64,000 bases of DNA from Clostridia bacterium. GTDB taxonomy: Bacteria; Bacillota; Clostridia; Lachnospirales; Lachnospiraceae. The notes under the pieces are model-generated. The model saw only the letters and a program-made list of their open reading frames with translations, was not told the DNA's origin and did not search any database. The DNA lies in assembly GCA_910574475.1 (NCBI GenBank), contig CAJTAT010000001.1:310001-374000 (forward strand), in the 5' to 3' direction. Positions 1 through 64,000 of this stretch are shown in pieces (position 1 is the first letter of the stretch; each line of letters starts with the position of its first letter). Both the position numbers and the translations under genes were made by a program.

Positions 1-8
1 AAGGAGGG
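1..8 (+). promoter_or_regulatory. ribosome binding site of first gene
   Basis: AAGGAGGG lies six bases before the ATG at 15. It fixes the start of the permease. The gene probably follows an upstream transporter gene left of the window. Confidence 0.8.
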
Positions 9-14
9 CTCCAT

Positions 15-803
15 ATGAAAAGCCAAATGTTTGCCATTATAAAAAAAGATTTGCAAGGAATTACTACAAACAAACGGATGTTTTCAACTCTGCTTGCAGT
101 CCCCCTGGTGCTTTCTGTCTTTATCCCTACCGTTTTCATCCTGGTCTTACATTTTGCCCCTGACGAGAGTGTTAATCTACAAAAACTGTTAGAAATGCTT
201 CCTATCAATGAGCTGGAAGAAGATTTATCTCTAAGCATCATTGGCCTTGTACTGAATTATATCCTTCCTATATTTTTTCTCATTATCCCCATTATGGCAG
301 CCACAGTCATGTCGGCGACCTCCTTTGTGGGAGAAAAAGAAAAGCAAACTCTAGAAACCCTCCTATACTCTCCTCTGTCTTTAAAAGAGATTTTTCGTTC
401 CAAGGTGTTGGCCTCTTTTCTGCTCAGCATGTTTGTTTCTGCAATTTCCTTTGTAGCCATGCTTCTTGTAGTGGAGGCAGAGACAAAGTTGACTACCGGA
501 GGATTTATTTTGCCAGATATGAAATGGGCTTTGATACTGATACTGGTATCGCCAGCCATTTCTCTCATCGCCATCACCCTAATTGTCCGGGGCTCTGCCA
601 AGGCTCAGAGTGTGGAGGACGCTCAGCAAAGGGCTGTCTTTTTGCTACTTCCTGTTCTACTGCTCCTTGTAAGCCAGTTCACTGGCGTCTTGTTCGTCAA
701 CGTCTGGATTTTACTTGCTCTTGGCATTGTGTGTGCTCTTCTTGCTTTATGGCTACTCAGGAAATCTATGGACGACTTTCAGTATGAGGTTCTGTTAAAA
801 TAG
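15..803 (+). CDS. ABC-2 type permease (NatB-like)
   Basis: This 262-residue integral membrane protein has about six hydrophobic segments. The ABC-2 permease signature GEKEKQTLETLLYSPLS lies near residue 105, followed by a charged loop (LKEIFRSK) between the second and third segments. Proteins of this kind form the membrane channel of an exporter and need a separate ATPase. No ATPase gene follows, so the partner is probably encoded just left of the window. The strong Shine-Dalgarno sequence at 1-8 supports this start. The length is short for a NatB protein, which usually carries a large external loop, so it may pair with a second permease. The substrate cannot be told; sodium, peptide or antibiotic export are all possible. 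The LysR gene downstream is separated by 150 bases and is probably independent. Confidence 0.8.
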   Translation: MKSQMFAIIKKDLQGITTNKRMFSTLLAVPLVLSVFIPTVFILVLHFAPDESVNLQKLLEMLPINELEEDLSLSIIGLVLNYILPIFFLIIPIMAATVMSATSFVGEKEKQTLETLLYSPLSLKEIFRSKVLASFLLSMFVSAISFVAMLLVVEAETKLTTGGFILPDMKWALILILVSPAISLIAITLIVRGSAKAQSVEDAQQRAVFLLLPVLLLLVSQFTGVLFVNVWILLALGIVCALLALWLLRKSMDDFQYEVLLK

Positions 804-953
804 AAGACTTGATTTCATCTTAAAGGGGGATTATTAAGCCGCTAGACTCACTTACCATTTTTTACTTGAATTCTAACAACACTGTTATTATAATCTGAAT
901 ATATATTATACTCATTTAATTATAAGTTTAACTTATCAAAAAGGACCTTATTT

Positions 954-1901
954 ATGAACCAGAATCTATCCCTTTACCGTATCTTTTACGCCACAGCCCT
1001 TGCAGGAAATATTTCAAAGGCTGCGGATGTGCTGTTCATCAGCCAGCCAGCTATCAGCCAGTCTATTAAAAAGCTGGAGCTGTCCCTGGATACGACTCTA
1101 TTTATCCGTAATTCCCGGGGTGTACAGCTTACTGAGGATGGAGAACTGCTTTTTTCCCATGTGCAGTCAGCCTTTCAAGCCCTGGAATCCGGGGAGCATC
1201 AGCTCCGTCTGCGACGGGAATTGGGTGTGGGGCGTCTGCGCATTGGGGTCAGCTCAACCCTCTGCAAATACATTCTTTTACCATACCTAAAGGATTTCGT
1301 CAGGCTACACCCCCACATTCAGGTGACGATTGCCTGTCAGTCCACGAACCATACTCTTCAAATGCTGGAAAATAATGAGCTGGATCTGGGGCTGACTGGC
1401 AGGCCAGAGCATTTGCGGGGAATGGACTTTTATCCTGTCAGAAAGATTCAGGATATTTTCGTAACCTCCAGGGAATATCTGGACAATCTGCGAATTCTTC
1501 TGGGACAGATAGGTGTAGAAAGCTTTTCTGCCCATGACACTGCCCTTTATCTACAATCCGGTACTCTGATACTTTTAGATAAAGACAATCTGACCCGACA
1601 GTATCTAGATCAATACTTTAAAGCCATGCAGCTTTTCCCAGAAAATATCTTAGAGGCTACTTCCATGGACCTACTCATTGATTTTGCAAAAATCGGCTTA
1701 GGAATTGCCTGTGTTATACGAGAATTTATAGAATTTGATCTCAAAGAAAAAACTCTCCTGGAACTTCCTGCCCCTTTTCCCATCGCTCCCAGGGAAATTG
1801 GCTTTGTATTCTCTCCTAAGCAGGAAAGTTGGGAATTAATTCAAGAACTCATATATCAAGGAAAGAATAGAATGCATAAAACTGGCGCTTCGCCTGGGTG
1901 A
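954..1901 (+). CDS. LysR-family transcriptional regulator
   Basis: The 315-residue protein has the classic N-terminal winged helix-turn-helix (residues about 5-64), with ISKAADVLFISQPAISQSIK as the recognition region. An effector-binding domain starting near residue 88 (LRIGVSST) has the type-2 periplasmic binding fold. LysR proteins bind as tetramers upstream of a target promoter and respond to a small metabolite. The start is supported by AAAAAGGA about eight bases upstream. The 150-base AT-rich region before it could hold both promoter and operator. No divergent target gene is present: the gene to the left reads in the same direction and the gene to the right converges. The target and inducer are therefore not known from context. 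Confidence 0.88.
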   Translation: MNQNLSLYRIFYATALAGNISKAADVLFISQPAISQSIKKLELSLDTTLFIRNSRGVQLTEDGELLFSHVQSAFQALESGEHQLRLRRELGVGRLRIGVSSTLCKYILLPYLKDFVRLHPHIQVTIACQSTNHTLQMLENNELDLGLTGRPEHLRGMDFYPVRKIQDIFVTSREYLDNLRILLGQIGVESFSAHDTALYLQSGTLILLDKDNLTRQYLDQYFKAMQLFPENILEATSMDLLIDFAKIGLGIACVIREFIEFDLKEKTLLELPAPFPIAPREIGFVFSPKQESWELIQELIYQGKNRMHKTGASPG

Positions 1902-1934
1902 TCTTCACTGCCTAGTTGACAGATAGCTGCTCCC

Positions 1935-3239
1935 TTACTTTAAGGATCCCTCCTGCAGCCTGTCAAACTCTGCCAGGCAGTCATCCACAGAAGCTCCATT
2001 CAATAACTCCCGTACAATGAGACATGTATTTCCCCACTGCTCCACCTTCATCTTTGCATTAGATCCCAGCACATACACCCCCTCATTAACCCTGTCATTC
2101 AGAGGTTTTAAAGCATCAATACATTCTACTTCCACATTTTTGGATGGTGAAATTACCTTATTTGTCTCCGTGTAAAGCTGAAGAGCCTCATCGGAAATCA
2201 ATATATTTAGAGTGTCCAGCGTATCTTCCATATGCTCTGCATTTACACTGACGCTATATCCCGACATTGATACTACTGGCATCTGTCCACGGTTGGTAGG
2301 AAAACCAATGACCTGAAGATTAAAATCTGGCTTCCCATAGGCAGTCTCTGCATTGGCTGCTCCCCAATAAGCCATGACAATTGGCGTTTTCTGAGCCATA
2401 AAATCAGGTTTTTCTCCCTCAATGGCCTCATAGGTGTAAGCTTTCTCTGCGTCAACATATCCAGAATCAATCAGAGTTTTCAAAAACTCAAACCCCGGAC
2501 GCATATAATCGCTGTATTTCGCCTCTCCGCTATTGAGAGCTGCAATCTCTGCTTCTGTATTTCCTCCATTATACATATCTGCAAAAGCCTGGGATAATAC
2601 AAAATTTTCCAGCCACCAGCGGTTTGCCCCAACAGGCGTCTCAATGCCATTTTCCTTAAATACGCGGCAGCACTCCAAGAACTCCTCGGGCGTATTGGGC
2701 AATTCCAAATCATACTTATCAAACATGTCCTTATTCACAAACAGGCCATATGCCACTACTTCCTGGGGAATGGCCACCAGCTTTCCATTCACTGTATTAG
2801 CCACCTTCACCACATCTCGTAAATTGGCAGCATTTTCAAGTACAGACAAATCTACAAGCTTATCCTCCATACCAAGAATCTGAATCGTATCTGGATTTAA
2901 GAGATAAAAATCATCCATATCACTGCGGGCGCGGGCCAGAGCGACATCATCATAGGTCTTATCCTGATAATCCTCCGCTGTATAGGTCCGGTACTCTACT
3001 GTCACGCCTAATTGCTCCTCTGCCATCAAAACTGTTAATTCTTGAGCAGTTCTAGCTATATTGTCAGCATTAGGATTAGACTTTTCTGTGGGACCAAATA
3101 AGTTGACCACCTTTTCATGCTTATATTCATCATCTATCAGGTTGATCTCACTATTTTCCTTTTTCCCACAGGCTGCGACTCCTGACAGCATTACCACTGA
3201 CAGCAGAATTGCCAGCCCTTTTTTTAAGCCTATTACCAT
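1935..3239 (-). CDS. extracellular solute-binding lipoprotein (sugar type)
   Basis: The 434-residue protein starts with a lipoprotein signal peptide and a lipobox GVAAC, with Cys24 as the lipid anchor. The mature part has the pattern of family 1 solute-binding proteins for oligosaccharides. Its start follows the stop of the hybrid kinase by only three bases, with GAAAGGG as ribosome binding site inside the kinase end, so the two are co-transcribed. No ABC permease or ATPase is next to it. The protein may deliver ligand to a transporter encoded elsewhere, or it may present ligand to the kinase sensor domain as an accessory sensor. The second role is inferred from gene order only. A glucosidase lies upstream, consistent with carbohydrate sensing or uptake. 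Confidence 0.85.
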   Translation of the reverse strand: MVIGLKKGLAILLSVVMLSGVAACGKKENSEINLIDDEYKHEKVVNLFGPTEKSNPNADNIARTAQELTVLMAEEQLGVTVEYRTYTAEDYQDKTYDDVALARARSDMDDFYLLNPDTIQILGMEDKLVDLSVLENAANLRDVVKVANTVNGKLVAIPQEVVAYGLFVNKDMFDKYDLELPNTPEEFLECCRVFKENGIETPVGANRWWLENFVLSQAFADMYNGGNTEAEIAALNSGEAKYSDYMRPGFEFLKTLIDSGYVDAEKAYTYEAIEGEKPDFMAQKTPIVMAYWGAANAETAYGKPDFNLQVIGFPTNRGQMPVVSMSGYSVSVNAEHMEDTLDTLNILISDEALQLYTETNKVISPSKNVEVECIDALKPLNDRVNEGVYVLGSNAKMKVEQWGNTCLIVRELLNGASVDDCLAEFDRLQEGSLK

Positions 3240-3242
3240 ATT

Positions 3243-5810
3243 CTAACCCTTTCTCTGTATTTCCTTTATAGTTCTCTTTAAAATTTCCATATCCACTGGT
3301 TTTGATACATGAGCATTCATGCCAGCATTTATGGCATCTTTAACATCCTCTGCAAATGCGTTGGCTGTCATGGCAATAATGGGAATCGAAGCTGCATCCT
3401 CCCGATTAAGAGCCCGAATATGTCTGGTGGCTTCATAGCCATTCATCACTGGCATCTGGACATCCATCAAAATTGCGTCAAATTCCCCTGTATTGGCATG
3501 GGTAAAGCGCTCTACTACCAATTGCCCATTCGTCATAATCTCACAGGTGGCTCCCTCAATTTCCAAAAGCTCCTCCAGAATCTCCGCATTGATCTCGTTG
3601 TCCTCTGCCACCAGAAAATGTTCTCCTTCCAGATTGAGCTCTTCTCCCCGAGACCATACATCCCCCTCTTCCCTTGTATGCATTTCAAAGACTTTTTCTT
3701 TTAATGCCGAGACAAAGAAAGGTTTCGCAAGAAATCCTGTTATACCTGCCTTAAGAGCCTCCTCCTCTATCGCCTCCCAGTCATATGCTGTCAAAAGCAA
3801 AATGGGAATCTGCTGCTGTATCTTCTCCTGCATCCTTTTAGCTGTTTCGATACCATTCATCCCTGGCATCTTCCAGTCTAGTAAAACCATATTGTAAGGT
3901 TCATTCTTCTCAAATGCTTCCCATATTGCCTCAATTGCTGTCTCTCCATCTTGTCGCACATGGATCAGAACCCCAGTATCTTCCATTAAAATCTGGATAC
4001 TGTCACATACATCCTTATCATCGTCCACCACAAGGATCCGCGACACTCCATATTTTTCCCAAAATTTTGAATCCTCCTCCTGGTCAGAGATGCGAAGCTC
4101 AAGCTCCACCGTAAAGATACTTCCCTTGCCTACCTCGCTGGATACCTCAATGGTTCCACCCATAAGCTCTACAATATTCTTGGTGATAGCCATGCCCAAG
4201 CCTGTTCCCTGTACCTTATTCGTGGTACTGTTTTCCGCTCTGGTAAACGCATCAAAAATAACCTTCAAATATTCTGGCGTCATGCCATATCCATTGTCCT
4301 CCACCTCAATGCGAATATGCTCATACTGGCTGGAGCGCTGTTCCAATCCGATGATTCGAAACCAGATACTTCCACCTTCCTGGGTATACTTGACTGCATT
4401 AGAGAGAAGGTTAATTAAAATCTGATTGAGCCTTGTCTCATCGCCAATCAGACATTCATGCCGAATTCCAGTCACAAGAATATCAAAGCTCTGTCCTTTG
4501 TTCTTTGCTGCCGGACGGATAATGGTATCTACAGAGGAAATAATGTTGTTCAGCATAAATTCCCCTATGGTAAGCACAGCTTTTCCGCTTTCGATCTTTG
4601 ATACATCCAAAACGTCGTTAATTAAACTTAAAAGATGCTGCCCTGAAGCCGTAAGCTTTTTTGTATATTCTCTCACCTTTGCCGGGTTATCCGCATCTTT
4701 TGCAAGGAGGGTCGTAAATCCCAGAATAGCATTCATGGGTGTACGAATATCATGGGACATATTAGAGAGAAATGTAGTCTTGGAGCTATTGGCCGCTTGA
4801 GCTGCCTGCAAAGCTTCTGCCAGTTGCTTATTATACGTCTCCCTCTCTGCCTCCCGTTCTCTTCGGAACTTATTTTGCTGTCTCTCATAGACGAAAAATA
4901 CAGTGGTACAGATGAAAAAGGCGGCAAGCATTACAATGACTACAATATAAATATTCTGCTTTACAGCATCGCCCTCACGCTGTATGGAGGATACTGGCAC
5001 ATAGCCAATCAAATACAGGGCGCCATCATTGACTGTCCACATGTAAATCAGAGAATCTTGATTCCGTATTTTGTGGTAGAACATCACATTCTCAGCTTTT
5101 TCCATACTTATGGAAACCTCTTCCTGAATGTGAGCCTCCATAATATCATTAGCCCGGTAAAAGTCCTCCAGGTTCAAATGTCCGGCGTCCCGCTCTCCAA
5201 TTCCCTTGGGCTTTAGCAGAAACCGCTCACTTTTTCCATCCATAATATAAAGAGTGGCAGTGCCATTGTAAAGTCTGTCTGGAAGGGCTTTTTCAAAAGA
5301 ATCATAAATATATTCCACATAAAGGGCAGCAATCTCTTCCCCCTCCTTTATAACTGGGCACTTTATAGTATACGCCCAAGTCCCCATACTGTTAATATAG
5401 GAGGTAGAAATAGGAAGCTCCTCCACTGTCTCCCCATGGGAAAAATCCAGTTCCTCTGGGTCAAATACCTCTCCTGTGTTTGAAATACCTTCTGACTCCC
5501 CTGTGAAGACAATAGACATCTTGACAAGAGTGCTATTCCTGTCATAGTTAAGAATAAATTTTTCTGGATCTTCGACAATAGCAAGCTCCTCTGCAATCAG
5601 TTTCTGATACTGGGCTTCCCTCTCAAAAAGCACCTCCACCGTACCTTTGAGCAGATCAAGGCTTTCGCTTAATGTACTGATTGCTGACTGAGACATTTCT
5701 TTTGATATTCTTGTGACAATAAAGATTACAAAACTTCCTAAAACTAAAAATAATGCTAAACCAAAAGCAATTAATATCTTTTTGCCACTTTTTTTCTCTC
5801 TCTTTACCAT
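3243..5810 (-). CDS. hybrid sensor histidine kinase with two receiver domains
   Basis: The 855-residue membrane kinase has a transmembrane segment at about 11-33, an extracellular sensor region of Cache-like size (34-284) and a second transmembrane segment at about 286-308. HisKA follows with phospho-acceptor His353 in the SHDIRTPMN motif. The HATPase domain carries DNGYGM (505-510) and GTGLGM (535-540). Two receiver domains follow, with likely phospho-accepting aspartates Asp645 (LLDWKMPG) and Asp783 (LMDVQMPVMN). There is no DNA-binding output domain and no separate response regulator nearby, so phosphate must pass to a protein encoded elsewhere or act through protein contacts. It is the first gene of a two-gene unit with the lipoprotein behind it. 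An extracellular sugar or peptide signal is plausible. Confidence 0.92.
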   Translation of the reverse strand: MVKREKKSGKKILIAFGLALFLVLGSFVIFIVTRISKEMSQSAISTLSESLDLLKGTVEVLFEREAQYQKLIAEELAIVEDPEKFILNYDRNSTLVKMSIVFTGESEGISNTGEVFDPEELDFSHGETVEELPISTSYINSMGTWAYTIKCPVIKEGEEIAALYVEYIYDSFEKALPDRLYNGTATLYIMDGKSERFLLKPKGIGERDAGHLNLEDFYRANDIMEAHIQEEVSISMEKAENVMFYHKIRNQDSLIYMWTVNDGALYLIGYVPVSSIQREGDAVKQNIYIVVIVMLAAFFICTTVFFVYERQQNKFRREREAERETYNKQLAEALQAAQAANSSKTTFLSNMSHDIRTPMNAILGFTTLLAKDADNPAKVREYTKKLTASGQHLLSLINDVLDVSKIESGKAVLTIGEFMLNNIISSVDTIIRPAAKNKGQSFDILVTGIRHECLIGDETRLNQILINLLSNAVKYTQEGGSIWFRIIGLEQRSSQYEHIRIEVEDNGYGMTPEYLKVIFDAFTRAENSTTNKVQGTGLGMAITKNIVELMGGTIEVSSEVGKGSIFTVELELRISDQEEDSKFWEKYGVSRILVVDDDKDVCDSIQILMEDTGVLIHVRQDGETAIEAIWEAFEKNEPYNMVLLDWKMPGMNGIETAKRMQEKIQQQIPILLLTAYDWEAIEEEALKAGITGFLAKPFFVSALKEKVFEMHTREEGDVWSRGEELNLEGEHFLVAEDNEINAEILEELLEIEGATCEIMTNGQLVVERFTHANTGEFDAILMDVQMPVMNGYEATRHIRALNREDAASIPIIAMTANAFAEDVKDAINAGMNAHVSKPVDMEILKRTIKEIQRKG

Positions 5811-5888
5811 ATCAATCTAATAACCTTTAACCAAATGATTCGTAAAAAATATTCTCCAATATTATTATAGCAAGCGAATACCTTAAGG

Positions 5889-7595
5889 TCAAAAAATTTC
5901 TTCTACTTCCAGAATAAGAAATTGATATCCTTTCATGGGAATCTGACTGCCGTCCTTCCACCCTGCCATACCTTTCAGTTCGAGTCCAGAATCACAATTA
6001 TCCAGAACCACGCGCTTCGCTGCAGGAGCAATACACACAGTTCTTTTTTCTCTCTGTACATTTGCCAGTACCAACAGTGTTTTCTCTTTTCCCTTTCGAT
6101 AGAAGCCTATAAAGTCCTGTAATTCTTCAAGGGCCGGTTCTTGCCTTCCATAGACAACTGTCTCCCCATATTCCGGGTCCTTGCGCAGGGCAATAAGCTT
6201 TTTATAAAATGTCAGAACAGAATCCTCACGCCTTTCCTGCTCTTCCACACAGATCTCCCTGTAATTTTCATTCACTGAAAGCCAGGGAGTCCCCTTTGTA
6301 AAACCACCGTGAGCTTCTCTGCTCCACTGCATAGGTGTCCGCGCATTATCTCTGCTCATTTCAGACACCACCAAAAGGGCCTTTTCTTTGGAAAGTCCAT
6401 GCTCCAAAGCCACCCGATACTCATCCAAAGTACTGATATCGTCCACTTCTTCTATAGAACAAAACTCCTTATTGGTCATCCCGATTTCCTGTCCCTGGTA
6501 GAGGAATGGCAGACCAAAGCTCATAAGAGAAATTCCAGCCAAAAGTTTCTTGCCTCTTTCGTTTTGCCCATCCTTTGGCAGATAACGGCTAACTCCCCTG
6601 GGCTCATCGTGATTCTCAATAATATTTGCCATCATGCCAATTTCCTGGGTCACTGCCTTGCTTTCAAAAATGGCATCCCGAAATTCATCCATGCTTACGT
6701 TCCGTCTGTCATACCAGCCATTTTCACTCTCCCCCAGCAAATGAGGGGCAAAGTCAAAAATGGATTCAAAGCATCCCTGTTCACCTATATAACGCTCAAG
6801 TTCTTGAGGCTGAAAGTCAAAAAGCTCCCCTATGGTAAATGCGTCAAAGGGCTCAAATGCTTCACGCTTCATTTCCTGCAAAAAATCCATCACTCCACAG
6901 GCATACTTTAGCATCGTCGTTCCGGCGCACAGGCCATCTTCCCGATCTGCAGGAAAGTCCTGAAACCGTAAATCCTTTTTTATATTGATGATGGCATCCA
7001 CGCGAAAGCCTGCAATGCCTTTTTTCAGCCACCAGCGGATCATCTCATAAATCTCCTGGCGAAGCTTCGGATTCTCCCAGTTCAAATCTGGCTGTTCCTT
7101 TGCAAACATATGTAGATAGAACAAATTATCATAGCCAGGCAACTGTTCCCACACACTTCCCCCAAAGTAGGAGCGCCAATTGCAAGGCGGATTGCCATTC
7201 TTGCCCTCTCGAATATAGAAATACTTCCCGTAGGGCCCAAATGGGTCTTTCAATGCCTTTTGAAACCATTCGTGCTGATCGGAGCAGTGGTTAACCACCA
7301 GATCCATTACGATAGCGATGTCTCTTTTCTTTGCCTCTGCTAAAAGCTCCTCCATATCTTCCATAGTCCCAAAGGCTGGATCAATCGCGTAATAATCAGA
7401 AATATCATATCCCTGATCCACAAAAGGCGAAGAATATATGGGGGAAATCCAGACTATGCCCACTCCCAGTTCCTTTAAGTAATCCAGCTTTTCCATGATC
7501 CCCTGTAAATCTCCGATGCCGTCGTCATTGCTGTCTTTAAAGCTCTTGGGGTAAATCTGATACGCCACTTTGTCGTGCCACCATTTCTTCTTCAT
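5889..7595 (-). CDS. alpha-glucosidase, GH13 (oligo-1,6-glucosidase type)
   Basis: The 568-residue cytoplasmic enzyme of glycoside hydrolase family 13 should cleave short alpha-glucosides such as isomaltose, or related alpha-linked sugars. The catalytic triad is visible: nucleophile Asp200 in GFRVDAI, acid/base Glu257 in TIGELFD, and the transition-state Asp330 in IIENHDEPR. The substrate-loop motif VVNHCSDQHEWF lies near residue 100. There is no signal peptide, so it acts on imported sugars. The length is normal for the subfamily. It lies about 80 bases upstream of the kinase gene and about 20 bases downstream of proB. The exact linkage (alpha-1,6, alpha-1,4, trehalose-6-phosphate or sucrose) cannot be settled by eye. 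Confidence 0.92.
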   Translation of the reverse strand: MKKKWWHDKVAYQIYPKSFKDSNDDGIGDLQGIMEKLDYLKELGVGIVWISPIYSSPFVDQGYDISDYYAIDPAFGTMEDMEELLAEAKKRDIAIVMDLVVNHCSDQHEWFQKALKDPFGPYGKYFYIREGKNGNPPCNWRSYFGGSVWEQLPGYDNLFYLHMFAKEQPDLNWENPKLRQEIYEMIRWWLKKGIAGFRVDAIINIKKDLRFQDFPADREDGLCAGTTMLKYACGVMDFLQEMKREAFEPFDAFTIGELFDFQPQELERYIGEQGCFESIFDFAPHLLGESENGWYDRRNVSMDEFRDAIFESKAVTQEIGMMANIIENHDEPRGVSRYLPKDGQNERGKKLLAGISLMSFGLPFLYQGQEIGMTNKEFCSIEEVDDISTLDEYRVALEHGLSKEKALLVVSEMSRDNARTPMQWSREAHGGFTKGTPWLSVNENYREICVEEQERREDSVLTFYKKLIALRKDPEYGETVVYGRQEPALEELQDFIGFYRKGKEKTLLVLANVQREKRTVCIAPAAKRVVLDNCDSGLELKGMAGWKDGSQIPMKGYQFLILEVEEIF

Positions 7596-7614
7596 TTCTT
7601 TCTATAATCTCCAT

Positions 7615-8415
7615 CTAATTCCTGTGTCCCATAAATCTGGTTCCTACCTGCTTTCCTTTTACAATATCATACAGGGCGGCCGGATTGCTTCCATTGGCCA
7701 CAATCGTGTCAATCCCCTGGGAAGTAGCCAGATCCGCAGCCTGCAGCTTAGTCCGCATACCTCCAGTCCCCCGTCTTGAGCCCGCTCCGCCGGCAAGCTC
7801 ATACGTACTGTCTTCAATTTTTTCAATACATTCTATCAAAGTTGCATCTTTATATAATCGGGGATCCTTGTTATAAAATCCGTCAATATCTGAGAGAATA
7901 ATCAGTTTATCTGCATTACAGAGAACTGCAACCACCGCAGAGAGCATATCATTGTCTCCAAAGAGCTTCTCCTCAGACTCAATCTCCGTATAACTTACAG
8001 AGTCATTCTCATTCACGATGGGAATAACGCCGTGTTCTAAGAGAGCGTCAAAGGTGTTGGTCAAATTCTCTTTTTTCTCCTCCTGAGTTATATCTTCAGC
8101 ATTCAGAAGAATCTGTGCCACCGTCTTGTCATAATATCCAAAAAATTTATCATACAAAAACATATTGGTACACTGTCCCACGGCTGCCGCTGCCTGTTTC
8201 ATCCTCATACTTGCAGGCTTTTCCTTGAGCCGCATTTTGTTAGCGCCCACAGCGATCGCACCGGAGGACACCAAAATCACTTCATGGCCCATATTCTGAA
8301 TATCTGCAATGGCCAGGGCAAGCTCCTCCATCCGGTGAAGGTTACTGTTGCCCAGCTCATTCGTCAGGGTGGTAGTTCCCACCTTGACCACAATTCTTTC
8401 CTGTTTCAGACTCAT
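7615..8415 (-). CDS. proB: glutamate 5-kinase
   Basis: The protein phosphorylates L-glutamate to glutamyl-5-phosphate, the first step of proline synthesis. Its 266 residues cover the amino acid kinase domain: VVKVGTTTLTNE at the N-terminus, VSSGAIAVGANK near residue 50, NENDSVS near 145 and the ATP-loop region GTGGMRTKLQAA near 215. The C-terminal PUA domain found in E. coli ProB is absent, as in several Clostridia. The usual partner proA (glutamyl-phosphate reductase) is not beside it. The glucosidase begins 19 bases after its stop, so the two may share a transcript. Confidence 0.93.
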   Translation of the reverse strand: MSLKQERIVVKVGTTTLTNELGNSNLHRMEELALAIADIQNMGHEVILVSSGAIAVGANKMRLKEKPASMRMKQAAAAVGQCTNMFLYDKFFGYYDKTVAQILLNAEDITQEEKKENLTNTFDALLEHGVIPIVNENDSVSYTEIESEEKLFGDNDMLSAVVAVLCNADKLIILSDIDGFYNKDPRLYKDATLIECIEKIEDSTYELAGGAGSRRGTGGMRTKLQAADLATSQGIDTIVANGSNPAALYDIVKGKQVGTRFMGHRN

Positions 8416-8446
8416 TTTTTCTCTCCTCGTAATCGTATTTCAGCCA

Positions 8447-9223
8447 TTAAAAATCCAGCAAAATCGGCACCTGGTTCTCCTGGGCAAACTTAACTGCCCT
8501 CCAAAAAATAGAAAATGCAAATTTTGCCAAAGATTCTGTATCATAGCACGTATGTTCATTCTCGCTGACTCCTGTCAGTTGTCCGTCCCGGATATCCATG
8601 TCTGCCGGATATCCTTCTGTCTCAGTCCAGCCCAAAATCGTTTTCTCATCTGCCTTCCATCCCACAGCATTAATCTCATTAAGCTCCATCTTTAAAGCTC
8701 CTGTGGTAGAAAAGGTAATCTCTTGCTCTGTGGGGCAGGGGCCGTTGAAGGCAAAACCATCCTCGATAGGAAGCCACCAGATCGCTCCGATAAACAGGGA
8801 CCAGATTTTCTCTTCATCCTCCCCCATTCGCTGAATCAGAGGGTGACTCTCAAAATCCCAGTTCTTTTCCACGGTCTTTGGTAGGGGTTCCTGATAAATT
8901 CGGGAGGCCGCATAGAGAAGCAAGGCTCCAAAGGCATCCCAGTCTGGCTTGTCCGTGTAATAAGGAGTCTCATTGTCCTCCTTCCAAGGAGTGTAAGGGG
9001 GCCGATCCTGGGATGAGATAGCTGTAAGCATCTGACTCTGCCAATTCTCCATACCTTTCTGAATCTCTGCCGGACTCAATACTTCTTCTCCATCTGCCGT
9101 TTCCCCCTGTGAGGTAATACGGGAAAAGGAAAAACCGTTAGCTTCCGCCCACTGCTGTGTAACAGATTTCCAATTATGTGCATAATAGCGGGTGAGTGTT
9201 CCTGCATAAATGTCAAGTCCCAT
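8447..9223 (-). CDS. conserved protein of unknown function
   Basis: I do not recognise a family with known activity. The chosen start gives 258 residues (MGLDIYAGTLTRYY...). It has a perfect AGGAGG seven bases upstream, whereas the longer open frame upstream has none. The protein is soluble, acidic and rich in Trp, with no signal peptide or membrane segment. Proteins opening with MGLDIYVG/AGT and annotated only as hypothetical or DUF occur in many Firmicutes, often near toxin-immunity genes. That comparison comes from memory and is weak. The gene lies 31 bases upstream of proB on the same strand and shortly after the spoIVA terminator, so it may head the proB transcript. Confidence 0.7.
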   Translation of the reverse strand: MGLDIYAGTLTRYYAHNWKSVTQQWAEANGFSFSRITSQGETADGEEVLSPAEIQKGMENWQSQMLTAISSQDRPPYTPWKEDNETPYYTDKPDWDAFGALLLYAASRIYQEPLPKTVEKNWDFESHPLIQRMGEDEEKIWSLFIGAIWWLPIEDGFAFNGPCPTEQEITFSTTGALKMELNEINAVGWKADEKTILGWTETEGYPADMDIRDGQLTGVSENEHTCYDTESLAKFAFSIFWRAVKFAQENQVPILLDF

Positions 9224-9303
9224 TTTAAATTCCTCCTGAATTACTTCTACTGGTATTATACTAACATTTGTCAAAGATATCCACCATTTTTTCCAAAGAA
9301 AGA

Positions 9304-9348
9304 AATCCGGTTGGGAGCTCTTCCTGCTCAGTCCTTCCAACCGGATTT
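9304..9348 (-). terminator. terminator of spoIVA
   Basis: An inverted repeat AATCCGGTTGG ... CCAACCGGATT with an 18-23 base loop is followed on the minus strand by TTTCTTTCTTT. It lies directly after the spoIVA stop. Confidence 0.8.
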
Positions 9349-9366
9349 TCTTCTATTCCCCACTAT

Positions 9367-10848
9367 TTAAATAATAATGCAGACAAGTCCGCCATTGCTG
9401 TCGTTTACAATTTTCTGCATAGTCTCTTGGAGCTTTACCTGACTCTCATCCCCAATCTGATAGATTTTCCCCCGGATTCCGTCCTCTACCAACTCTTCTA
9501 CGGATTTTCCAAAGATATTGGTGCTCCAAATACTCTCATTTTCTCCTCCGCTGTCTTTTAAGTAGGCAATCAAGTCCTGGGCCTGAGCCTCGCTTCCCAC
9601 AATAGGAGCTATCTCTGTCTCAATATTGGCGCGTATCAAATGGATACTAGGTGCAATGGAACGAATCTTTACGCCAAATTTATTGCCCTGGTGAATCAGC
9701 TCCGGTTCCTCCAGAGTAATCTCCGACTGATCTGGCATTACCACACCATAGCCCTTCTGCCGCACAGACGTAATAGCTGTCTCCACCTTTTCATATTCCT
9801 TTTTCATCTTAGAAAGTTCGCGAATCAATGACATTAGCTCATACTCTCCCAGAATTTCACTTCCTGTCAGTTCGCTGAGCAACTCATAATAGTAGTGATC
9901 ATCGATCTCCATATTAATCTGAACAGTACCGTTATCCATCTTGATCTGATCAAGCTTCATCCGGTCTACAAATTCACTTTCGATCTGAAGATTCTCCGGC
10001 CGTATATCCCGGATGGTATTTAATCTCTGTGCTACCTCCCGAATCTGAGCAATGGCGTCTGTCTTGATCTTGTGCTCCATAGGAAGCATTTCCACCCACT
10101 TAGGCACATAGAATTCAAGCCTTGCCAAAGGAAACTCATAAAGAATCTGCTCTAAAATCCGGGTAATGTCCTCTTTTCGAAGCTGTTCGCAGTTTACTGG
10201 TATCACAGATACCCCATATTTTTCTTCCATCCGCGCTGCCAGCCCGGAAGCCGCATCCCCATAAGGCTTCTCAGAGTTCAAAAGAATCACAAAAGGCTTT
10301 CCCAGCTTCTTTAACTCTGCGATTGTGCGTTCTTCTGGTTCTATGTAATTGTCCCTGGGAATATCCCCGAAGGAACCATCGCAGGTGACTACGATTCCTA
10401 TGGTGGAATGATCGGTAATCACCTTTTTCGTGCCAATCTCTGCCGCCTGGGTAAAGGGCACCTCGTGGTCAAACCAGGGCGTTTTCACCATCCGCTCTGC
10501 TTCATCCTCCATATGTCCCTCGCTTCCCGGCACCATGAAGCCTACACAGTCAATCATTCTCACCTTTACGGCCACATCCTCCGAGATCCTTACCTCTACT
10601 GCCTCTTTTGGAATAAATTTAGGCTCAGTAGTCATAATGGTTCTACCTGCCGCCGACTGTGGCAGTTCATCTCTGGCCTGAGTTCTGGCGTGCTCATCCT
10701 CAATTCCCGGCAGAACGCACAGATCCATAAACCGCTTGATAAACGTTGATTTTCCCGTCCGTACCGGCCCGACCACGCCTAAATAAATCTCTCCGCCGGT
10801 CCGGGTCTGTATGTCTTTATACAAGTTATATTCGGAACTTTTGTCCAT
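9367..10848 (-). CDS. spoIVA: stage IV sporulation protein A
   Basis: SpoIVA is the ATPase that polymerises on the forespore outer membrane to form the base layer of the spore coat. The 493-residue length matches the family. The N-terminus carries a Walker A motif GPVRTGKSTFIKRF near residue 27, and a Walker B-like MIDCVGF sits near 98. The long middle and C-terminal coat-assembly regions are present, ending in the conserved short hydrophobic tail (GGLVCIII) thought to contact the membrane. The gene is monocistronic, with terminators on both sides. It shows that the host forms endospores. Expression in the mother cell under sigma-E is expected from family knowledge; I did not identify the promoter. 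Confidence 0.96.
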   Translation of the reverse strand: MDKSSEYNLYKDIQTRTGGEIYLGVVGPVRTGKSTFIKRFMDLCVLPGIEDEHARTQARDELPQSAAGRTIMTTEPKFIPKEAVEVRISEDVAVKVRMIDCVGFMVPGSEGHMEDEAERMVKTPWFDHEVPFTQAAEIGTKKVITDHSTIGIVVTCDGSFGDIPRDNYIEPEERTIAELKKLGKPFVILLNSEKPYGDAASGLAARMEEKYGVSVIPVNCEQLRKEDITRILEQILYEFPLARLEFYVPKWVEMLPMEHKIKTDAIAQIREVAQRLNTIRDIRPENLQIESEFVDRMKLDQIKMDNGTVQINMEIDDHYYYELLSELTGSEILGEYELMSLIRELSKMKKEYEKVETAITSVRQKGYGVVMPDQSEITLEEPELIHQGNKFGVKIRSIAPSIHLIRANIETEIAPIVGSEAQAQDLIAYLKDSGGENESIWSTNIFGKSVEELVEDGIRGKIYQIGDESQVKLQETMQKIVNDSNGGLVCIII

Positions 10849-10854
10849 AAAAAT

Positions 10855-10895
10855 ACCCCTTCCATATATGCTGTTACAGTATATGTGAAAGGGGT
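10855..10895 (-). terminator. terminator after the PucR-like regulator gene
   Basis: The stem ACCCCTT.CATATA / TATATG..AAAGGGGT lies between the regulator stop and the spoIVA start. A TATTTTTAT tract follows on the minus strand. Confidence 0.75.
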
Positions 10896-10900
10896 TTATT

Positions 10901-12430
10901 TCATTCCAGTCCTTCCTGATCCAACATGCGAAAAGTCATCATCACATAAAGTAGCGTATCAAAATCATCCAGATCGAGGCGCGTGATCTCTTTGATTTTT
11001 TCCATTCGATACAGAAAAGTACTTCGATGAATGTACAGTAGCTTGGCTGTCTGCACTGCATTGAGGTGATTCCTCACATACAGTTTTAAAGTATGGTAAT
11101 AATCCGTATTGTGGCGCTCATCAAACCTCTTAAGATCCATAATCTTTCGGGAGCATACAATCTCACAGGACAGTTCTCCTTTACTCTGCTCCAAAAGATA
11201 ATCCAGAGCAATATCATCAAAGCGGTGAATCCATCGAAGAGGCGATCTGCGGTTTCCTACTTCCAGAGCAGCGACTGCCTGGCGATAATAATAGCGTATA
11301 TGCTCAAAGCCAACAAATTCGTTGCTCAGGCCTGCCTTTAAAAAGCTATCCCTGAGGAAATACACGATCTTCTCCATTACATCCTCAATCTCGCCGCCAA
11401 AACGAGTCAAGTTTACAAAGATCGTAATATTATTTTTATGCTGGAAGGCGCTGGCATTGCCCAAAATGTTCTCAATATGGCTACAGATAAACCGAACTGT
11501 CATATTTTCCAGATCAAGAGCCGCCACTTTCAAAGTAATACAGAAGTAGTGATGAGAGGGCAACCAGCCGAATTCAGAAAACCCCTGTTCCAACAACTTT
11601 AGGTCTTGTTCTGGATTCGACAATATGTCGGAAAGAATTCGATCCAGGCGGTAGCCCATATCCGTCTGCAAAACCATCTGTTTGGACAGAGCTGTCTTGA
11701 TATATTTAGACAAATGCTCCAGCAGCACTCCGTCATAGGTTTCAAAGCGGCTTAAGCTTTCTACCATAGTCACCCGGTAAGTAAAGCGATCCCGCTCAAA
11801 AATATTCACACAAAGGCTCCTGGCTCCGGTGAGATAGTCCGGGAAAAAATAAGCTCCTTTCTTCTTCATAAGTTTCTGATGGAGCTTCGTGTCTCTGTAT
11901 TCCCGACTATACTCAAATATCGCATCTGGATCCACCAGGCTGGAAAGCTCTGTACGGGTATCAATGATACTGGAATAACTAATGACAAAATAATCTGCCA
12001 GATTGACAATGATCGGATTGTGAAAGATATGGAAGCTCTCATCCAACATTTCCTGAATACTTCCCTCTTGAGTTGCCAGCTCATGAAGCTTCTCGTCCCA
12101 TTGCTCATAATAATCAAACAGGCGTTGAATGGCATTAAATAGCTGAAAAGGGTCTGTATCCTCTGGCAGTTGAAATACCTGCCCGCCTTTTTCTATATTC
12201 TGAATGGGAACCTTACCAATGCAGAACAATACTGTGTATTCCGGTACTGCCATTTCCCGCTCTGCCACCTGTTTTTGTGTACAGATATAAATTTTGTGGC
12301 TCTGCATCTGATCTCCGTCACAGTAAAAAAGTACATGTTCCAGGTGTAGATCGTCTGACACAATCTTCTTCATCTGGAACATGAACTTTGATTTCAATTT
12401 ATTTGCTAAAATGGACGTGTTAAGTTTCAT
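10901..12430 (-). CDS. PucR/CdaR-like transcriptional regulator
   Basis: The 509-residue regulator has a C-terminal helix-turn-helix of the PucR type (HLNAVQTAKLLYIHRSTFLYRMEKI, about residues 453-477), preceded by a GGDEF-like CdaR linker region (about 290-410). The N-terminal half is a sensory region without a family I can name. PucR/CdaR proteins usually control purine, sugar-acid or amino-acid catabolism. Here the neighbours give no hint, because spoIVA on one side and an ABC exporter on the other are separate units. The start ATG at 12430 follows the sequence GGGGAGCAAAAG. No membrane segment is seen, so it senses a cytoplasmic signal. Confidence 0.85.
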   Translation of the reverse strand: MKLNTSILANKLKSKFMFQMKKIVSDDLHLEHVLFYCDGDQMQSHKIYICTQKQVAEREMAVPEYTVLFCIGKVPIQNIEKGGQVFQLPEDTDPFQLFNAIQRLFDYYEQWDEKLHELATQEGSIQEMLDESFHIFHNPIIVNLADYFVISYSSIIDTRTELSSLVDPDAIFEYSREYRDTKLHQKLMKKKGAYFFPDYLTGARSLCVNIFERDRFTYRVTMVESLSRFETYDGVLLEHLSKYIKTALSKQMVLQTDMGYRLDRILSDILSNPEQDLKLLEQGFSEFGWLPSHHYFCITLKVAALDLENMTVRFICSHIENILGNASAFQHKNNITIFVNLTRFGGEIEDVMEKIVYFLRDSFLKAGLSNEFVGFEHIRYYYRQAVAALEVGNRRSPLRWIHRFDDIALDYLLEQSKGELSCEIVCSRKIMDLKRFDERHNTDYYHTLKLYVRNHLNAVQTAKLLYIHRSTFLYRMEKIKEITRLDLDDFDTLLYVMMTFRMLDQEGLE

Positions 12431-12523
12431 CTTTTGCTCCCCTGTCTTTTATTACCCCTACAAAGGGCTAGGATTCATACATAGTGTACGAAAACTGTCA
12501 AGAAAAGTCAAGGGTAACAACAT

Positions 12524-13609
12524 TCAGGTCACCTGATGCCGGGCAAAAATCCTGCGCCCCATCCCAAAAGAAATTCCCACGGCCAACACTGCAAAAGCTG
12601 CCACAACCCACACATAAGACATGCCTGCTCCATTTCCAGCAAACATCTTGGGAATCGCCAAGGTTTTTTCTGCAAAAAAACACCAGATAGGATTCAAACT
12701 TAAAAGCTCTGCCGGGACTCTAAGTTGGCCAAGGAAATTTGGACCCATATAGCATGCAAGTGCTGCGATTATAGTGATAAAAGAAGATTTACACAGGGAA
12801 GAAAGCAAAAGTACAATGGCTGTCAAAATCAAAGAGCCCCCGATCCACAGCACAAGACAGTATCCTGCCGCCTGAATATAGGACAGGAAATAGGGCACAT
12901 CTTGAAAGAGAAAGTGATTGTTAAGCTGAACACTGGCCTCTCCTCCCACAAGTCCAAACTCCATAAAATAGCCAATTGTCATTAAAAGCAAATACCCTCC
13001 TGTCACGAAAATGGTAAACAGGTAAGAAGCTATGATCTTGGCCCAAACACACTGACGCTTCCCATAGCGGGCAGTAAGAATCAGTGCATCTGTTCCCCTT
13101 GTATATTCTTCTGAAAATACAGGCGACAGAGCAATCACCAACAAAAATCCCATAAACACCATGGTATAAATTCCCATTTCCAAATAGCTGAGCCAGCCAG
13201 TGTTATAATTCCAGACCATCTCCTTTTCATCCTGATAATTTGGAAATATATCACGGACTCCCATGCCATTCCAGCTTCCGTCATTTTCTCCCCAAAATCC
13301 TGCCACCATATTATAAGTAGTATTAATACCCCAAAAAGCTGCATCTTTTGTGCGCGGGCTAAATTCCTCCAGAATATTTTGAATCTTCTCCTCCGTCAGT
13401 TCTCCTTTGTAGCGGGAGGCAACTTCTATGTCATAGACCACAGCTTCCCGCCCCTCAATATAAGTCCCATCTGGAAGCATAGCAATCTCTCCCTCAACTC
13501 CCCTTCCCTGGAACATGGCTCCGCCCAGCAGTATGATACAAAGGATAGCCACATATACGATTTTCCGCTTAAAAATCTTCCCAAACTCAAATCCAATCAT
13601 CTGTGTCAT
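12524..13609 (-). CDS. ABC-2 type permease
   Basis: The 361-residue membrane protein has an N-terminal transmembrane anchor (VAILCIILLGGAMF), a large extracellular loop (about residues 30-140) and then about five further transmembrane helices. This is the layout of ABC-2 permeases. Its start overlaps the ATPase stop by four bases. It is the last gene of the sigma factor/membrane protein/ATPase/permease operon. The pair should form an exporter, and the substrate is unknown. Exporters under ECF sigma control often remove cell-wall-active peptides or antibiotics, so an envelope-stress role is a reasonable inference. Confidence 0.85.
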   Translation of the reverse strand: MTQMIGFEFGKIFKRKIVYVAILCIILLGGAMFQGRGVEGEIAMLPDGTYIEGREAVVYDIEVASRYKGELTEEKIQNILEEFSPRTKDAAFWGINTTYNMVAGFWGENDGSWNGMGVRDIFPNYQDEKEMVWNYNTGWLSYLEMGIYTMVFMGFLLVIALSPVFSEEYTRGTDALILTARYGKRQCVWAKIIASYLFTIFVTGGYLLLMTIGYFMEFGLVGGEASVQLNNHFLFQDVPYFLSYIQAAGYCLVLWIGGSLILTAIVLLLSSLCKSSFITIIAALACYMGPNFLGQLRVPAELLSLNPIWCFFAEKTLAIPKMFAGNGAGMSYVWVVAAFAVLAVGISFGMGRRIFARHQVT

Positions 13610-14481
13610 TGCCCTTTCTCCTCCTCACTAAAATAATAGAGATACAGATCTTCCAGGGTAGGCTCTGCTTCTATGGCTCCCTCCATAGGCTTAGTGTCGG
13701 AGATAATGCGCAGAATTGTCTCGTCTCCTGCATTTTTCAGATTACCCACATTGTACTCCTCCACATACTGCCCTGCCAATTTGGAATCTACCCGACATTC
13801 CCAGACGAGGCCCTGGGCCTCTTTCGTAATAACCTCTGGGGCTCCCCTGTGAATCAGCCTTCCATCCTTCATTACCAGAATTTCATCTGCAATATACTCC
13901 ACATCAGAGACAATATGGGTGGACAGCAGTACAATTTTATTTTGAGAAAAGGAGCTAATGAGGTTCCGAAAACGAACTCGTTCTTTGGGGTCAAGCCCGG
14001 CCGTAGGTTCATCCAAAATCAAAATCTCTGGCTCATTCAACATAGCCTGGGCAATTCCAAGCCTCTGCTTCATGCCCCCGGAAAAAGTCTTAATTTTTCT
14101 CTTTTTTTCATCCATAAGCCCTACAATATCCAAAAGCTCCAGGGCACGCAATTTTGCCTTCTCTTTTCCTATCCCTTTGAGGGATGCTATATAAAGCAAA
14201 AATTTATACGCTGTAAACTCAGGATAATACCCAAAATTCTGTGGAAGATAGCCCAGAATATTCCGATACTCTTCCCCCATTTTTCGAATATTCTGGCCAT
14301 TATAAAAAATCTCCCCTGATGTAGGATCCTGGATATCACAGAGCATCCGCATTAAAGTTGTCTTCCCTGCCCCGTTGGCTCCCAGCAAGCCATAGACCCC
14401 ACATTTTAGGTTCAAATCTATCCGATCTACTGCCAACTTTTGCTTGTATTGTTTTGTCAGTCGGTCCAGCCGAAGTTCCAT
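13606..14481 (-). CDS. ABC transporter ATP-binding protein
   Basis: The 291-residue ATPase has Walker A GANGAGKTT near residue 35, the Q-loop LPQNFGYYPEF near 78-88, the ABC signature SGGMKQRLGIAQ near 134-145 and Walker B ILILDEPTAGLD near 154-165. The C-terminal extension ends in a region typical of drug-export ATPases. It overlaps the membrane-protein gene upstream by 25 bases and the permease downstream by four, so the three are translationally coupled. It drives the neighbouring permease. Confidence 0.93.
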   Translation of the reverse strand: MELRLDRLTKQYKQKLAVDRIDLNLKCGVYGLLGANGAGKTTLMRMLCDIQDPTSGEIFYNGQNIRKMGEEYRNILGYLPQNFGYYPEFTAYKFLLYIASLKGIGKEKAKLRALELLDIVGLMDEKKRKIKTFSGGMKQRLGIAQAMLNEPEILILDEPTAGLDPKERVRFRNLISSFSQNKIVLLSTHIVSDVEYIADEILVMKDGRLIHRGAPEVITKEAQGLVWECRVDSKLAGQYVEEYNVGNLKNAGDETILRIISDTKPMEGAIEAEPTLEDLYLYYFSEEEKGQ

Positions 14482-15275
14482 CTTCCTTCCTCCTCTTTCT
14501 CTATTCCATGTAAAAATCGGATACTCAAAGCCGTCAAAAGCGTAGCGCTCACTACTATAAAAAATGTCAACGCCCAGGGACGAGACAGCTCATATATCAA
14601 CCAGGGCGCCTCCATAATTATCATGGAGATCTGTATCCAGAAAAGAGTCATTAATACAGCAGCTCCAATTAATACTGTCCCCTGAAATTTTCTGCGAAAA
14701 CGGGCCATCAAGTATAGATATACACTATCTGATAAAAGCTGAGGTACCAAAAAGAACAGCAGGAGTTCTTCGGCCCCAAATCCTAGGCTTAAGCCGCCTA
14801 CCATAACGCCGGCAACCACCAGGATGTCCGCTGCTGCAAATAATAACAAGCGCATACCAGCCAGTTGCCTCAAATTATACCGGCAAGCCTGCTCTAGTTC
14901 CCACATATTCTTTTGATAGCTGCGCATCACTTCCGTGAACCCAATGACTCCTATAATCGGTGCACATATGGACAGATTTGCCAGCACGATTTCTTTCATA
15001 TCGAACGGCGTATTTAAGATAGTTCCGAGAACCAGAACCAAAAGCCCCTGAAAAACCCACGCAGCAGGAGAAATATAAGCTGCCTGTTCCAACACCCGCT
15101 GTCCGTAAGGCTTTCGCAAGGTTATATGTATACTTTTCCTTTGGAGCCGCAAAAATTCCAGGCTTTGGCGCTTTCTCTCTTCCTCTATAACAGGTTCTTC
15201 TCTGCTTTCTAAAAACATACGAATTTCTTTTTCTAATTTTTTATTTTCCAAATCATTCCAATTCAACAAGAACAT
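14457..15275 (-). CDS. membrane protein of sigma/ABC operon
   Basis: The 272-residue protein has a charged N-terminal cytoplasmic segment of about 80 residues, then about six transmembrane helices, including the region around VFQGLLVLVLGTI. I do not recognise a named family. It overlaps the sigma factor upstream by 13 bases and the ATPase downstream by 25. Its place directly after an ECF sigma gene is where an anti-sigma factor is normally found. The soluble N-terminus plus membrane part would fit such a role, but no zinc-binding anti-sigma motif (HxxxCxxC) is visible. A second permease subunit is the alternative. Confidence 0.65.
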   Translation of the reverse strand: MFLLNWNDLENKKLEKEIRMFLESREEPVIEEERKRQSLEFLRLQRKSIHITLRKPYGQRVLEQAAYISPAAWVFQGLLVLVLGTILNTPFDMKEIVLANLSICAPIIGVIGFTEVMRSYQKNMWELEQACRYNLRQLAGMRLLLFAAADILVVAGVMVGGLSLGFGAEELLLFFLVPQLLSDSVYLYLMARFRRKFQGTVLIGAAVLMTLFWIQISMIIMEAPWLIYELSRPWALTFFIVVSATLLTALSIRFLHGIEKEEEGRWNFGWTD

Positions 15276-15811
15276 TCCTCCTGTCTCATATACCTCTTCA
15301 GCTTATCCATCCCCTGTTTCAGGCGGGACTTGGCCGTGGACATATTGATATCCACAATCTGCGCGATCTCCCGCAGTTTAAAGTCATAAAAGAAATGGAG
15401 AATAATGACTTCTCTCTGAGCCAAGGACAGGCAATCCAATGCCCTCAGTACCTGATCCGAAAGCTCCACCCGCTTTAATTCTGTATCCTCCTTTGGGATC
15501 CACTCCAGCATTTCCTCTCCCACAGTCTGTACAGAATTCTTTCGAAAATAATCAGTACAGACATTTGCCGCAATCCGGTACAGATAAGCCTTGAACTTTT
15601 TCTGCTCCACGTAAGTTTCTATATAGCGCAGCAAATGCAAAAAAGTCTCCTGGGTGCAATCGTAGGCTGCCTCCCGATCCCCGATCTTATAATAACAAAA
15701 CCGATAGATCCCATCGTAGTATTGTTCAATCAGAGTATCCAGAAGCTCTGCCTCGCCCTGTTTGATTCTGCCTATTATCTCACTGTCCTTCAGCTTGGAT
15801 CCCCTCCTCAT
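15263..15811 (-). CDS. ECF-type RNA polymerase sigma factor
   Basis: The 182-residue protein has sigma region 2 (YYDGIYRFCYYKIGD...YDCTQETFLHLLRY, about 27-62) and region 4 with helix-turn-helix (LSLAQREVIILHFFYDFKLREIA, about 128-150, then MSTAKSRLKQGMDKLK). It lacks region 3 and so belongs to the extracytoplasmic-function class. It is the first gene of a four-gene overlapping operon and probably drives its own promoter. The start is uncertain because the codons after ATG 15811 themselves spell AGGAGGGG. A later start with that sequence as ribosome binding site would need a non-standard codon. Confidence 0.88.
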   Translation of the reverse strand: MRRGSKLKDSEIIGRIKQGEAELLDTLIEQYYDGIYRFCYYKIGDREAAYDCTQETFLHLLRYIETYVEQKKFKAYLYRIAANVCTDYFRKNSVQTVGEEMLEWIPKEDTELKRVELSDQVLRALDCLSLAQREVIILHFFYDFKLREIAQIVDINMSTAKSRLKQGMDKLKRYMRQEECSC

Positions 15812-15865
15812 AGAAGCATCTTTTGCCCCTGTGTAAAACGTCTTACGAATACTATAACGGAAAAA

Positions 15866-15907
15866 GGCATAGAAAAGATTTAAGTTTTTTTAAATCTTTT
15901 CTATGCC
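15866..15907. terminator. strong bidirectional hairpin
   Basis: GGCATAGAAAAGATTTAA and its perfect complement flank a six-base T-rich loop, giving an 18-bp stem. It sits between the sigma factor start and the end of the DUF4132 operon. It fits a terminator for the long minus-strand operon that ends at 15951. Confidence 0.75.
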
Positions 15908-15950
15908 TTAAAATTACAACGTAACGCGTCTTTCTATACAGGGTACCTTT

Positions 15951-18900
15951 TTACCTTTTACACTCTGGATAATCCAATTGCTCCTGGCTGGACGCTGTAG
16001 CTTTCTCAAGCTGCAGAACAATTTCGCTGAAATAGCGGGGATTTATCTCTTCCAGAAGATAGCTGTTCTCATTTTTAATGGTGTCATAGACATAACTGCC
16101 CCGCTTCACAGTGCCGGCCTTATAGAAATTTACACCGTAGACTGTCACTTCATCATTTTCATCTCCCACATAACTTCCAGAAAATTCCAGTTCCACACCT
16201 ATTGGTCCGTCTTCCCGGTAGAAAGAAGAATAGACGCCTGCATCCTGTACGGAACCACGATACCAGCCCATACCCTGTAGCTTGCCAGACAGGGAGAGGC
16301 CATTCAACAGTTTTCCTCCAAAGCGTGTCAGCTCCTTTTCGCCTTTTTCTTCCTCCGTGAGTCGGTAAACAGGGCGATTTAACTGTTCAATAGGTTGGAC
16401 GACTTCATAGTCCTCCAATTGTTCTTTCCAGGTGGAAAGGCTCTCCTTCTCCAGCTCTATAGGATGTACAAGACCGATGCTTCCTGTCTCCGGCAGTCTA
16501 ATTTCCTCTTCATCCATGGTATTGAAACTTCCATCCTCCATATAGCGGAAGGTGTCTTTTAACACTCCATCTTCATAAACGCCCCAGATCAGGCCAATGG
16601 CAAACTGGTGCATCACAGGATTTTTCACAAAGAGCTCTTCCCAGGCAGAAAGGCTCCAGAGGCGCTCCGCCGTCAAGGCCTGTTCCAGGCGTAGCTTCTG
16701 ATTGGACACCACTGTCTTTAGTTGCTTTTTTAAATCCTTGAATTCTGCATAGGCGGCCGCTGCCGTCTCCTGCTCATCCCGTTTTCCGGGGGCGGGAAGG
16801 TTTTTTAGCTTCTTTTGAGCCTCATCAAAAATTTCCAGTTCCAGAGCAGGAGTCAGATACACATGGAAAGAGCGGGTTCCATAGTCAAAAATACGCTCCA
16901 TCTTTTCGTCAAAGCCCAGATTCGGCACAATCCGATCCTCAAGTTGAGCCCGGCTAATTCCAAGTGACGACGCCGCATATTCCAGGGCAGCCGCTGCTGC
17001 TGCCTTGACCTGTCGGAATTTAAATTTTCGGGAAATCTGATCCACAAAGAGGAGGGCCTGGGAGCTCCCGTTCAAAGCCAGAGCCTTTACGGCTTCTGCC
17101 GCCATAGCCCCTCTTGCATGCTGAGGCCATTCCTGAATCTGGCGCCGAAATGCAGGGACGATTTTTTCTGTGCCATGGAGAGAGACTGCATAGAGAACCC
17201 ATTTTTTCTTAGCCTCTGCCCCAGCTTCCACCCATTTGTCAAATAGCTCTGCCATATAGTCGGCAAGCTCCTTTTCTTCCAGATGATCAGCAAGTATTCC
17301 CGCCTCAGGGCTCACCCCCGGTACAAGCATATCAGCATAGGATACCAGAAGAGCCTGCATGTAATCCTCCTCTGCCACACTGCCGTCCTTTTTGTGAACT
17401 GGTGAAAATGGCGTCTCGTACGCCCAGGCTACTTTTCGTTTCTTTCCGCCTTTTAATATCTGTGTGGCAAGCTGCTGTGGCGTCTCTACCTTGGCTTCTT
17501 CTATCTCTGCCTTTCCTTCAATTCCAAGACAGCTTTGAAGCAGTTCCTTTAACTTCTTACTCTTCTCCACCTCCAAAGCTTTCGTAAGTTCTTCCTGATA
17601 TTTTTTAGCTCCCCAGGCCTTCATAACACGGATGCTAAGCTCCCGCTCCTGAGACTTCTTGGAAGAGAGCCCTGAGCGTATCTCCGGCTCCCATTCTTTA
17701 TGGAGTGTGCAGATGGTTACAAGCTGTTCCCGTACCTGCTTGGAACTGTCCAATGCACAAGATAAAATGGTCTCTTTTTCCTCCTGCCAGAAATAATCCA
17801 GAACACGAATACAGAGACAGCGCCCTATAGCCGTACTTTCCTTTGTGGCGTCCCTAAGCTCCTGTTCATGTTCCTTCCTCCTCTTGGATACAGCCTCCGC
17901 TGCCAAATCCAGAAAGAGAGTTTTGTCCCCTTCCCAGTAGTAAGCATTATAAATCCCTTCCATAGCATCCATCTGGTAATGTATGGGAAGCTTCTCATCC
18001 TCGAAAAGCTGAACTAATTTCTCCACATCTTTCTCATACTTCTTTCTGTGCAGCTCTTTGTCCTTATTGGCTCCTCCGGGAGTGAGGAAATAGGAGATAA
18101 AATAGCTGCCCTGCATCTGAAGTGCTTCTAAAATCACTCCCCTCTGAAACATTTCCTTGTTCATTCTCTGGAGATCATTTAACTTCTGAAACCTGCGGTA
18201 GTCATAGTGATAGCCCCCTCTCCAGGAATTGACAAAGGGGAAAAGATCTTCTAAGGATTCCTCTCCCAAAAGATAATTTTTTGCCTCTGTCTGTCCCGTT
18301 GTATATCTTCCTACCATTTCACCTGCAAGCTTCACCTGGTATTTGCCAGAAATAGCTGGCGTTTCCAACTGCCGATATAGAGCAGGATTCCCTTTTTTGA
18401 TCTGCTCTGTCACAAATAAATACTCATCCGTAGAGGTCTGTTCCACTGCCGTCTTCATAGCTTCAGGATACCGGGCTGCCATACGTACCAGTCCTTCTAC
18501 CTCTTTGCTGCTTATGTACCAGCGGATAAAATCATCCGTTTTCAGAGGAAGTAGCTTCTCAAGCTCTTCCAAATGGCCATAAAACCAAGAATGTTCCGCC
18601 ATGGCCTTGCAAGCGCTTAATGTAGCATTTGAGGAAAGAACAGCCATCAACTGTAAAAAAACAACCAGACATTTGGAGTGTTCCATTGCAAGGAAAGCAC
18701 ATGCCGACAGTAATGTAATCAGATAACCTGACGGCTGATTGCTGTGTAAAAGCTTTAAAAGGTCTTCTGGAATGGGTAATTCTGGTTTTCCATCTCTCAC
18801 CAAATCTTTCAGCCGTTTCAATTCTGTATCATTAGGTTTGGGCGAAGAAAGAATACTGGGCAGACTGCCGATAAGATTGTCTTCCAGGAACTTCACTGTA

Positions 18901-19511
18901 TTCTGAATCTCAAAATCTTCATTGGAACTATTTTTCGAAATCAATCCTTTCAGTAAGCCCCCTTTTTTCTCCTGAGGCTTTTTGTTATTCAGATAAATGC
19001 TGGCAAGAAGTACTTTTGCATTGGTATGCTCGTGATAGCATAGCTCCATAGCCCCTCTTAAAACCTCAGGCTCCTGTTTTCCTGTGTCAAACAACTGCTT
19101 CATCATACGCTGATTCAGGGCATAATTGTTCCAGACCAGTCCTTCCGCCCGCATAGCGATAAACTGCTCCTTCGTAAGATATTCCTGGATAGTGTTCACA
19201 TTCCAGCCGCTATTGTTCAGCATATAAGTAGCTGTAGAGCCCCCTACAGCCACAAGGAAGCGGACATAACGCTCTAAAATCTCCATACGGTTCCGCTTTT
19301 TACAGTGTTCTACATACTCTGTGCTCTTTCGCTGCTTTTCTTTGTCCAGTTTCGAAAAATCCTGTTGTTCCACCTCTTTTAATAGCTCTGGCCGCGCCGA
19401 CTGCTCCGGGCTTACATATTCTTCTGCCAACTTCTGGTTTTTCTCCGACAGTTCAAGAACATCCAGAATGTCCATAAGTTTTTGATAGTTTCTCTCCTCA
19501 TTTAAATTCAT
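15951..19511 (-). CDS. DUF4132 (MolR/YehI-like) protein
   Basis: The 1186-residue, mostly helical soluble protein lacks signal peptide and membrane segments. The C-terminal third (from about residue 880, LTAERLWSLSAWEELFVKNPVMHQF onward) carries the DUF4132 pattern seen in E. coli YehI (MolR) and in WGR-associated proteins. The N-terminal two thirds look like helical repeats of HEAT or ARM type. It is the last gene of the five-gene MoxR/DUF5682/VWA/SWIM/DUF4132 operon, six bases after the SWIM gene. The molecular role is unknown. The repeats suggest a large scaffold or substrate-binding platform for the MoxR/VWA chaperone pair, which is an inference. The earlier link of molR to molybdate metabolism in E. 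coli is historical and unproven. Confidence 0.85.
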   Translation of the reverse strand: MNLNEERNYQKLMDILDVLELSEKNQKLAEEYVSPEQSARPELLKEVEQQDFSKLDKEKQRKSTEYVEHCKKRNRMEILERYVRFLVAVGGSTATYMLNNSGWNVNTIQEYLTKEQFIAMRAEGLVWNNYALNQRMMKQLFDTGKQEPEVLRGAMELCYHEHTNAKVLLASIYLNNKKPQEKKGGLLKGLISKNSSNEDFEIQNTVKFLEDNLIGSLPSILSSPKPNDTELKRLKDLVRDGKPELPIPEDLLKLLHSNQPSGYLITLLSACAFLAMEHSKCLVVFLQLMAVLSSNATLSACKAMAEHSWFYGHLEELEKLLPLKTDDFIRWYISSKEVEGLVRMAARYPEAMKTAVEQTSTDEYLFVTEQIKKGNPALYRQLETPAISGKYQVKLAGEMVGRYTTGQTEAKNYLLGEESLEDLFPFVNSWRGGYHYDYRRFQKLNDLQRMNKEMFQRGVILEALQMQGSYFISYFLTPGGANKDKELHRKKYEKDVEKLVQLFEDEKLPIHYQMDAMEGIYNAYYWEGDKTLFLDLAAEAVSKRRKEHEQELRDATKESTAIGRCLCIRVLDYFWQEEKETILSCALDSSKQVREQLVTICTLHKEWEPEIRSGLSSKKSQERELSIRVMKAWGAKKYQEELTKALEVEKSKKLKELLQSCLGIEGKAEIEEAKVETPQQLATQILKGGKKRKVAWAYETPFSPVHKKDGSVAEEDYMQALLVSYADMLVPGVSPEAGILADHLEEKELADYMAELFDKWVEAGAEAKKKWVLYAVSLHGTEKIVPAFRRQIQEWPQHARGAMAAEAVKALALNGSSQALLFVDQISRKFKFRQVKAAAAAALEYAASSLGISRAQLEDRIVPNLGFDEKMERIFDYGTRSFHVYLTPALELEIFDEAQKKLKNLPAPGKRDEQETAAAAYAEFKDLKKQLKTVVSNQKLRLEQALTAERLWSLSAWEELFVKNPVMHQFAIGLIWGVYEDGVLKDTFRYMEDGSFNTMDEEEIRLPETGSIGLVHPIELEKESLSTWKEQLEDYEVVQPIEQLNRPVYRLTEEEKGEKELTRFGGKLLNGLSLSGKLQGMGWYRGSVQDAGVYSSFYREDGPIGVELEFSGSYVGDENDEVTVYGVNFYKAGTVKRGSYVYDTIKNENSYLLEEINPRYFSEIVLQLEKATASSQEQLDYPECKR

Positions 19512-19517
19512 AATAAT

Positions 19518-21602
19518 TTATCCCCTTTCTTTTCCTTCCATCATTCCTGCCAATACCTGATCAAGAGACACTTTATCCATACAAATATCTAGATAAGTCG
19601 TAAGCCGGATCCAGGATGTCAGTACAGGCTCCGGATCAAATTCCATCTGATGACGTTTTTCTCCTAAAGATTTATTTAAAAATGAAAGCTCCTCCCCTGC
19701 CCTGTGAAGCCCCAATTCCTCACTTTCCTTTGCCAGATGACCAAGGTTTACAAGGGTCTCCTCCCGAACAGAATTCAGACCGCTCTGGAAGAGATCCGAC
19801 AGAGTTTCCCGTATTTCTCTTAAAAATTGCTCCATACTCCGAAGCTGTTCCTGGTTCAACATTGAGATCTGTGGCGTCCCGAAAGGTCCTTCCTCCATCT
19901 CTTCCATTTCCTCCAAAAACCTTTGTCCCTCAAAGAATTCGATTGGGTAGAGACAAAGCTTTCCCTGTTCCACATAAAGGATTCCAAAAAACACCAGGGG
20001 AACCATTCCCCTTTTTTTCAGCCGTTCACTCAGGCGTTCCAAAACCTGGATTGTAAGTTTTTCTTCTTTAGAATACTTCACCGCTACAGAAAGACAGCAC
20101 CCTTCCCTGTCGCACAGTTCCATGGTAAAACGCTGCTTAACCGAATCAAAAGTACCCTCCCGACACTGGACAGCGCCTACAAAAGCCAGACGTTCTCTGT
20201 CCTTTTCCTGATGGTTCTCCTGAAAACAAGTCCTCAAAATCTCCCTGTAGTCCCAAAAAATCATCTGCCGTATCTCATTTTGATGCAAATCCCGGATTCC
20301 TACAATCTCACTTTTCGTCTCCTGGCTCACAGATAGCCTGCTGCCCCCCGCCACTTTCCCATGGCTCAGGTAAAACTCCAGCTCCATCATTTTTTCCCGG
20401 CTGCAGTTCAGTCCCCAGGGCGCCTGGACTTTATTATCACGTCCCGGCGGTCTTCTCCTCATTCCTTCATAAAAGGTGGGTCTTGCATCCGTCCAGGTAT
20501 ACCATTTCTTCTGATCTGTCTCCAAAAAATAATAAATCTCTCCCTCATATCCTGCGTTATTGCGAAAGCTCCTTCCTCCTATGGCCGTAAGGTGCAGCTG
20601 TGAAACTGGATAGTAGGTGTCCCGAAAAGTCCCTGCAAGCTTTCTTACCTCCTCCGTCTTTTTCGCCATTTCCAGTTTATTCGCCATATGATACAGCCCA
20701 AGAAGCTTCCCTGTAATGACTTCTGTGCGAAAGGCCGCTGAGCGTTCAAAATAGTTCTGATACTCCCCAGCCACATCTCTGCATCGTGTCTCAAAATCTG
20801 CCAATCCTGCCCCATGACTGATGACTGCCAGCCGTTCCATGCTCCCGGCAGCCTCAGGGGAAAGGCGCGACAAGCCTGTCATCAAGTGCAGACGGATCCC
20901 TTCCTTTATGGTATCTGCCACCTGTGCCAGCTCCTGAAAATCCCACTCTTCCTCGCTCTCAGACAGCCTCTTTAGCTCTTCCAGAGTCGTTGCTTTCTTT
21001 TTCAATTGAAAGGCCAAAATCGCCTGAGCCTTGTGAGTGCAAAGCTCCTTGCTGTGGCAGGTACAGGAAGAGTATTCCAGAGGGTTCAGCAATTTTACGG
21101 TACTGTTCTCCCAGGGAATTCGCACTGTGATCACAGTTCCCTCCCGGATCTCTGGGAAGTCCCCCGCCTCAATATGATTCAAAAATTCTCTATATTTTCT
21201 TGTCTTACAGGCTCCCTTTAATTTCTTCAAAGGCACAGCAAGAAGCTCCTGAACCATATGACCCTCATCCTTTTGGGCTTCTGTCTGAATATCAGGAGTC
21301 TTTGAAGCATCCGTGCCTGATTCAGGCTCATCTTTTACCAATTCTCTCTTTAGATAAAGAATGGCTGTAATCAAGTGACGGCAAATACTTCTGGAGGGAC
21401 AACTACACGTGCTCTCCCCCAAAGGCACACGAATACCGCACACCGTCTCTTTTAATGTCACCTGCGCTCCATCCTCCGTCCAGATCACAGTAGGGGCTTC
21501 CTGCTCCAGATCCTTATAAGCCCGCTTTACAGTTCCTTTATTACACAAGCCTATCAAATATTCATCGTCTGTCTGTCCCAGCAGACGTTTCAGTTCTTCC
21601 AT
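19518..21602 (-). CDS. double SWIM zinc-finger protein (YehQ-like)
   Basis: The 694-residue soluble protein has two SWIM-type zinc-binding motifs: Cys66-x-Cys68...Cys74-x-His76 and Cys180-x-Cys182...Cys188-x-His190. SWIM fingers bind DNA or proteins. Having two copies about 114 residues apart is notable, since the motif more often occurs once. The linker between them is charged (DEPESGTDASK). The rest of the protein has no family I can name. It corresponds by position and fold pattern to E. coli YehQ in the yehLMPQ/molR set. The gene starts 60 bases after the VWA gene ends and is followed six bases later by the DUF4132 gene. Confidence 0.85.
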   Translation of the reverse strand: MEELKRLLGQTDDEYLIGLCNKGTVKRAYKDLEQEAPTVIWTEDGAQVTLKETVCGIRVPLGESTCSCPSRSICRHLITAILYLKRELVKDEPESGTDASKTPDIQTEAQKDEGHMVQELLAVPLKKLKGACKTRKYREFLNHIEAGDFPEIREGTVITVRIPWENSTVKLLNPLEYSSCTCHSKELCTHKAQAILAFQLKKKATTLEELKRLSESEEEWDFQELAQVADTIKEGIRLHLMTGLSRLSPEAAGSMERLAVISHGAGLADFETRCRDVAGEYQNYFERSAAFRTEVITGKLLGLYHMANKLEMAKKTEEVRKLAGTFRDTYYPVSQLHLTAIGGRSFRNNAGYEGEIYYFLETDQKKWYTWTDARPTFYEGMRRRPPGRDNKVQAPWGLNCSREKMMELEFYLSHGKVAGGSRLSVSQETKSEIVGIRDLHQNEIRQMIFWDYREILRTCFQENHQEKDRERLAFVGAVQCREGTFDSVKQRFTMELCDREGCCLSVAVKYSKEEKLTIQVLERLSERLKKRGMVPLVFFGILYVEQGKLCLYPIEFFEGQRFLEEMEEMEEGPFGTPQISMLNQEQLRSMEQFLREIRETLSDLFQSGLNSVREETLVNLGHLAKESEELGLHRAGEELSFLNKSLGEKRHQMEFDPEPVLTSWIRLTTYLDICMDKVSLDQVLAGMMEGKERG

Positions 21603-21662
21603 CCTTCCTGCCTATCTCCTATAATCTCTATTAAGTCTCAAAGTACTGCCTGTCACCCCTGC

Positions 21663-22796
21663 TCACTGCATAATCTTCCCCATAAAGTCCCCCAGAGCTT
21701 CAGGAGTCATGGCTCCCACATGGGCTCCAAGATCCGCCAGCTGTTGGGCAGTCCGCCGATCATAGACAGGGTTGGCATCCATATCAAGAGCTGTCAGACA
21801 AATAAGCTTTGCTCCGCTCTCGATGATCCCCCGGCTGACGCCTAAAAGACCCTGGATACTTCCCCCCTCGCACAAGTCAGATACCAGTACCACCATGGTC
21901 TTCCCAGGGTTTTCGATCAATGTCTCACAGTACTTAAGAGCCCCGGCAATATAAGTTCCTCCCCCCAGTTGAATACTCATCAGAGTTTCTACCGGGTCAT
22001 CCATGTGCGCACTTAAGTCTACCACCTGAGTGTCGAATATGATCAGCCGTGTGTCCAGCATAGGAAGCTTTGCAAAGATTCCTGCCATCACGGCACTGTG
22101 AATGACAGAATCCAGCATGGATCCGCTCTCATCCACGGCAATTACTACCCGCCACTGACTGTACTTTCGGGTACGGCTGTTAAAATACACCTGATCAAGG
22201 AGCAGGCGCTGCTCCTCTCTGTCATAGTGCTGTAGATTCCTGCGTATGGTCTTGCGGATATCCAGGTTTCGCATGGATTTTACATGACTGGGTGTATTTC
22301 GATCCAAGCTTCCAAGAAGGGAGCGGCGAATGTCCCGGTTTAATTTTTCAGCAATCTCGTCCGCAACCTTTTTCACAATCCGCCGGGCCGTGTCCAGCAC
22401 TTCTCCCTTCATAAGATGTTTGAGCTGCAATATGGTTTTTAACAGCTCCTGATTGGGTTCCAGCTTTTCCAGCACTTCTTTGTCTGTAAGCAGCTCTGTC
22501 ATCCCGTAAGTTTCCAGGGCGTGGCGCTCCAACACCTCTACCGTCTCTCTAGGAAACAGTCGGCGAATCTTTGTAATCCATGTAGCTGCTGTAAGCTGAC
22601 TGGCTCCTGTGCCTCCCTCTCTTCGCACATCTTCCCCGTATTCCCGTGAATATAAAAAGTCCAGGGCGTCTTCCAGATCGTAGCAGGAGACGCCATTTTC
22701 CATACCTGCACTCTTTCCTGTTCCAAAGGAAATCTGATCCTTTGCAGTGCGGCCTAAAATCAGCCGCCAACGGTTCATCTGCTCTGTGTCTCTCAC
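21663..22796 (-). CDS. VWA-domain protein (YehP-like, MoxR partner)
   Basis: The 377-residue protein has a helical N-terminal half and a C-terminal von Willebrand A domain (about 215-377). The metal-ion-dependent adhesion site is complete: Asp222-x-Ser224-x-Ser226 (VDESGSM), a threonine at 281 (GGGTYIAGA) and Asp307 (VSDLCEGG). MoxR ATPases typically work with such VWA proteins as chaperones that insert metals or mature complexes. Its ATG overlaps the stop of the DUF5682 gene by four bases (ATGA), which signals tight coupling. There is no signal peptide, so it acts in the cytoplasm. Confidence 0.9.
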   Translation of the reverse strand: MRDTEQMNRWRLILGRTAKDQISFGTGKSAGMENGVSCYDLEDALDFLYSREYGEDVRREGGTGASQLTAATWITKIRRLFPRETVEVLERHALETYGMTELLTDKEVLEKLEPNQELLKTILQLKHLMKGEVLDTARRIVKKVADEIAEKLNRDIRRSLLGSLDRNTPSHVKSMRNLDIRKTIRRNLQHYDREEQRLLLDQVYFNSRTRKYSQWRVVIAVDESGSMLDSVIHSAVMAGIFAKLPMLDTRLIIFDTQVVDLSAHMDDPVETLMSIQLGGGTYIAGALKYCETLIENPGKTMVVLVSDLCEGGSIQGLLGVSRGIIESGAKLICLTALDMDANPVYDRRTAQQLADLGAHVGAMTPEALGDFMGKIMQ

Positions 22797-25234
22797 ATTT
22801 CCTCCCCTTTCATCTGTCTAATTACATATGCATCCAGCTCTTCTCCATAAGCATATTCTTTTGGATCCACCATTCTTCCTCTTAAAAGATCCTTCCCTTT
22901 CTTGCCATGGAGAGCGGCTGCCCTTCCGGCGATCCGGTCAACTTCGATGGGCGTAAAGTAGCCAAAAGCCATCCTTAGCTCCGGCAGGAGCTTTAAAAAT
23001 TCCTCAGAAGGAAGGCGGCCTAGCAATTCATCTATCAGTGTCAGAAAATTCTGACTCACAAATACAAAATCCCGGGCAGAAAAGAAAAGTCCTCGCAGAA
23101 AAGTTGCACTTTGGGCCAACATCTCTTCTGTTCCCCGTACATACCCCTGTGCTGTCCCGGCGATTTTTTCGCCATAATTGCTGTCATAACCGTACAAAAG
23201 TCCAAGGGTAACGCCTTCTACTGCCGGCTGAATGGGGCGGCGTTCCAGCAGGCGTTCCAAAGCTTCTGCCAAAACAGGGCGATAGTCGGTGTAAGCCTTC
23301 TTCCCTGTAATCTGATAAAGAGTCCGAAAATCTTCCATACACTCCTGCTGCTGTTCCTCTTTGATCTGCCCCATAGAGGGCAAAAGCTGGATAATTTTCT
23401 GAAAGCATACCTTTATCATTCGTTCCAGATCCATTCGATCCCGCACTTTATACAAATCCTGCAGTTCACTGAGAGTCAAAAGCTGGGAAAGTCCCTGGGT
23501 CAGAGAAAAGAAATCCCCATCCCCTGCAAGGACCTGGGAAAGATGTTCCCCCATCTTCTCCTGCTCATCAGACAAGCCCATAAGAAAACCACGGACAAGT
23601 AGTTCTGCCGCCTCTCTGCACCCTGTGCTCTTATCAAACCGTGAATGTAACAAGGAATGGACTGCCTCTGCAATGGTTCCCCCAGAAATAGAGGCGTCAA
23701 TCAGAGCAGCCATCACCTGGCTGGACCATTTATAAGTCCAAATCTCCCGAATCCGGTTTCTGTCTCTGCGGTTCACCAGATCGGAACCCTTTTTCCGTTT
23801 GGCAAAGCCACAGTCCAGGAATTCTGTCTGATAAAAGAAACGACTCATCTTAAGATGCTTTTCCTTAGCAAAGATTTCTAATGTAACCTCCTGCTCCATG
23901 GCAGAATGAATTTTCAGTCCAAAATATTTGCATTGTTCTTCAAAGTCTGAGAGCATAGGCGGACGCATCGCGTCTGCACAGAGGCTTCCCACCTGGCTTC
24001 CCGTGACTAACTCTTTCAAAGCACGCATAGCGCCATCTGTGGAAACACTGTACTCGCCTTTCACAAAGCAGGAAAGGGCGCTGTCCCTAAGCTCATAAAG
24101 GCCAGGCTCTTGTTTCCCCCGAAGAGCTGCCAGTCCTTCCGCCATAGAAAATGCACAAATCTCATCATAGGAAGAAATGCTCTCTTCCTTTCTGCGGGCC
24201 CTCCTCCCTGACATGGCCAAAAAATGAAGAACTGCATCTTTATAAACGCCCTCAGAACTTCCTTCTGATTCAAGAGACTTCCAGACCTGGTGATAGAAGC
24301 CGGGAGACTGCATACCGCTGGCATAGCCATTTAAAGCGTCTGCTGCTTCCATAGAATAAGACATGGGATAGACCTCTTCTCCATCCTCTCTGGTATTGTG
24401 AAGTTTTACTGATTTGCCCTGAAAGCGTACTTTTTTTCCAAAATCCTCTTCGATCAGGTCGCCGAAGCCGCAGGTGTGAAATCCGCCTGTCACCACAAGA
24501 ATCCGCCTAAAATCCTGGGAAGTCTTCGCAATCTGCTCTGCCATGTACTGCTCCCGCAAAAGACAGCCATCCTCTTCCATCTCTTCCCTGGGTGTATTTT
24601 GACGGGACAGCGCGCAATATGTAAGCATTTGGCGCACAAAAACCTTAGTTTCTTGGTGCAGGCCCTGAATTTCAAAATATTTCTCCCACAGCTCCTCAAA
24701 ATCCCGAAGGCCCGTCTTCTCGCAGAGAAGGGCCAGGTACCGGCTGCGGCTCAATAAGTAGTCGTCATTATAAGTCTGCTTTTCTCCTTTTCGACGGATC
24801 CCCTGATTCTCCTTCGTCCCAATGAGGATTTCTCCATAGGGGAGATCGATAAATCTGGCCTCTATCCCCCGTTTTGCCGCTTCCCGCAAAGCCACCAGCT
24901 CTGGCGAACAGTCGAGAAAGGGGTAGTAACATTTATAATCTTCTTTCTCCGGGCTTACCAGACCCTTTTTATCCCGGTAAGCATAGTAAAGAGCCAAGGG
25001 CGGTTTTGTATCAGGATGTGTCAGCACAGGAATGAGATTTTCCGCATTTTCAGGCCCCTCTATCAAAATACAATCCGGCTCATAATCAGCGATTGCTCTT
25101 TTCAGGTGAAAGGCACAGGCAGGACTGTGATGGCGGACTGGAAAATACAGGATGGGCCTTGTTAAATCATAACAGTTTTCAACCAGTTTGGACACTACCG
25201 CAGGTATTTCCTGGCCTCGTAATAGCTGCTCCAT
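22793..25234 (-). CDS. DUF5682 family protein (YehM-like)
   Basis: The 813-residue soluble protein starts with a conserved block containing YFPVRHHSPACAFHLK (about 31-46) and CILIEGPENAENL (about 55-67), typical of the DUF5682 family. A later segment RILVVTGGFHTCGFGD (about 244-259) has a catalytic look, with His and Gly clusters similar to TraB/PrgY-type or haem-uptake-like enzymes. This resemblance is tentative. It overlaps the MoxR gene by 40 bases and the VWA gene by four. The family appears almost always with MoxR and VWA genes, so it is probably a dedicated subunit or substrate of that complex. Its reaction, if any, is unknown. Confidence 0.85.
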   Translation of the reverse strand: MEQLLRGQEIPAVVSKLVENCYDLTRPILYFPVRHHSPACAFHLKRAIADYEPDCILIEGPENAENLIPVLTHPDTKPPLALYYAYRDKKGLVSPEKEDYKCYYPFLDCSPELVALREAAKRGIEARFIDLPYGEILIGTKENQGIRRKGEKQTYNDDYLLSRSRYLALLCEKTGLRDFEELWEKYFEIQGLHQETKVFVRQMLTYCALSRQNTPREEMEEDGCLLREQYMAEQIAKTSQDFRRILVVTGGFHTCGFGDLIEEDFGKKVRFQGKSVKLHNTREDGEEVYPMSYSMEAADALNGYASGMQSPGFYHQVWKSLESEGSSEGVYKDAVLHFLAMSGRRARRKEESISSYDEICAFSMAEGLAALRGKQEPGLYELRDSALSCFVKGEYSVSTDGAMRALKELVTGSQVGSLCADAMRPPMLSDFEEQCKYFGLKIHSAMEQEVTLEIFAKEKHLKMSRFFYQTEFLDCGFAKRKKGSDLVNRRDRNRIREIWTYKWSSQVMAALIDASISGGTIAEAVHSLLHSRFDKSTGCREAAELLVRGFLMGLSDEQEKMGEHLSQVLAGDGDFFSLTQGLSQLLTLSELQDLYKVRDRMDLERMIKVCFQKIIQLLPSMGQIKEEQQQECMEDFRTLYQITGKKAYTDYRPVLAEALERLLERRPIQPAVEGVTLGLLYGYDSNYGEKIAGTAQGYVRGTEEMLAQSATFLRGLFFSARDFVFVSQNFLTLIDELLGRLPSEEFLKLLPELRMAFGYFTPIEVDRIAGRAAALHGKKGKDLLRGRMVDPKEYAYGEELDAYVIRQMKGEEM

Positions 25235-26310
25235 AAGCCGCCCTCTTTTCCTCCTTTATCACGAATCACAGTCTGAAAGTAGCTGCGAAGCTTTTCCAGA
25301 TCGTCCTTATTCTCCTTCTGCACTGCCCCCACAAGGTTTTGTACCAGACAGCTCATATCCATCTCACCATCTCCATAATAATAAGCAGTCATCATGGTCT
25401 GGTAGTAGACAGACACGGCTTCCGCCGTGCTCATCACTGCGGAGGGTCGATCAATTCGATGTCCCAGGGAGGACACGCCCTCGCGTAATTCATGATACGT
25501 GGATGCCAGAATCCCGGCCACATCCTCATCTGCCGGCATGTCAATCTGATTTTCCCTGGCAAGCTCCTCTACTTCATTTAAAATAATCTGCTTTTCCAGG
25601 GCCACGTCACGGATGGGCATCACTGTCTCAAAGTTAAAACGCCGCTTCAGGGCGCTACTCATCTCATTGACGCCCTTATCTCTTGTATTTGCCGTACCGA
25701 TCACATTAAAGCCTGCTTTGGCAAAGAGAAGTCCCTCTTCCCCTAGCTCCGGCACATTCAGAACCTTATCGCTCAGAACGCTTATGAGGCTGTCCTGAAT
25801 CTCCGCCGGAGTACGTGTAATCTCCTCAAAACGTGTCAGGATTCCCCGCTCCATCCCTACATACAAAGGCGAGGGCACAAGGGCTTCCCGGGTTGGGCCC
25901 TTTGCCAATAGTAAGGCATAGTTCCAGCTATATTTGATCATATCTTCTGTCGTTCCCGCAGTTCCCTGGATGGTGTTGGTACTCGTGCCGCTGATAGCCG
26001 CGGAGAGAAGCTCTGAGAGCATGGTCTTGGCCGTTCCCGGCTCGCCTACCAGCATAAGCCCCCGGTTGCCTGCCAGTGTAATGATACAGCGCTCCACCAG
26101 GGCGTCATTTCCCAGATATTTTTTCCGTATGGAAATCTCCCGTCCCTGATAGGAAAGGGGTTCCTTGCTTCCCAGAATAAAGGTCCGCACTGCTTTCGGC
26201 GATAGTTTCCAGTTGACGGGCCGCTTGCCTGTATCCAGAGCGGCCAAAGCTTCTAATTCTTCTTGATAACGCACCTCCACGGGCGGTTTGATGGTTGTGG
26301 TTTGGTTCAC
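25195..26310 (-). CDS. MoxR-family AAA+ ATPase (YehL-like)
   Basis: The 371-residue ATPase has Walker A GEPGTAKT (89-96), a Walker B region RFEEITRTP (160-168) that replaces the common DEIN with FEEI, sensor-1 GTANTRD (205-211) and an arginine finger region LKRRFNFE (221-228). MoxR proteins form hexamers that remodel or activate partner proteins with the help of VWA proteins. It heads the five-gene operon and would be its motor. The start used (MNQTTTIKPP) is preceded by GGAAAAGGAGAC, a good ribosome binding site. Gene set and sequence type point to the YehL branch of the MoxR family, the least studied of the branches. Confidence 0.92.
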   Translation of the reverse strand: MNQTTTIKPPVEVRYQEELEALAALDTGKRPVNWKLSPKAVRTFILGSKEPLSYQGREISIRKKYLGNDALVERCIITLAGNRGLMLVGEPGTAKTMLSELLSAAISGTSTNTIQGTAGTTEDMIKYSWNYALLLAKGPTREALVPSPLYVGMERGILTRFEEITRTPAEIQDSLISVLSDKVLNVPELGEEGLLFAKAGFNVIGTANTRDKGVNEMSSALKRRFNFETVMPIRDVALEKQIILNEVEELARENQIDMPADEDVAGILASTYHELREGVSSLGHRIDRPSAVMSTAEAVSVYYQTMMTAYYYGDGEMDMSCLVQNLVGAVQKENKDDLEKLRSYFQTVIRDKGGKEGGLWSSYYEARKYLR

Positions 26311-26373
26311 GTTTTTGTCTCCTTTTCCTGTAGGTTGTGGGTTGATTCTGTTTGATTTAAATTCTTTTTAATC

Positions 26374-26463
26374 TCATTCAGGCTTCTTTTCCAATTCAAT
26401 TCTTACTGCTTTACTTGCACGTTTTACAACAGTTTCGTCTGAAATATATTCTTCACGCTTCAT
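26374..26463 (-). CDS. very small ORF, possible gene remnant
   Basis: The frame reads 29 residues (MKREEYISDETVVKRASKAV...) after a good ribosome binding site (GAAAGGGGCAGAGAAT). The peptide is charged and helical. It resembles the N-terminal end of short antitoxin-like or regulatory proteins and stops early. I do not recognise it. It could be a truncated gene or a leader peptide for the MoxR operon 60 bases downstream. Confidence 0.3.
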   Translation of the reverse strand: MKREEYISDETVVKRASKAVRIELEKKPE

Positions 26464-26625
26464 ATTCTCTGCCCCTTTCTATTCGCTTTTTTCTACTATT
26501 TCCACTTTCAGTCTTTTCCTGTTTTCATTGTAAAATCGTTTAAATACCTCCTAATTTCTTTATATAAAATCCTACTTCCTGGTGATATATTTGTAAAGAG
26601 ATTTTTGCTTTTAATCAACCAAAAA

Positions 26626-26650
26626 AGCACTACCGTATAGCGATAATGCT
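26626..26650 (-). terminator. terminator
   Basis: AGCATTATCG/CTATA/CGGTAGTGCT forms a 10-bp stem, followed on the minus strand by TTTTTT. It ends the transcript of the AAA ATPase and the small frame behind it. Confidence 0.75.
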
Positions 26651-26657
26651 TCTGTTT

Positions 26658-26853
26658 TCATTCTCCTATAGAAGCTCCCATTTTTTTTAAATAAGGCTCC
26701 AATATTTTGATAATTAGTCCTTTATGCTGCCTTCCATAAAACAACCCCTTCCTGTGTTACATTTTGATAGAATGGGGTAATTCCTTCCCACCTACAGAAA
26801 TTTTCATAATCAATATCAATTACAGAAAAAACTTTATCATATTTTAAATTCAT
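26658..26853 (-). pseudogene. small frameshifted ORF of unknown function
   Basis: The frame opens at 26853, 15 bases after the upstream ATPase gene, and reads 43 residues (MNLKYDKVFSVIDIDYENF...) to a stop at 26722. Shifting by one base near the GGGGTTGTTTT run lets the reading continue as FYGRQHKGLIIKILEPYLKK to a stop at 26658. That would give about 65 residues with uniform helical character. I read this as one small gene with a lost base, or as a sequencing indel. The function is unknown. Confidence 0.35.
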
Positions 26854-26868
26854 ATCTACAATAATGCC

Positions 26869-27624
26869 TCACACTTGCTTTTCTTCCCCCAGCAACCGCT
26901 CTAAAAGGTACTCTCTATGGTTGAGAAACATCTCTGTCACCTGGTAACTCTCTGTCTCTGTATATTCTATGGGACGAATTTCCCCGTCGTCAAAGGATAA
27001 AATTGTAATATCTGGAAGTCCAAGCAAAATAGGGGAATGGGAGGCGATCAAAAACTGACTGCCTGCCTGAGCCAGGCGATGAATACAGATAAGCAGAGTA
27101 AGCTGGCGCTGAGGAGAGAGGGCTGCTTCCGGCTCATCCAGCAAATAGAACCCCTGATCCTGAAAACGGTTCTGCATCAAGGCCAGAAAACTTTCCCCAT
27201 GGGACTGCTCATGAAGGGAACGGCCGCCGTACCGCCGATAATAAATCTCTGGCCTATCACCGTCCCTGTATTCCTCCACCTGGGTTGCCACATTGTAGAA
27301 GCTTTCCGCCCGAAGGAAAAAATTGTCCCGGGGCCTTCGATATCCTTTACGCAATGTCATCCCCTTATACAGAGAGGAATGAGTATCTCTGGTGGAAAAA
27401 CGGAAGTTTTTGCTTCCTCCCTCTGGGTTTATCCCGTAGGAGGCAGCGATTGCCTCCAGAAGAGTTGATTTTCCTGTCCCGTTCTCTCCCACAAAAAAGG
27501 TAACTGGTTTTTCAAACCTTATAGAGTCTATTTCCCGCAACGCTGCGATCTCGTGGAGATAAGAATCTGAATCTACCTTATCCCAGTCAATGGTCAGTCC
27601 ATTTACAAAAAGGCTGTCTCTCAT
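26869..27624 (-). CDS. ABC-type AAA ATPase (RecF/OLD-like), small
   Basis: The 251-residue soluble ATPase has Walker A VGENGTGKSTLLEAI (about 47-61), an ABC-like signature SHGESFLALMQNRF (about 141-154) and Walker B GFYLLDEPEAALSP (about 158-171), followed by the H-loop LIASHSPILL. This small type (often COG3910-like) is widespread, and its role is unclear. Some relatives act in DNA damage or phage defence. There is no membrane partner, so it is not a transporter ATPase. The start has AAGGAGGGC seven bases upstream. It lies 42 bases after a small gene of unknown function on the same strand. Confidence 0.85.
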   Translation of the reverse strand: MRDSLFVNGLTIDWDKVDSDSYLHEIAALREIDSIRFEKPVTFFVGENGTGKSTLLEAIAASYGINPEGGSKNFRFSTRDTHSSLYKGMTLRKGYRRPRDNFFLRAESFYNVATQVEEYRDGDRPEIYYRRYGGRSLHEQSHGESFLALMQNRFQDQGFYLLDEPEAALSPQRQLTLLICIHRLAQAGSQFLIASHSPILLGLPDITILSFDDGEIRPIEYTETESYQVTEMFLNHREYLLERLLGEEKQV

Positions 27625-27666
27625 TTGCCCTCCTTGTTCCCCATAAATCCGCTTAACTTCTGTCTG

Positions 27667-27915
27667 CTAGTGCCAGTCTTTCATCAGCTCTAAAAGCTCT
27701 GTCTCATAATCTCCAAGCAGCTCTTCCTGCCGTCCGCCGCTTCGCAGGTTCGTTTCCACTCCCCGTTCGCCATCCTCAAATTCCCAGATGTGATAGGGAA
27801 CGCCCCGGTAATCAAAATCAATGCTTCCGCATCCGTCCTCCTCACTGTACGTATAGCTCCATCCCCGCTCTTGGATGAATGTAAGGACACGTTTTAAATG
27901 TGCTGTCTGTTCCAT
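27667..27915 (-). CDS. small conserved protein of unknown function
   Basis: The 82-residue acidic protein (MEQTAHLKRVLTFIQERGW...) is rich in aromatic residues and has no membrane segment. The start follows CAGGAGGAACAC, a good ribosome binding site. I know similar short proteins from Lachnospiraceae only as hypothetical or mis-named kinase-like entries. It is probably in one transcript with the small AAA ATPase behind it. Confidence 0.6.
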   Translation of the reverse strand: MEQTAHLKRVLTFIQERGWSYTYSEEDGCGSIDFDYRGVPYHIWEFEDGERGVETNLRSGGRQEELLGDYETELLELMKDWH

Positions 27916-27957
27916 GTGTTCCTCCTGCTATTCTAAGTTCCGCTTAGCCGTAAAGCT

Positions 27958-28167
27958 TCATGATTTCACAATGGAAATCACGCCGGCAATCACCAGTATG
28001 GGCAACGCCAGGTACGTCAGCCCCATGAAAAGCAATGCAATCAAAATCAGGGGGAGAAATACGATTGAAAATAGGATTTTTATTAGTCCCCAGGATGCTT
28101 TCAATGCAAACATCAGCAATTTTCCAAAAATAATAAATACTAAGACTACGAATAATAAAGTCAACAT
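27958..28167 (-). CDS. small hydrophobic membrane protein
   Basis: The 69-residue protein consists almost wholly of two or three hydrophobic stretches (MLTLLFVVLVFIIFGKLL..., then IVFLPLILIALLFMGLTYLA and LPILVIAGVISIV). GGAGTGAT five bases upstream of the ATG supports the start. A rival frame of 77 residues overlaps it but has no such composition or signal. The function is unknown. Small membrane proteins of this kind are common in Lachnospiraceae. Confidence 0.55.
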   Translation of the reverse strand: MLTLLFVVLVFIIFGKLLMFALKASWGLIKILFSIVFLPLILIALLFMGLTYLALPILVIAGVISIVKS

Positions 28168-28309
28168 TTTTTATCACTCCAATTTTTTTATATTTAGTTT
28201 ATAACAAAAAATTAGAGAATTCAATAGCAGCTGACCAACTGATATTTGACTTTTGTATGGTTTTCGCTTATTCTTTAGTTATAGCTTATGTGTAATTAAA
28301 TGCTAACAC

Positions 28310-28640
28310 AGGAATACGAACTATACAATCACATACACGAATAACGAAGGGAAATGAAAAGCTGCCGCCAGCTTTGGTTCATGAAAAACCTTATACAATC
28401 GATGATATTTACGCTTTACCAGAGGGGCAGCGTGCAAAACTGATTGATGGGCAAATATATATAATGGCTCCTGCGAGCCTTTTTTGCCCCGTTCGCTGTA
28501 TTTTGGGATAAAGATGATACAAATTATGTCGAACCAGATATCTCTATTATATGTGATCGTGAAAAACTCACCGACAAAGGTTGCTCCGGCGCGCCAGACT
28601 GGGTAATTGATTATTATCAAGCTTGGGAGCCACCGTTCTC
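28310..28640 (+). pseudogene. Uma2-family nuclease remnant, N-terminal and middle part
   Basis: Translated pieces match the Uma2 family (PD-(D/E)XK-like putative endonucleases common in transposon-rich bacteria). They are TITYTNNEG, then EKLPPALVHEKPYTIDDIYA, LIDGQIYIMAPAS and, after an internal deletion, PFAVFWDKDDTNYVEPDIS and CSGAPDWVID. At least one extra A near 28353, the internal deletion near 28478 and loss of the C-terminal part make it non-functional. The C-terminal part of a Uma2 gene occurs 19.5 kb away at 48090. The region from 28168 to 28310 is AT-rich and shows no gene. Confidence 0.8.
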
Positions 28641-28702
28641 ACACAAACAGATGACTATCGTATTTATGTTTTCCTTAATCACCGTCATAGCTTTGTCCTC
28701 CG

Positions 28703-31096
28703 TTAATTTTCACGATACAATCCAAACAAGTTTAAGAACTTTTGCCATACTGTAAGTTTCTTTGGCGCTTCCTCCATTACCTCACTGACCTCCTCCGTCT
28801 GAACGCCATCCGCCTTAATTACAAACTGCACACTTTGAACATTTGTATTTTTTTCCGATACGAAAGAGGTAACTTCAAAATCCCCTCCTGTAACTGTTTC
28901 AATTAATTCGTCGATTTTATCCGTAATCTCCGTATCCATGCCTGCGGTTTCCTCCCTCATTGTGGAAGTGCCATCCTTTAATTCTCCTGCACCGTCATAA
29001 AGCTGAGTAATGCCGGATAAAAGCTCTGCAACGCCATCATATATTTCCACAATGCCGGAAAGCAGTTCGCCTGTTCCGCTGTATAAACTTTTGCTGCCTG
29101 TTTTTAATGCGCTGCTCCCGGTAACAAGCTGGGCAGCTCCATCTGTGATCTGTGAATAGCTTGCGACAATCTTTGCAACCGCCTCTGTGTAACCGTTAAT
29201 CCCCTGATCCAGTTTCCCATATTCAGAAACTAATGTATTTATGGCGGATGAAAGCTCTGACATCTGATAAGCCAGACCTCCGATTTTATTTACCAGCTCC
29301 CCAATTTTCCCGTCAAAAATCCTATAATTCTCTTGCAGGGCTGTTGCTCCCTGCAGTAAAGAAGATAAATTGGAGCTCACTGTCTGCAAATAACTATCTG
29401 TTCCGCCTATACTGGCGTTGTTGGCTTTTAATAATGAAATAATATCAGAAAGCTGCGAAACCTGTGACTCTATCTCGGATGTATCCATACCGGCATTTTC
29501 AAGGCCTTCAATTTGTGTGGATAATGATGAAATAAGCCCTTCCAAGCCGCTGATTGCAGACTCATTTTTCTGCCGCAGGCCGTCAATATCCAAGCCGTTT
29601 TGGGACATAGCGCCTTTGTAAGCATCGAAATTCACATTACTCTGCAGGGCAGTTATCCCATTTACAAGGTCATCTATACCAGCTTTCATTGCCGAAGACG
29701 CATCTGTCAATGCGCTTAAATCTTCTGTGGCCAGAGATACCCCGCCTAATGCTTCCTGAAGCTGTGTAAGCGCCGCCTTAAAAGAAACCGAGCCATTCAC
29801 CAGCTCCGGCGATTGCTGGTTCAAAGTGTTTAATGCCTCCTGCATCTGCCCGATTCCGCTATTCAGCGAATGGATTCCTTCGTCCAGCACATTTACACCA
29901 TTCTGTAAATCGGCGGCGCCATCCTGCAGAGTGCTTCCTCCGTCTTTTAAATCGGCAGCACCGCTGTGAAGCTGCTCGGCCCCATCCTTCAAATCATTCA
30001 CACCGCTTTTCAGGTCAGACTGTGCGCCATCCTGTAAATCAAAAACGCCCTCATGCAATTCTGCCGCCCCAAACTTTCTGAAACTTGGCATAAGCGGACG
30101 GTGCTTTGTTTTATCTAAGAATTTATAAGCAGATAAAACAAGAGAAGGCATAAATAGAAACACTATGATAAGACTTACCGCCACGCCTTTTGCCAGTGCA
30201 AGGCCCAAATCCGGCCCGATTTGAAACTGCATTAACGCCAGCGCCAAAAAACCAATCACTGTCGTCAATCCGCTGGAAAGGATAGACGTTGTGGATTTGC
30301 ATAAGGCATCTACCATAGCCTCCTGTACATCCGCCGTTTCTTTCCTACATTCTTCAAAGCGGTGAATCAAAAATACAGAATAATCCAGCGAAACTGCAAG
30401 CTGGAGGATACTTCCTGCCGCATTTGTGACAAAAGAAATCTCTCCAAAAATAAGATTCGTCCCGCCGTTAATCAATATCGCAATCCCTAATCCGGCCAAA
30501 ATAATGATCGGCTCTACCCATGAGCTTGTTGTCAGAATCAGTACAATAAGCACAAACAACACGGCAATTACTGTTATTTTTTGAATTTCTGAAACCGTAT
30601 TCAATGTGGCCGTCGCCGTAGAAACGGCGCTCCCGGACATTGCATTTTCATCACCGATAATCTCCCGAATATCAGCCACTGCACTAATACGGCTTGTCTT
30701 TTCAATCGTCACAGTAAGCAATGCCGTATTGTCAGCATAATACGTTTCCAGAATGTCCTTATCAATCGCGCTGATAGGGAGCGTAATATCCACTGCATCA
30801 TCCAGCCATGTTACTTCCGTAACACCATCCACGGCTTTCAATTTCTCCTTATACTCTAAGGCCTCTGGAATTGTCACATGATTTATCATAACGCGGGCAT
30901 TGGGAATCCCGCCCTCAAATTCCTGTTCCATCATGTCCAATGCAACAGTCGATTTCGCATCCTCCGGCAGATAATCGTTCATATCATAATTGACAGATAC
31001 GAAATTCTTTAATACCGCGCATAATATCACTGATGCAATAAAAAAGATCAGAATACTTTTTCGGCGCCTGACAACACCTGTATAGAACTTTCTCAC
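28703..31096 (-). CDS. MMPL/RND-family membrane protein, apparently one RND half plus heptad-rich domain
   Basis: The 797-residue protein has an N-terminal transmembrane helix (about 14-32), an extracellular domain (33-170) and five or six closely spaced helices (about 175-330) of the MMPL/RND type. A long extracellular region (about 345-720) follows, with repeated short units such as LKDGAEQLHSGAADL and LLSGITQLYDGAGELKDG. It ends in a short cytosolic-looking tail (LTVWQKFLNLFGLY). Full-length relatives carry a second set of about six helices. Here residues 333-345 (MPSFRKFG to AAELHEG) run straight from the first membrane block into the repeats, so the second half seems lost. It may be a stable deletion derivative with a partner. 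It overlaps the hypothetical gene upstream by four bases. Confidence 0.8.
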   Translation of the reverse strand: MRKFYTGVVRRRKSILIFFIASVILCAVLKNFVSVNYDMNDYLPEDAKSTVALDMMEQEFEGGIPNARVMINHVTIPEALEYKEKLKAVDGVTEVTWLDDAVDITLPISAIDKDILETYYADNTALLTVTIEKTSRISAVADIREIIGDENAMSGSAVSTATATLNTVSEIQKITVIAVLFVLIVLILTTSSWVEPIIILAGLGIAILINGGTNLIFGEISFVTNAAGSILQLAVSLDYSVFLIHRFEECRKETADVQEAMVDALCKSTTSILSSGLTTVIGFLALALMQFQIGPDLGLALAKGVAVSLIIVFLFMPSLVLSAYKFLDKTKHRPLMPSFRKFGAAELHEGVFDLQDGAQSDLKSGVNDLKDGAEQLHSGAADLKDGGSTLQDGAADLQNGVNVLDEGIHSLNSGIGQMQEALNTLNQQSPELVNGSVSFKAALTQLQEALGGVSLATEDLSALTDASSAMKAGIDDLVNGITALQSNVNFDAYKGAMSQNGLDIDGLRQKNESAISGLEGLISSLSTQIEGLENAGMDTSEIESQVSQLSDIISLLKANNASIGGTDSYLQTVSSNLSSLLQGATALQENYRIFDGKIGELVNKIGGLAYQMSELSSAINTLVSEYGKLDQGINGYTEAVAKIVASYSQITDGAAQLVTGSSALKTGSKSLYSGTGELLSGIVEIYDGVAELLSGITQLYDGAGELKDGTSTMREETAGMDTEITDKIDELIETVTGGDFEVTSFVSEKNTNVQSVQFVIKADGVQTEEVSEVMEEAPKKLTVWQKFLNLFGLYREN

Positions 31097-31383
31097 AATG
31101 TTATTCCTCCATTCGCTTTACATGGCACACCTGCCACTTCAAAAATATTCCGTTCTCCACGCAGGGAGAGCTGCAGCATTGAGGGAATGATTTTTCCTAC
31201 TGCAATGTATGGAATCGTCCGGGTCAAAGAAATCATCCTCCCCTCAATACGGCAATTTCCAGTCTCATCTATTTCTCCATGAAAAGCTTCCGTATGGCCT
31301 AAAATTTCCATAAGCCCACTAATCTGTTCCCCTTCCCATTCCACAATCATTGTTCCGTATCTTTTACCTATGGAAGTCTGCAT
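31093..31383 (-). CDS. conserved protein of unknown function, 5'-truncated
   Basis: From the ATG at 31383 the frame gives 96 residues (MQTSIGKRYGTMIVEW...). The pattern of short beta strands suggests a small beta-rich protein. Upstream of this ATG the DNA abruptly becomes the tail of a serine recombinase on the other strand, and there is no ribosome binding site. The gene has therefore probably lost its beginning. Its stop overlaps the RND gene start by four bases (ATGA), so they were one operon. I do not recognise the family. Confidence 0.55.
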   Translation of the reverse strand: MQTSIGKRYGTMIVEWEGEQISGLMEILGHTEAFHGEIDETGNCRIEGRMISLTRTIPYIAVGKIIPSMLQLSLRGERNIFEVAGVPCKANGGITL

Positions 31384-31385
31384 TA

Positions 31386-31892
31386 CTTGTATTGAAGGAT
31401 ATTCAGGAACTTGCGGCAATGGCGTTGAAAGACGTGGAATCGTTCTACCAGCGGATTAGCAGCCGCATGGAGCGGCGGTATCTGGCGGACGCTTCGGAGA
31501 TGGAGAAGGAGCGGGAACGGCTGGAAGCAAGGAACCGGGAGATTGACGATATGTTCCTGAACCTGTATACCGACAAGGCAAAGGGAATCCTGTCCGAGCA
31601 GCGGTTTGTGAAGCTGACGGCGGCAATGGAGCGGGAACAGGAGGAAAACCAGAAGCAGCTTAAAGAATTGGCACTCTCCCTGCGCCGCTCCAATGAGCAG
31701 GAAAGTGATGTCCGCACCTTTATCCGGGAAATCCGGCAGTACGCCGCAGTCCGGGAACTGGACGAGGGTATCTTAAACCGCCTTATCAGCCGGATTCTGG
31801 TGGGGGAGGTGAAAAAGGTTGACGGGGAGAAGTTTCAGGAAATCAAAATCATTTATAACTTTGTCGGGGAGATACCAGCGGCAACAGAATAA
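31386..31892 (+). pseudogene. serine recombinase C-terminal fragment (Tn4451/Tn1549 type)
   Basis: From VLKDIQELAAMALKD to the stop the translation matches the C-terminal coiled and DUF4368-like part of large serine recombinases of integrative elements. Features are RRYLADASEMEKERERLEAR, DMFLNLYTDKAKGILSEQRF and the closing RILVGEVKKV...IKIIYNFVGEI. The catalytic N-terminal half is absent. It marks the left border of the accessory region: the hypothetical gene before it is cut at the same point. Confidence 0.85.
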
Positions 31893-31910
31893 TGTGAGAT
31901 TATAGAAAGT

Positions 31911-31943
31911 CAGGAGGAATCCAACTTTTTAAGATTCCTCCTG
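31911..31943 (+). terminator. terminator of recombinase remnant
   Basis: CAGGAGGAATC / GATTCCTCCTG forms an 11-bp stem 19 bases after the stop. A T-rich tract appears only further on (GCTGTTTTTTTGC). Confidence 0.6.
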
Positions 31944-32010
31944 TGCATTGGCGCTGTTTTTTTGCAGCTTCTTTTGGATTTAACCGTGAATACACAATAA
32001 TTTTGCAAAA

Positions 32011-32556
32011 TTATTCACCTGTGATTATTACAATTTTCACAGCTTGAGTTGGATGTTCTTCATCATCAAGTGTCCCCCGGTAACTGATCTCAACTTTATC
32101 GCCCACAGCAATCGTGGAACCTCCTTTTGCCTCATGGGCACTTTCCGTGGAATACCCTTCTAATATCGGGGTATTTTCCATAAAAAAATAATAGAGCATA
32201 TCGTCCTCCGGAGTCCTGAGTGTAAGTATGTTTTCTTCATACTTTTCAATAATTCCTGCTATGGGATCGCCCGCTGGGATTTCTTCGAGCGGAATTTCTT
32301 CGAGCGGAATTTCTTCGGCTTCCGAAGTGGTTTTTTTGGTTTCTTCTGTAATCTCTGACTTTGACGATTCTGTAACTTTTGCTTCTGTTTCTGTAGTTTT
32401 TGCATCTACAGTTTTTACATCTGCTACTTCTTCCTGAACCGTTTCTTTCGGGGAATCATTCTCCACAGATATTTCATCCTTTTTTTGTTCCGATGAGCAT
32501 CCGATCATCCCCATAGTTAAAGCTATCATAAACATCAGTATCAATTTCCTTTTCAT
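32011..32556 (-). CDS. lipoprotein with repeat linker
   Basis: The protein of about 181 residues has a lipoprotein signal peptide (MKRKLILMFMIALTMGMIGC, lipid Cys20) and a long acidic, Thr/Glu-rich linker. The linker includes three copies of the unit EEIPL/A. A beta-rich C-terminal domain of about 85 residues begins near GDPIAGIIEKYEENILTLRT and resembles small OB-like or SH3-like folds. The ATG at 32556 is chosen because GGGAAAG precedes it and it gives a normal signal peptide. ATG 32568 and GTG 32571 are alternatives. It starts right after the sister lipoprotein gene, so both form one operon. The function is unknown; binding of an envelope ligand is likely. Confidence 0.7.
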   Translation of the reverse strand: MKRKLILMFMIALTMGMIGCSSEQKKDEISVENDSPKETVQEEVADVKTVDAKTTETEAKVTESSKSEITEETKKTTSEAEEIPLEEIPLEEIPAGDPIAGIIEKYEENILTLRTPEDDMLYYFFMENTPILEGYSTESAHEAKGGSTIAVGDKVEISYRGTLDDEEHPTQAVKIVIITGE

Positions 32557-32574
32557 AATCTTTCCCATCACTTT

Positions 32575-33126
32575 CTAAAAGAATCGTATTTCCTTGGCAT
32601 AAAATTTATCATTTTTAAAGCTGCCCTTCATTTCAACAGACATATGTACCTTCAAGTCCTGAAATTCAGCCTTTGTGTCCTCATAGCTTTCTCCATTTCC
32701 ATCAGTGGTTTTTAAATAAAAACGGGTATCATCTTCCAAAATCACATGAATCAACTGAGAATCAGGGAGATCGGCATTGGAGCTTGGAGAACTGTATGAT
32801 AAGGAACCGTCATCAAGAATTTTTACTTTCTTTTCGGCAATGAAAAATGAGTCTTCTTCAATCTTCCAGACCTTACCCAGAAAATCCGCATCAACAGCAG
32901 CAGCGACATCCGGCTCTAGTACCTGCCATTTACCTGCTGTATTTTCCTGCAGTCCATCCGTGTTTCCATCAATCTCTTTTGACGGCGCATCATTTAATTC
33001 CTCTAATAATGCTTCGTCTGTCTGGTTTTCTTCTGTCTTAGCAATAGAACCGGAACCACATCCTGTAACCATTGTATTCAATATACAGACAGTACCGAGT
33101 AATATCATTACTTTTTTTAGTTTCAT
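32575..33126 (-). CDS. lipoprotein of unknown function
   Basis: The 183-residue protein has a lipoprotein signal peptide with lipobox VTGC (Cys23, MKLKKVMILLGTVCILNTMV then TGC), an acidic linker and a C-terminal domain of about 110 residues (from VAAAVDADFLGKVWKI). That domain has a layout similar to the domain in the sister lipoprotein behind it: a short strand pattern ending in a conserved YAKEIRFF. A strong ribosome binding site (AACAAGGAGGTAATTT) precedes the start. The two genes may bind related ligands. No transport or enzyme motif is visible. Confidence 0.7.
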   Translation of the reverse strand: MKLKKVMILLGTVCILNTMVTGCGSGSIAKTEENQTDEALLEELNDAPSKEIDGNTDGLQENTAGKWQVLEPDVAAAVDADFLGKVWKIEEDSFFIAEKKVKILDDGSLSYSSPSSNADLPDSQLIHVILEDDTRFYLKTTDGNGESYEDTKAEFQDLKVHMSVEMKGSFKNDKFYAKEIRFF

Positions 33127-33511
33127 AAATTACCTCCTTGTTATCATAGAAATAACAGATATTATAGTTTGTCTAAATCATTTAAACAACCTATTTGTTG
33201 TGAAATGCTTCTTAAGTGTAGCAAACGTCCTTAAACCTCTCTTAACGATTTATCTTCTCTGTCCACCTTAATCCCAAATAAGGTTTAATTCTCTGTAGCT
33301 CTGCTGCACAGCAAGCTAATACCGAGCAGAGCAAGGCTGGTTTTAATACCCCGTAGCTTGTGTTTCTTGTAGTGGCGGCTCTGCTTTGTTTGAATAATGG
33401 ATATTCAGGGGAACGCCTAATAAGGGAGGGAGAGGACAGCAGATCGACAGCTTTCACAATCATATTATAATAAACAAAAATCCAAAAGAGTGAAGTATTC
33501 ACTTGACAATG
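33127..33511. other. intergenic stretch without a recognised gene
   Basis: The part near 33140-33240 is the AT-rich promoter side of the lipoprotein operon. The rest gives only broken frames on both strands. It contains a piece, GAGCAGAGCAAGGCTGG, of a type I associate with multi-copy mobile DNA in Lachnospiraceae. It ends where homology to VirD4 begins. Confidence 0.4.
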
Positions 33512-33764
33512 TGGCAAAGAGTTGATGAGCCAGGATGAGCTTGCGGTGATGGACGGGGGAAAATGTATCCTCCAGCTGCGGGGCGTCCGCCCGTTTTTGT
33601 CGGATAAGTATGACATCACCAGGCACCCCAATTTCCAGTACACCGCCGACGCGGACGATAAGAACGCCTTTGACATTGAAGCGTTTCTGTCCACCCGGCT
33701 CAAACCAAAACCCAACGAGGTCTACGATGTGTTTGAAGTTGACGTAGACACCGAGGGCGAATAA
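33512..33764 (+). pseudogene. VirD4/TraG coupling protein, C-terminal remnant
   Basis: The frame reads SQDELAVMDGGKCILQLRGV, RPFLSDKYDITRHPNFQYT and AFDIEAFLSTRLKPKPNEVY. This matches the end of VirD4-like coupling proteins of Tn1549-type conjugative elements, which pump the relaxase-DNA complex into the mating channel. Only about 80 C-terminal residues remain. The ATPase part is gone. Confidence 0.85.
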
Positions 33765-33892
33765 TCCCGTTCCGCGAGAAAGGAGTGATCTTATCTACCC
33801 GCCAGGGTCCCTGAAACCTGCCTCGGTTGAGGCCATTGGCGTACAAAGCGGACAGCTCAACAAAAAAATGAAGAAGGAGGATAGCCGGAATC

Positions 33893-33930
33893 GAGCCGCC
33901 CAAAATTCAGGGCGGTTTTGTTGTCCGGCT
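33893..33930 (+). terminator. hairpin between VirD4 remnant and Maff2 remnant
   Basis: AGCCGGA...GCCGCCC / GGGCGG...TCCGGCT forms a nested stem followed by TTTTG. A hairpin in this position is usual in Tn1549-like transfer modules, by memory. Confidence 0.5.
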
Positions 33931-33985
33931 TTTGTATGCCTATGAACCAACACTAACCACAAAGCGATTCCGGCTAAATTAAAGT

Positions 33986-34126
33986 ATGGAATTTTTCAAC
34001 AGCGCAATCGAAGTTTTGCAGACCCTCGTGATCGCACTGGGAGCCGGCCTCGGTATCTGGGGCGTCATCAACCTGCTGGAAGGTTATGGCAATGATAACC
34101 CTGGGGCCAATGCTCATGTACGGTAA
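33986..34126 (+). pseudogene. Maff2-family small membrane protein, 3'-truncated
   Basis: The 46-residue frame begins MEFFNSAIEVLQTLVIALGA and continues LGIWGVINLLEGYGNDNPGA, which matches the start of Maff2 proteins from conjugative elements of Firmicutes. Intact members continue with a second hydrophobic helix of about 25 residues. Here the sequence switches to unrelated codons after NDNPGA and stops. It follows the VirD4 remnant in the usual order. Confidence 0.8.
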
Positions 34127-34198
34127 AGAAGCAAGCAACCGAAAACAAGAGATAGACCGCCAGCACCACACTATTCCGAACCAAAGACCAAAAGACAA

Positions 34199-34348
34199 GC
34201 ATTGTGGAAATGTGCATAACTGGCTATGGAATCATGGATAACTCTATTCACAGCACATGGAAAAGCTAAAGTGCAGCTTTCCCACGTCCTGCAAACAGAG
34301 TTACCCACAATTCCATGAGATAGCCAGTTATACACATTCCCACAATGC
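34199..34348. repeat. long imperfect inverted repeat
   Basis: The left arm (34199-34245, GCATTGTGGAAATGTGCATA...) and the right arm (34297-34348) are complementary over about 45 bases, including CATAACTGGCTAT versus ATAGCCAGTTATA. An inner short stem GGAAAAGCT / AGCTTTCCC lies at 34259-34283. No open frame crosses it. Confidence 0.75.
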
Positions 34349-34427
34349 CGACTACTACGAAATTCCCCCTATCTTTCATATCTTTTTATAAATTCTTAAA
34401 TTTTCATTAGGGTATTGCATTATCACC

Positions 34428-34466
34428 CACAAAGTGTTAAGATGTTTATACACCTACAAAATGTTA
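34428..34466 (+). promoter_or_regulatory. candidate BlaI operator pair
   Basis: Two similar short dyads, CACAAAGTGTTA (34428-34439) and TACAAAATGTTA (34455-34466), lie 27 bases apart just upstream of the BlaI-type gene. They have the ACA-x3-TGT core seen in BlaI/MecI operators. The assignment rests on position and symmetry. Confidence 0.5.
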
Positions 34467-34484
34467 ATATAAAAGGAGGACAAA

Positions 34485-34859
34485 ATGGCACAGCAAATTT
34501 CTGAATCCGAATTGGTACTAATGAAAATCATTTGGAAGAATGGAGGGGCAGCTTTATATTCCCTCATCATGGAGGAATTGGAAAAAGATAAAAATGAATG
34601 GAAGAACAACACCGTACTCACGCTGCTTTCCCGTTTAGGAGAAAAAAAGTTCTTGAAAGTCAAAAAAATCGGCAGAAAAAATGAGTATGTGGCTACGGTA
34701 ACAGAAGCAGAATACCAGACCATGCAGACCCACAGCTTTCTTGATAAAGTCTACGGCGGGAATGTGAAAAACTTAGTATCAACCTTGTTGCGGCAGGATA
34801 TTCTTTCGGCAGACGAATTGAAAGAGATTGAAACATTTTGGAGAAAAGAAAATGAATGA
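34485..34859 (+). CDS. BlaI/MecI-family transcriptional repressor
   Basis: The 124-residue winged-helix repressor contains the family pattern ISESELVLMKIIWKNGGAAL at the N-terminus, the recognition helix TVLTLLSRLGEKKFLKVKKI (about 46-65) and the basic wing GRKNEYVATVTE. A C-terminal dimerisation region holds the site that is cleaved or released on induction. AAAAGGAGGACAAA is a strong ribosome binding site. The gene overlaps the downstream peptidase receptor by eight bases (ATGAATGA). By analogy it represses its own operon through the dyads upstream. No beta-lactamase is next to it, but one lies 10 kb away on the other strand. Confidence 0.92.
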   Translation: MAQQISESELVLMKIIWKNGGAALYSLIMEELEKDKNEWKNNTVLTLLSRLGEKKFLKVKKIGRKNEYVATVTEAEYQTMQTHSFLDKVYGGNVKNLVSTLLRQDILSADELKEIETFWRKENE

Positions 34860-36735
34860 ATTTATGAAAATATTATTGTCGCTGTCTGTTTCCGGCGCAC
34901 TGTTACTGCTTCTTATTTTGGGATTGAAGCCGCTGTATAAAAACAGGTTCAGCAAGCGTTGGCAGTATTATATCTGGATCGTCGTTGCTTTGCGGTTTTT
35001 GCTTCCCTTTACTCCCGATAATGCGATTGTTGGAAGCCTGTTTGAAAAAATCGACACAGTAGCAATAACGAATGAAATTCCTACAAGCCCCAATATACCC
35101 GTTCCCGCAGATACGGGTAACAACAATGCAGAGCCGATACAGACAAACCGGGAAATAAACGCCGCTGCCATGCGTGAGCCATTTAACAAATATGTCTGCC
35201 TGTTTTTTATCTGGTCAGCATTGGCACTGGTTTTATTTGTCCGTAAGATAACAGTTTATCAAGGTTTTATCCAATACATCAAAGCAGGAAATAAAGAAGT
35301 ATCGGATATAAAAATCTTGAATCTGCTATCTGATTGTGAAGAAAAACTGAATATCAAGACAAGGGTAGAACTATCATGTAATCCGCTGATTGCTTCCCCT
35401 ATGCTGATTGGTTTCTTTCGACCAAGAATCATTTTGCCTATTGGCGAATTGGAAGATAAAGAGTTGTCTTATATCTTTGTGCATGAGTTAATTCACTACA
35501 AGCAGAGGGATATGTTTTATAAATGGCTGATACAGATTGTTGTGTGCGTCCATTGGTTCAATCCTTTTGTATATCTGCTGGAAAAGGAAGTGAATAAATC
35601 CTGCGAATTGTCATGTGATGAAAAAGTTATATCTGTACTTGATGATACCGCAAGACGTGAGTATGGAGATACACTAATTTCCTTTTTGAAGTCAAACAAT
35701 CTCTACAAAAGTTCTTTAGCTTCCGTCACTTTGACAGAGGGAGCAGAACAGATAAAAGAAAGGTTAGGTGCCATTATGAATTTCAAGAGTAAGACGAAAA
35801 CAATTCGGGTTTTGACTGTTATATTAACTCTTTTTATTTTATCTGGTGCGGTTTTTATCGGCGGTTATCCCGTTTCTGCTGCTACCGATTCTAAAGAAAC
35901 AAGTAAATCGTCAATACCAGAAAAAAAAGGCAATGGGAAAAGCACGTATATTTATGATGAAAATTTAGGGTATGGCTGGTATTTAGACGATGAAAATTTA
36001 GATAATAATGATTTGGAAAATGCTAATTCCTACCAATATTCTTATACGCAAAATGGATATTATTGCAATTCTTATATTATTGAAATGGGTTGGAACTTAT
36101 ACGCTAAAAATCAAGATTATTATGGTGCAACAGAAATTGTCTTTGAGGACGAATCAAAAATGACAGTATATTTTTCTGATTCGGTAAAAGATTATCTGAA
36201 TGACAGAGAAGCTATTTCGGCAATAAAAGAATTGATTTATTCTCTGAAAAACACAGATATTAGTCCGGCAATAGAAATGCCTTTGATTATAAGTATAACG
36301 CCTGTTGCAGCTGATGATATACCAGTTTTGACGGAACAATATTTTCAAAATGAGGACTTAATTAGATTTTCCGCACTCTTTTCAGTATTAGACGAAACAG
36401 CTCAAAAAGATTATTACAAGAAAGCATATGACGCTGATAAAATTGCACTGTTTTCAACCATTATACAAGATATGGACACAAATTTGGTTTTACAGTATGT
36501 AGATAAATCAGAACAGGATAACAAAACAAACTTCTTTGCCGTGCTTTCAAATTATATGCCATTAAGTGACTTAAAACGCTATGTCGAAAAATACTATGAA
36601 AATAATAATATTGCCCGCTTTACAATTTTGCTTGATTGCATGACAAAGGAAGAAAAACAGGAATGGCTGAAAAGAGCGCAGACAGATAGGAAAACTAACT
36701 TTGTCGCTGTCTTATCTAATGAATTGCTTGATTAA
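34852..36735 (+). CDS. BlaR1-type M56 metallopeptidase with helical-repeat ectodomain
   Basis: The 627-residue receptor starts MNEFMKILLSL, with GGAGAAAAG as ribosome binding site. Four or so N-terminal membrane helices surround the zinc peptidase motif HELIH (211-215) and the ELSCDEKV segment. A further helix lies near 325-345 (LTVILTLFILSGAVFIGGYP). True BlaR1 carries a penicillin-binding sensor after this helix. Here the outside domain of about 280 residues has no SxxK or KTG motif. Its last 150 residues contain about five degenerate units of about 28 residues, for example NNIARFTILLDCMTKEEKQE and DNKTNFFAVLSNYM. It probably senses another envelope signal and cleaves or frees the partner repressor. 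Confidence 0.88.
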   Translation: MNEFMKILLSLSVSGALLLLLILGLKPLYKNRFSKRWQYYIWIVVALRFLLPFTPDNAIVGSLFEKIDTVAITNEIPTSPNIPVPADTGNNNAEPIQTNREINAAAMREPFNKYVCLFFIWSALALVLFVRKITVYQGFIQYIKAGNKEVSDIKILNLLSDCEEKLNIKTRVELSCNPLIASPMLIGFFRPRIILPIGELEDKELSYIFVHELIHYKQRDMFYKWLIQIVVCVHWFNPFVYLLEKEVNKSCELSCDEKVISVLDDTARREYGDTLISFLKSNNLYKSSLASVTLTEGAEQIKERLGAIMNFKSKTKTIRVLTVILTLFILSGAVFIGGYPVSAATDSKETSKSSIPEKKGNGKSTYIYDENLGYGWYLDDENLDNNDLENANSYQYSYTQNGYYCNSYIIEMGWNLYAKNQDYYGATEIVFEDESKMTVYFSDSVKDYLNDREAISAIKELIYSLKNTDISPAIEMPLIISITPVAADDIPVLTEQYFQNEDLIRFSALFSVLDETAQKDYYKKAYDADKIALFSTIIQDMDTNLVLQYVDKSEQDNKTNFFAVLSNYMPLSDLKRYVEKYYENNNIARFTILLDCMTKEEKQEWLKRAQTDRKTNFVAVLSNELLD

Positions 36736-36845
36736 AAAACTATTACGGTTTAACGAGGGGCAGCCGCCTATAACAAAGCTGCCTCTTGCAAAATAAAGGA
36801 ACCTATCAACATTGTTTCCCATGTGGGAGAAAGGGGGAATCATCT

Positions 36846-37304
36846 ATGCCTTACACAGAAGCATACAGAGAACACATCATGTATACTTTCAATGGCTATT
36901 GCAAGACCGTCATACGCTTTGCGGCTATCAACGCATGGCGTGACAGGAGCAGGCGGCGGCAAAAAGAAATATCCCTTGAATACCTCACAGAAGAAAAGTT
37001 TTACCCTTTAGGCACAACAGACGAATATTTTGAAGCACCTTATGAAGAATACCCCGTTACGATATGCGGTCAGACAGTTATCCTCACCAATGGGGAGCTT
37101 GCCGCCGCCCTGTTATCTCTGCCGGAGAAGAACCGGGAAATCATTTTCCTTTACTTTTTCGGGCATTACACACAGCAGGAAATCGGGGAAATGTACGGAC
37201 GCTGCCGGAGTACAACCGGGTATCAAATTCGCAGGACTTTACAGCTCCTGCACAAAGAAATGGAGGTGCTTTCACATGGGGAATCCGAACCTTTTACCCT
37301 ATGA
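36846..37304 (+). CDS. sigma-70-like factor of conjugative elements
   Basis: From ATG 36846 (MPYTEAYREHIMYTFNGYCK), with GAAAGGGGGA as ribosome binding site, the protein has 152 residues. The longer frame upstream lacks this signal. The C-terminal sigma region 4 is clear (LLSLPEKNREIIFLYFFGHY, then TQQEIGEMYGRCRSTTGYQI), while region 2 is weak. Such proteins sit next to a small HTH protein in Tn916- and Tn1549-like elements, where they control transfer or excision genes. The next gene overlaps its end by 29 bases. Confidence 0.85.
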   Translation: MPYTEAYREHIMYTFNGYCKTVIRFAAINAWRDRSRRRQKEISLEYLTEEKFYPLGTTDEYFEAPYEEYPVTICGQTVILTNGELAAALLSLPEKNREIIFLYFFGHYTQQEIGEMYGRCRSTTGYQIRRTLQLLHKEMEVLSHGESEPFTL

Positions 37305-37488
37305 AACGATTGTCCGGGCGACCAGCGGAGAGCCGGAAGCCGTGGACGAGGTTTTACGGCATTATAGCAAGCGAATCCGAATCGCCGCCATTGAAAACGG
37401 GCATATCGACAGGGATACCGAGGACAGTATAAAAGCACGGCTTGTTGCGGCATTGTTTAAGTTCCGTTTTGATGAACAGGAAGTATAA
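37276..37488 (+). CDS. small helix-turn-helix protein of conjugative elements
   Basis: The 70-residue protein (MGNPNLLPYETIVRATSGEP...) has the layout of the HTH proteins that accompany the element sigma factor. It ends RDTEDSIKARLVAALFKFRF. The start inside the sigma gene indicates coupled translation. It probably works with the sigma-like protein in control of element genes; this is based on conserved neighbourhood. Confidence 0.8.
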   Translation: MGNPNLLPYETIVRATSGEPEAVDEVLRHYSKRIRIAAIENGHIDRDTEDSIKARLVAALFKFRFDEQEV

Positions 37489-37564
37489 GAAATTGCTTTC
37501 ATTTTTGAAAAAACGGATATATAATAAAGCAACGGCAAATTATGACTTTTTAAGAGGTGTGCAG

Positions 37565-37984
37565 ATGAAAGACTATATAACAAATCGGGTACATGAATTG
37601 TACTGGGAAGAAGATATAAATTGTGCAAAGACAACGCTTATCTGTCTAAGCGAATTATTTGAAATTGCTATTGAACCGCAGGTAATTTGTTCTGCCGTTG
37701 GATTACATGGTGCAGGCGGGTACAGAGCGCAATGTGGTCTAGTCGAAGGTACGCTTATGTTTGTAGGGATTTATTTTCATATATTGGGAAAAACAGAATC
37801 CGAAATCGTATCTGCGTGTTATGATTTTGCATCTGCTTTTGATAAAGCATTTGGTTCGCTAAGATGTTTAGAATTACGTCCAGCAGGTTTTTCAGAAAAC
37901 AATCCACCGCATATGTGTGAAAATTTAACTTGCAGAGCAATCGAATTTGCATATCAGCATATTTTAAAATTATCGAAACTTTAA
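37565..37984 (+). CDS. C_GCAxxG_C_C family putative redox protein
   Basis: The 139-residue protein shows the family pattern of spaced cysteines and glycine-rich segment: INCAKTTL near residue 18 and LHGAGGYRAQCGLVEG near 50-65, followed by a hydrophobic helix and further Cys residues (SACYDF, CENLTC). Members are thought to bind a metal or carry out redox reactions and often lie beside transport or regulator genes. The start at 37565 follows AAGAGGTG. It is carried as cargo among mobile genes here. The substrate is unknown. Confidence 0.8.
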   Translation: MKDYITNRVHELYWEEDINCAKTTLICLSELFEIAIEPQVICSAVGLHGAGGYRAQCGLVEGTLMFVGIYFHILGKTESEIVSACYDFASAFDKAFGSLRCLELRPAGFSENNPPHMCENLTCRAIEFAYQHILKLSKL

Positions 37985-38051
37985 ACAGTACCAGTTTGTA
38001 GAACAGTGGATATAAAACTAAATAATCGCCGCTATATAACAGCACACCAAG

Positions 38052-38085
38052 ACAGGAAATCAAGAAAAGGTTTCCTGTTTTTTTG
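38052..38085 (+). terminator. rho-independent terminator
   Basis: ACAGGAAA / TTTCCTGT with an 11-base loop is followed by a run of T. It lies 68 bases after the redox-protein gene. Confidence 0.8.
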
Positions 38086-38540
38086 CGCCCATTTTTGGCA
38101 TTTTCAAAAATCGTCGGTATTATGCCGTGCAAAGGGGATAGAAAGAAATTCCCTCTCACGTTTGGCAAATCCGCAAGCTGTCCGTGGAGGGCGAGCGAGA
38201 AGAAATTTTCAAAAATTCCCGCCTATTCGGGCTTGCGTGGTGTTGTAAGGAGTGAGGGGGAATTTCTGCAAATCAACGTCCATTTTCCTTTTTGCTGGTT
38301 TGTAGGTATTAGCGAGAGAAATATCGCTGTTGTTTTGGCAAAATCCCCGCTTGCGGCACTAAAGGTATTGAGGGAAGCCCACACAGCGGAAGCCGTCACT
38401 TTCTTAGAGCAAGATTCTACCACAGTACCAAATTTCGCTAATCGCTCAATTTTGTCCTGCGGGAATCTTGTTGGGGTTGCCACCCCAAGCCCGCCTTTTT
38501 GCGGCTTGCGCCGCTTGAAAAAATCCATCCATGAAAGGAG
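38086..38540 (+). other. non-coding region upstream of mobC, candidate oriT
   Basis: This stretch of about 450 bases has no convincing gene. Frames on both strands lack ribosome sites and family matches. Toward the mobC start it holds GC-rich short inverted repeats (GGGGTTGCCACCCC near 38473 and GCGGCTTGCGCCGC near 38501). DNA just upstream of mobC/relaxase is where the transfer origin lies in related elements, so an oriT here is plausible. Confidence 0.45.
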
Positions 38541-38549
38541 TTGAAGCCC

Positions 38550-38945
38550 ATGAAAAAATACAATACGCCCCACCGCCGCCGGGTAATCAAAACACGCTTA
38601 ACCGAGGAAGAATATGCAGAGTTTTCCGAGCGTGTCACCCTCTGCAAAATGAGCCAAGCCGAGTTTATCCGGCAAGCCCTTATCAAGTCAAGCATACGCC
38701 CGGTTATTACTGTTTCCCCGGTTAATGATGAACTGCTGTCTGCCGTTGGAAAGCTAACAGCCGAGTACGGAAAAATCGGCAGCAACTTGAACCAGATTGC
38801 CCGTTGTCTGAACGAGTACGGCGCACCCTATAACGCCCTCTCCCACGAGGTACGAGCCGCCATATCCGGGATTGCCGCCTTGAAGTTTGAAGTCTTGCAG
38901 AAAGTAGGTGAAGCCGTTGGAAACATTCAAACATATCAGCTCTAA
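38550..38945 (+). CDS. MobC-like relaxosome accessory protein
   Basis: The 131-residue protein starts MKKYNTPHRRRVIKTRLTEE after GAAAGGAGTTG; an upstream TTG at 38541 is less likely. It has an N-terminal ribbon-helix-helix DNA-binding part and the mobilisation motif GKIGSNLNQIARCLNEYG (about 75-92), found in MobC proteins that help the relaxase open the DNA at oriT. It appears full length. The relaxase frame begins inside its end. Confidence 0.9.
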   Translation: MKKYNTPHRRRVIKTRLTEEEYAEFSERVTLCKMSQAEFIRQALIKSSIRPVITVSPVNDELLSAVGKLTAEYGKIGSNLNQIARCLNEYGAPYNALSHEVRAAISGIAALKFEVLQKVGEAVGNIQTYQL

Positions 38946-39375
38946 AAATGCCGACTATGGAGCTGCCGAGCAGTACCTAACCTTTGAGCATGACGAGTTT
39001 ACCATGAAGCCCACACTGGACGGGAACGGGCGGCTTGTTCTCCGTGACGATTACCGCATAGCTTCCCTTAATTGCGGTGATGAAGATTTCGCCATAGCGT
39101 GTATGCGCTCCAATCTGAAATACGGCAAGAACCAAAGAAAAGAGGACGTAAAGAGCCACCACTATATCATCAGTTTTGACCCCCGTGACGCTGCCGACAA
39201 TGGCTTGACTGTAGACCGGGCGCAACAGTTGGGCGAGCAGTTCTGTAAAGAGCATTTCCCCGGACACCAAGCCCTTGTATGCACCCACCCGGACGGGCAT
39301 AACCACAGTGGCAACATTCATGTGCATATCGTAATCAATTCCCTGCGGATTGCGGAAGTGCCGCTACTGGTGTGA
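38908..39375 (+). pseudogene. MobA-type relaxase, N-terminal part only
   Basis: The frame starts with GTG 38908 or TTG 38917 and reads 155 residues. It matches the N-terminal part of relaxases of Tn1549-like elements and includes the metal-binding histidine motif HNHSGNIHVHIVINSLRI near the end. After RIAEVP the reading changes and stops, so most of the protein is missing. The catalytic tyrosine region at the front (KNADYGAAEQYLTFEHDEF) is present. Without the rest it is unlikely to nick DNA. Confidence 0.85.
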
Positions 39376-39478
39376 TTGGGCAAAAAAGCGCCTGACCGCA
39401 TCAGCAGCCAGACGGAAACATTCTGTAACAGCAGCGATATTTGATTGTTGCACACTGATTTGTCGAATTGGAGAGAAA

Positions 39479-39925
39479 TTAGCAGTTTACCCCTCCCAAA
39501 TGCCTCGTGTTCTTGATAATGTTGCGGAACGGCGTAATGTCCATTTGTGCGTTGTCTATGGAGTCCACCCCGTCATTGATTGCAATGTACCGGACGTTAT
39601 GATTAGGGAAAAATACCTCGATATAAGTACCTGTTTCAAGATAATTCCTCCCCAAACGTGACAGGTCTTTTGTGATGAGCGTTGACACTTCGCCGTCCTG
39701 TATGTCCTCGATAAGCTGTCGGAAAGCGGGGCGGTCATAGTTCGTACCGCTGTAACCGTCATCAACGTAGAACTGGCAGTTCAGAAAACCGTTGCGCTTT
39801 GCGTAATCTTTCAGCATGGTTTTCTGTGTGCTGATGCTCATACTCTCATTGTTTGTGCCGTCGTCTTTGGAAAGCCTGCAATATAAAGCAGTGATTTTGT
39901 CGTTATTCAGTTTTTCCCTTTTCAT
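39479..39925 (-). pseudogene. serine recombinase, N-terminal catalytic part only
   Basis: The 148-residue frame covers the resolvase domain: catalytic serine in LYCRLSKDDG, the motif YVDDGYSGTNYDRPAFRQLI and TKDLSRLGRNYLETGTYIE. After FRNIIKN the sequence departs from the family (TRHLGGVNC) and ends, so the recombinase and DNA-binding domains (usually about 400 more residues) are lost. The start has AAGGAGGACAAA. It belongs to the large-serine-recombinase type that moves Tn4451/Tn1549-like elements. Confidence 0.88.
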
Positions 39926-40122
39926 TTTGTCCTCCTTGATGAAAAGGGACTTCCTCTTAACTCCTATTATACTATATTCCCTTTTTCGCTTCCAGTGCTA
40001 ATTTGCGTTGTTTTCCGCTATTTCCATAACCTTTTTTTATCTGTTCCTCGGCTATCCGCTTGAATACCGTTTCCATTTTTTCAGTGCCTACATAGTGCCT
40101 TTCCACGATAATTTTTGTGGGT

Positions 40123-40130
40123 GGGTGCTG
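40123..40130. repeat. target site duplication, left copy
   Basis: GGGTGCTG directly precedes the left IS end. The same eight bases follow the right end at 41492-41499. Eight or nine bases are typical for the IS256 family. Confidence 0.85.
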
Positions 40131-41491
40131 GATGACGTATAATAAGTTTCGCAAATTAATTTCATAAAAATAGACATGGTCTATAGCCGTTTGGTAGAAT
40201 TAAGTCACCGCAACTAAATTTGCCAAAGGAGGTATAGAACCATGTCTGATAACATTATACAACTAAACGAGGACTTAATAAAGCACAATCTGAAAGACCT
40301 TGTCCGCTCCAGTGTGGAAGAAACCCTCAATGCCCTGCTCGACAAAGAAGCAGATGAACTCGTCAATGCACAGAAGTACGAACGTTCCAGTGGCCGTCAA
40401 GGTTACCGTTCCGGGCATTATAAGAGAAATTTTCAGACAACTGCTGGAGAAGTGCAGTTAAATGTTCCCAAACTCAAAGGGGTCCCTTTTGAGACTGCCA
40501 TCATCGAACGTTACCGCCGCAGGGAATCCTCTGTGGAAGAAGCCTGATCGAGATGTATCTGGCGGGCGTCTCCGTACGCCGGGTGGAAGATATCACGGAA
40601 GCCCTTTGGGGGACCAAAGTATCTCCCAGCACTATCGGCAATCTCAACAAGAAAGCTTATGAACATATCGAGCAGTGGCGCAGCCGGCCACTGTCCGGGG
40701 ACTGTCCCTATGTCTATGTAGACGGCGTCTATCTCAAACGCAGCTGGGGTGGTGAGATCCGGAATGTCTCCATCCTTGTGGCCATTGGTGTAAACAGTGA
40801 CGGATTCCGGGAGATCATCGGTGCGGCAGAAGGAATGAAAGAAGATAAAGAAAGCTGGCGGTCGTTCTTTGTATGGCTTAAGGAGCGTGGGCTTTCGGGA
40901 GTCAGACTGCTCATCGGAGACAAGAACCTGGGTATGCTCGATACTATACCGGAAGTGTTCCCGGATGCCTGTTACCAGAGATGCACCGTTCATTTTTATC
41001 GGAATATTTTCTCTGTTACGCCGCGCAATAAAATGAAGACAGTTGCTATGATGCTGAAAGCGATCCATGCCCAGGAGAGTAAGGAGGCCGCCCGTGAGAA
41101 AGCCCGCAGAGTATCCGACAAGCTCAAGGAGATGAGACTGAGCAGTGCGTCCAAAAAGGTGCAGGAAGGGATCGAGGAGACCCTGACCTATATGGGCTTT
41201 CCTCCCCAGCACTGGACGAGGATCCGGACCAACAATACCATTGAACGATTAAACCGTGAGATCAAACGCCGGACAAAGGCGATCGGAGCGTTTCCGGATG
41301 GACAGAGTGCTTTAATGCTGGTATGTGCCAGACTGCGTCATGTGGCCGGGACCCAATGGGGCACTCGTCGTTATATGAACATGGATCACCTCTCCAAACC
41401 GGAGGAGGAACTGCTGTCTGATATCATAGCCGGCTGACTACCGGCTACCAAACGGTGGAAATTAAATTTGCGAAAAAATCTTGACACTATC
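40131..41491 (+). mobile_element. IS256-family insertion sequence, 1361 bp
   Basis: The ends are imperfect inverted repeats: the left reads GATGACGTATAATAAGTTTC and the right, reversed, reads GATAGTGTCAAGATTTTTTC. Both continue into GCAAATT.AATTTC. It is flanked by an 8-bp direct repeat and contains one transposase frame with a frameshift. It inserted into a small gene. Confidence 0.9.
40242..41437 (+). pseudogene. IS256-family transposase, frameshifted
   Basis: The first 101 residues (40242-40547) and the following 294 residues (from 40553) together make a full IS256-type mutator transposase. It shows DVSG-like PYVYVDGVYLKRSW with a catalytic Asp, LLIGDKNLGM with the second Asp, CTVHFYRNI and the C-terminal NNTIERLNREIKRR containing the Glu. 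The junction shows GAAGCCTGATCGAG where GAAGCCCTGATCGAG would keep the frame, so one C is missing at about 40544. The start has AAAGGAGGTATAGAACC. The copy is probably inactive unless the frameshift is suppressed or is a sequencing error. Confidence 0.9.
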
Positions 41492-41562
41492 GGGTGCTGT
41501 CGGGTGGCTCTATGCTGTGCCTTGCTGTCTTTGCTCATAAATCTGCTCCTTTACATAAAAAT

Positions 41563-41593
41563 AGAGCGCATAGATTTAATTTCTATACGCTCT
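41563..41593 (-). terminator. hairpin, possible terminator
   Basis: AGAGCGCATAGA and TCTATACGCTCT (one mismatch) form a stem upstream of the split small gene. On the minus strand the bases after the stem are TATTTTTATG. It could end a transcript coming from the hydrolase gene. Confidence 0.55.
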
Positions 41594-41659
41594 GACGCTG
41601 TGTGACTTTTTTATTGTGATTATTGCAATTTCTGTTTAGTTAAATATAGTTTTTCATCA

Positions 41660-42403
41660 TTACACACAAATAAGTTGCAACAATTTTTCTACATATTCCA
41701 TGCTATGATTGATACTTAAATCCCCATGATAGTACTGAGGTAAAATTTCAAGTGCTGACTTGTTAATTTTTTTACTTAATAATTCGGCAGACATTTTCAT
41801 AATTTTCTGTTCTTTCCCACCAACAAGTATAAGAGTTTTTGCCTGACAACCAGTTATTGTATCTTTTAACTTATAACTGGAATTGGCTCTTAAAAAAGAA
41901 ATCATATCTTCCTTTTTTATCAGCGAACTATCATTAAAATAATTTTCAAATAATGATGAATGAATATGCAGGGATTGGAACTGCAACTTTGCAAACCATC
42001 TCTTTTTTATGAGGGGGTAACACAGTGAAAATGAAGGGGCAATGAAATATTCTGTTATTTTCATTGGCATGACCAGCGCACTTTCTATCATAGCAAAATC
42101 ACAAATATTATTTCGTTGTGAGAGTATCTCCACTAACACCTGTCCGCCAAGCGAAAGACCTCCTGCTAACAATATATGACCATTAAATTGCTCATCAATG
42201 TATGAAATAATTTCTTTTGCATTATTTTCGATTGAGGTAAAAGATACATCACTTCCAGTATGACCATCTAATATCGGTATTACAATATGGAAACGGTTTT
42301 TAAGCAACTCTGCCGTTTCCGTATAATTCCACCATGAAAGACCTCCCCCATGAAGAAGAATAATAACATCTATATTTTCCTTTCCAAATTCAACTGTTTT
42401 CAT
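41660..42403 (-). CDS. alpha/beta-hydrolase
   Basis: The 247-residue enzyme has the oxyanion-hole segment ILLHGGGLSWWNY (about 15-27), the nucleophile elbow GGLSLGGQ (about 81-88, Ser84) and a late His in YYHGDLSINH near residue 226. A catalytic Asp is likely in the LVGGKEQ region. It has no signal peptide. The family includes esterases and lipases with broad substrates, so the substrate cannot be named. Base composition is AT-rich compared with the chromosomal genes, as for the neighbouring beta-lactamase. It lies between the IS and the broken MobL gene as cargo. Confidence 0.8.
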   Translation of the reverse strand: MKTVEFGKENIDVIILLHGGGLSWWNYTETAELLKNRFHIVIPILDGHTGSDVSFTSIENNAKEIISYIDEQFNGHILLAGGLSLGGQVLVEILSQRNNICDFAMIESALVMPMKITEYFIAPSFSLCYPLIKKRWFAKLQFQSLHIHSSLFENYFNDSSLIKKEDMISFLRANSSYKLKDTITGCQAKTLILVGGKEQKIMKMSAELLSKKINKSALEILPQYYHGDLSINHSMEYVEKLLQLICV

Positions 42404-42483
42404 CTATCCGCCGTCATTTAATAAATTTCTACTTGCTAATATTAAAATACCACAATCACACTCACATTTCTATCAAATCTTCA

Positions 42484-44065
42484 TTAAATTTCTTCCTCCC
42501 TCCACTTAGTCCTGTTCTGTTGCCTGTTATGCTGTCGGCTCTCGTTCTGAAGCTCCCTCTCAAGGTTCTTTTTGTTGTAGCTGATTACTTCGGCATAAGC
42601 TAATTCTGTGGCGGTCTTAGTCTGCTCCCTGCTGATACTGTCATACTCGGACTGCAAGGTCTGTATCTCGGCTTTCCACTGTTTCGGCGTTATCTTCTCG
42701 CCGTTCTGTAAAAGGCTTTGCATACGCTCCTTTAATTCGGGGTATTTTAATAAGCTGTCTTTATGCTCTTTATCGTATTTCATTTTTGCAAGTCCTTTGA
42801 GTGACTGGCATTCCTTATAGGTGGCTTGGATTGGCGCATAGAGGGTATACATTTTTGACAGTTCCTTTAACCGGTTTAGTTTCTGCCCTTTGATAAATGC
42901 ACTGTTTCAAGCTGGCTGTATTTCTGCTCCTTGTCCGCTGTGAATTTTGCAAGGCTCTCAAAGCTATCTATCTTCCTTGTGGTGATGAATTTCTCCGCAT
43001 TGTCGGCTGACTGCAAGGCTGTTCTATCGGATATTCTTCTTAGGTGCTTTCCGCTGACAATCGGCAAGTCTAATCTGCCTTTGCGTTTCCTTACTTTCGC
43101 AATCATCTCCATAACTTCATTCTTCACGCTGACCGCTGTATTTTTAATCTTGACGTACTGTGCGCTGTGAAGTTCCTGCTTGGCAAGCATGAGCATTTCC
43201 TTTGCCTGCTCCAACAGCATATTGTTTTTGATGATTTCCCGATTGATGTTGCCCCTCTCGGTCTGTATGCCCTTACGCTCTAAAGCGTTGGCAACTGCCC
43301 CGATATGGATTGTCGGCTCTCTGTCAATTCCCTGTTCCTTAAAAGAACGGTGTTCCCAACGTAGCGCAATCCCCAACTGCTCATTGGCGGCGTTAATTGT
43401 GTCGGCTAAGTCCTTGCGCCACATTTTAGCGTTTTCCCTGCTGTTCCAGTCGGTACTTTCTACGGTCTGACATTTCCATTGTTTTCTGTTCCGCTTGTCT
43501 ACTTTCTGCTGACCTGTCTTTTTGTCAATGAGGGGAACGCGCTCGCCGTTTTCATCAAGTATATAAACCTTTTTTGTCTTTGCTCCCCATTCCCCATTTT
43601 CAGTGAGGGGCGCATAGTGAGTAAAACATGGATATGGAGATTGCGCTGTCCTTTGTCGTTCTCGCTGTCATGGATTGCCCAATCCGCACACATTCCTTTA
43701 TCAACAAAATTCCTCTGCACATAATCTCTCACGACTTCCTCCGCAAGTTCGTAACTCCATTCATTGGGGAGTGACGCTTTTAACATTCTCGCAAGCTGTG
43801 ATTACTGCCCTTTCTCTGACAGTTCAACAGCGTTCCATAAAGTGGCTCGGTCTGCATACTCTTTGGGCGCATTGGGTGGGAGAGTGATTTCACTGTGGAC
43901 TAAATCTTCATGGTATTTTGGTTGATATGTCTGTCCGTCAAATTCACTGACAAGAATACTCCTGCTGATATAGGACGCTTTCTCAACTGCCGACTGTCCT
44001 TTGCTCCGCCTGACTATGGAAAAACGTGTGCTTGCCTGTTTCGTGACATTAACCATGCGCAACAC
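42484..44065 (-). pseudogene. MobL/MobA-family relaxase with three lesions
   Basis: Four frames in order (44065-43802, 43786-43499, 43424-42876 and 42852-42484, plus the joining DNA) form one relaxase. The N-terminal block (STRFSIVRRSKGQSAVEKAS) and the metal-binding motif RNLHIHVLLTMRP are kept. Lesions are an in-frame TAA after ELSEKGQ near 43802, a missing C at CGCCCCTCACT near 43612 and a missing G at TCAAAGGGCAG near 42883. Restoring these bases restores the family reading (for example PLTENGEWGAKTKKVYILD and LSKGQKLNRLKELSKMYTL). The C-terminus is complete. The protein is non-functional as read. Confidence 0.88.
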
Positions 44066-44099
44066 CTACATTCTGCCGACAGGGTAGTGGGCGCACTCA

Positions 44100-44299
44100 T
44101 AGCCTTTATCTGAACGCAAAGTTCACTAAAGGGTAGCAAGCGCAGCTTGCGAAGGGGAATTGTCGTTTCCCCTTTTGGCTGCCGCAAGGCAGACAACGCC
44201 CTCCGCAGGAGTCCATGCAAGTGAAACTTGCCCCTCGGAGAGCGCACATACCACCTCTGGTGGTATATCTGTGCGCACCCCGTAAACGGGGTGAATACG
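44100..44299. other. hairpin-rich non-coding region beside mobL, candidate oriT
   Basis: Within 200 bases there are at least five short inverted repeats: GCAAGCGCAGCTTGC, AAGGGGAA...TTCCCCTT, CTGCCGCAAGGCAG, ATACCACC.TCTGGTGGTAT and CACCCCGTAAACGGGGTG. Such density next to a MobL relaxase gene is typical of its nicking site region. No gene is seen. Confidence 0.55.
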
Positions 44300-44512
44300 T
44301 TACCTCGGCTTTCCAGTACCCTTGCCCTCGTCATTCCGTACCGCCCTCGCTTTCGTTTTCCGCATTGGGGAGAGTGGATTGTGATGGTTCTCGGCTTTAC
44401 GTTTCTTCTCGTTCTGTTTTTTCTTCTCATTGGCTACACGCTGTTGTGCCTGTTTCAATGCCTGCAATGCCTTTTCTAAGTTTTTGCTTGTGTCATTTTT
44501 GCTCTCAATCAT
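44300..44512 (-). pseudogene. DUF3847-like small protein, truncated
   Basis: The first 45 residues (SKNLEKALQALKQAQQRVAN, EKKKQNEKKRKAENHHN) match the coiled-coil start of DUF3847 proteins that precede MobL genes. After NHH the expected hydrophobic continuation (GGVIVKYF-like) is replaced by basic residues up to GKPR. The second half is therefore lost or replaced. Confidence 0.65.
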
Positions 44513-44566
44513 TTCTGAAACCTCATTCTTTCTGTGGCTGTGTTAATAGTTTCTGAAAATAAAAAA

Positions 44567-44599
44567 GGTAGCTGATTGTCTGTTAAGATAATCGCTACC
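44567..44599 (-). terminator. terminator of the beta-lactamase gene
   Basis: GGTAGCGATTAT / ATCAGCTACC pairs with a loop of about nine bases and is followed on the minus strand by TTTTTTATTTT. It lies about 45 bases after the beta-lactamase stop. Confidence 0.8.
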
Positions 44600-44642
44600 T
44601 AAAGGTAAACAATATTACATTTCGTTTCAAATTTATTATTTT

Positions 44643-45557
44643 CTATACCTCATTACTTAAAATACTGATTGCTATTTCCTTTGCCTTATTTCCTGAAACT
44701 ACTTCTCTATTTTGCATATCATCAAGATAAATTGCAAAGTAAATTTTATTATCACTTTTTTCAATATAGCCAACAAACCATGCTTTACCGTCAGTTCCCG
44801 AACCTGTTTTTCCATACAAAGAACCATTATCAAGTTCTGCTATATACATAATATTTTTTAATTCTTCCAAATTGTCAGTACTAAAATTATTCTTACTGCC
44901 AAAAATATAGTTCAGCATAACTACTTGTTGTTTTGGAGAAATTTCTAACGATGATTCTAACCAAAATCCATTAAGCTCTGGCAATGAATTAGTTTCACTT
45001 CCGTTCCATTCGGATATATCACAATTTCCATACTGTATTTCTTTCAGCATAACATGAATATTTTCTTGACCAACCATATCTACAACTTGCCGAAAATACC
45101 ATACACATGAAGTTTCAAATGCTTCTTTTAAGGTTAAATTTGAATTCCATGTGTCAATGGGGTATTTTACACCACTATATTCCATTGTGGAAGTTTGGTT
45201 TTCAAGCACATTATTTTCCAAACCTGCCAATGCAGATATAATCTTAAATGTTGACAACGGCGAAACTTGCTTTTCACATTTCTCTTTGCCGTAAAGAAAA
45301 TATGTGTCTGATGATTCATCATACATTACAGCACAACCGCTAATTCCTTGAAAGTAATCAGAATAATCAACAATATTATCTGTCACAATAGGTGTTTCAT
45401 TTTCTTTAACGGTTTCCGTACTCTGTATACTTTGGTTTTCTTCTGTTTGCTGTTCTGCCGTAATAGCATTATCCTGTTGCTGTTCACTATTCATCTTTGA
45501 ACAACCTGCAAGCATAACAGATAATAGCACTATCACTATACCTTTGGCTTTTTTCAT
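44643..45557 (-). CDS. class D beta-lactamase (OXA-like) lipoprotein
   Basis: The 304-residue protein has a lipoprotein signal peptide (lipobox LAGC, Cys19), an acidic linker to about residue 60, and a complete class D serine beta-lactamase domain. The motifs are Ser102-Thr-Phe-Lys105 (active serine and carbamylated lysine), Ser150-Cys-Val152, Tyr-Gly-Asn (176-178) and Lys250-Thr-Gly252. It would hydrolyse penicillins at the outer face of the membrane. The same motifs occur in BlaR1 sensor domains, but here the domain stands alone without membrane helices. AGAGGAGGTAAC precedes the start. It sits between two relaxase-related modules and is AT-rich, so it is acquired cargo. Substrate range cannot be told. 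Confidence 0.9.
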   Translation of the reverse strand: MKKAKGIVIVLLSVMLAGCSKMNSEQQQDNAITAEQQTEENQSIQSTETVKENETPIVTDNIVDYSDYFQGISGCAVMYDESSDTYFLYGKEKCEKQVSPLSTFKIISALAGLENNVLENQTSTMEYSGVKYPIDTWNSNLTLKEAFETSCVWYFRQVVDMVGQENIHVMLKEIQYGNCDISEWNGSETNSLPELNGFWLESSLEISPKQQVVMLNYIFGSKNNFSTDNLEELKNIMYIAELDNGSLYGKTGSGTDGKAWFVGYIEKSDNKIYFAIYLDDMQNREVVSGNKAKEIAISILSNEV

Positions 45558-45616
45558 GTTACCTCCTCTTATATGTCCAACTGCTATGTAATTTTTTCAT
45601 ATTATCATATACCCAC

Positions 45617-45919
45617 TTATATTTCTATAAAAAAATCCTTAATATTTTTTCCTTTATTTCTCTTAATCATCATCTGCCTTGCCCGTTCCCTCCGTTCGGT
45701 GCTAACTGCCCTCGGCTTGCGGTAACTGACGTGTGACTTCGGAAAGGAATAGGTCTTAGATACCTCGTCCTGCCCTGTCAGCTTGCATGTGTCGGGAAAG
45801 TCGGCAACAAGCGTGTCAAGTTTCCGCATAACTGCCTTATCCCTTGTGTAGAGGGTGGCGGTCTGTTCTCCTGCATTGTAATTGACAACCGTTTCCTGCT
45901 CGTATCGGGAAAGTTTCAT
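45617..45919 (-). CDS. mobile-element protein of unknown function
   Basis: The 100-residue basic protein (MKLSRYEQETVVNYNAGEQT...) contains a short beta-rich first half and a basic tail rich in Arg and Lys (ERRERARQMMIKRNKGK). It overlaps the end of the gene upstream (ATG inside the last codons). I know homologues only as hypothetical proteins of integrative elements in Clostridia. A DNA-binding or regulatory role is possible because of the basic tail. Confidence 0.65.
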   Translation of the reverse strand: MKLSRYEQETVVNYNAGEQTATLYTRDKAVMRKLDTLVADFPDTCKLTGQDEVSKTYSFPKSHVSYRKPRAVSTERRERARQMMIKRNKGKNIKDFFIEI

Positions 45920-46524
45920 GGTTCCATATCCCCCTTTCCTTTGCTGTGGGTTTTGTTCTTTTTTCCCTCGGCAACTGTCAGCTGTTTTGCCTGTGCCTTT
46001 GCTTTGGCTAACCTTGTCTTTATGGAATGGTCACGCTCGGTCAGTTTCCGTCTTTTGGTGGTAACGGTCAGTTCCGCACACGTTTTTTCTGACAAGGCAT
46101 TTAATTTATTCAAGGTGGTACTTACTATCTGCTTTGTATTATCGTCTTTTATCTGCGGAAGAATAGCGGAAAGACTGGCGCACGTTTCCGCTTTACTCTG
46201 CTCCCCAAACTGATAGATTAGATTGATTTCATCGGCGTTAAAAAATGTCTGTATATTTGCGCCCTCACATAAACGCTCCACGCCCACGCACTTAGGGAGA
46301 TTTCTTGTCAGTTCGTAATTATCCCTTGCTGTGATTGTTCCATGACTGTCGGTCTGCCTTACCTCTACTTCACACTGGTTTTTCTGTTCCAACACAAGCC
46401 ACTGGTATTTATCGTTTTCTTTCGTAAATACAGTCTGATGCGCATTGGAGTGTGTCTTGCTACGGATATATTTGTCGGCGGTACTGTAATAGTCCAAAAT
46501 CTGTTGTTCCTGTTTTTTATTCAT
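45916..46524 (-). CDS. mobile-element protein of unknown function
   Basis: The 202-residue protein starts at ATG 46524 (MNKKQEQQILDYYSTADKYI), supported by CAGGAGGGCAAAGACT. A longer frame upstream has no such site. The first 110 residues look like a compact alpha/beta domain (DKYQWLVLEQKNQCEVEVRQ), and the rest is helical with a very basic tail (KAKAQAKQL...KKNKTHSKGK). It pairs with the 100-residue protein behind it by a four-base overlap. It is probably part of the MobL-type mobilisable element. The function is unknown. Confidence 0.65.
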   Translation of the reverse strand: MNKKQEQQILDYYSTADKYIRSKTHSNAHQTVFTKENDKYQWLVLEQKNQCEVEVRQTDSHGTITARDNYELTRNLPKCVGVERLCEGANIQTFFNADEINLIYQFGEQSKAETCASLSAILPQIKDDNTKQIVSTTLNKLNALSEKTCAELTVTTKRRKLTERDHSIKTRLAKAKAQAKQLTVAEGKKNKTHSKGKGDMEP

Positions 46525-46778
46525 AGTCTTTGCCCTCCTGTGATATGGATTGATATGATTGATTGGTTTCGGTGCTGATATATGATTTTCTTCCGTTAAT
46601 TTTCGGGAGTTTGGATTGCGGAATATTGTTGTTGGGTAATTTCTCTGCTTGTGAGAATAGGAGTTCATTTCATATGGTAATTACCGCATGAAAAAAGACT
46701 ATAACTGTTACTGTCATATCCTTTTAAGTATTGAGGAAGTCCCTTTGTTTACTTGTATTTGTTTGTCACCCCTCCGCA

Positions 46779-46991
46779 CTATCCAACATCTCTCAGTTTT
46801 TTAACCACATATTTCAGCCATTCATCCGGTGTCGGGATTTCCCCGGCACACGGAATCTTCCTCCATTATGCCTGTTTCTCCAGAGCAGGATCATTCCATC
46901 CCCTCTCAATCCGTGCTGAGATAATTGCCCTCATTTCTTCAACAGTAATGCCGCGCTCACGGGCAAAACGCTCAAAAATATGTTCTTCCAT
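46779..46991 (-). pseudogene. small conserved protein interrupted by an in-frame stop
   Basis: The frame reads MEEHIFERFARERGITVEEM to KQA, then TAA at 46866-46868. It continues in the same frame as WRKIPCAGEIPTPDEWLKYV up to VKKLRDVG and a second stop. A single C-to-T change (CAA to TAA) explains the break. Intact relatives of about 70 residues are common in Lachnospiraceae and are sometimes labelled sporulation initiation factor-like. The true role is unknown. Confidence 0.6.
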
Positions 46992-47099
46992 AACTTTCTG
47001 CCTCCTCAGATATGAATATCATCCCCAAATGACTGCCATACTATAACTCTATATGCCCTTTTGGGAATTATAATAGCTACAGATTGGCAGGTGATAGAA

Positions 47100-47398
47100 A
47101 TGGATGCGCAGAAACGCATTAAAGAATTGATGGAAGAAAGAGGCTGGACAGACTACCTTCTGGCAAAAGAGGAAAACCTCTCCCACTCCACGTTTACAAA
47201 TATGTTCAACAGAAAGCGCCAACGCTTCCTACTTTGGAATCGGTCTGTCGGGCATTTGGCATAACTTTGGCGCAATTCTTTGCTGAAGGGGATGAGCCGA
47301 TGCAAATGACCGATGAACAACGCATCCTGTTTTCCAGATGGAATCCGCTGACTGATGAGCAGAAAAGGCTCCTACTCGACCTTATGAAAACGATGTAA
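47100..47398 (+). pseudogene. XRE-type helix-turn-helix regulator with frameshift
   Basis: The N-terminal frame (MDAQKRIKELMEERGWTDYL...STFTNMFNRK) contains an XRE helix-turn-helix. One base is missing in the AAA run near 47212. In the next frame the protein goes on as APTLPTLESVCRAFGITLAQ, FFAEGDEP... and ends LLLDLMKTM at 47398. The repaired length of about 99 residues is normal for this regulator type. The start follows CAGGTGATAGAA. Confidence 0.8.
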
Positions 47399-47549
47399 AA
47401 TCCCATTGATTCTTGAATGTTCAGAACCAATAGGATTTCTTTTTGGGGGATTTATACTTTTTTATTTTGCCTTGCAAGGGGGTTCAAATCGGCTGAAGGG
47501 GTTCAAATTGCATTTCGATGGCTGTCCACCGTTTCAGAACATAAAAAGA

Positions 47550-47589
47550 AAAGGCTTCCGGCAAATTATCGAATCTGCCGAAAGCCTTT
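47550..47589 (+). terminator. hairpin, likely terminator
   Basis: AAAGGCTTCCGGCA and TGCCG.AAAGCCTTT pair around a 12-base loop. A modest T stretch follows (TATTTCAAGCGTTTTT). It lies after the broken regulator. Confidence 0.55.
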
Positions 47590-47646
47590 ATTTCAAGCGT
47601 TTTTCGCATATTTTCTTGGAGCCGATTGCATCAAAATGCGGTTTTA

Positions 47647-47775
47647 CATATCCACGTAGAATTTCTGGTTAGGGAATCCGTGTTCTTTTGCGTATTTCAT
47701 CAGATATTCTTTCTGGTTTACAATGCTGTTGCTTTCGCCTTCCCGTCCGTCATCTTGAGTAGGACGGATTTTGCG
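47647..47775 (-). pseudogene. serine recombinase N-terminal scrap
   Basis: About 43 residues (KIRPTQDDGREGESNSIVNQ, KEYLMKYAKEHGFPNQKFYV) match the region just after the catalytic serine in large serine recombinases of integrative elements. Both ends are cut. It is a different paralogue from the fragment at 39479, which reads TNNESMSISTQKTMLKDYAK in the same place. Confidence 0.75.
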
Positions 47776-47812
47776 GACATTCAAAATAAAAAGAATGTGG
47801 AGGTAACAGACA

Positions 47813-47916
47813 ATGGCAAAGACGATTTTTGAGGAACTGGGCGGCAAATACGAAAGGCAAGGCGACTATTTAATTCCATGTATAGCTTTACCCGCTGAAG
47901 AAGAACAACCGATAGG
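47813..47916 (+). pseudogene. TnpV N-terminal fragment, plus strand
   Basis: MAKTIFEELGGKYERQGDYL followed by IPCIALPAEEEQPIG matches the start of TnpV proteins of Tn4451-like transposons. The rest (about 85 residues) is absent. The frame runs into an oppositely oriented tnpV piece. Confidence 0.8.
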
Positions 47917-48012
47917 CAGTTCTTCTTCGGCGGGCAATCGCAAATATAGAATAAAATATTCATTTTCTTCGTGATATGTGCCGCCTAACTGTTCAAATAA
48001 TGATTTTGCCAT
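47909..48012 (-). pseudogene. TnpV N-terminal fragment, minus strand
   Basis: Read on the minus strand from ATG 48012 (after CTGGAGGAAATAGAAA), MAKSLFEQLGGTYHEENEYF and LRLPAEEELPIG is a second, diverged TnpV start. It meets the plus-strand copy head-on at the shared bases CCGATAGG. Confidence 0.8.
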
Positions 48013-48089
48013 TTTCTATTTCCTCCAGATAAGATATTCACTTCACATATTTGTGTCTGCTGTCTTAAACACAATTTTTGAGTTTTGTC

Positions 48090-48278
48090 CTTATCTGGTT
48101 TCATACTTCTGGTGTTCGGGAATATTGGATCGTTGATCCAGATAAAAATCGTATCCTTGTTTATAACTTTGAATCAGAAGATACTGGAGATTTTACTTTT
48201 TTTGATTCTATAAAGGTAAACATATATGATGATTTATACATCAAATTCTCTGATATTGCCGAATTAATAAATATTTAA
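48090..48278 (+). pseudogene. Uma2-family nuclease remnant, C-terminal part
   Basis: SGVREYWIVDPDKNRILVYN, FTFFDSIKVNIYDDLYIKFS and DIAELINI are the typical end of Uma2 proteins. The start is missing. It complements the N-terminal and middle Uma2 pieces at 28310-28640, on the same strand. Confidence 0.8.
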
Positions 48279-48287
48279 CACCCACGA

Positions 48288-48330
48288 AAAAGAGGATGTC
48301 AGTTATGAATTTTAAACCGACATCCTTTTG
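48288..48330 (+). terminator. terminator after the Uma2 remnant
   Basis: AAAAGAGGATGTC and GACATCCTTTT pair across an 18-base loop, with Ts in the 3' arm. It lies nine bases after the remnant's stop. Confidence 0.7.
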
Positions 48331-48366
48331 CTGTACTCCATCCCCGCCGCAGTTTATTTATAAATC

Positions 48367-49602
48367 TTATTCCTGTACAACTTTGTGATATACTTTCTTT
48401 CCCTTCCGAATAATAAGTCCGCCATCGTTGTCTAAATCTGCTGTGGTAAAGCTCTTGTAAACATCCGCCACCTTTTCATCATTAACAGTCACACCACCCT
48501 GCTGTACCAGACGGCGGGCCTCAGAGCGGGTAGGTGCAAGCTTCGTCTCCACCAACAGAGAGAGTATATCCTTTCCAGCTTCCAGATCTGCCTTCGGATA
48601 AGCTGTTGTAGGCATATCGTCCGTCTTTCCACCATTTACAAAGAGAGCTTTTGCTGCCTCCTGAGCCTTCTTGGCTTCTTCTTCTCCATGGACAATCTTT
48701 GTAATCTCATAGGCCAGCACTTCTTTGGCATGGTTGATCTCAGCTCCTTCCAGAGCCCCCAGACGGCGCACCTCATCCATGGGCAGGAAGGTCAAAAGCC
48801 CCAGACATTCCTCCACCTTCACATCTTCAATATTTCTCCAGTATTGGTAAAATTCGTAGGGAGAAGTCTTCTCAGGATTCAGCCACACAGCCCCTTTCAT
48901 GGTCTTGCCCATCTTAATGCCCTCACTGGTAGTTAAAAGCTTAAAGGTCAGACCATATGCCGGTTTATTCTCTTTTCTGCGGATCAGCTCCACTCCTCCA
49001 ATGATATTGGACCACTGATCATTTCCTCCCAACTGCATCTGACAGCCATACAATTGATTCAGCTTCAGGAAGTCATAGGACTGCATAATCATATAGTTAA
49101 ACTCAAAGAAAGTGAGTCCCTTCTCCATCCTCTGTTTGTAACATTCGGCTGTCAGCATCCGGTTTACAGAAAAGTGAGCGCCTACCTCTCTAAGGAAATC
49201 CACATAATTCAGATCCAGCAGCCAGTCCGCATTGTTGGCCAGAATAGCCTTGTCATTTTCAAAATCGAGAAACTGGGAAAGCTGCTTGCGAAAGCACTCT
49301 GCGTTATGCTCGATGGTTTCCTTTGTCATCACCTTACGCATATCGGATTTGCCGGAAGGGTCTCCGACCATGGTAGTACCGCCTCCCAGGAGGGCAATGG
49401 GTCGGTGGCCTGCCCTCTGCATATGCATCATAGCCATGATGGTCAGGAAATGGCCTGCTGTCAGGCTGTCAGCCGTGGCGTCAAAGCCGATGTAAAATGT
49501 GACTGGTTCCTTTCCTCCCAGAAGCTCTCTCACTTCCTCCGGGTGGGTACATTGTTCGATGAAGCCGCGCTCCATCAGAGTGTCGTATACATTTTGTGCC
49601 AT
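48367..49602 (-). CDS. tyrS: tyrosyl-tRNA synthetase
   Basis: The 411-residue class I synthetase attaches tyrosine to its tRNA. Visible motifs are the HIGH-type signature SLTAGHF (near residue 48), tyrosine-binding [18 protein letters not shown] (near 195-210), the KMSKS-type loop KMGKTMKG (near 231-238) and the C-terminal S4 RNA-binding domain ([20 protein letters not shown]). The length is normal. The gene has its own long leader with a T-box, so it is monocistronic and controlled by uncharged tRNA-Tyr. It marks the return to chromosomal core DNA after the accessory region. Confidence 0.97.
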
Positions 49603-49651
49603 TGGGGTGTTCTCCTTTTTATTGTTGTTTATTGTTCATGTTTCCTCTGCA

Positions 49652-49769
49652 CGGGGCAGCTCGATTCCGCTTCGCTTCATCTCGCTTACGGGCTTCGCCC
49701 TATAGCAATTCTAGCAAGGCAAGCGTCTTGTGCAAGCACAATACCTTCCCTTTCAGAATTGCTGCCCCG
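49652..49769. repeat. 118-base inverted repeat between T-box terminator and tyrS
   Basis: The arms CGGGGCAGC (49652-49660) and GCTGCCCCG (49761-49769) are perfect, and pairing extends inward imperfectly (TCGATTCCG against CAGAATT). The inside holds further small stems such as CGGGCTTCGCCC. It lies downstream of the T-box terminator and 50 bases before the tyrS start. Confidence 0.6.
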
Positions 49770-49782
49770 CTCATTGCCAACT

Positions 49783-50055
49783 AAAAAAGCCCCGCCCTTA
49801 CTGAAAAGGACGAGGATTCTACTCGTGTTACCACCTTTTTTTATAAACGGCTCACACCGTTTACCTCTTCGAGTGCCTTTAGACACTCTAGCACGATAAC
49901 GTGTGCAGGGTTCCGTCACAGCCTACTTAGAACCAGAATTCTGTTGGGTGTGAAGCTCGGGGAGGTATTCAAAAACAGACCTTCGTGCGCCTCTCATCAG
50001 CCGGCTGCTTTCTGTACGTGTCACTGCTTCCTACTTGTTCCCGTCTATGCCTTTT
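49783..50055 (-). promoter_or_regulatory. T-box leader of tyrS (tyrosine specifier)
   Basis: On the minus strand the leader begins near 50055 with Stem I. The specifier loop shows GAATACCTCC, with TAC (tyrosine) at 49967-49965. The T-box bulge AAGGTGGTAACACGAG lies at about 49837-49822. A terminator follows whose arms CCTCGTCCTT and AAGGGCGGGG pair over ten bases before TTTTTT (49816-49783). Uncharged tRNA-Tyr would stabilise the antiterminator and let tyrS be made. Confidence 0.92.
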
Positions 50056-50134
50056 TGATTATATAATTTATAGATATCTGTCCGATACTAGGGACATTAT
50101 ATCCATTGATTCTCTGTTTGTCAACTGATTTTTC

Positions 50135-51331
50135 TCACTGAGCTCCAACTCTCCCACTCTCGTCAATGGACACCCCAAAAGACAATTCCCGAAGCCTCTG
50201 GTAATAATCCTGATTATCTCCTAAAAGCCGCATCTGATTCCCCTCACTTGCACAGGGAATCACACGCACCTTTGTCTCATCACCTGTAAGCTCAAACTCT
50301 ACCAGAATACTCTCATAGGCACTATTATTGAAGATAAAATTCCCTAGGCTATAGAAAATAGGCTTGCCCTGATAATACTCAATTCCCTGAAGTACATGGG
50401 GGTGACTTCCAATCACAGCATCTGCCCCTGCATCAATATACTGGCGTGCCAGGGTTTTCTGATAATCTTCCGGGTAAGTATTGCGCTCAATTCCCCAGTG
50501 AACCAGAACTGCCACAAAATCGCAGCTCTCCTTTGCCTTCTGAATCTCTGACACAAGCTGTGTGGCATCGTAAGTAGTAAATACGCCAGAGTTGTATTGG
50601 GAGGCGTTCCAGGAAGCTTCAGGGATCACACGGCTGGCCCCTAAAAATCCCAGTATTTTTCCCTGAATCTCAAAGGTTTTCAAGGCCTTGGCCTCCTCCA
50701 GATTTTCTCCTCCTCCCACATGAGCGATGCCTGCTTCGTCAAGAGCTTCTAAGGTCTCTGTCAAAGGGCCGCGGCCAAAATCCAGGATATGATTATTTGC
50801 CAAAGTTACCAGATCTACCCCCAATTCCACCGGAACACTGACCAAATCGGGAGAAACCCGAAAAGTATACTCCTTTTCCTCCATGGCCTCCCCTGTTGTC
50901 CCAAAGGGAAATTCCTGATTCAGAATAAATAAATCTGCATCGTGGAGAAAGGCCAAAAGCTCCTCTGTAGCTGCGGCCTGAATTCCTGCTCTGCGGTATT
51001 TGTCCTGTAAGATCTCCGTCAGATACAGATCACCTGCAAAGAGAAGGCGGATACTATTTTCATCTTCCTTTTGAGGTTCCTCCTCTCTAGACGGCTTGAC
51101 AGGTTCTTCCTCTTCGGGTTCCTGGGCATCTTCCTTTGGTTCCATCTTTATCCCTGCTGCCATCTCTGCGCCTACCGACTTATCGGACGACTTCACGGAA
51201 GAAGAGAGGACTTCCCTTTCTGCGCCCGCAAAGTCCAGCAGCCCGCCAAAATAACAGACGCCTGCTGCCAACACTATTACAAAAACAGATCCTATGGTTC
51301 CCAGTAGTAATCCTCTGAAAAATGCTTTCAT
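50135..51331 (-). CDS. CapA/PgsA-type metallophosphatase, membrane-anchored
   Basis: The 398-residue protein has an N-terminal transmembrane anchor (about 7-30), an acidic Glu/Lys/Pro-rich linker (to about 92) and a CapA domain outside the membrane. Motifs are LLFAGDLYLTE (about 95-105), LANNHILDFG (about 178-187) and GSHPHVLQGIEYY (about 308-320), matching the calcineurin-like metal site pattern of the family. Such proteins act in capsule or poly-gamma-glutamate production. None of the other pgs genes is nearby, so the role is open. It is a single gene with its own upstream gap and is distinct from the CapA-like protein in the polysaccharide cluster at 60749. Confidence 0.85.
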   Translation of the reverse strand: MKAFFRGLLLGTIGSVFVIVLAAGVCYFGGLLDFAGAEREVLSSSVKSSDKSVGAEMAAGIKMEPKEDAQEPEEEEPVKPSREEEPQKEDENSIRLLFAGDLYLTEILQDKYRRAGIQAAATEELLAFLHDADLFILNQEFPFGTTGEAMEEKEYTFRVSPDLVSVPVELGVDLVTLANNHILDFGRGPLTETLEALDEAGIAHVGGGENLEEAKALKTFEIQGKILGFLGASRVIPEASWNASQYNSGVFTTYDATQLVSEIQKAKESCDFVAVLVHWGIERNTYPEDYQKTLARQYIDAGADAVIGSHPHVLQGIEYYQGKPIFYSLGNFIFNNSAYESILVEFELTGDETKVRVIPCASEGNQMRLLGDNQDYYQRLRELSFGVSIDESGRVGAQ

Positions 51332-51353
51332 GTCGCTTCTCCTGTTTGATTAT

Positions 51354-52112
51354 CTATTCGAGAATTCCTAAATAGAAGAGAGATAAAATCAATTCACTAA
51401 ATGCCTGATATTTTTGATTCTCTGCAAAATACGTTTCTTCTTCACAAAATATCGCAGAATTCATTTCTGAAAGTGTATCCAAATCAAAGTCTACTCCAAT
51501 ATTTTTTAAATATTTTAGAAATTCATTTCCTGCATGTAATAAAGTTTCCTGTGATATTTTATTAAACTGAACTTCTCTTTGGTTTTCTGGAAGTCCGATA
51601 AATGTTTTCAAATCACTTCCCAATTTAAATGTATACTTATATGTATCTTCCCTAAAATTAGATAGAACAAAGCTTTCTATGGACGGGTAACTAAAGAGTA
51701 GTAGCCCGCCCTTTTCAAATTCTGTATCATCTCCATAAGGTTCTGCTAATATAGATAAATATCGTTCGATTCTTTTGATATCAGTATTGGACTGATTATC
51801 TCTGTCAAACAAGTAAAACTTTGCTGCATTGTCCAAGTCTAAGCCATAATGATTAATTAGGTATTCACAAATCTGATCTAAATAATCAATTTCTGAAATA
51901 TCGTTTATATTGCTCTCCTTCGTATTAATCACATAGACCTGACTATGTCCACATTGATTATTTATAAACTTTGCCGGACTATTTCGACGTTTTTCTACAT
52001 AATCATAGTGAAGCAGCTTCCCATAAATAATTTTCAGCAGCGTAAACTCCGTGCTGCCGCCCTCCACAAAATAGAGCACTGTCCCAATATTTTTGTCAAA
52101 GCAAATCTTCAT
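51354..52112 (-). CDS. RloB-like TOPRIM-fold protein
   Basis: The start at 52112 (MKICFDKNIGTVLYFVEGGS) has GGAG six bases upstream; ATG 52124 is an alternative. The 252-residue protein shows a TOPRIM-like pattern: FVEGGSTE with Glu17 at the end of strand one, and YLFDRDN with Asp103 and Asp105. RloB and OLD nucleases use such acidic residues to bind metal for DNA or RNA cleavage. Its start lies inside the end of the AAA ATPase gene (17-base overlap), so the two are made together. I infer a two-gene defence module in which the ATPase senses invasion and this subunit cuts nucleic acid. The C-terminal half is helical and not recognised. Confidence 0.75.
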   Translation of the reverse strand: MKICFDKNIGTVLYFVEGGSTEFTLLKIIYGKLLHYDYVEKRRNSPAKFINNQCGHSQVYVINTKESNINDISEIDYLDQICEYLINHYGLDLDNAAKFYLFDRDNQSNTDIKRIERYLSILAEPYGDDTEFEKGGLLLFSYPSIESFVLSNFREDTYKYTFKLGSDLKTFIGLPENQREVQFNKISQETLLHAGNEFLKYLKNIGVDFDLDTLSEMNSAIFCEEETYFAENQKYQAFSELILSLFYLGILE

Positions 52113-53253
52113 TTTCTTCTCCATATACAGGCTTTCCTCCAAAGATTCCACTGTTATACATTTTGGGAATATTTTGGGAATTTCTTGGACGTTCCTGTGA
52201 AAATCTATGGATCCTACTTCCTGCTGTCCCGTAAAACTCAACCGAATATTCTTGATCAGGGCGCAAAATAGAATTGGACAAAATATTCGTTCCATGTGAT
52301 ACCATAAGCATCTGCGCCCGCTTTGCATGCTTCATAAAATAAGTAATCAAAATATTCATTAATTCATTATGCAGACCACTTGAAAATTCATCAATCAACA
52401 GCAACCCTTCCTGCTCAAGAACAGGAAGGTAAGCCGTCAGCACTTTAATCAAAGCCCTATTTCCCAAAGACTCCTGAATGAAAGGAACGGACACCGATAA
52501 TCCTTCTCTCTGATAGAATAGTATTTTTTGCGGAGAAGTAATTGTATGACTTCTATCTTCTACTATATTCGTATATTGGATTCTCTGATCATAATGAATT
52601 GCTTCTAAAAAATCATTGATTTTCTCTGTTCCCCCCTGCTCATAATAAGCTTGTGTCTCTCCTGCAAATTCCTGCGCATCTAATGTAGCCGGAGCAGCGC
52701 TGACATATCGGGAGCTTTTCAAATAATCCATCCATACAGTCAATAGAGAGTCTTTTAATAAACGTCCGTTAAAATACAACGTTCTTAAAAAAAGTCCATC
52801 TGGTTTGATCAAACCTTCATTGTATACAGTTTCCTGAGTTTCAAAGTAATCTCTCGCGCTTTTTCCCACTCTTTCAAACAGAAGCACATTATTCTTTTCT
52901 AATCGTTCACAAAATATTTCTTTTGCAAAATTGTATCTTAATTCAAAGGAAATTTCCTGACTTTGCACCAAAAACTCGTAAGTAATACAAAATTCCCGTG
53001 TTTCAGACAAAAGACACTCATAGAAACACATCTGAATATGATTTTCGTCAAACAATAAATTCAAAAAAAGCCTTAGCGCTTCTAAAATCGTAGACTTTCC
53101 ACTTCCATTACCACCGACAAACACCAAACCTTTCAATATTCCGCCTGATGATACGTTTTGTGGCAAAATAGTATAATTATCATCCTTATGTAACTCAATC
53201 ACTGTCTTTTCTTTAAAGCATTTAAAATTTTCTATGGTTATTCTGGAAAGCAT
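52096..53253 (-). CDS. AAA/ABC-type ATPase (RloA/AAA15-like)
   Basis: The 385-residue soluble ATPase has Walker A GGNGSGKST (47-55), a signature-like region PFIQESLGNRALIKVL (about 260-275), Walker B GLLLIDEFSSGLH (about 282-294) and the H-switch LMVSHGTNILSNS (about 316-328). This layout belongs to ATPases that pair with nucleases in abortive-infection systems (OLD, RloA, PtuA and similar). It precedes and overlaps the RloB-like gene. The start at 53253 follows GGAGGAACC. There is no membrane partner. Confidence 0.88.
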   Translation of the reverse strand: MLSRITIENFKCFKEKTVIELHKDDNYTILPQNVSSGGILKGLVFVGGNGSGKSTILEALRLFLNLLFDENHIQMCFYECLLSETREFCITYEFLVQSQEISFELRYNFAKEIFCERLEKNNVLLFERVGKSARDYFETQETVYNEGLIKPDGLFLRTLYFNGRLLKDSLLTVWMDYLKSSRYVSAAPATLDAQEFAGETQAYYEQGGTEKINDFLEAIHYDQRIQYTNIVEDRSHTITSPQKILFYQREGLSVSVPFIQESLGNRALIKVLTAYLPVLEQEGLLLIDEFSSGLHNELMNILITYFMKHAKRAQMLMVSHGTNILSNSILRPDQEYSVEFYGTAGSRIHRFSQERPRNSQNIPKMYNSGIFGGKPVYGEENEDLL

Positions 53254-53582
53254 ATAGGTTCCTCCAGTTCATTTTATATCACTTAGTATACCCATATTTC
53301 CGTCGGATCGCAATATTTTTGCCCTGTTCTGTCTATATTTTTTGTGGCAACTTCTTTTTATAAAAATTTAATTTGTTATTCGTAAGAATTTGGCGTATAC
53401 TGACGTTATCGAAGGATTCTTAAGTTTTCAGACGTTTCTGTCACACAATCCAGTAGATAACACACAACATCAAAACTGTATCAGAAAGAAAGATATGGTA
53501 TTGTACCAGGCGTCTATATCCTTTATAATATAAGCATGCCTACTATTATCCGCATCTTTCTTTTGGGAAAGGAGCTTACAGT
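53254..53582. other. intergenic region, no gene seen
   Basis: The AT-rich DNA carries divergent promoters: toward the ATPase on minus, and toward the small nuclease remnant on plus (GGGAAAGGAGCTTACAGT before its ATG). No frame or strong hairpin was found. Confidence 0.5.
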
Positions 53583-53840
53583 ATGAATAATCAATACACA
53601 TTTCTAATGAAACCAAAGGTGGATTTCTGCTTTAAAGAACTTATGGAGGATGCAGAAATCCGTAAAGGATTTATTTCCGCATTTTTGTTTATGACAGCTC
53701 AGAAAGCGGTATATTCTAGAACTGCCAAAGCTGACAGGAAGCTTCCATCTCCCGGGAAAAGACTTGTGCAGGCTTAGTCGAAAAGCTTTCTATTCTTCCT
53801 GAGATAGCAGAAACGTATCTGGAAAAATATTGGGTTGAGT
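53583..53840 (+). pseudogene. Rpn/PD-(D/E)XK transposase-nuclease remnant
   Basis: The first 35 residues (MKPKVDFCFKELMEDAEIRK, GFISAFLF) match the N-terminus of Rpn-family recombination-promoting nucleases common in Lachnospiraceae (normally about 300 residues). After MTAQKAVYS the frame becomes unrelated and stops at 53777. A further scrap (EKLSILPEIAETYLEKYWVE) reads in another frame up to 53840. Most of the gene is deleted. Confidence 0.7.
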
Positions 53841-53880
53841 GATTGTTTGTTTTTAGATGTTAAAAACGAAAACAGAATAC

Positions 53881-53920
53881 CCTCTCATGACAAAGGCACA
53901 CAAAGTCTTTGTCATGAGAG
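53881..53920 (-). terminator. terminator after the surface-protein gene
   Basis: CCTCTCATGACAAAG and its perfect complement (15 bp) lie around a loop of about 10 bases, with T-rich sequence on the plus side (ATATCTTTTTTG). It can serve both converging units. Confidence 0.75.
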
Positions 53921-53977
53921 GATATCTTTTTTGAGGCTCTTACAAATGAATTATCTGTGTTTCATAACTATATCTGT

Positions 53978-56900
53978 CTATTTCCCAGACTCTCTTCTAA
54001 AATACAGCAGAATACAGGCTGCCCCTGCAATCATGGACAGGACGATGTATCCAACAGCTGTTGCAGGATCTCCCGTCTGAGGGGACTTCACTACCTTGGT
54101 ATTTGTTGTATTCGTTTTTTCCTGGCTGCCGGATCCGCTTCCCTCCCCGGGCTCCTTGTCCTTATACGTGATCGCATAGGTGGAAAACCGATCCGTTTCT
54201 ATGGTTATCGTATCGGCATTGTTATCAAGATCCTCCAAAAACTCCCCCTGGCCGTTGTGTACACGGACTACAGCAAATGTTCTCTCCTTTGTGCTGTCCT
54301 TCAAACCATTTGGTATCTCTATGGTAATTCTAATCTTTTTCGCTGTCTCGCTGATACCGCTGCGGCTTTCCCCTATCAGTTTATAGAGATTCAAGTCCAG
54401 GTACTGGCCTGCCTTATAGCCATTCAATACCTTCTTTACTGCTTCTTTCTCCCCATTACTGATAGTAGATGTGACATTTCTCACATCAAGCACAATCTTA
54501 ATTTCTGTTCCATTTGCTACCTGTGCTTTCTCTTCTTCTGTCAAAATCATATCTGCAAGATCTTTTTCTGAAGTGGCAAGACTGGTATCTGGAGCATTTT
54601 CTCCCTTTTCCACCTCTTTTGCAACCTCACTCGGCTGGGGAGTAGGGGTTGGGGTGGGCGTCGGATTTGGGGTAGGATTTGGGGTAGGATTTGGCGTCGG
54701 CGTGGGCGTCGGTTTCGGTGTAGATGCAAGCTCCTTTACAGCTTCCGTCTTCACTGCTTTACATACCGTACACGTATAGGTCTTTACTCCCTTGGCTGTC
54801 TCTGTTGGCTGCGTTGTGATGGCTCCCCCATCCCATGTATGGGCTGCTTTTCCTGAGACCTCTTCTGTATGACTGCAGGTGGCCTTATGCCAGTGGTAAC
54901 TGTCATCCTTTGACCAGGCCGTGTCAAATGTGTGTGTATGTGTAAGCATAGGCGCTATTTCATAGCCGCATATGGTACAAGTCTGGGCAGATGTTTCCGT
55001 AGCTGCCGGCCCTGCTGTGTGGGATTCTGTCCTCAATGCTTCGCCGCATACCGTACAGGTTTTCCAGTGGTTGGAAGCATCCTTTGAGAAATCTGCGCTC
55101 TCTGTATGAGCCTCTGTCTTTGGAATGGCCTCTGTAGATCTGCCTATCTCTCTGTTGCAATCAGAACAGTAAGTAATGACATCCTTGGAACCTTCTTTCC
55201 CGCAGGTTGCTTCTGTTATGATTTCCTCCCGGGTAGCTAACGTATGCTCTGATTTTGATGTGTCGTCGCTCTCGCCGCATACACATTCCTTCCAATGGTG
55301 TGTTTCATCTGAATTTTGTATGGTATAAGCGTGCTTATGGCCTTCCTCTAACATAGGAATTGTCTCGGTTCTAAGCTCTCTACCGCATACCGTACAGGAA
55401 TAGGTTCTTACGCCCTCTGCTGTTTCTGTGGGCCGGGTGGTCACTGTACCGCTGTTCTCTGTATGGGCTGTTTCGTTGAACTTTGATCCGCAGTCTGTGC
55501 ATTCCTTCCAGTGGCTTGTCTCATCCCCTGTCCATTCTGTGCCAGGGTTATGCCCCTTTGCAGGGATTGTCTTCGGAGTTGTGCTTATGGTCTCATTGCA
55601 GACGGTACATTTGATTACCTCATCGTAAGAGCCTACTACCGTACACGTTGCCGCCACTTCATTTTCCCGGACAGCTTCCCCTGGCGTATGGGCGGCCAAA
55701 GGTGTTTCTTCGCCTTCTTTAATCAAATAGCTGCATACGGAGCAAATCGTATCTGCTTCTTTCCCTTTTTGTGTACAGGTTGACGCCACAGCATTGTCGG
55801 CTGTTGTTTCTGTATGTGCTGCAGAATCTTTCACAAACAAGCAAACTGTACATGCGTGATGGTGGGTCTTTTCGTCGCTGATCCAATCGTCGCCAAAGGT
55901 ATGCGCTTCTTTTGAGTTTACGTCTGCTGCACCGCACTTCGTGCATACTTTCCAGTGATTCTCACCGTCACTGTCATATTGGCTGCCATATTCGTGCTCA
56001 CATGGGGCCGGCTCTGGACAGTCTGTGGTGGATACTTTCAGGATATCCTTGGTGTATATCAGATCTGTGTCGTAGGTATAAGTCAAAGCTGAGCTGAGGT
56101 TGTTGAAGGTACATCCTGTCTCTGAGCTTTCGCTTGCCCCTTTTAAGAGCAGCCTATCTGGATTCCCAATGGTTCCTTCATCGCAGTTGGTAATGTCCAC
56201 AAGGTAGCTTATCCCATCTAACACAACGATATTCCACATATGTCCGCCTGCTCCGGTACCGCCTGCCATAGTGCCTGTCACGGTGTAGCAGTCAATGCCG
56301 CTCAAGTCGCAGAGGTATTGAAATGCTTTTGAATATCCCTCGCAGACCACGTTTGTGCTGGGGTCTCCATCGAATACCCATACAAGCTGCCAGGGGTCGC
56401 CATAGGGAGTATCTTTTTTATCTGCTGCTTCATTATTATAGCTGGTAAGATCGCAGATTTCTTGGCAGAAGGCTTTGATTTTATCATACTCTGTCATCGC
56501 TTCGTATTTTGATGCGATTTGCTGTGCGTTTGATACGGCGGTTTTGGCGGAGTTGATCTTGGTGGAGTCTACGGATAGATAATAAACCTTTTCACCTATA
56601 GTTTCTGGTGCAACATCTGGATCCTTATAATTTTCTGAAACTGCAAATTTCAATGTGGCAGATGACAAAGTGGAGGTGTATGAGTATCGGTATCCCGTTG
56701 TTTTGTCGTACCAGTAGAAGTCTGCTGGTAAATCTACCATTAAATGGTCAACTGCACTTTCAATCCCCTTTGTCAGTTCATCATCACTTTCAAAGGGCGT
56801 ATCCCATGTAACAGAAATTCCACTTGTCTTCGTTTTTGTGCCATTTGCAATGGCTTCTATTTCAGTACGAAGTTGATCATAGATCTGGCGTGTGGCTCCG

Positions 56901-57157
56901 GTCAGGTTGTAACCATAATCTTTATAGGTGGAGATACCTTCTCCATAAAAAAGCTGCTCAATGTACATGGCTTCAAGTTCTGCGCTGCCAGGCAGGTTTG
57001 AGGGGGCAACAGATACGTATTCTGTTTCTTTTGTTGGACTTGATTCCTGTGTGCCGGCTTTTGATGCAAGGGCAACTTGTTCCAGTGGGGGTGCGAATAG
57101 GCCCAGGGTGAGCGCAGATACTATGATGAGTGCGCTTAATCGTTTGGTTGGATTCAT
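53978..57157 (-). CDS. cell-wall-anchored transglutaminase-fold protein with Cys-pair repeats
   Basis: The 1059-residue surface protein has a signal peptide (about 1-31) and a transglutaminase-like domain (about 200-380) with likely triad Cys272 (VCEGYSKAF), His306 (GGHMWNI) and Asp321 (LVDITNC). About eight repeats follow (about 385-840), each with a W..C..C or C..C pattern, such as HWKVCTKCG and HHACTVCL. A Pro/Thr linker (PTPTPNPTPNP) and a beta-rich domain (about 880-1000) come next. The C-terminus carries sortase motif SPQTG near 1025, a hydrophobic helix and RRESGK. The Cys pairs may bind zinc. The enzyme part may crosslink or cleave peptides at the cell wall. Confidence 0.88.
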   Translation of the reverse strand: MNPTKRLSALIIVSALTLGLFAPPLEQVALASKAGTQESSPTKETEYVSVAPSNLPGSAELEAMYIEQLFYGEGISTYKDYGYNLTGATRQIYDQLRTEIEAIANGTKTKTSGISVTWDTPFESDDELTKGIESAVDHLMVDLPADFYWYDKTTGYRYSYTSTLSSATLKFAVSENYKDPDVAPETIGEKVYYLSVDSTKINSAKTAVSNAQQIASKYEAMTEYDKIKAFCQEICDLTSYNNEAADKKDTPYGDPWQLVWVFDGDPSTNVVCEGYSKAFQYLCDLSGIDCYTVTGTMAGGTGAGGHMWNIVVLDGISYLVDITNCDEGTIGNPDRLLLKGASESSETGCTFNNLSSALTYTYDTDLIYTKDILKVSTTDCPEPAPCEHEYGSQYDSDGENHWKVCTKCGAADVNSKEAHTFGDDWISDEKTHHHACTVCLFVKDSAAHTETTADNAVASTCTQKGKEADTICSVCSYLIKEGEETPLAAHTPGEAVRENEVAATCTVVGSYDEVIKCTVCNETISTTPKTIPAKGHNPGTEWTGDETSHWKECTDCGSKFNETAHTENSGTVTTRPTETAEGVRTYSCTVCGRELRTETIPMLEEGHKHAYTIQNSDETHHWKECVCGESDDTSKSEHTLATREEIITEATCGKEGSKDVITYCSDCNREIGRSTEAIPKTEAHTESADFSKDASNHWKTCTVCGEALRTESHTAGPAATETSAQTCTICGYEIAPMLTHTHTFDTAWSKDDSYHWHKATCSHTEEVSGKAAHTWDGGAITTQPTETAKGVKTYTCTVCKAVKTEAVKELASTPKPTPTPTPNPTPNPTPNPTPTPTPTPQPSEVAKEVEKGENAPDTSLATSEKDLADMILTEEEKAQVANGTEIKIVLDVRNVTSTISNGEKEAVKKVLNGYKAGQYLDLNLYKLIGESRSGISETAKKIRITIEIPNGLKDSTKERTFAVVRVHNGQGEFLEDLDNNADTITIETDRFSTYAITYKDKEPGEGSGSGSQEKTNTTNTKVVKSPQTGDPATAVGYIVLSMIAGAACILLYFRRESGK

Positions 57158-57266
57158 GATGGTTTTTCCTTTCTTTATTCTCTGTGCCCCTGTTGGGGGA
57201 GAGTATTATAATAATGGAGCAAAATAGTTTTACATTCCTATTATCATAGATTCTTTAAAATTAGTT

Positions 57267-57827
57267 TTATTTCTTTACACCTCCCTGCATATTTCGCATA
57301 AGAACGAATATCCCATACCCTGCTGCTGTCCCGAGAACGTTATGTATGATGTCATCCAGCTCGCACAGGCCGCATTTGAGAAGCAGTTGCAAAATTTCTA
57401 CCAGACAGGAACAGAACAGCCCAATCAGGATGGTAAGAAAAAACATTTCCCACTTTTTAGTTTCTAACTTTCCGACAATCAAAGGAAACAGAGTGCCTAC
57501 TGGCATAAACATCAAAATATTCAAAATGATTTCTAATATAATTTTAAATCCATATCTTTGAATCCCCCATTTGTAGGACCAGAATAATTCCAAACGTATC
57601 TGTGATGTCTCCATTTTCTCTCTGGTAAACACAGCTCCACAGAGGATAAAAAGCAGGTAAACCGTCAAGAGTCCTAGAAGAACCGCCTTCTTTTTGTTTA
57701 CACCAAATAGGTTTCCTTTTATCAAAAACAAGAAATATAGAAACGTGACAGTTATTATTACAATCCATGTGGGTAGGTTCCATTTAGGAATGTATTGTGA
57801 CTGTGTTATAAATTCTGTGAAGTCCAT
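57267..57827 (-). CDS. VanZ-like membrane protein
   Basis: The 186-residue protein has about five transmembrane helices and the VanZ-family pattern: short acidic loops, NILMFMPVGTLFPLI (about 108-122) and EILQLLLKCGLCELDDIIHN (about 144-163). VanZ in glycopeptide-resistance elements lowers sensitivity to teicoplanin, but most relatives sit in polysaccharide or cell-wall clusters without known action. Here it is the last gene of the exopolysaccharide cluster, 93 bases after the flippase gene. Confidence 0.85.
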   Translation of the reverse strand: MDFTEFITQSQYIPKWNLPTWIVIITVTFLYFLFLIKGNLFGVNKKKAVLLGLLTVYLLFILCGAVFTREKMETSQIRLELFWSYKWGIQRYGFKIILEIILNILMFMPVGTLFPLIVGKLETKKWEMFFLTILIGLFCSCLVEILQLLLKCGLCELDDIIHNVLGTAAGYGIFVLMRNMQGGVKK

Positions 57828-57920
57828 GAATCTCTGCCTTTTATTCTTTATATCAATCTAATATTTGTAAATATAATTCAAAGTTAATATTTCTATTGTA
57901 TAAAAAACACTTCATAACAC

Positions 57921-59462
57921 TTAAGCTTCTAATTTATGCTTTAACTTTTTCAATAATATCCTGCAATATGAAAATTCTTCCGTCCGATGAAAGCACACAT
58001 AGACATATATGTTAGGAACTACTATGGCAATTATCAATCTACAAATAAAATTAATATATCTATTCATTAAGGTCACAAAATCGCATAAAGTAGCTGCTGT
58101 AAAACAACAAAATATTGTAACTAAAATATAGCAAATATAGTTCATAAAATATTTTTTTACACTCTTTTTAAATACTTGTTTGTATATAAGATATGGATCA
58201 TACCAAACTTGCGTACAGGTACGCGAAATTGTTGTAGCTAAAAAGATCCCAATCATTCCCCATCTTTTTCCCATAAAAAAATCAAGCACTATATTGAGAA
58301 GTGTCATGACTGCTGGCCTAAACCAACCTTGAACAAAAAGACCATTTGCGTTCCTAAACGACTCCACTGGAAACACCATGACTGCTATAAAAAAATTTGC
58401 TACCAATACCTTTATAATTGAATTTGAAATTTTATAAGCTTGTCCAAACCATATCTCACCCACAAATGGATTTAGTAGAACCATAAGGCAGGTACAACAA
58501 AAACATGTAATCCAAAATGATATAAAATTCATTCTATTAAAAACAATTTCCTGTTTTTTATTATCTGTTGTTGCTACTAAATTTCCTATACTTGATTTGG
58601 TTGCACTTACAACATGGTTTATCGCTATACGCAAACTATTTATTATTAATGTAAAATTGCTTATTATTGCCACTTCTACTGTGCCAACAAAAGCAGCAAC
58701 AAATATACTGTCTGTACTATTAATGACAACACCCGATAAGTTGTAAACTGTAAGACAAGCAAGGTCGCGATATAATATCTTTTTTTCCTTTAAGTAAAGT
58801 TTTTCTTCTGTGTTTCCAAAATAGTTCGGATAACGTTTTATTGAAATCTTCGAAAGAATTAGATTACGTAAAATAGAAGCAACCAAATGAACAATTAAAT
58901 ATGCATAAAACTTTTGAAATATTATGAGTAATATTACTTCAATAAGACACTCTACGGTAAATATAATGGAACTCCAATCTGAGATAACTCGTGCTTGTTG
59001 ATCTGCGCGTAACAGAACAGTTCTATAAATTAAAAAGTATGAAAATGCTGTAGTCACAACATACATCAAAAAAATTCCTTTTATATTTTCTGATATATTT
59101 GGTACATCATTAACAATATAATCCAAAAATGGAGTACATAATATTCCCGTAATTAATACTATAATACCAATAATATTAAAGGCCTTTTCATAAAATGACA
59201 GCAATGCAGAAATTCTTTTTTCATCTCTTTGCGCAAGTGGCTTATATAATGCATATACCATAGAGCTGTCTAATCCCATTTCCATCATAGATAAAACTTG
59301 TAGTATGTCAGTAAAAAGTCCTGATACACCCGTGTATTCATTACCTAAGATATGAATAAATGCAGTTCTAATGACAAGCTGAACCAATATCTGAATAATT
59401 ATATATCGCAAACTTGCAAATGAATTCTTTATAACGTTATTCGTTCTATTGCTCGCCATCAT
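57921..59462 (-). CDS. polysaccharide flippase (Wzx-like)
   Basis: The 513-residue membrane protein has about 12-14 helices, with the general pattern of the MATE/MOP exporter superfamily, branch PST (polysaccharide). The start RTNNVIKNSFASLRYIIIQI and a later cytoplasmic-loop pattern fit. It should flip the lipid-linked repeat unit across the membrane. It overlaps the polymerase gene by 17 bases. The sequence is AT-rich, like the rest of this cluster. Confidence 0.85.
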   Translation of the reverse strand: MMASNRTNNVIKNSFASLRYIIIQILVQLVIRTAFIHILGNEYTGVSGLFTDILQVLSMMEMGLDSSMVYALYKPLAQRDEKRISALLSFYEKAFNIIGIIVLITGILCTPFLDYIVNDVPNISENIKGIFLMYVVTTAFSYFLIYRTVLLRADQQARVISDWSSIIFTVECLIEVILLIIFQKFYAYLIVHLVASILRNLILSKISIKRYPNYFGNTEEKLYLKEKKILYRDLACLTVYNLSGVVINSTDSIFVAAFVGTVEVAIISNFTLIINSLRIAINHVVSATKSSIGNLVATTDNKKQEIVFNRMNFISFWITCFCCTCLMVLLNPFVGEIWFGQAYKISNSIIKVLVANFFIAVMVFPVESFRNANGLFVQGWFRPAVMTLLNIVLDFFMGKRWGMIGIFLATTISRTCTQVWYDPYLIYKQVFKKSVKKYFMNYICYILVTIFCCFTAATLCDFVTLMNRYINFICRLIIAIVVPNIYVYVCFHRTEEFSYCRILLKKLKHKLEA

Positions 59463-60783
59463 TCAGACTTCTCCTCTCATGAGAATAATGGATACAAACC
59501 CCTACCGCTAAGGCTCCCCACAAACCAATACTATGCCAAAAAGTAAGAGAAACAAGCAATTGACAACCACGAGCAAAAAAAATCAAAAATACATCTTTCC
59601 ATTCGTCCAAATCTTTCATCATAAATATCTTTATAGAAGATACAACTAACCATACAATAATAACCGTTCCTACGATTACTCCAAAGTCAATAAGAATCTC
59701 TAAGAATATCTGATGAGGATGTGCGACATAAATCAAGTCTTTTATAACATGTCTGCTTCCCATTGCCCCATAGCCCAATGGGTTCTTCTTAATCATCTCT
59801 ATTGCAACTGCCCAGATTTTTCCACGCCCTGAATCATCTGCAATTGAGCCATTGAGTAATTTTATTAAAAAACGAGAGGAAACATTAAATTTATTCAATA
59901 TCTGTACCATAAACGTGATTATTAATGGGAAAAAAATCCATAATGCAATGGCAAGTAATATAATTGTTGTAATAAGTAAAACCTTTTTTCGCGAGTTACT
60001 AATTTTTAATAAAACATATAAAACAAGAAAAATGGCAATATCCAAAAATGGGCCACGTGATCCACCTATCAATATTATTGAAATGCCTATTATTGCACCA
60101 ATCCAGTCACTTACTTTTCTTTTTTCAAATGCGCTATGTAAAAATACAAGAACAAAAATCAAAACACTATATCCCAGAGATAAATTATAAGACATATGTA
60201 TTTCATATCCATAAATACTAGTATCCATCCAATACCCACGAAATGTAGCAAGTACCACATGCAAACCATAGTAAATATACATAGGCCAGGCACTTAATTT
60301 TATACATTTCAATATTCTTTTTGGATCATTAACAAGTCTTATAAAAAAGTATATATATAAACCGTTATCTGGAAAAAACACATAATTTAACACACCATAA
60401 TCTTTTCTAGAATACCATGGTTCATACTCTGGATGAACTAAATATGTAATAGCAAAAAATACTGCTATAAAAAAGACTATTATCCAAAAATCAACTACAA
60501 TATTAATATCTCTCTTTTTTAGAAGAACTATCAAAATAAACGGACTATAAGTAATAAGTACTGCAATTACTCTAGCGTAAGAAGAAATGTCTACTACTGA
60601 TAGTAATACTTCAAATACAGCTGTAGATAAAGGAAGGCAAAGATATAAGAAAAAAAGGGCATCTATCAATTGATCGAGCCGTATTTTTAATCGATTATTT
60701 ATTGTTACCTTAATAGTCAATAACCTCCTCACTATTTTAGGTGAATAATTACAGTATATATTCTTTTTGCAAGACAAATTCAT
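59446..60783 (-). CDS. O-antigen ligase/polymerase-type protein (Wzy-like)
   Basis: The 445-residue membrane protein has about 11 helices and a large loop late in the chain (NGSIADDSGRGKIWAVAIEM, about 315-335; VAHPHQIFLEILIDFGVI, about 360-378). The sequence GRGKIW..A and the H-x-x-x-L-E pattern are typical of Wzy/WaaL proteins. It probably joins flipped repeat units. It overlaps the CapA-like gene by 35 bases and the flippase by 17, which signals one transcript. The start used (MNLSCKKN) has AGGAAA about 12 bases upstream. Confidence 0.8.
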   Translation of the reverse strand: MNLSCKKNIYCNYSPKIVRRLLTIKVTINNRLKIRLDQLIDALFFLYLCLPLSTAVFEVLLSVVDISSYARVIAVLITYSPFILIVLLKKRDINIVVDFWIIVFFIAVFFAITYLVHPEYEPWYSRKDYGVLNYVFFPDNGLYIYFFIRLVNDPKRILKCIKLSAWPMYIYYGLHVVLATFRGYWMDTSIYGYEIHMSYNLSLGYSVLIFVLVFLHSAFEKRKVSDWIGAIIGISIILIGGSRGPFLDIAIFLVLYVLLKISNSRKKVLLITTIILLAIALWIFFPLIITFMVQILNKFNVSSRFLIKLLNGSIADDSGRGKIWAVAIEMIKKNPLGYGAMGSRHVIKDLIYVAHPHQIFLEILIDFGVIVGTVIIVWLVVSSIKIFMMKDLDEWKDVFLIFFARGCQLLVSLTFWHSIGLWGALAVGVCIHYSHERRSLNDGEQ

Positions 60784-61957
60784 TATGTATTACTTTTCCT
60801 GAGACAGTCGTATAGATTTGCATCATTTCCCTTTTTAACTTTTCCAAATCCGTTGCATCTTGCAATAATGCAGCATACTCATCAACAGGATATACAGTTA
60901 ACACCTTATTTTTTTCCTCTACCATCTTTAACACGGAAAAAGAGCTGCTTACTATTTTTTTTTCAATATAAAGGTGTACTGCCAAACCATATTCAGGCAA
61001 ATGTTCATGCAACAAATAAACAGAACTTGGAGAAATACTGTAATTTCCTATAGAATAATAACATGGTACACCAGATATTATTCTTGCCTTTTGAACTATA
61101 TGTGGATGTGATCCAATAATCGCATCCACACCCATTTTCAATACTTCATTAAATATGTATTCTGTAAACTTCCCTGGTTTTATATTAAATTGACCACCTA
61201 TATGAGGATAAAAAATAATAATATCTGCTTTAGTCTTTGCTAGCGCAATATCTTTTTTTAGCTTTTCAATATATGGTCGCACTGTTTTTTCATTTAGATA
61301 ATTATCTTCTCTTGGAGTATTATATCTTCTATGTAAAACTTTTTTTAAACGAATTTTTTTCTCTTCTGAAACAAACCTGCCAAAAGTTCGTTTTAAACTA
61401 GAAATTTTGTTTTCCTCAACTTTAGCTCCATATACTAGCTCATGATAGGGGTGTAACAAATTAACCATGACTTCTTCTTCTTCGCTTAAATTAAAATGAT
61501 TTACAGCATAATTAGTGCCATAGGTATATGTTATAATTGCAATATTTATTCCTCCATTTGTTGTAAAATAACAACCCTCCTTGCGCGCTTTGGGCGTGAT
61601 CCAAGTCCCTGTATGTTGAATTCCATTTGCATCCAAAATTTCATTTGTACGTTTGAGCCCTGTAAGCCCTCTGTCTAAACAATGATTGTTAGCAGTTGCA
61701 ATCAAAGAAAAACCTGCTTCCTTTAAAGCACTCGCAAATTCATCAGGGGTATTAAATGAATACAATGCATTTGTATACCTCTCAGCTTTACCTGCCAATG
61801 GAGTCTCCAAATTGCCAATCAAATAATCCGACTCCGAAAATAATGATTTTGTATTACAAAACAAACTACTAAAATCATAATCTCCGCCCTTTTGTTTTGC
61901 AGCCTTCAAAAGTGGTTTTTCGCACATTATATCGCCAACAAATGTCAGTTTTATCAT
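60749..61957 (-). CDS. CapA-like phosphatase in polysaccharide cluster, no membrane anchor
   Basis: The 402-residue protein begins directly with the CapA domain (MIKLTFVGDIMCEKPLLKA). Motifs are IGNLETPLAGK (about 47-57), TANNHCLDRGL (about 90-100), ITYTYGTNY (about 138-146) and GSHPHIVQKARII (about 279-291). Unlike the CapA protein at 50135 it lacks signal peptide and anchor, so it may act in the cytoplasm. It lies inside the cluster between the ATP-grasp gene and the polymerase. A step in modifying the repeat unit is plausible. Its exact reaction is unknown. Confidence 0.85.
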   Translation of the reverse strand: MIKLTFVGDIMCEKPLLKAAKQKGGDYDFSSLFCNTKSLFSESDYLIGNLETPLAGKAERYTNALYSFNTPDEFASALKEAGFSLIATANNHCLDRGLTGLKRTNEILDANGIQHTGTWITPKARKEGCYFTTNGGINIAIITYTYGTNYAVNHFNLSEEEEVMVNLLHPYHELVYGAKVEENKISSLKRTFGRFVSEEKKIRLKKVLHRRYNTPREDNYLNEKTVRPYIEKLKKDIALAKTKADIIIFYPHIGGQFNIKPGKFTEYIFNEVLKMGVDAIIGSHPHIVQKARIISGVPCYYSIGNYSISPSSVYLLHEHLPEYGLAVHLYIEKKIVSSSFSVLKMVEEKNKVLTVYPVDEYAALLQDATDLEKLKREMMQIYTTVSGKVIHNEFVLQKEYIL

Positions 61958-62010
61958 AAAAAATCTTCCTTAAATAAGATAATCCAAATATAACTTTATT
62001 TACTTAATAG

Positions 62011-62997
62011 TCAAATTAATTTCCTATACTCATCCCATACACCTTTGTCTAAAGGCATCTGGGTAATATCAGGATCAGCATTACAATTGCCTTCAATAAT
62101 GGAAGGGCCTGTCGGTGTCAGAGCAACATCCCATCCAACATAGCGAACTTCCGGGACGACACTTGCTGCCTCCAAACACATATCAATAGCCTGATCCCAC
62201 ATTGGAATCTGAAAACCCTTGATTAAAAGCTTAGAATCAGGATGTTCCTTATAATGCTTTAGCTCATTATCCACAGCATCAGATTCTACAATCCCTGTCT
62301 CTATATCCACCTTTGCCGCTAATCCACGATGATGAAAATTATCTGCCAGCTCCCCTTTACGCCCACTTCTAAATACTGCTGCCATTATTCTAGTTTTTCC
62401 AGTATTATCAATCAAAGTAACGATTCGAATAGTGTTTATCGTTGATTGATTGTAATTCTTCATTTCCATTATTTGTGAAATCTGTTCTTCAAGAATCATC
62501 TTTTCTTTTTTTAATTCATTAAAAATCTCCAGACTATCATTCTTTTTTGAAACATCTAATATTCCTATACCTATTCCAAATGAGCCATCTGCTGGTTTGT
62601 AAAAAGCATTTGGGTACCGTTCAATGAATTCTCTGTACTCCTTAAATGAGCATGTTGCTGTATCTATCCATTCACGTCCTAAATATTTGTCAAACATCTT
62701 GTTAAAAGCAGCTTTATCATCAAACAATCTTGATTTCTTTTCATCATTACACCTTTTTCGGAATATATTTCTCTGTCTATCAAGTATAAATTGTCTGCGA
62801 ATGGAATATGCTTTCTTGAATAAGCCATATTTAAAGTACTCATCAATATGATTTCCTACTATTATCATTGAAATAAATAAATCTATATCAATATGGATTT
62901 TCTTTATTAACGGAATATCATCCCCGAAGCTTACCTTTCTCCAATACTGAATTTTTTTGATACGGCTCCCGACAAATTCTGGTGTTATGGCTCTCAC
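62011..62997 (-). CDS. sugar-transfer-associated ATP-grasp protein
   Basis: The 328-residue protein has the ATP-grasp fold: NAFYKPADGSFGIGIGILD (about 130-148, a glycine-rich ATP loop), a central strand block with INTIRIVTLID (about 188-198), GFQIPMWDQAID and the metal-binding VGWDVALTPTGPSIIEGNCN (about 284-303). This branch occurs in exopolysaccharide clusters and is thought to ligate an amino-acid-like group to a sugar or peptide. It follows the sugar transferase by two bases, so both are translated together. The acceptor is unknown. Confidence 0.85.
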   Translation of the reverse strand: MRAITPEFVGSRIKKIQYWRKVSFGDDIPLIKKIHIDIDLFISMIIVGNHIDEYFKYGLFKKAYSIRRQFILDRQRNIFRKRCNDEKKSRLFDDKAAFNKMFDKYLGREWIDTATCSFKEYREFIERYPNAFYKPADGSFGIGIGILDVSKKNDSLEIFNELKKEKMILEEQISQIMEMKNYNQSTINTIRIVTLIDNTGKTRIMAAVFRSGRKGELADNFHHRGLAAKVDIETGIVESDAVDNELKHYKEHPDSKLLIKGFQIPMWDQAIDMCLEAASVVPEVRYVGWDVALTPTGPSIIEGNCNADPDITQMPLDKGVWDEYRKLI

Positions 62998-62999
62998 AT

Positions 63000-63866
63000 C
63001 TATGCCCCCTCTGCTAGTATCAGTTGTTTTTCATTTTCCTGCATACATACCGCATCCTCAACATATTTGATTGGAACACTTTGTGAATTAATAGTCCTTC
63101 CATCCTTACTATATCCCATAAATCCTCCCCGCATGGAAGCCCCTCTCATAGAATTATTTTTTTTATCAAACACCATTTTTACAAGCCGAAAAAACATTTT
63201 TACATCAAGAAAAAAACTCAGATTCTCAACATAATAAATATCGTTTTCAAATTGTTCATACCATGTAATTTTATGATCAATATCATATAATAATGGACAT
63301 TCAAGTCCAGGTCTTACCGCCATTCTCATCTTATGCCGTTCACTGTAGCGCTCATTATATACGATCTCCAGAGGTCTTGGGCCAATTAGGGACATGTCTC
63401 CTTTTAAGATACTCCAAAAATTTAATAATTCATCCAAAGAAGTCCTTCTTACAAAATAGCCAAATTTTGTGACCCGCTGCTCAGCAGGCAATAATTCTCC
63501 ATTTTTTCCCCGCTCATTTGTCATATTCCTAAATTTAACGAGCGTAAATTCTTTTCCATTTTTCCCCAACCGTTGCTGTTTAAAAATAATTGGGCATCCA
63601 ACATCAAAAAAAGTGATAATGGCAATTAAAAGATTGCAAGGAAGTGTAATAATCAAAGCTAACAATGAAATTACAATATCTAAAAAACGCTTGCCATATC
63701 TTGAATAAAAAGAAATTTTAGGATGTACTTCTTTACTATGTGCATTTACATAATCCAATGTACTACATTTTATTAATCTGGCGACCCTTCTATAAAATTC
63801 AACACGAGAATTTTGATTTTCCACTTCATTGAGGTTTATATAATTGTCAAAATAATTAGTGTTCAT
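63000..63866 (-). CDS. initiating sugar transferase (undecaprenyl-phosphate type)
   Basis: The chosen start (MNTNYFDNYINLNEVENQNS) has GGAG nine bases upstream and gives 288 residues. The protein has one membrane segment (about 63-88, FLDIVISLLALIITLPCNLL) followed by the polyprenol-phosphate transferase motif: IIFKQQRLGKNGKEFTLVKF (about 97-116), RNMTNERG, FVRRTSLDELLNFWSILKGD (about 142-161) and MSLIGPRPLE (about 162-171). It should put the first sugar-phosphate on undecaprenyl phosphate and so starts the repeat unit. It heads the cluster in this window. The C-terminal extension of about 60 residues is unusual. Confidence 0.88.
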   Translation of the reverse strand: MNTNYFDNYINLNEVENQNSRVEFYRRVARLIKCSTLDYVNAHSKEVHPKISFYSRYGKRFLDIVISLLALIITLPCNLLIAIITFFDVGCPIIFKQQRLGKNGKEFTLVKFRNMTNERGKNGELLPAEQRVTKFGYFVRRTSLDELLNFWSILKGDMSLIGPRPLEIVYNERYSERHKMRMAVRPGLECPLLYDIDHKITWYEQFENDIYYVENLSFFLDVKMFFRLVKMVFDKKNNSMRGASMRGGFMGYSKDGRTINSQSVPIKYVEDAVCMQENEKQLILAEGA

Positions 63867-63884
63867 AAAAATTCTCCATTTCAT

Positions 63885-64000
63885 TAAACCAATTATAGAA
63901 GCTACGGCAAGCGTCCATTTTTACGTCTTTACATTATATTTTGTCAAAAATATTGGAATCCTTAATTGCCCAGTCTTTTCCCAAATTACTTTCCTTCACT
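63885..64000. other. right edge, no gene seen
   Basis: The last 116 bases are upstream of the transferase. They show no frame with a start signal and may contain its promoter. Confidence 0.4.

Follow-up and report, generated by a model that had tools for sequence, protein, structure and literature searches.

A five-gene bacterial system that joins a YehL-type MoxR ATPase to a DUF5682 protein with a very likely Tiki-like domain

What do five closely spaced genes do together that encode a MoxR ATPase, a DUF5682 protein, a VWA protein, a SWIM protein and a DUF4132 protein? No function is stated for this five-gene set in the literature cited here. We analyzed the set in a window of 64,000 nucleotides, the whole stretch of DNA considered, from a Lachnospiraceae genome. 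ORF and Pfam analyses place it on the minus strand at positions 15951-26310, and all five proteins exceed the Pfam cut-offs. The order of transcription runs from the gene for a YehL-type MoxR AAA+ ATPase (25195-26310; 371 aa; AAA_5, 116 bits) through those for a DUF5682 protein (22793-25234; 813 aa; PF18934, 368 bits), a CoxE-type VWA protein (21663-22796; 377 aa; VWA_CoxE, 155 bits) and a SWIM zinc-finger protein with a fused C-terminal module (19518-21602; 694 aa; SWIM, 27 bits) to the gene for a DUF4132 protein (15951-19511; 1186 aa; DUF4132, 191 bits). The gaps in this order are -40, -4, 60 and 6 bases, and the ORF coordinates thus bear out the original prediction of five minus-strand genes separated by at most 60 bases. 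A terminator-like hairpin with 20 pairs and a T tail lies 3' of the DUF4132 gene (15864-15909, minus strand; one found versus 0.1 expected from shuffles) and forms the boundary between the set and a downstream ECF sigma gene. The downstream ECF sigma and ABC genes were rejected as parts of the system: this terminator intervenes, and at a congener's locus (L148) the set is followed by an ORF of 539 aa. Rfam models gave nothing above the gathering score over positions 14000-29000 of the window.

Orthology searches and pairwise identities support the predicted correspondence of the MoxR, DUF5682, VWA, SWIM and DUF4132 genes to yehL, yehM, yehP, yehQ and yehI of E. coli K-12. Identity is 47% for YehL (over 367 columns), 43.5% for YehP and 25% (24.9%) for YehM; it is 25% for the N-terminal part of YehQ and 36% over about 360 C-terminal residues of YehI. 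The E. coli cluster, yehI-yehK-yehLMPQ, has the same MoxR-DUF5682-VWA-SWIM order, but its DUF4132 gene comes first, whereas that of the window comes last. The genes yehL to yehQ were found, at least 80% covered, in 5162 of 5426 E. coli genomes, and it is new here that they are core in this species. All five genes are under purifying selection, with dN/dS values of 0.03-0.20 in one pair of E. coli strains. The reading of molR as a molybdate regulator was rejected, as it has no support in the literature cited here.

Are the five genes parts of one system, or neighbours by chance or history that have no joint function? The loci sampled were the 80 nearest of 591, not a random draw. At the 54 loci where a YehL-type MoxR gene has flanks of 9 kb or more in each direction, DUF5682 is always present and all five families occur at 49, which makes a chance neighbourhood unlikely. 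The families are thus not rarely found together, and the single machine conserved across phyla that the original prediction proposed is supported. DUF5682 was detected in 23 of 23 genomes tested, among which only Brachyspira had given no prior sight of it at the locus; in this MAG (L066), MoxR, DUF5682 and VWA lie on three separate contigs. When the search in the window's family was anchored on DUF5682, MoxR was present at 24 and VWA at 23 of the 25 fetched loci; of the three absences, two fall at the end of a contig and one (L133) does not. Three PF18934 matches below the cut-off (L014-L016) were treated as false, the fetched stretches holding no system gene. Across 57 loci, the five proteins have correlated distance matrices (r 0.67-0.945); the mirror-tree permutations ignore relatedness, and the correlation therefore speaks for co-inheritance, not for contact. 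Gene order varies, with DUF4132 at either end of the set or between the VWA and SWIM genes, as would suit mere neighbours, but the content stays while the order changes, one MAG has kept its copies although they are unlinked, and fusions exist. We regard neighbourhood without joint function as extremely improbable; that the five genes constitute one widespread bacterial protein machine is near certain.

A second gene order, in which a HEAT-like protein replaces DUF4132, is new here. Compared with the DUF4132 family profile, this protein gave 91.6%. Annotated DUF5691, compared with DUF4132 and the HEAT-like protein using two sequences, showed no relation (1.3%, 0.4%).

The MoxR ATPase is intact, as had been predicted. 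Its Walker A motif, GEPGTAKT (residues 89-96; 26023-26046, minus strand), recurs as GEPGTAK[TS] in 83 of 85 proteins, and the Walker A, Walker B, sensor and arginine-finger motifs are invariant in a five-row alignment. The Walker B region reads RFEEI (residues 160-164; 25819-25833, minus strand), so the FEEI that was noted in place of DEIN is indeed present; as a peculiarity it does not hold, since RFEEI is found in 77 of 85 YehL-type MoxR proteins, E. coli YehL among them, and is a family trait. According to PMC3893208, which cites Snider and Houry (2006) for the YehL subfamily, E. coli K-12 has two MoxR ATPases, of which YehL is one. Among the seven MoxR subfamilies, the window protein is assigned to this one by its orthology to YehL and by its motifs; its bpMoxR score of 22.9 bits is below the cut-off of 27. 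The solved chain nearest to the MoxR profile is Midasin (E 8.9e-17), followed more weakly by Lon, 2r44 and McrB; MoxR alone gave no match to solved structures at E<=0.001. In Midasin/Rea1, the VWA domain docks on the ring (PMC13036017), but this is one giant eukaryotic chain that serves ribosome assembly.

The VWA protein exceeds the VWA_CoxE (PF05762) cut-off (154.6 versus 26.4 bits) and has a complete MIDAS, DESGSM (residues 222-227; 22116-22133, minus strand), which reads DxSGSM in 73 of 76 VWA proteins. The predicted residues D222, S224 and S226 are all there and, like T281 and D307, do not vary across five aligned rows; the VWA profile had no match among solved structures at E<=5. NorQD, CbbQO and CoxDE likewise pair MoxR, as an AAA+ ring, with a CoxE-type VWA protein that has a MIDAS, and are described as acting on NO reductase, Rubisco or CO dehydrogenase (PMC3893208, PMC13036017; for Rubisco, PMC4660213). 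Unlike these, the window operon encodes a putative enzyme together with SWIM and HEAT-like parts. Also new here, DUF5682 and VWA are fused in one ORF at two loci (L079 and, in Streptomyces, L157), and probably at a third, planctomycete locus (G615:C223), where both matches fall within one 1648-aa frame. These fusions suggest that DUF5682 touches the VWA protein.

The SWIM protein has the two predicted fingers, with CxCx5CxH motifs at residues 66-76 (21375-21407) and 180-190 (21033-21065) on the minus strand; of 69 relatives, 42 have the pattern twice and 26 have it once, while one lacks it. Fused to this protein is a domain of about 100 residues (residues 585-678; 19569-19850, minus strand), helical by eye, which matches the profile of stand-alone proteins with an i-Evalue of 7.6e-18. 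This sixth module of the system is new here; 30 loci encode it as a separate protein and 21, among them the window, as a fusion to SWIM, whereas in E. coli it was not found at the threshold used. One stand-alone protein has a GlnD_UR_UTase match below the cut-off (E 0.0011). E. coli YehK, which has no Pfam match, was rejected as the sixth module because it does not match the module profile. The original prediction had missed the small SWIM-fused module, the second gene order and the Tiki-like domain of DUF5682.

The DUF5682 protein belongs to PF18934 (367.9 bits versus a cut-off of 26). New here, its N-terminal 260 or so residues match TraB proteins of the Tiki superfamily: hhalign gave a probability of 91.3% against five TraB proteins and 94.0% (E 1.4e-7) against 13, a set that excludes L199 (no motif by the pattern used) and L195 (below the cut-off). 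The 51 decoys run for the five-protein pair stayed at or below 6.4%, and the named Tiki families TraB and ChaN reached only 4.2% against each other in the same set-up; the ChaN set excludes three weak matches (L187-L189). The value depends on the set, being 5.1% with two TraB proteins, 5.9% with L097-L099 and 86.4% with L100-L101; the full-length DUF5682 profile against all five TraB proteins gave 79.3%, but over 41 columns only. The type II DUF5682 set alone gave 65.7% against TraB, and only 2.7% against ChaN. The EreA-like branch was rejected as the nearest Tiki relative, since the one such protein compared gave 0.1-0.2%. Among 10 DUF5682 N-termini, none exceeded the Pfam cut-off of the TraB or ChaN families; four of the 10 proteins had sub-threshold matches to ChaN or TraB, and the best PF01963 (TraB_PrgY_gumN) score was 16.1 versus 26.8 bits. 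On these profile scores, DUF5682 is a relative, not a member, of TraB_PrgY_gumN proper. Against solved structures, the DUF5682 profile had five weak matches, led by a designed protein at E 0.031.

The predicted domain spans approximately residues 25-260 (24455-25162, minus strand) and contains five motifs on that strand: VRHHSP (H35; 25121-25138), aligned with TraB G[ST]xH; LIEGP (E59; 25052-25066); FIDLP (D130; 24839-24853); REQYM (R227, E228 and M231; 24542-24556), aligned with TraB R[DN]xxM/L; and TGGFH (G250 and H253; 24476-24490), aligned with TraB GxxH. In an alignment of 110 rows, from which DUF5682 ORFs of less than 700 aa (650 in the second set) were dropped, no readable row departs from H35, E59, D130, R227 or H253: the first three motifs keep their H, E and D in 109 of 109, and the last two are found in 110 of 110. 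The domain thus has both active-site His residues, a Glu after the second strand and a conserved basic residue, to which PMC6254334 assigns roles in the Tiki active site, and the profile similarity extends over the whole domain with the H, E, R and GxxH motifs of TraB/PrgY/GumN and ChaN in register. Absent is the first Glu of the 2His/2Glu Tiki site, which in the Ere/RRSP branch belongs to the ExH motif: nearly all rows read VRH or IRH. The TraB proteins, mostly G[ST]xH, likewise lack it, so the absence is shared, and a Tiki chemistry in DUF5682 is putative. Unlike TraB and ChaN, DUF5682 has about 500 extra residues and lies in an AAA+ operon. Taken from sequence comparison, a Tiki-like N-terminal domain in DUF5682 is very likely.

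How might these parts work together? We tentatively favour, at a little under an even chance, an ATP-driven machine in which a MoxR ring drives a Tiki-type hydrolase via a VWA adaptor. The YehL-type MoxR would form a hexameric ring, in which the VWA protein, bound to DUF5682, would dock; such finger-in-pore docking has been solved for NorQD and is presumed general by its authors (PMC13036017). ATP turnover would strain or remodel DUF5682 and so open or load its Tiki-type active site, and this site may then hydrolyse a substrate, with a peptide bond as the most likely target. Scaffolding and the recognition of substrate or nucleic acid would fall to the SWIM protein, the small partner and the HEAT-like DUF4132. 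The narrower version, an ATP-dependent proteolytic machine in which the MoxR ring and its VWA adaptor remodel substrates or feed them to DUF5682 as a Tiki-type protease, with the SWIM and HEAT-like parts choosing the substrate, we consider unlikely as it stands. If true, it would be an undescribed class and the first known case of a MoxR machine that includes its own dedicated hydrolase, present in 95% of the E. coli genomes searched.

ChaN, a Tiki member, is named for haem binding, and a Tiki fold alone is therefore no proof of hydrolysis. DUF5682 could instead be the carrier or client of a cofactor-maturation chaperone, binding in the manner of ChaN while MoxR and VWA insert metal or haem, as in NorQD and CoxDE. 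The CoxE type of the VWA protein, the metal insertion ascribed to known MoxR/VWA pairs (PMC13036017; CoxD in PMC3893208), the His within the invariant site and a sub-threshold ChaN/Cofac_haem_bdg match (E 0.0016) that covers the entire domain of L145 all fit this. However, the best profile match is TraB, not ChaN, and no metalloenzyme is a constant neighbour at 86 loci, with four neighbour families identified; besides the sixth module, the widest recurrent neighbour is of the diguanylate-cyclase type, at 14 of the 86. We rate this explanation as doubtful, though a serious possibility.

Recruitment of the machine by SWIM and DUF4132 to nucleic acid or damaged complexes, as DNA-damage or stress quality control, would agree with an E. 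coli record in which a WGR-DUF4132 gene adjoins yehI. In Deinococcus, the DUF4132 gene DRA0166 and the MolR-like WGR gene DR2173 are reported to rise strongly on DdrO depletion (PMC8533742), but their membership in a yeh-type system is putative. Such quality control is quite unlikely, and would be a role rather than a rival chemistry.

A role in phage defence or conflict, as in the MoxR-vWA ternary systems of Kaur et al. (2020), whose third component is VMAP, iSTAND or a beta-propeller, is suggested by the patchy distribution outside E. coli (over the cut-off in 5 of 299 genomes of the phylum and 24 of 250 of the family) and by DUF5682 in 35 of 72,556 plasmid and 1 of 50,697 phage records. In a PADLOC scan at E<=1e-20, 16 models matched flank ORFs and 5 matched distant ones; the scan covered 110 of 128 flank and 105 of 132 distant ORFs of at least 150 aa from 18 loci and 18 regions, the ORFs being drawn at random under a size limit and those above 1500 aa dropped. 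The counts are of models, not distinct proteins, and we therefore claim no ratio of proteins. Of the 16, eight are "PDC" models, which stand for candidate defence, but others are generic (UvrD-type, desaturase). PADLOC 2.0.0 at E<=0.01 has no model for four of the five proteins and one match for MoxR (IetA, E 0.007), none of 32 pattern matches among viral contigs is a relative, the text of Kaur et al. lacks YehL, SWIM and DUF4132, and the set is core in E. coli. There is little for a defence role, which we hold to be highly improbable.

For the favoured ATP-driven hydrolase, the Tiki link supplies candidate active-site residues and the fusions supply a putative physical contact, which makes the question testable in E. 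coli K-12. With its Tiki-like domain, DUF5682 looks like a relative of a family some of whose members cut proteins, and this provides an initial, testable proposal for the machine's function. If the hydrolase reading is right, MoxR/VWA motors, best known for maturing other enzymes, would power an enzyme of their own too.

The five adjacent minus-strand genes that had been predicted at 15951-26310 of the window are present in the order MoxR, DUF5682, VWA, SWIM and DUF4132, with gaps of -40, -4, 60 and 6 bases between successive genes, and each of the five proteins exceeds its Pfam cut-off. Directly 3' of the DUF4132 gene lies a terminator-like hairpin; the ECF sigma gene past both (15263-15811, minus strand) is therefore probably a unit separate from the five-gene set. 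The stretch at 12524-15811 (minus strand) resembles a separate sigma/transporter unit: besides this sigma gene it holds genes for an ABC ATPase, an ABC-2-like membrane protein and a 272-aa protein that has no Pfam match and is perhaps the cognate anti-sigma factor. Two genes lie upstream of MoxR (26869-27915, minus strand): one for an ABC/SMC-type ATPase of 251 aa, which recurs in three close relatives, and one for an 82-aa protein that has no Pfam match and recurs in four close relatives; at locus L036, a gene for a small protein of the 82-aa type lies immediately 5' of MoxR. Elsewhere in the window, an MMPL-family protein (28703-31096, minus strand) has X-X-X-Leu-X-X-Gly heptad repeats and weak coiled-coil-type matches, and the GC content of positions 58001-64000 is 0.31-0.34 versus 0.36-0.50 across the remainder.

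Co-occurrence of the five families, on which the original prediction had been staked, was analyzed in the nearest 80 of 591 relatives in a scan anchored on the YehL-type MoxR. On the same strand, DUF5682 was found in 77 of these loci, VWA in 70, SWIM in 69 and DUF4132 in 62, and the set is complete in 60. Among the 54 loci with at least 9 kb on each side, the numbers are 54, 51, 52 and 49, respectively, with all five families in 49. Three of these well-flanked loci lack a separate VWA gene: in L079 it is fused to DUF5682, and for L027 and L080 a VWA gene is located elsewhere in the same genome, beyond the fetched stretch. In a Brachyspira MAG, MoxR stands alone (L066; 8 kb before, 10 kb after), and DUF5682 and VWA are on two further contigs. 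The closest relatives by MoxR are Lachnospiraceae or Clostridia; as anticipated, the set extends to distant phyla, and the taxa include Bacilli, Spirochaetales, Planctomycetota, Myxococcales, Verrucomicrobium, Pseudomonas, Variovorax and Sphingomonas. The window's gene order is present in 32/80 loci; DUF4132 comes first in 18 and before SWIM in 7, 3 are rearranged, and the order is incomplete in 20, many at contig ends.

The neighbourhood comparison proposed for DUF5682 gave a concordant result. Within the window's family, DUF5682 occurs in 24 of the 250 genomes; of 25 loci that were retrieved from the other 23, 24 contain MoxR and 23 VWA; L147 and L155 lie at a contig end, and L133 lacks VWA without being contig-limited. 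In the four other genomes over the cut-off in the phylum sample, VWA adjoins DUF5682 in all four and MoxR in three, the locus without MoxR stopping at a contig end. DUF5682 is split into two ORFs in an otherwise complete locus of a congener, represented by L018 (11077-13539) and L148 (8709-11171), whose contigs have equal length and which are therefore probably one record; a UvrD-type helicase gene is located between MoxR and DUF5682 in L149 (12282-15635). On an Iodobacter plasmid (L160), the system adjoins a restriction-modification set and IS elements, and its SWIM gene consists of two ORFs; several matches in the plasmid collection are in 4-12 Mb records labelled plasmids, which are probably chromosomes. 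MoxR together with "SWIM zinc finger" was not found in the literature searched, which mostly excludes subscription papers.

Two gene orders can be distinguished. Type I is of the yeh kind, and type II reads SWIM (~476-542 aa), a HEAT-like protein, MoxR, DUF5682 (~750 aa) and VWA. Type II goes with a lower score class for all profiles, to which 16 of the 25 family loci belong; the type I profile sees SWIM weakly (18-25 bits) in 10 of these 16, some loci being cut by contig ends. When the ORFs are chosen by their position, the SWIM proteins of the two types match at a profile probability of 97.2%, as do the HEAT-like protein and DUF4132 at 91.6%; crossed pairs remain below 1%. Annotated Rhizobium and Deinococcus records have the order SWIM-DUF5691-AAA-DUF5682-VWA; the two DUF5691 sequences compared match neither DUF4132 nor the HEAT-like protein. 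Both types are co-resident in two family genomes (G526 and G593).

Many loci, mostly of Bacillota, encode a protein of ~90-170 aa 3' of SWIM, whose profile also matches residues 585-678, at the C-terminal end of the window's SWIM protein. Over 86 loci, this sixth module is free in 30, fused in 21 and never both; at this threshold it is neither in 22 of 73 SWIM-bearing loci, some contig-cut. A weak second copy is located mid-protein in SWIM in 7 loci.

The DUF5682 profile gave no convincing match to solved structures. Its N-terminal part matched TraB_PrgY_gumN, of the Tiki superfamily, at 91.3% with five TraB proteins and 94.0% (E 1.4e-7) with thirteen. The first of these pairs was also compared with decoys: 51 families of unrelated neighbours reached at most 6.4% with DUF5682 and 3.2% with TraB, and none of the other four families of the system exceeded 0.6%; TraB and ChaN, both named Tiki families, match each other at 4.2%. 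The score depends on the TraB set (5.1% with two proteins, 5.9% with L097-L099, 86.4% with L100-L101). For the type II set alone, which included a Streptomyces row, the score was 65.7% against five TraB proteins and 89.5% against thirteen. Against ChaN, DUF5682 reached 22.4% (29.9% without type II rows, 2.7% for these rows). Independently, and below its cut-off, Pfam listed ChaN or TraB for 4 of 10 DUF5682 N-termini (best E 0.0016, residues 16-222) and neither for the other 6; chance families score about equally in several N-termini and higher in the window's own.

The DUF5682/TraB register is kept at H35, E59, R227 with M231, and G250 with H253 of the window protein, and D130 falls, by eye, at the PrgY-type aspartate. 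Across both types plus Rhizobium, Deinococcus and Streptomyces, H35, E59 and D130 are conserved in 109/109 readable rows, and R227, M231, G250 and H253 in 110/110. The Tiki protease RRSP requires two His, two Glu and one Arg, according to passages of PMC6254334; DUF5682 retains both His, one Glu and an Arg, whereas the first Glu is absent, as it is in TraB. Judged by profiles and conserved residues, the DUF5682 N-terminal part is predicted to be Tiki-like. DUF5682 is named nowhere in the literature searched, from which subscription papers are mostly missing, and the Tiki link may be in print elsewhere; DUF4132 appears in three papers of that literature. DUF5691 and any pairing of MoxR with Tiki are absent among the matches listed, one of which (PMC3751524) pairs MoxR with "TraB family".

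DUF5682 and VWA form a single protein in L079 and in Streptomyces, where it is also so annotated, and a 1648-aa planctomycete open frame matches both. These fusions indicate that the two proteins probably touch. In NorQD structures (PMC13036017), a VWA finger enters the MoxR ring, which twists the VWA protein, and the same source cites Midasin and McrB for finger-in-pore assembly; among solved chains, Midasin is nearest to the window-type MoxR and McrB much weaker. Based on the fusions and NorQD-type docking, we propose a model in which MoxR would form a ring and the VWA protein would dock in it as an adaptor, both by homology. The Tiki-type DUF5682 would be the effector, which is the weakest step.

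A match to E. coli yehL, yehM, yehP, yehQ and yehI had also been predicted, and a K-12 counterpart (yehI plus yehL-yehM-yehP-yehQ) was indeed found for each window protein, for SWIM weakly (E 1e-9). In K-12, the WGR-DUF4132 gene beside yehI (L002, 4475-8270) corresponds to yehF plus pseudogene yehH, where another E. coli record has one annotated 1262-aa CDS. YehL is one of seven MoxR subfamilies (Snider & Houry 2006, as cited in an excerpt of PMC3893208), and passages of two papers on MoxR and yeh genes give no function for it.

Regarding the role, association with defence may be slightly favoured by PADLOC, of which 16 models were matched among 110 flank ORFs and 5 among 105 distant ORFs; eight of the 16 are candidate "PDC" models and others are generic. 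Deinococcus DUF4132 and WGR genes, in passages of PMC8533742, provide one lead towards DNA damage. The yehL-yehQ block is at least 80% covered in 5162 of 5426 E. coli genomes (any match in 5301), at a median of one and a maximum of two places per genome, 5320 of them chromosomal and 2 on plasmids. For one E. coli strain pair, dN/dS is 0.03 for yehL, 0.11 for yehM, 0.08 for yehP, 0.09 for yehQ and 0.20 for yehI. This prevalence and placement, together with the dN/dS values, suit a housekeeping or stress role better than a defence island.
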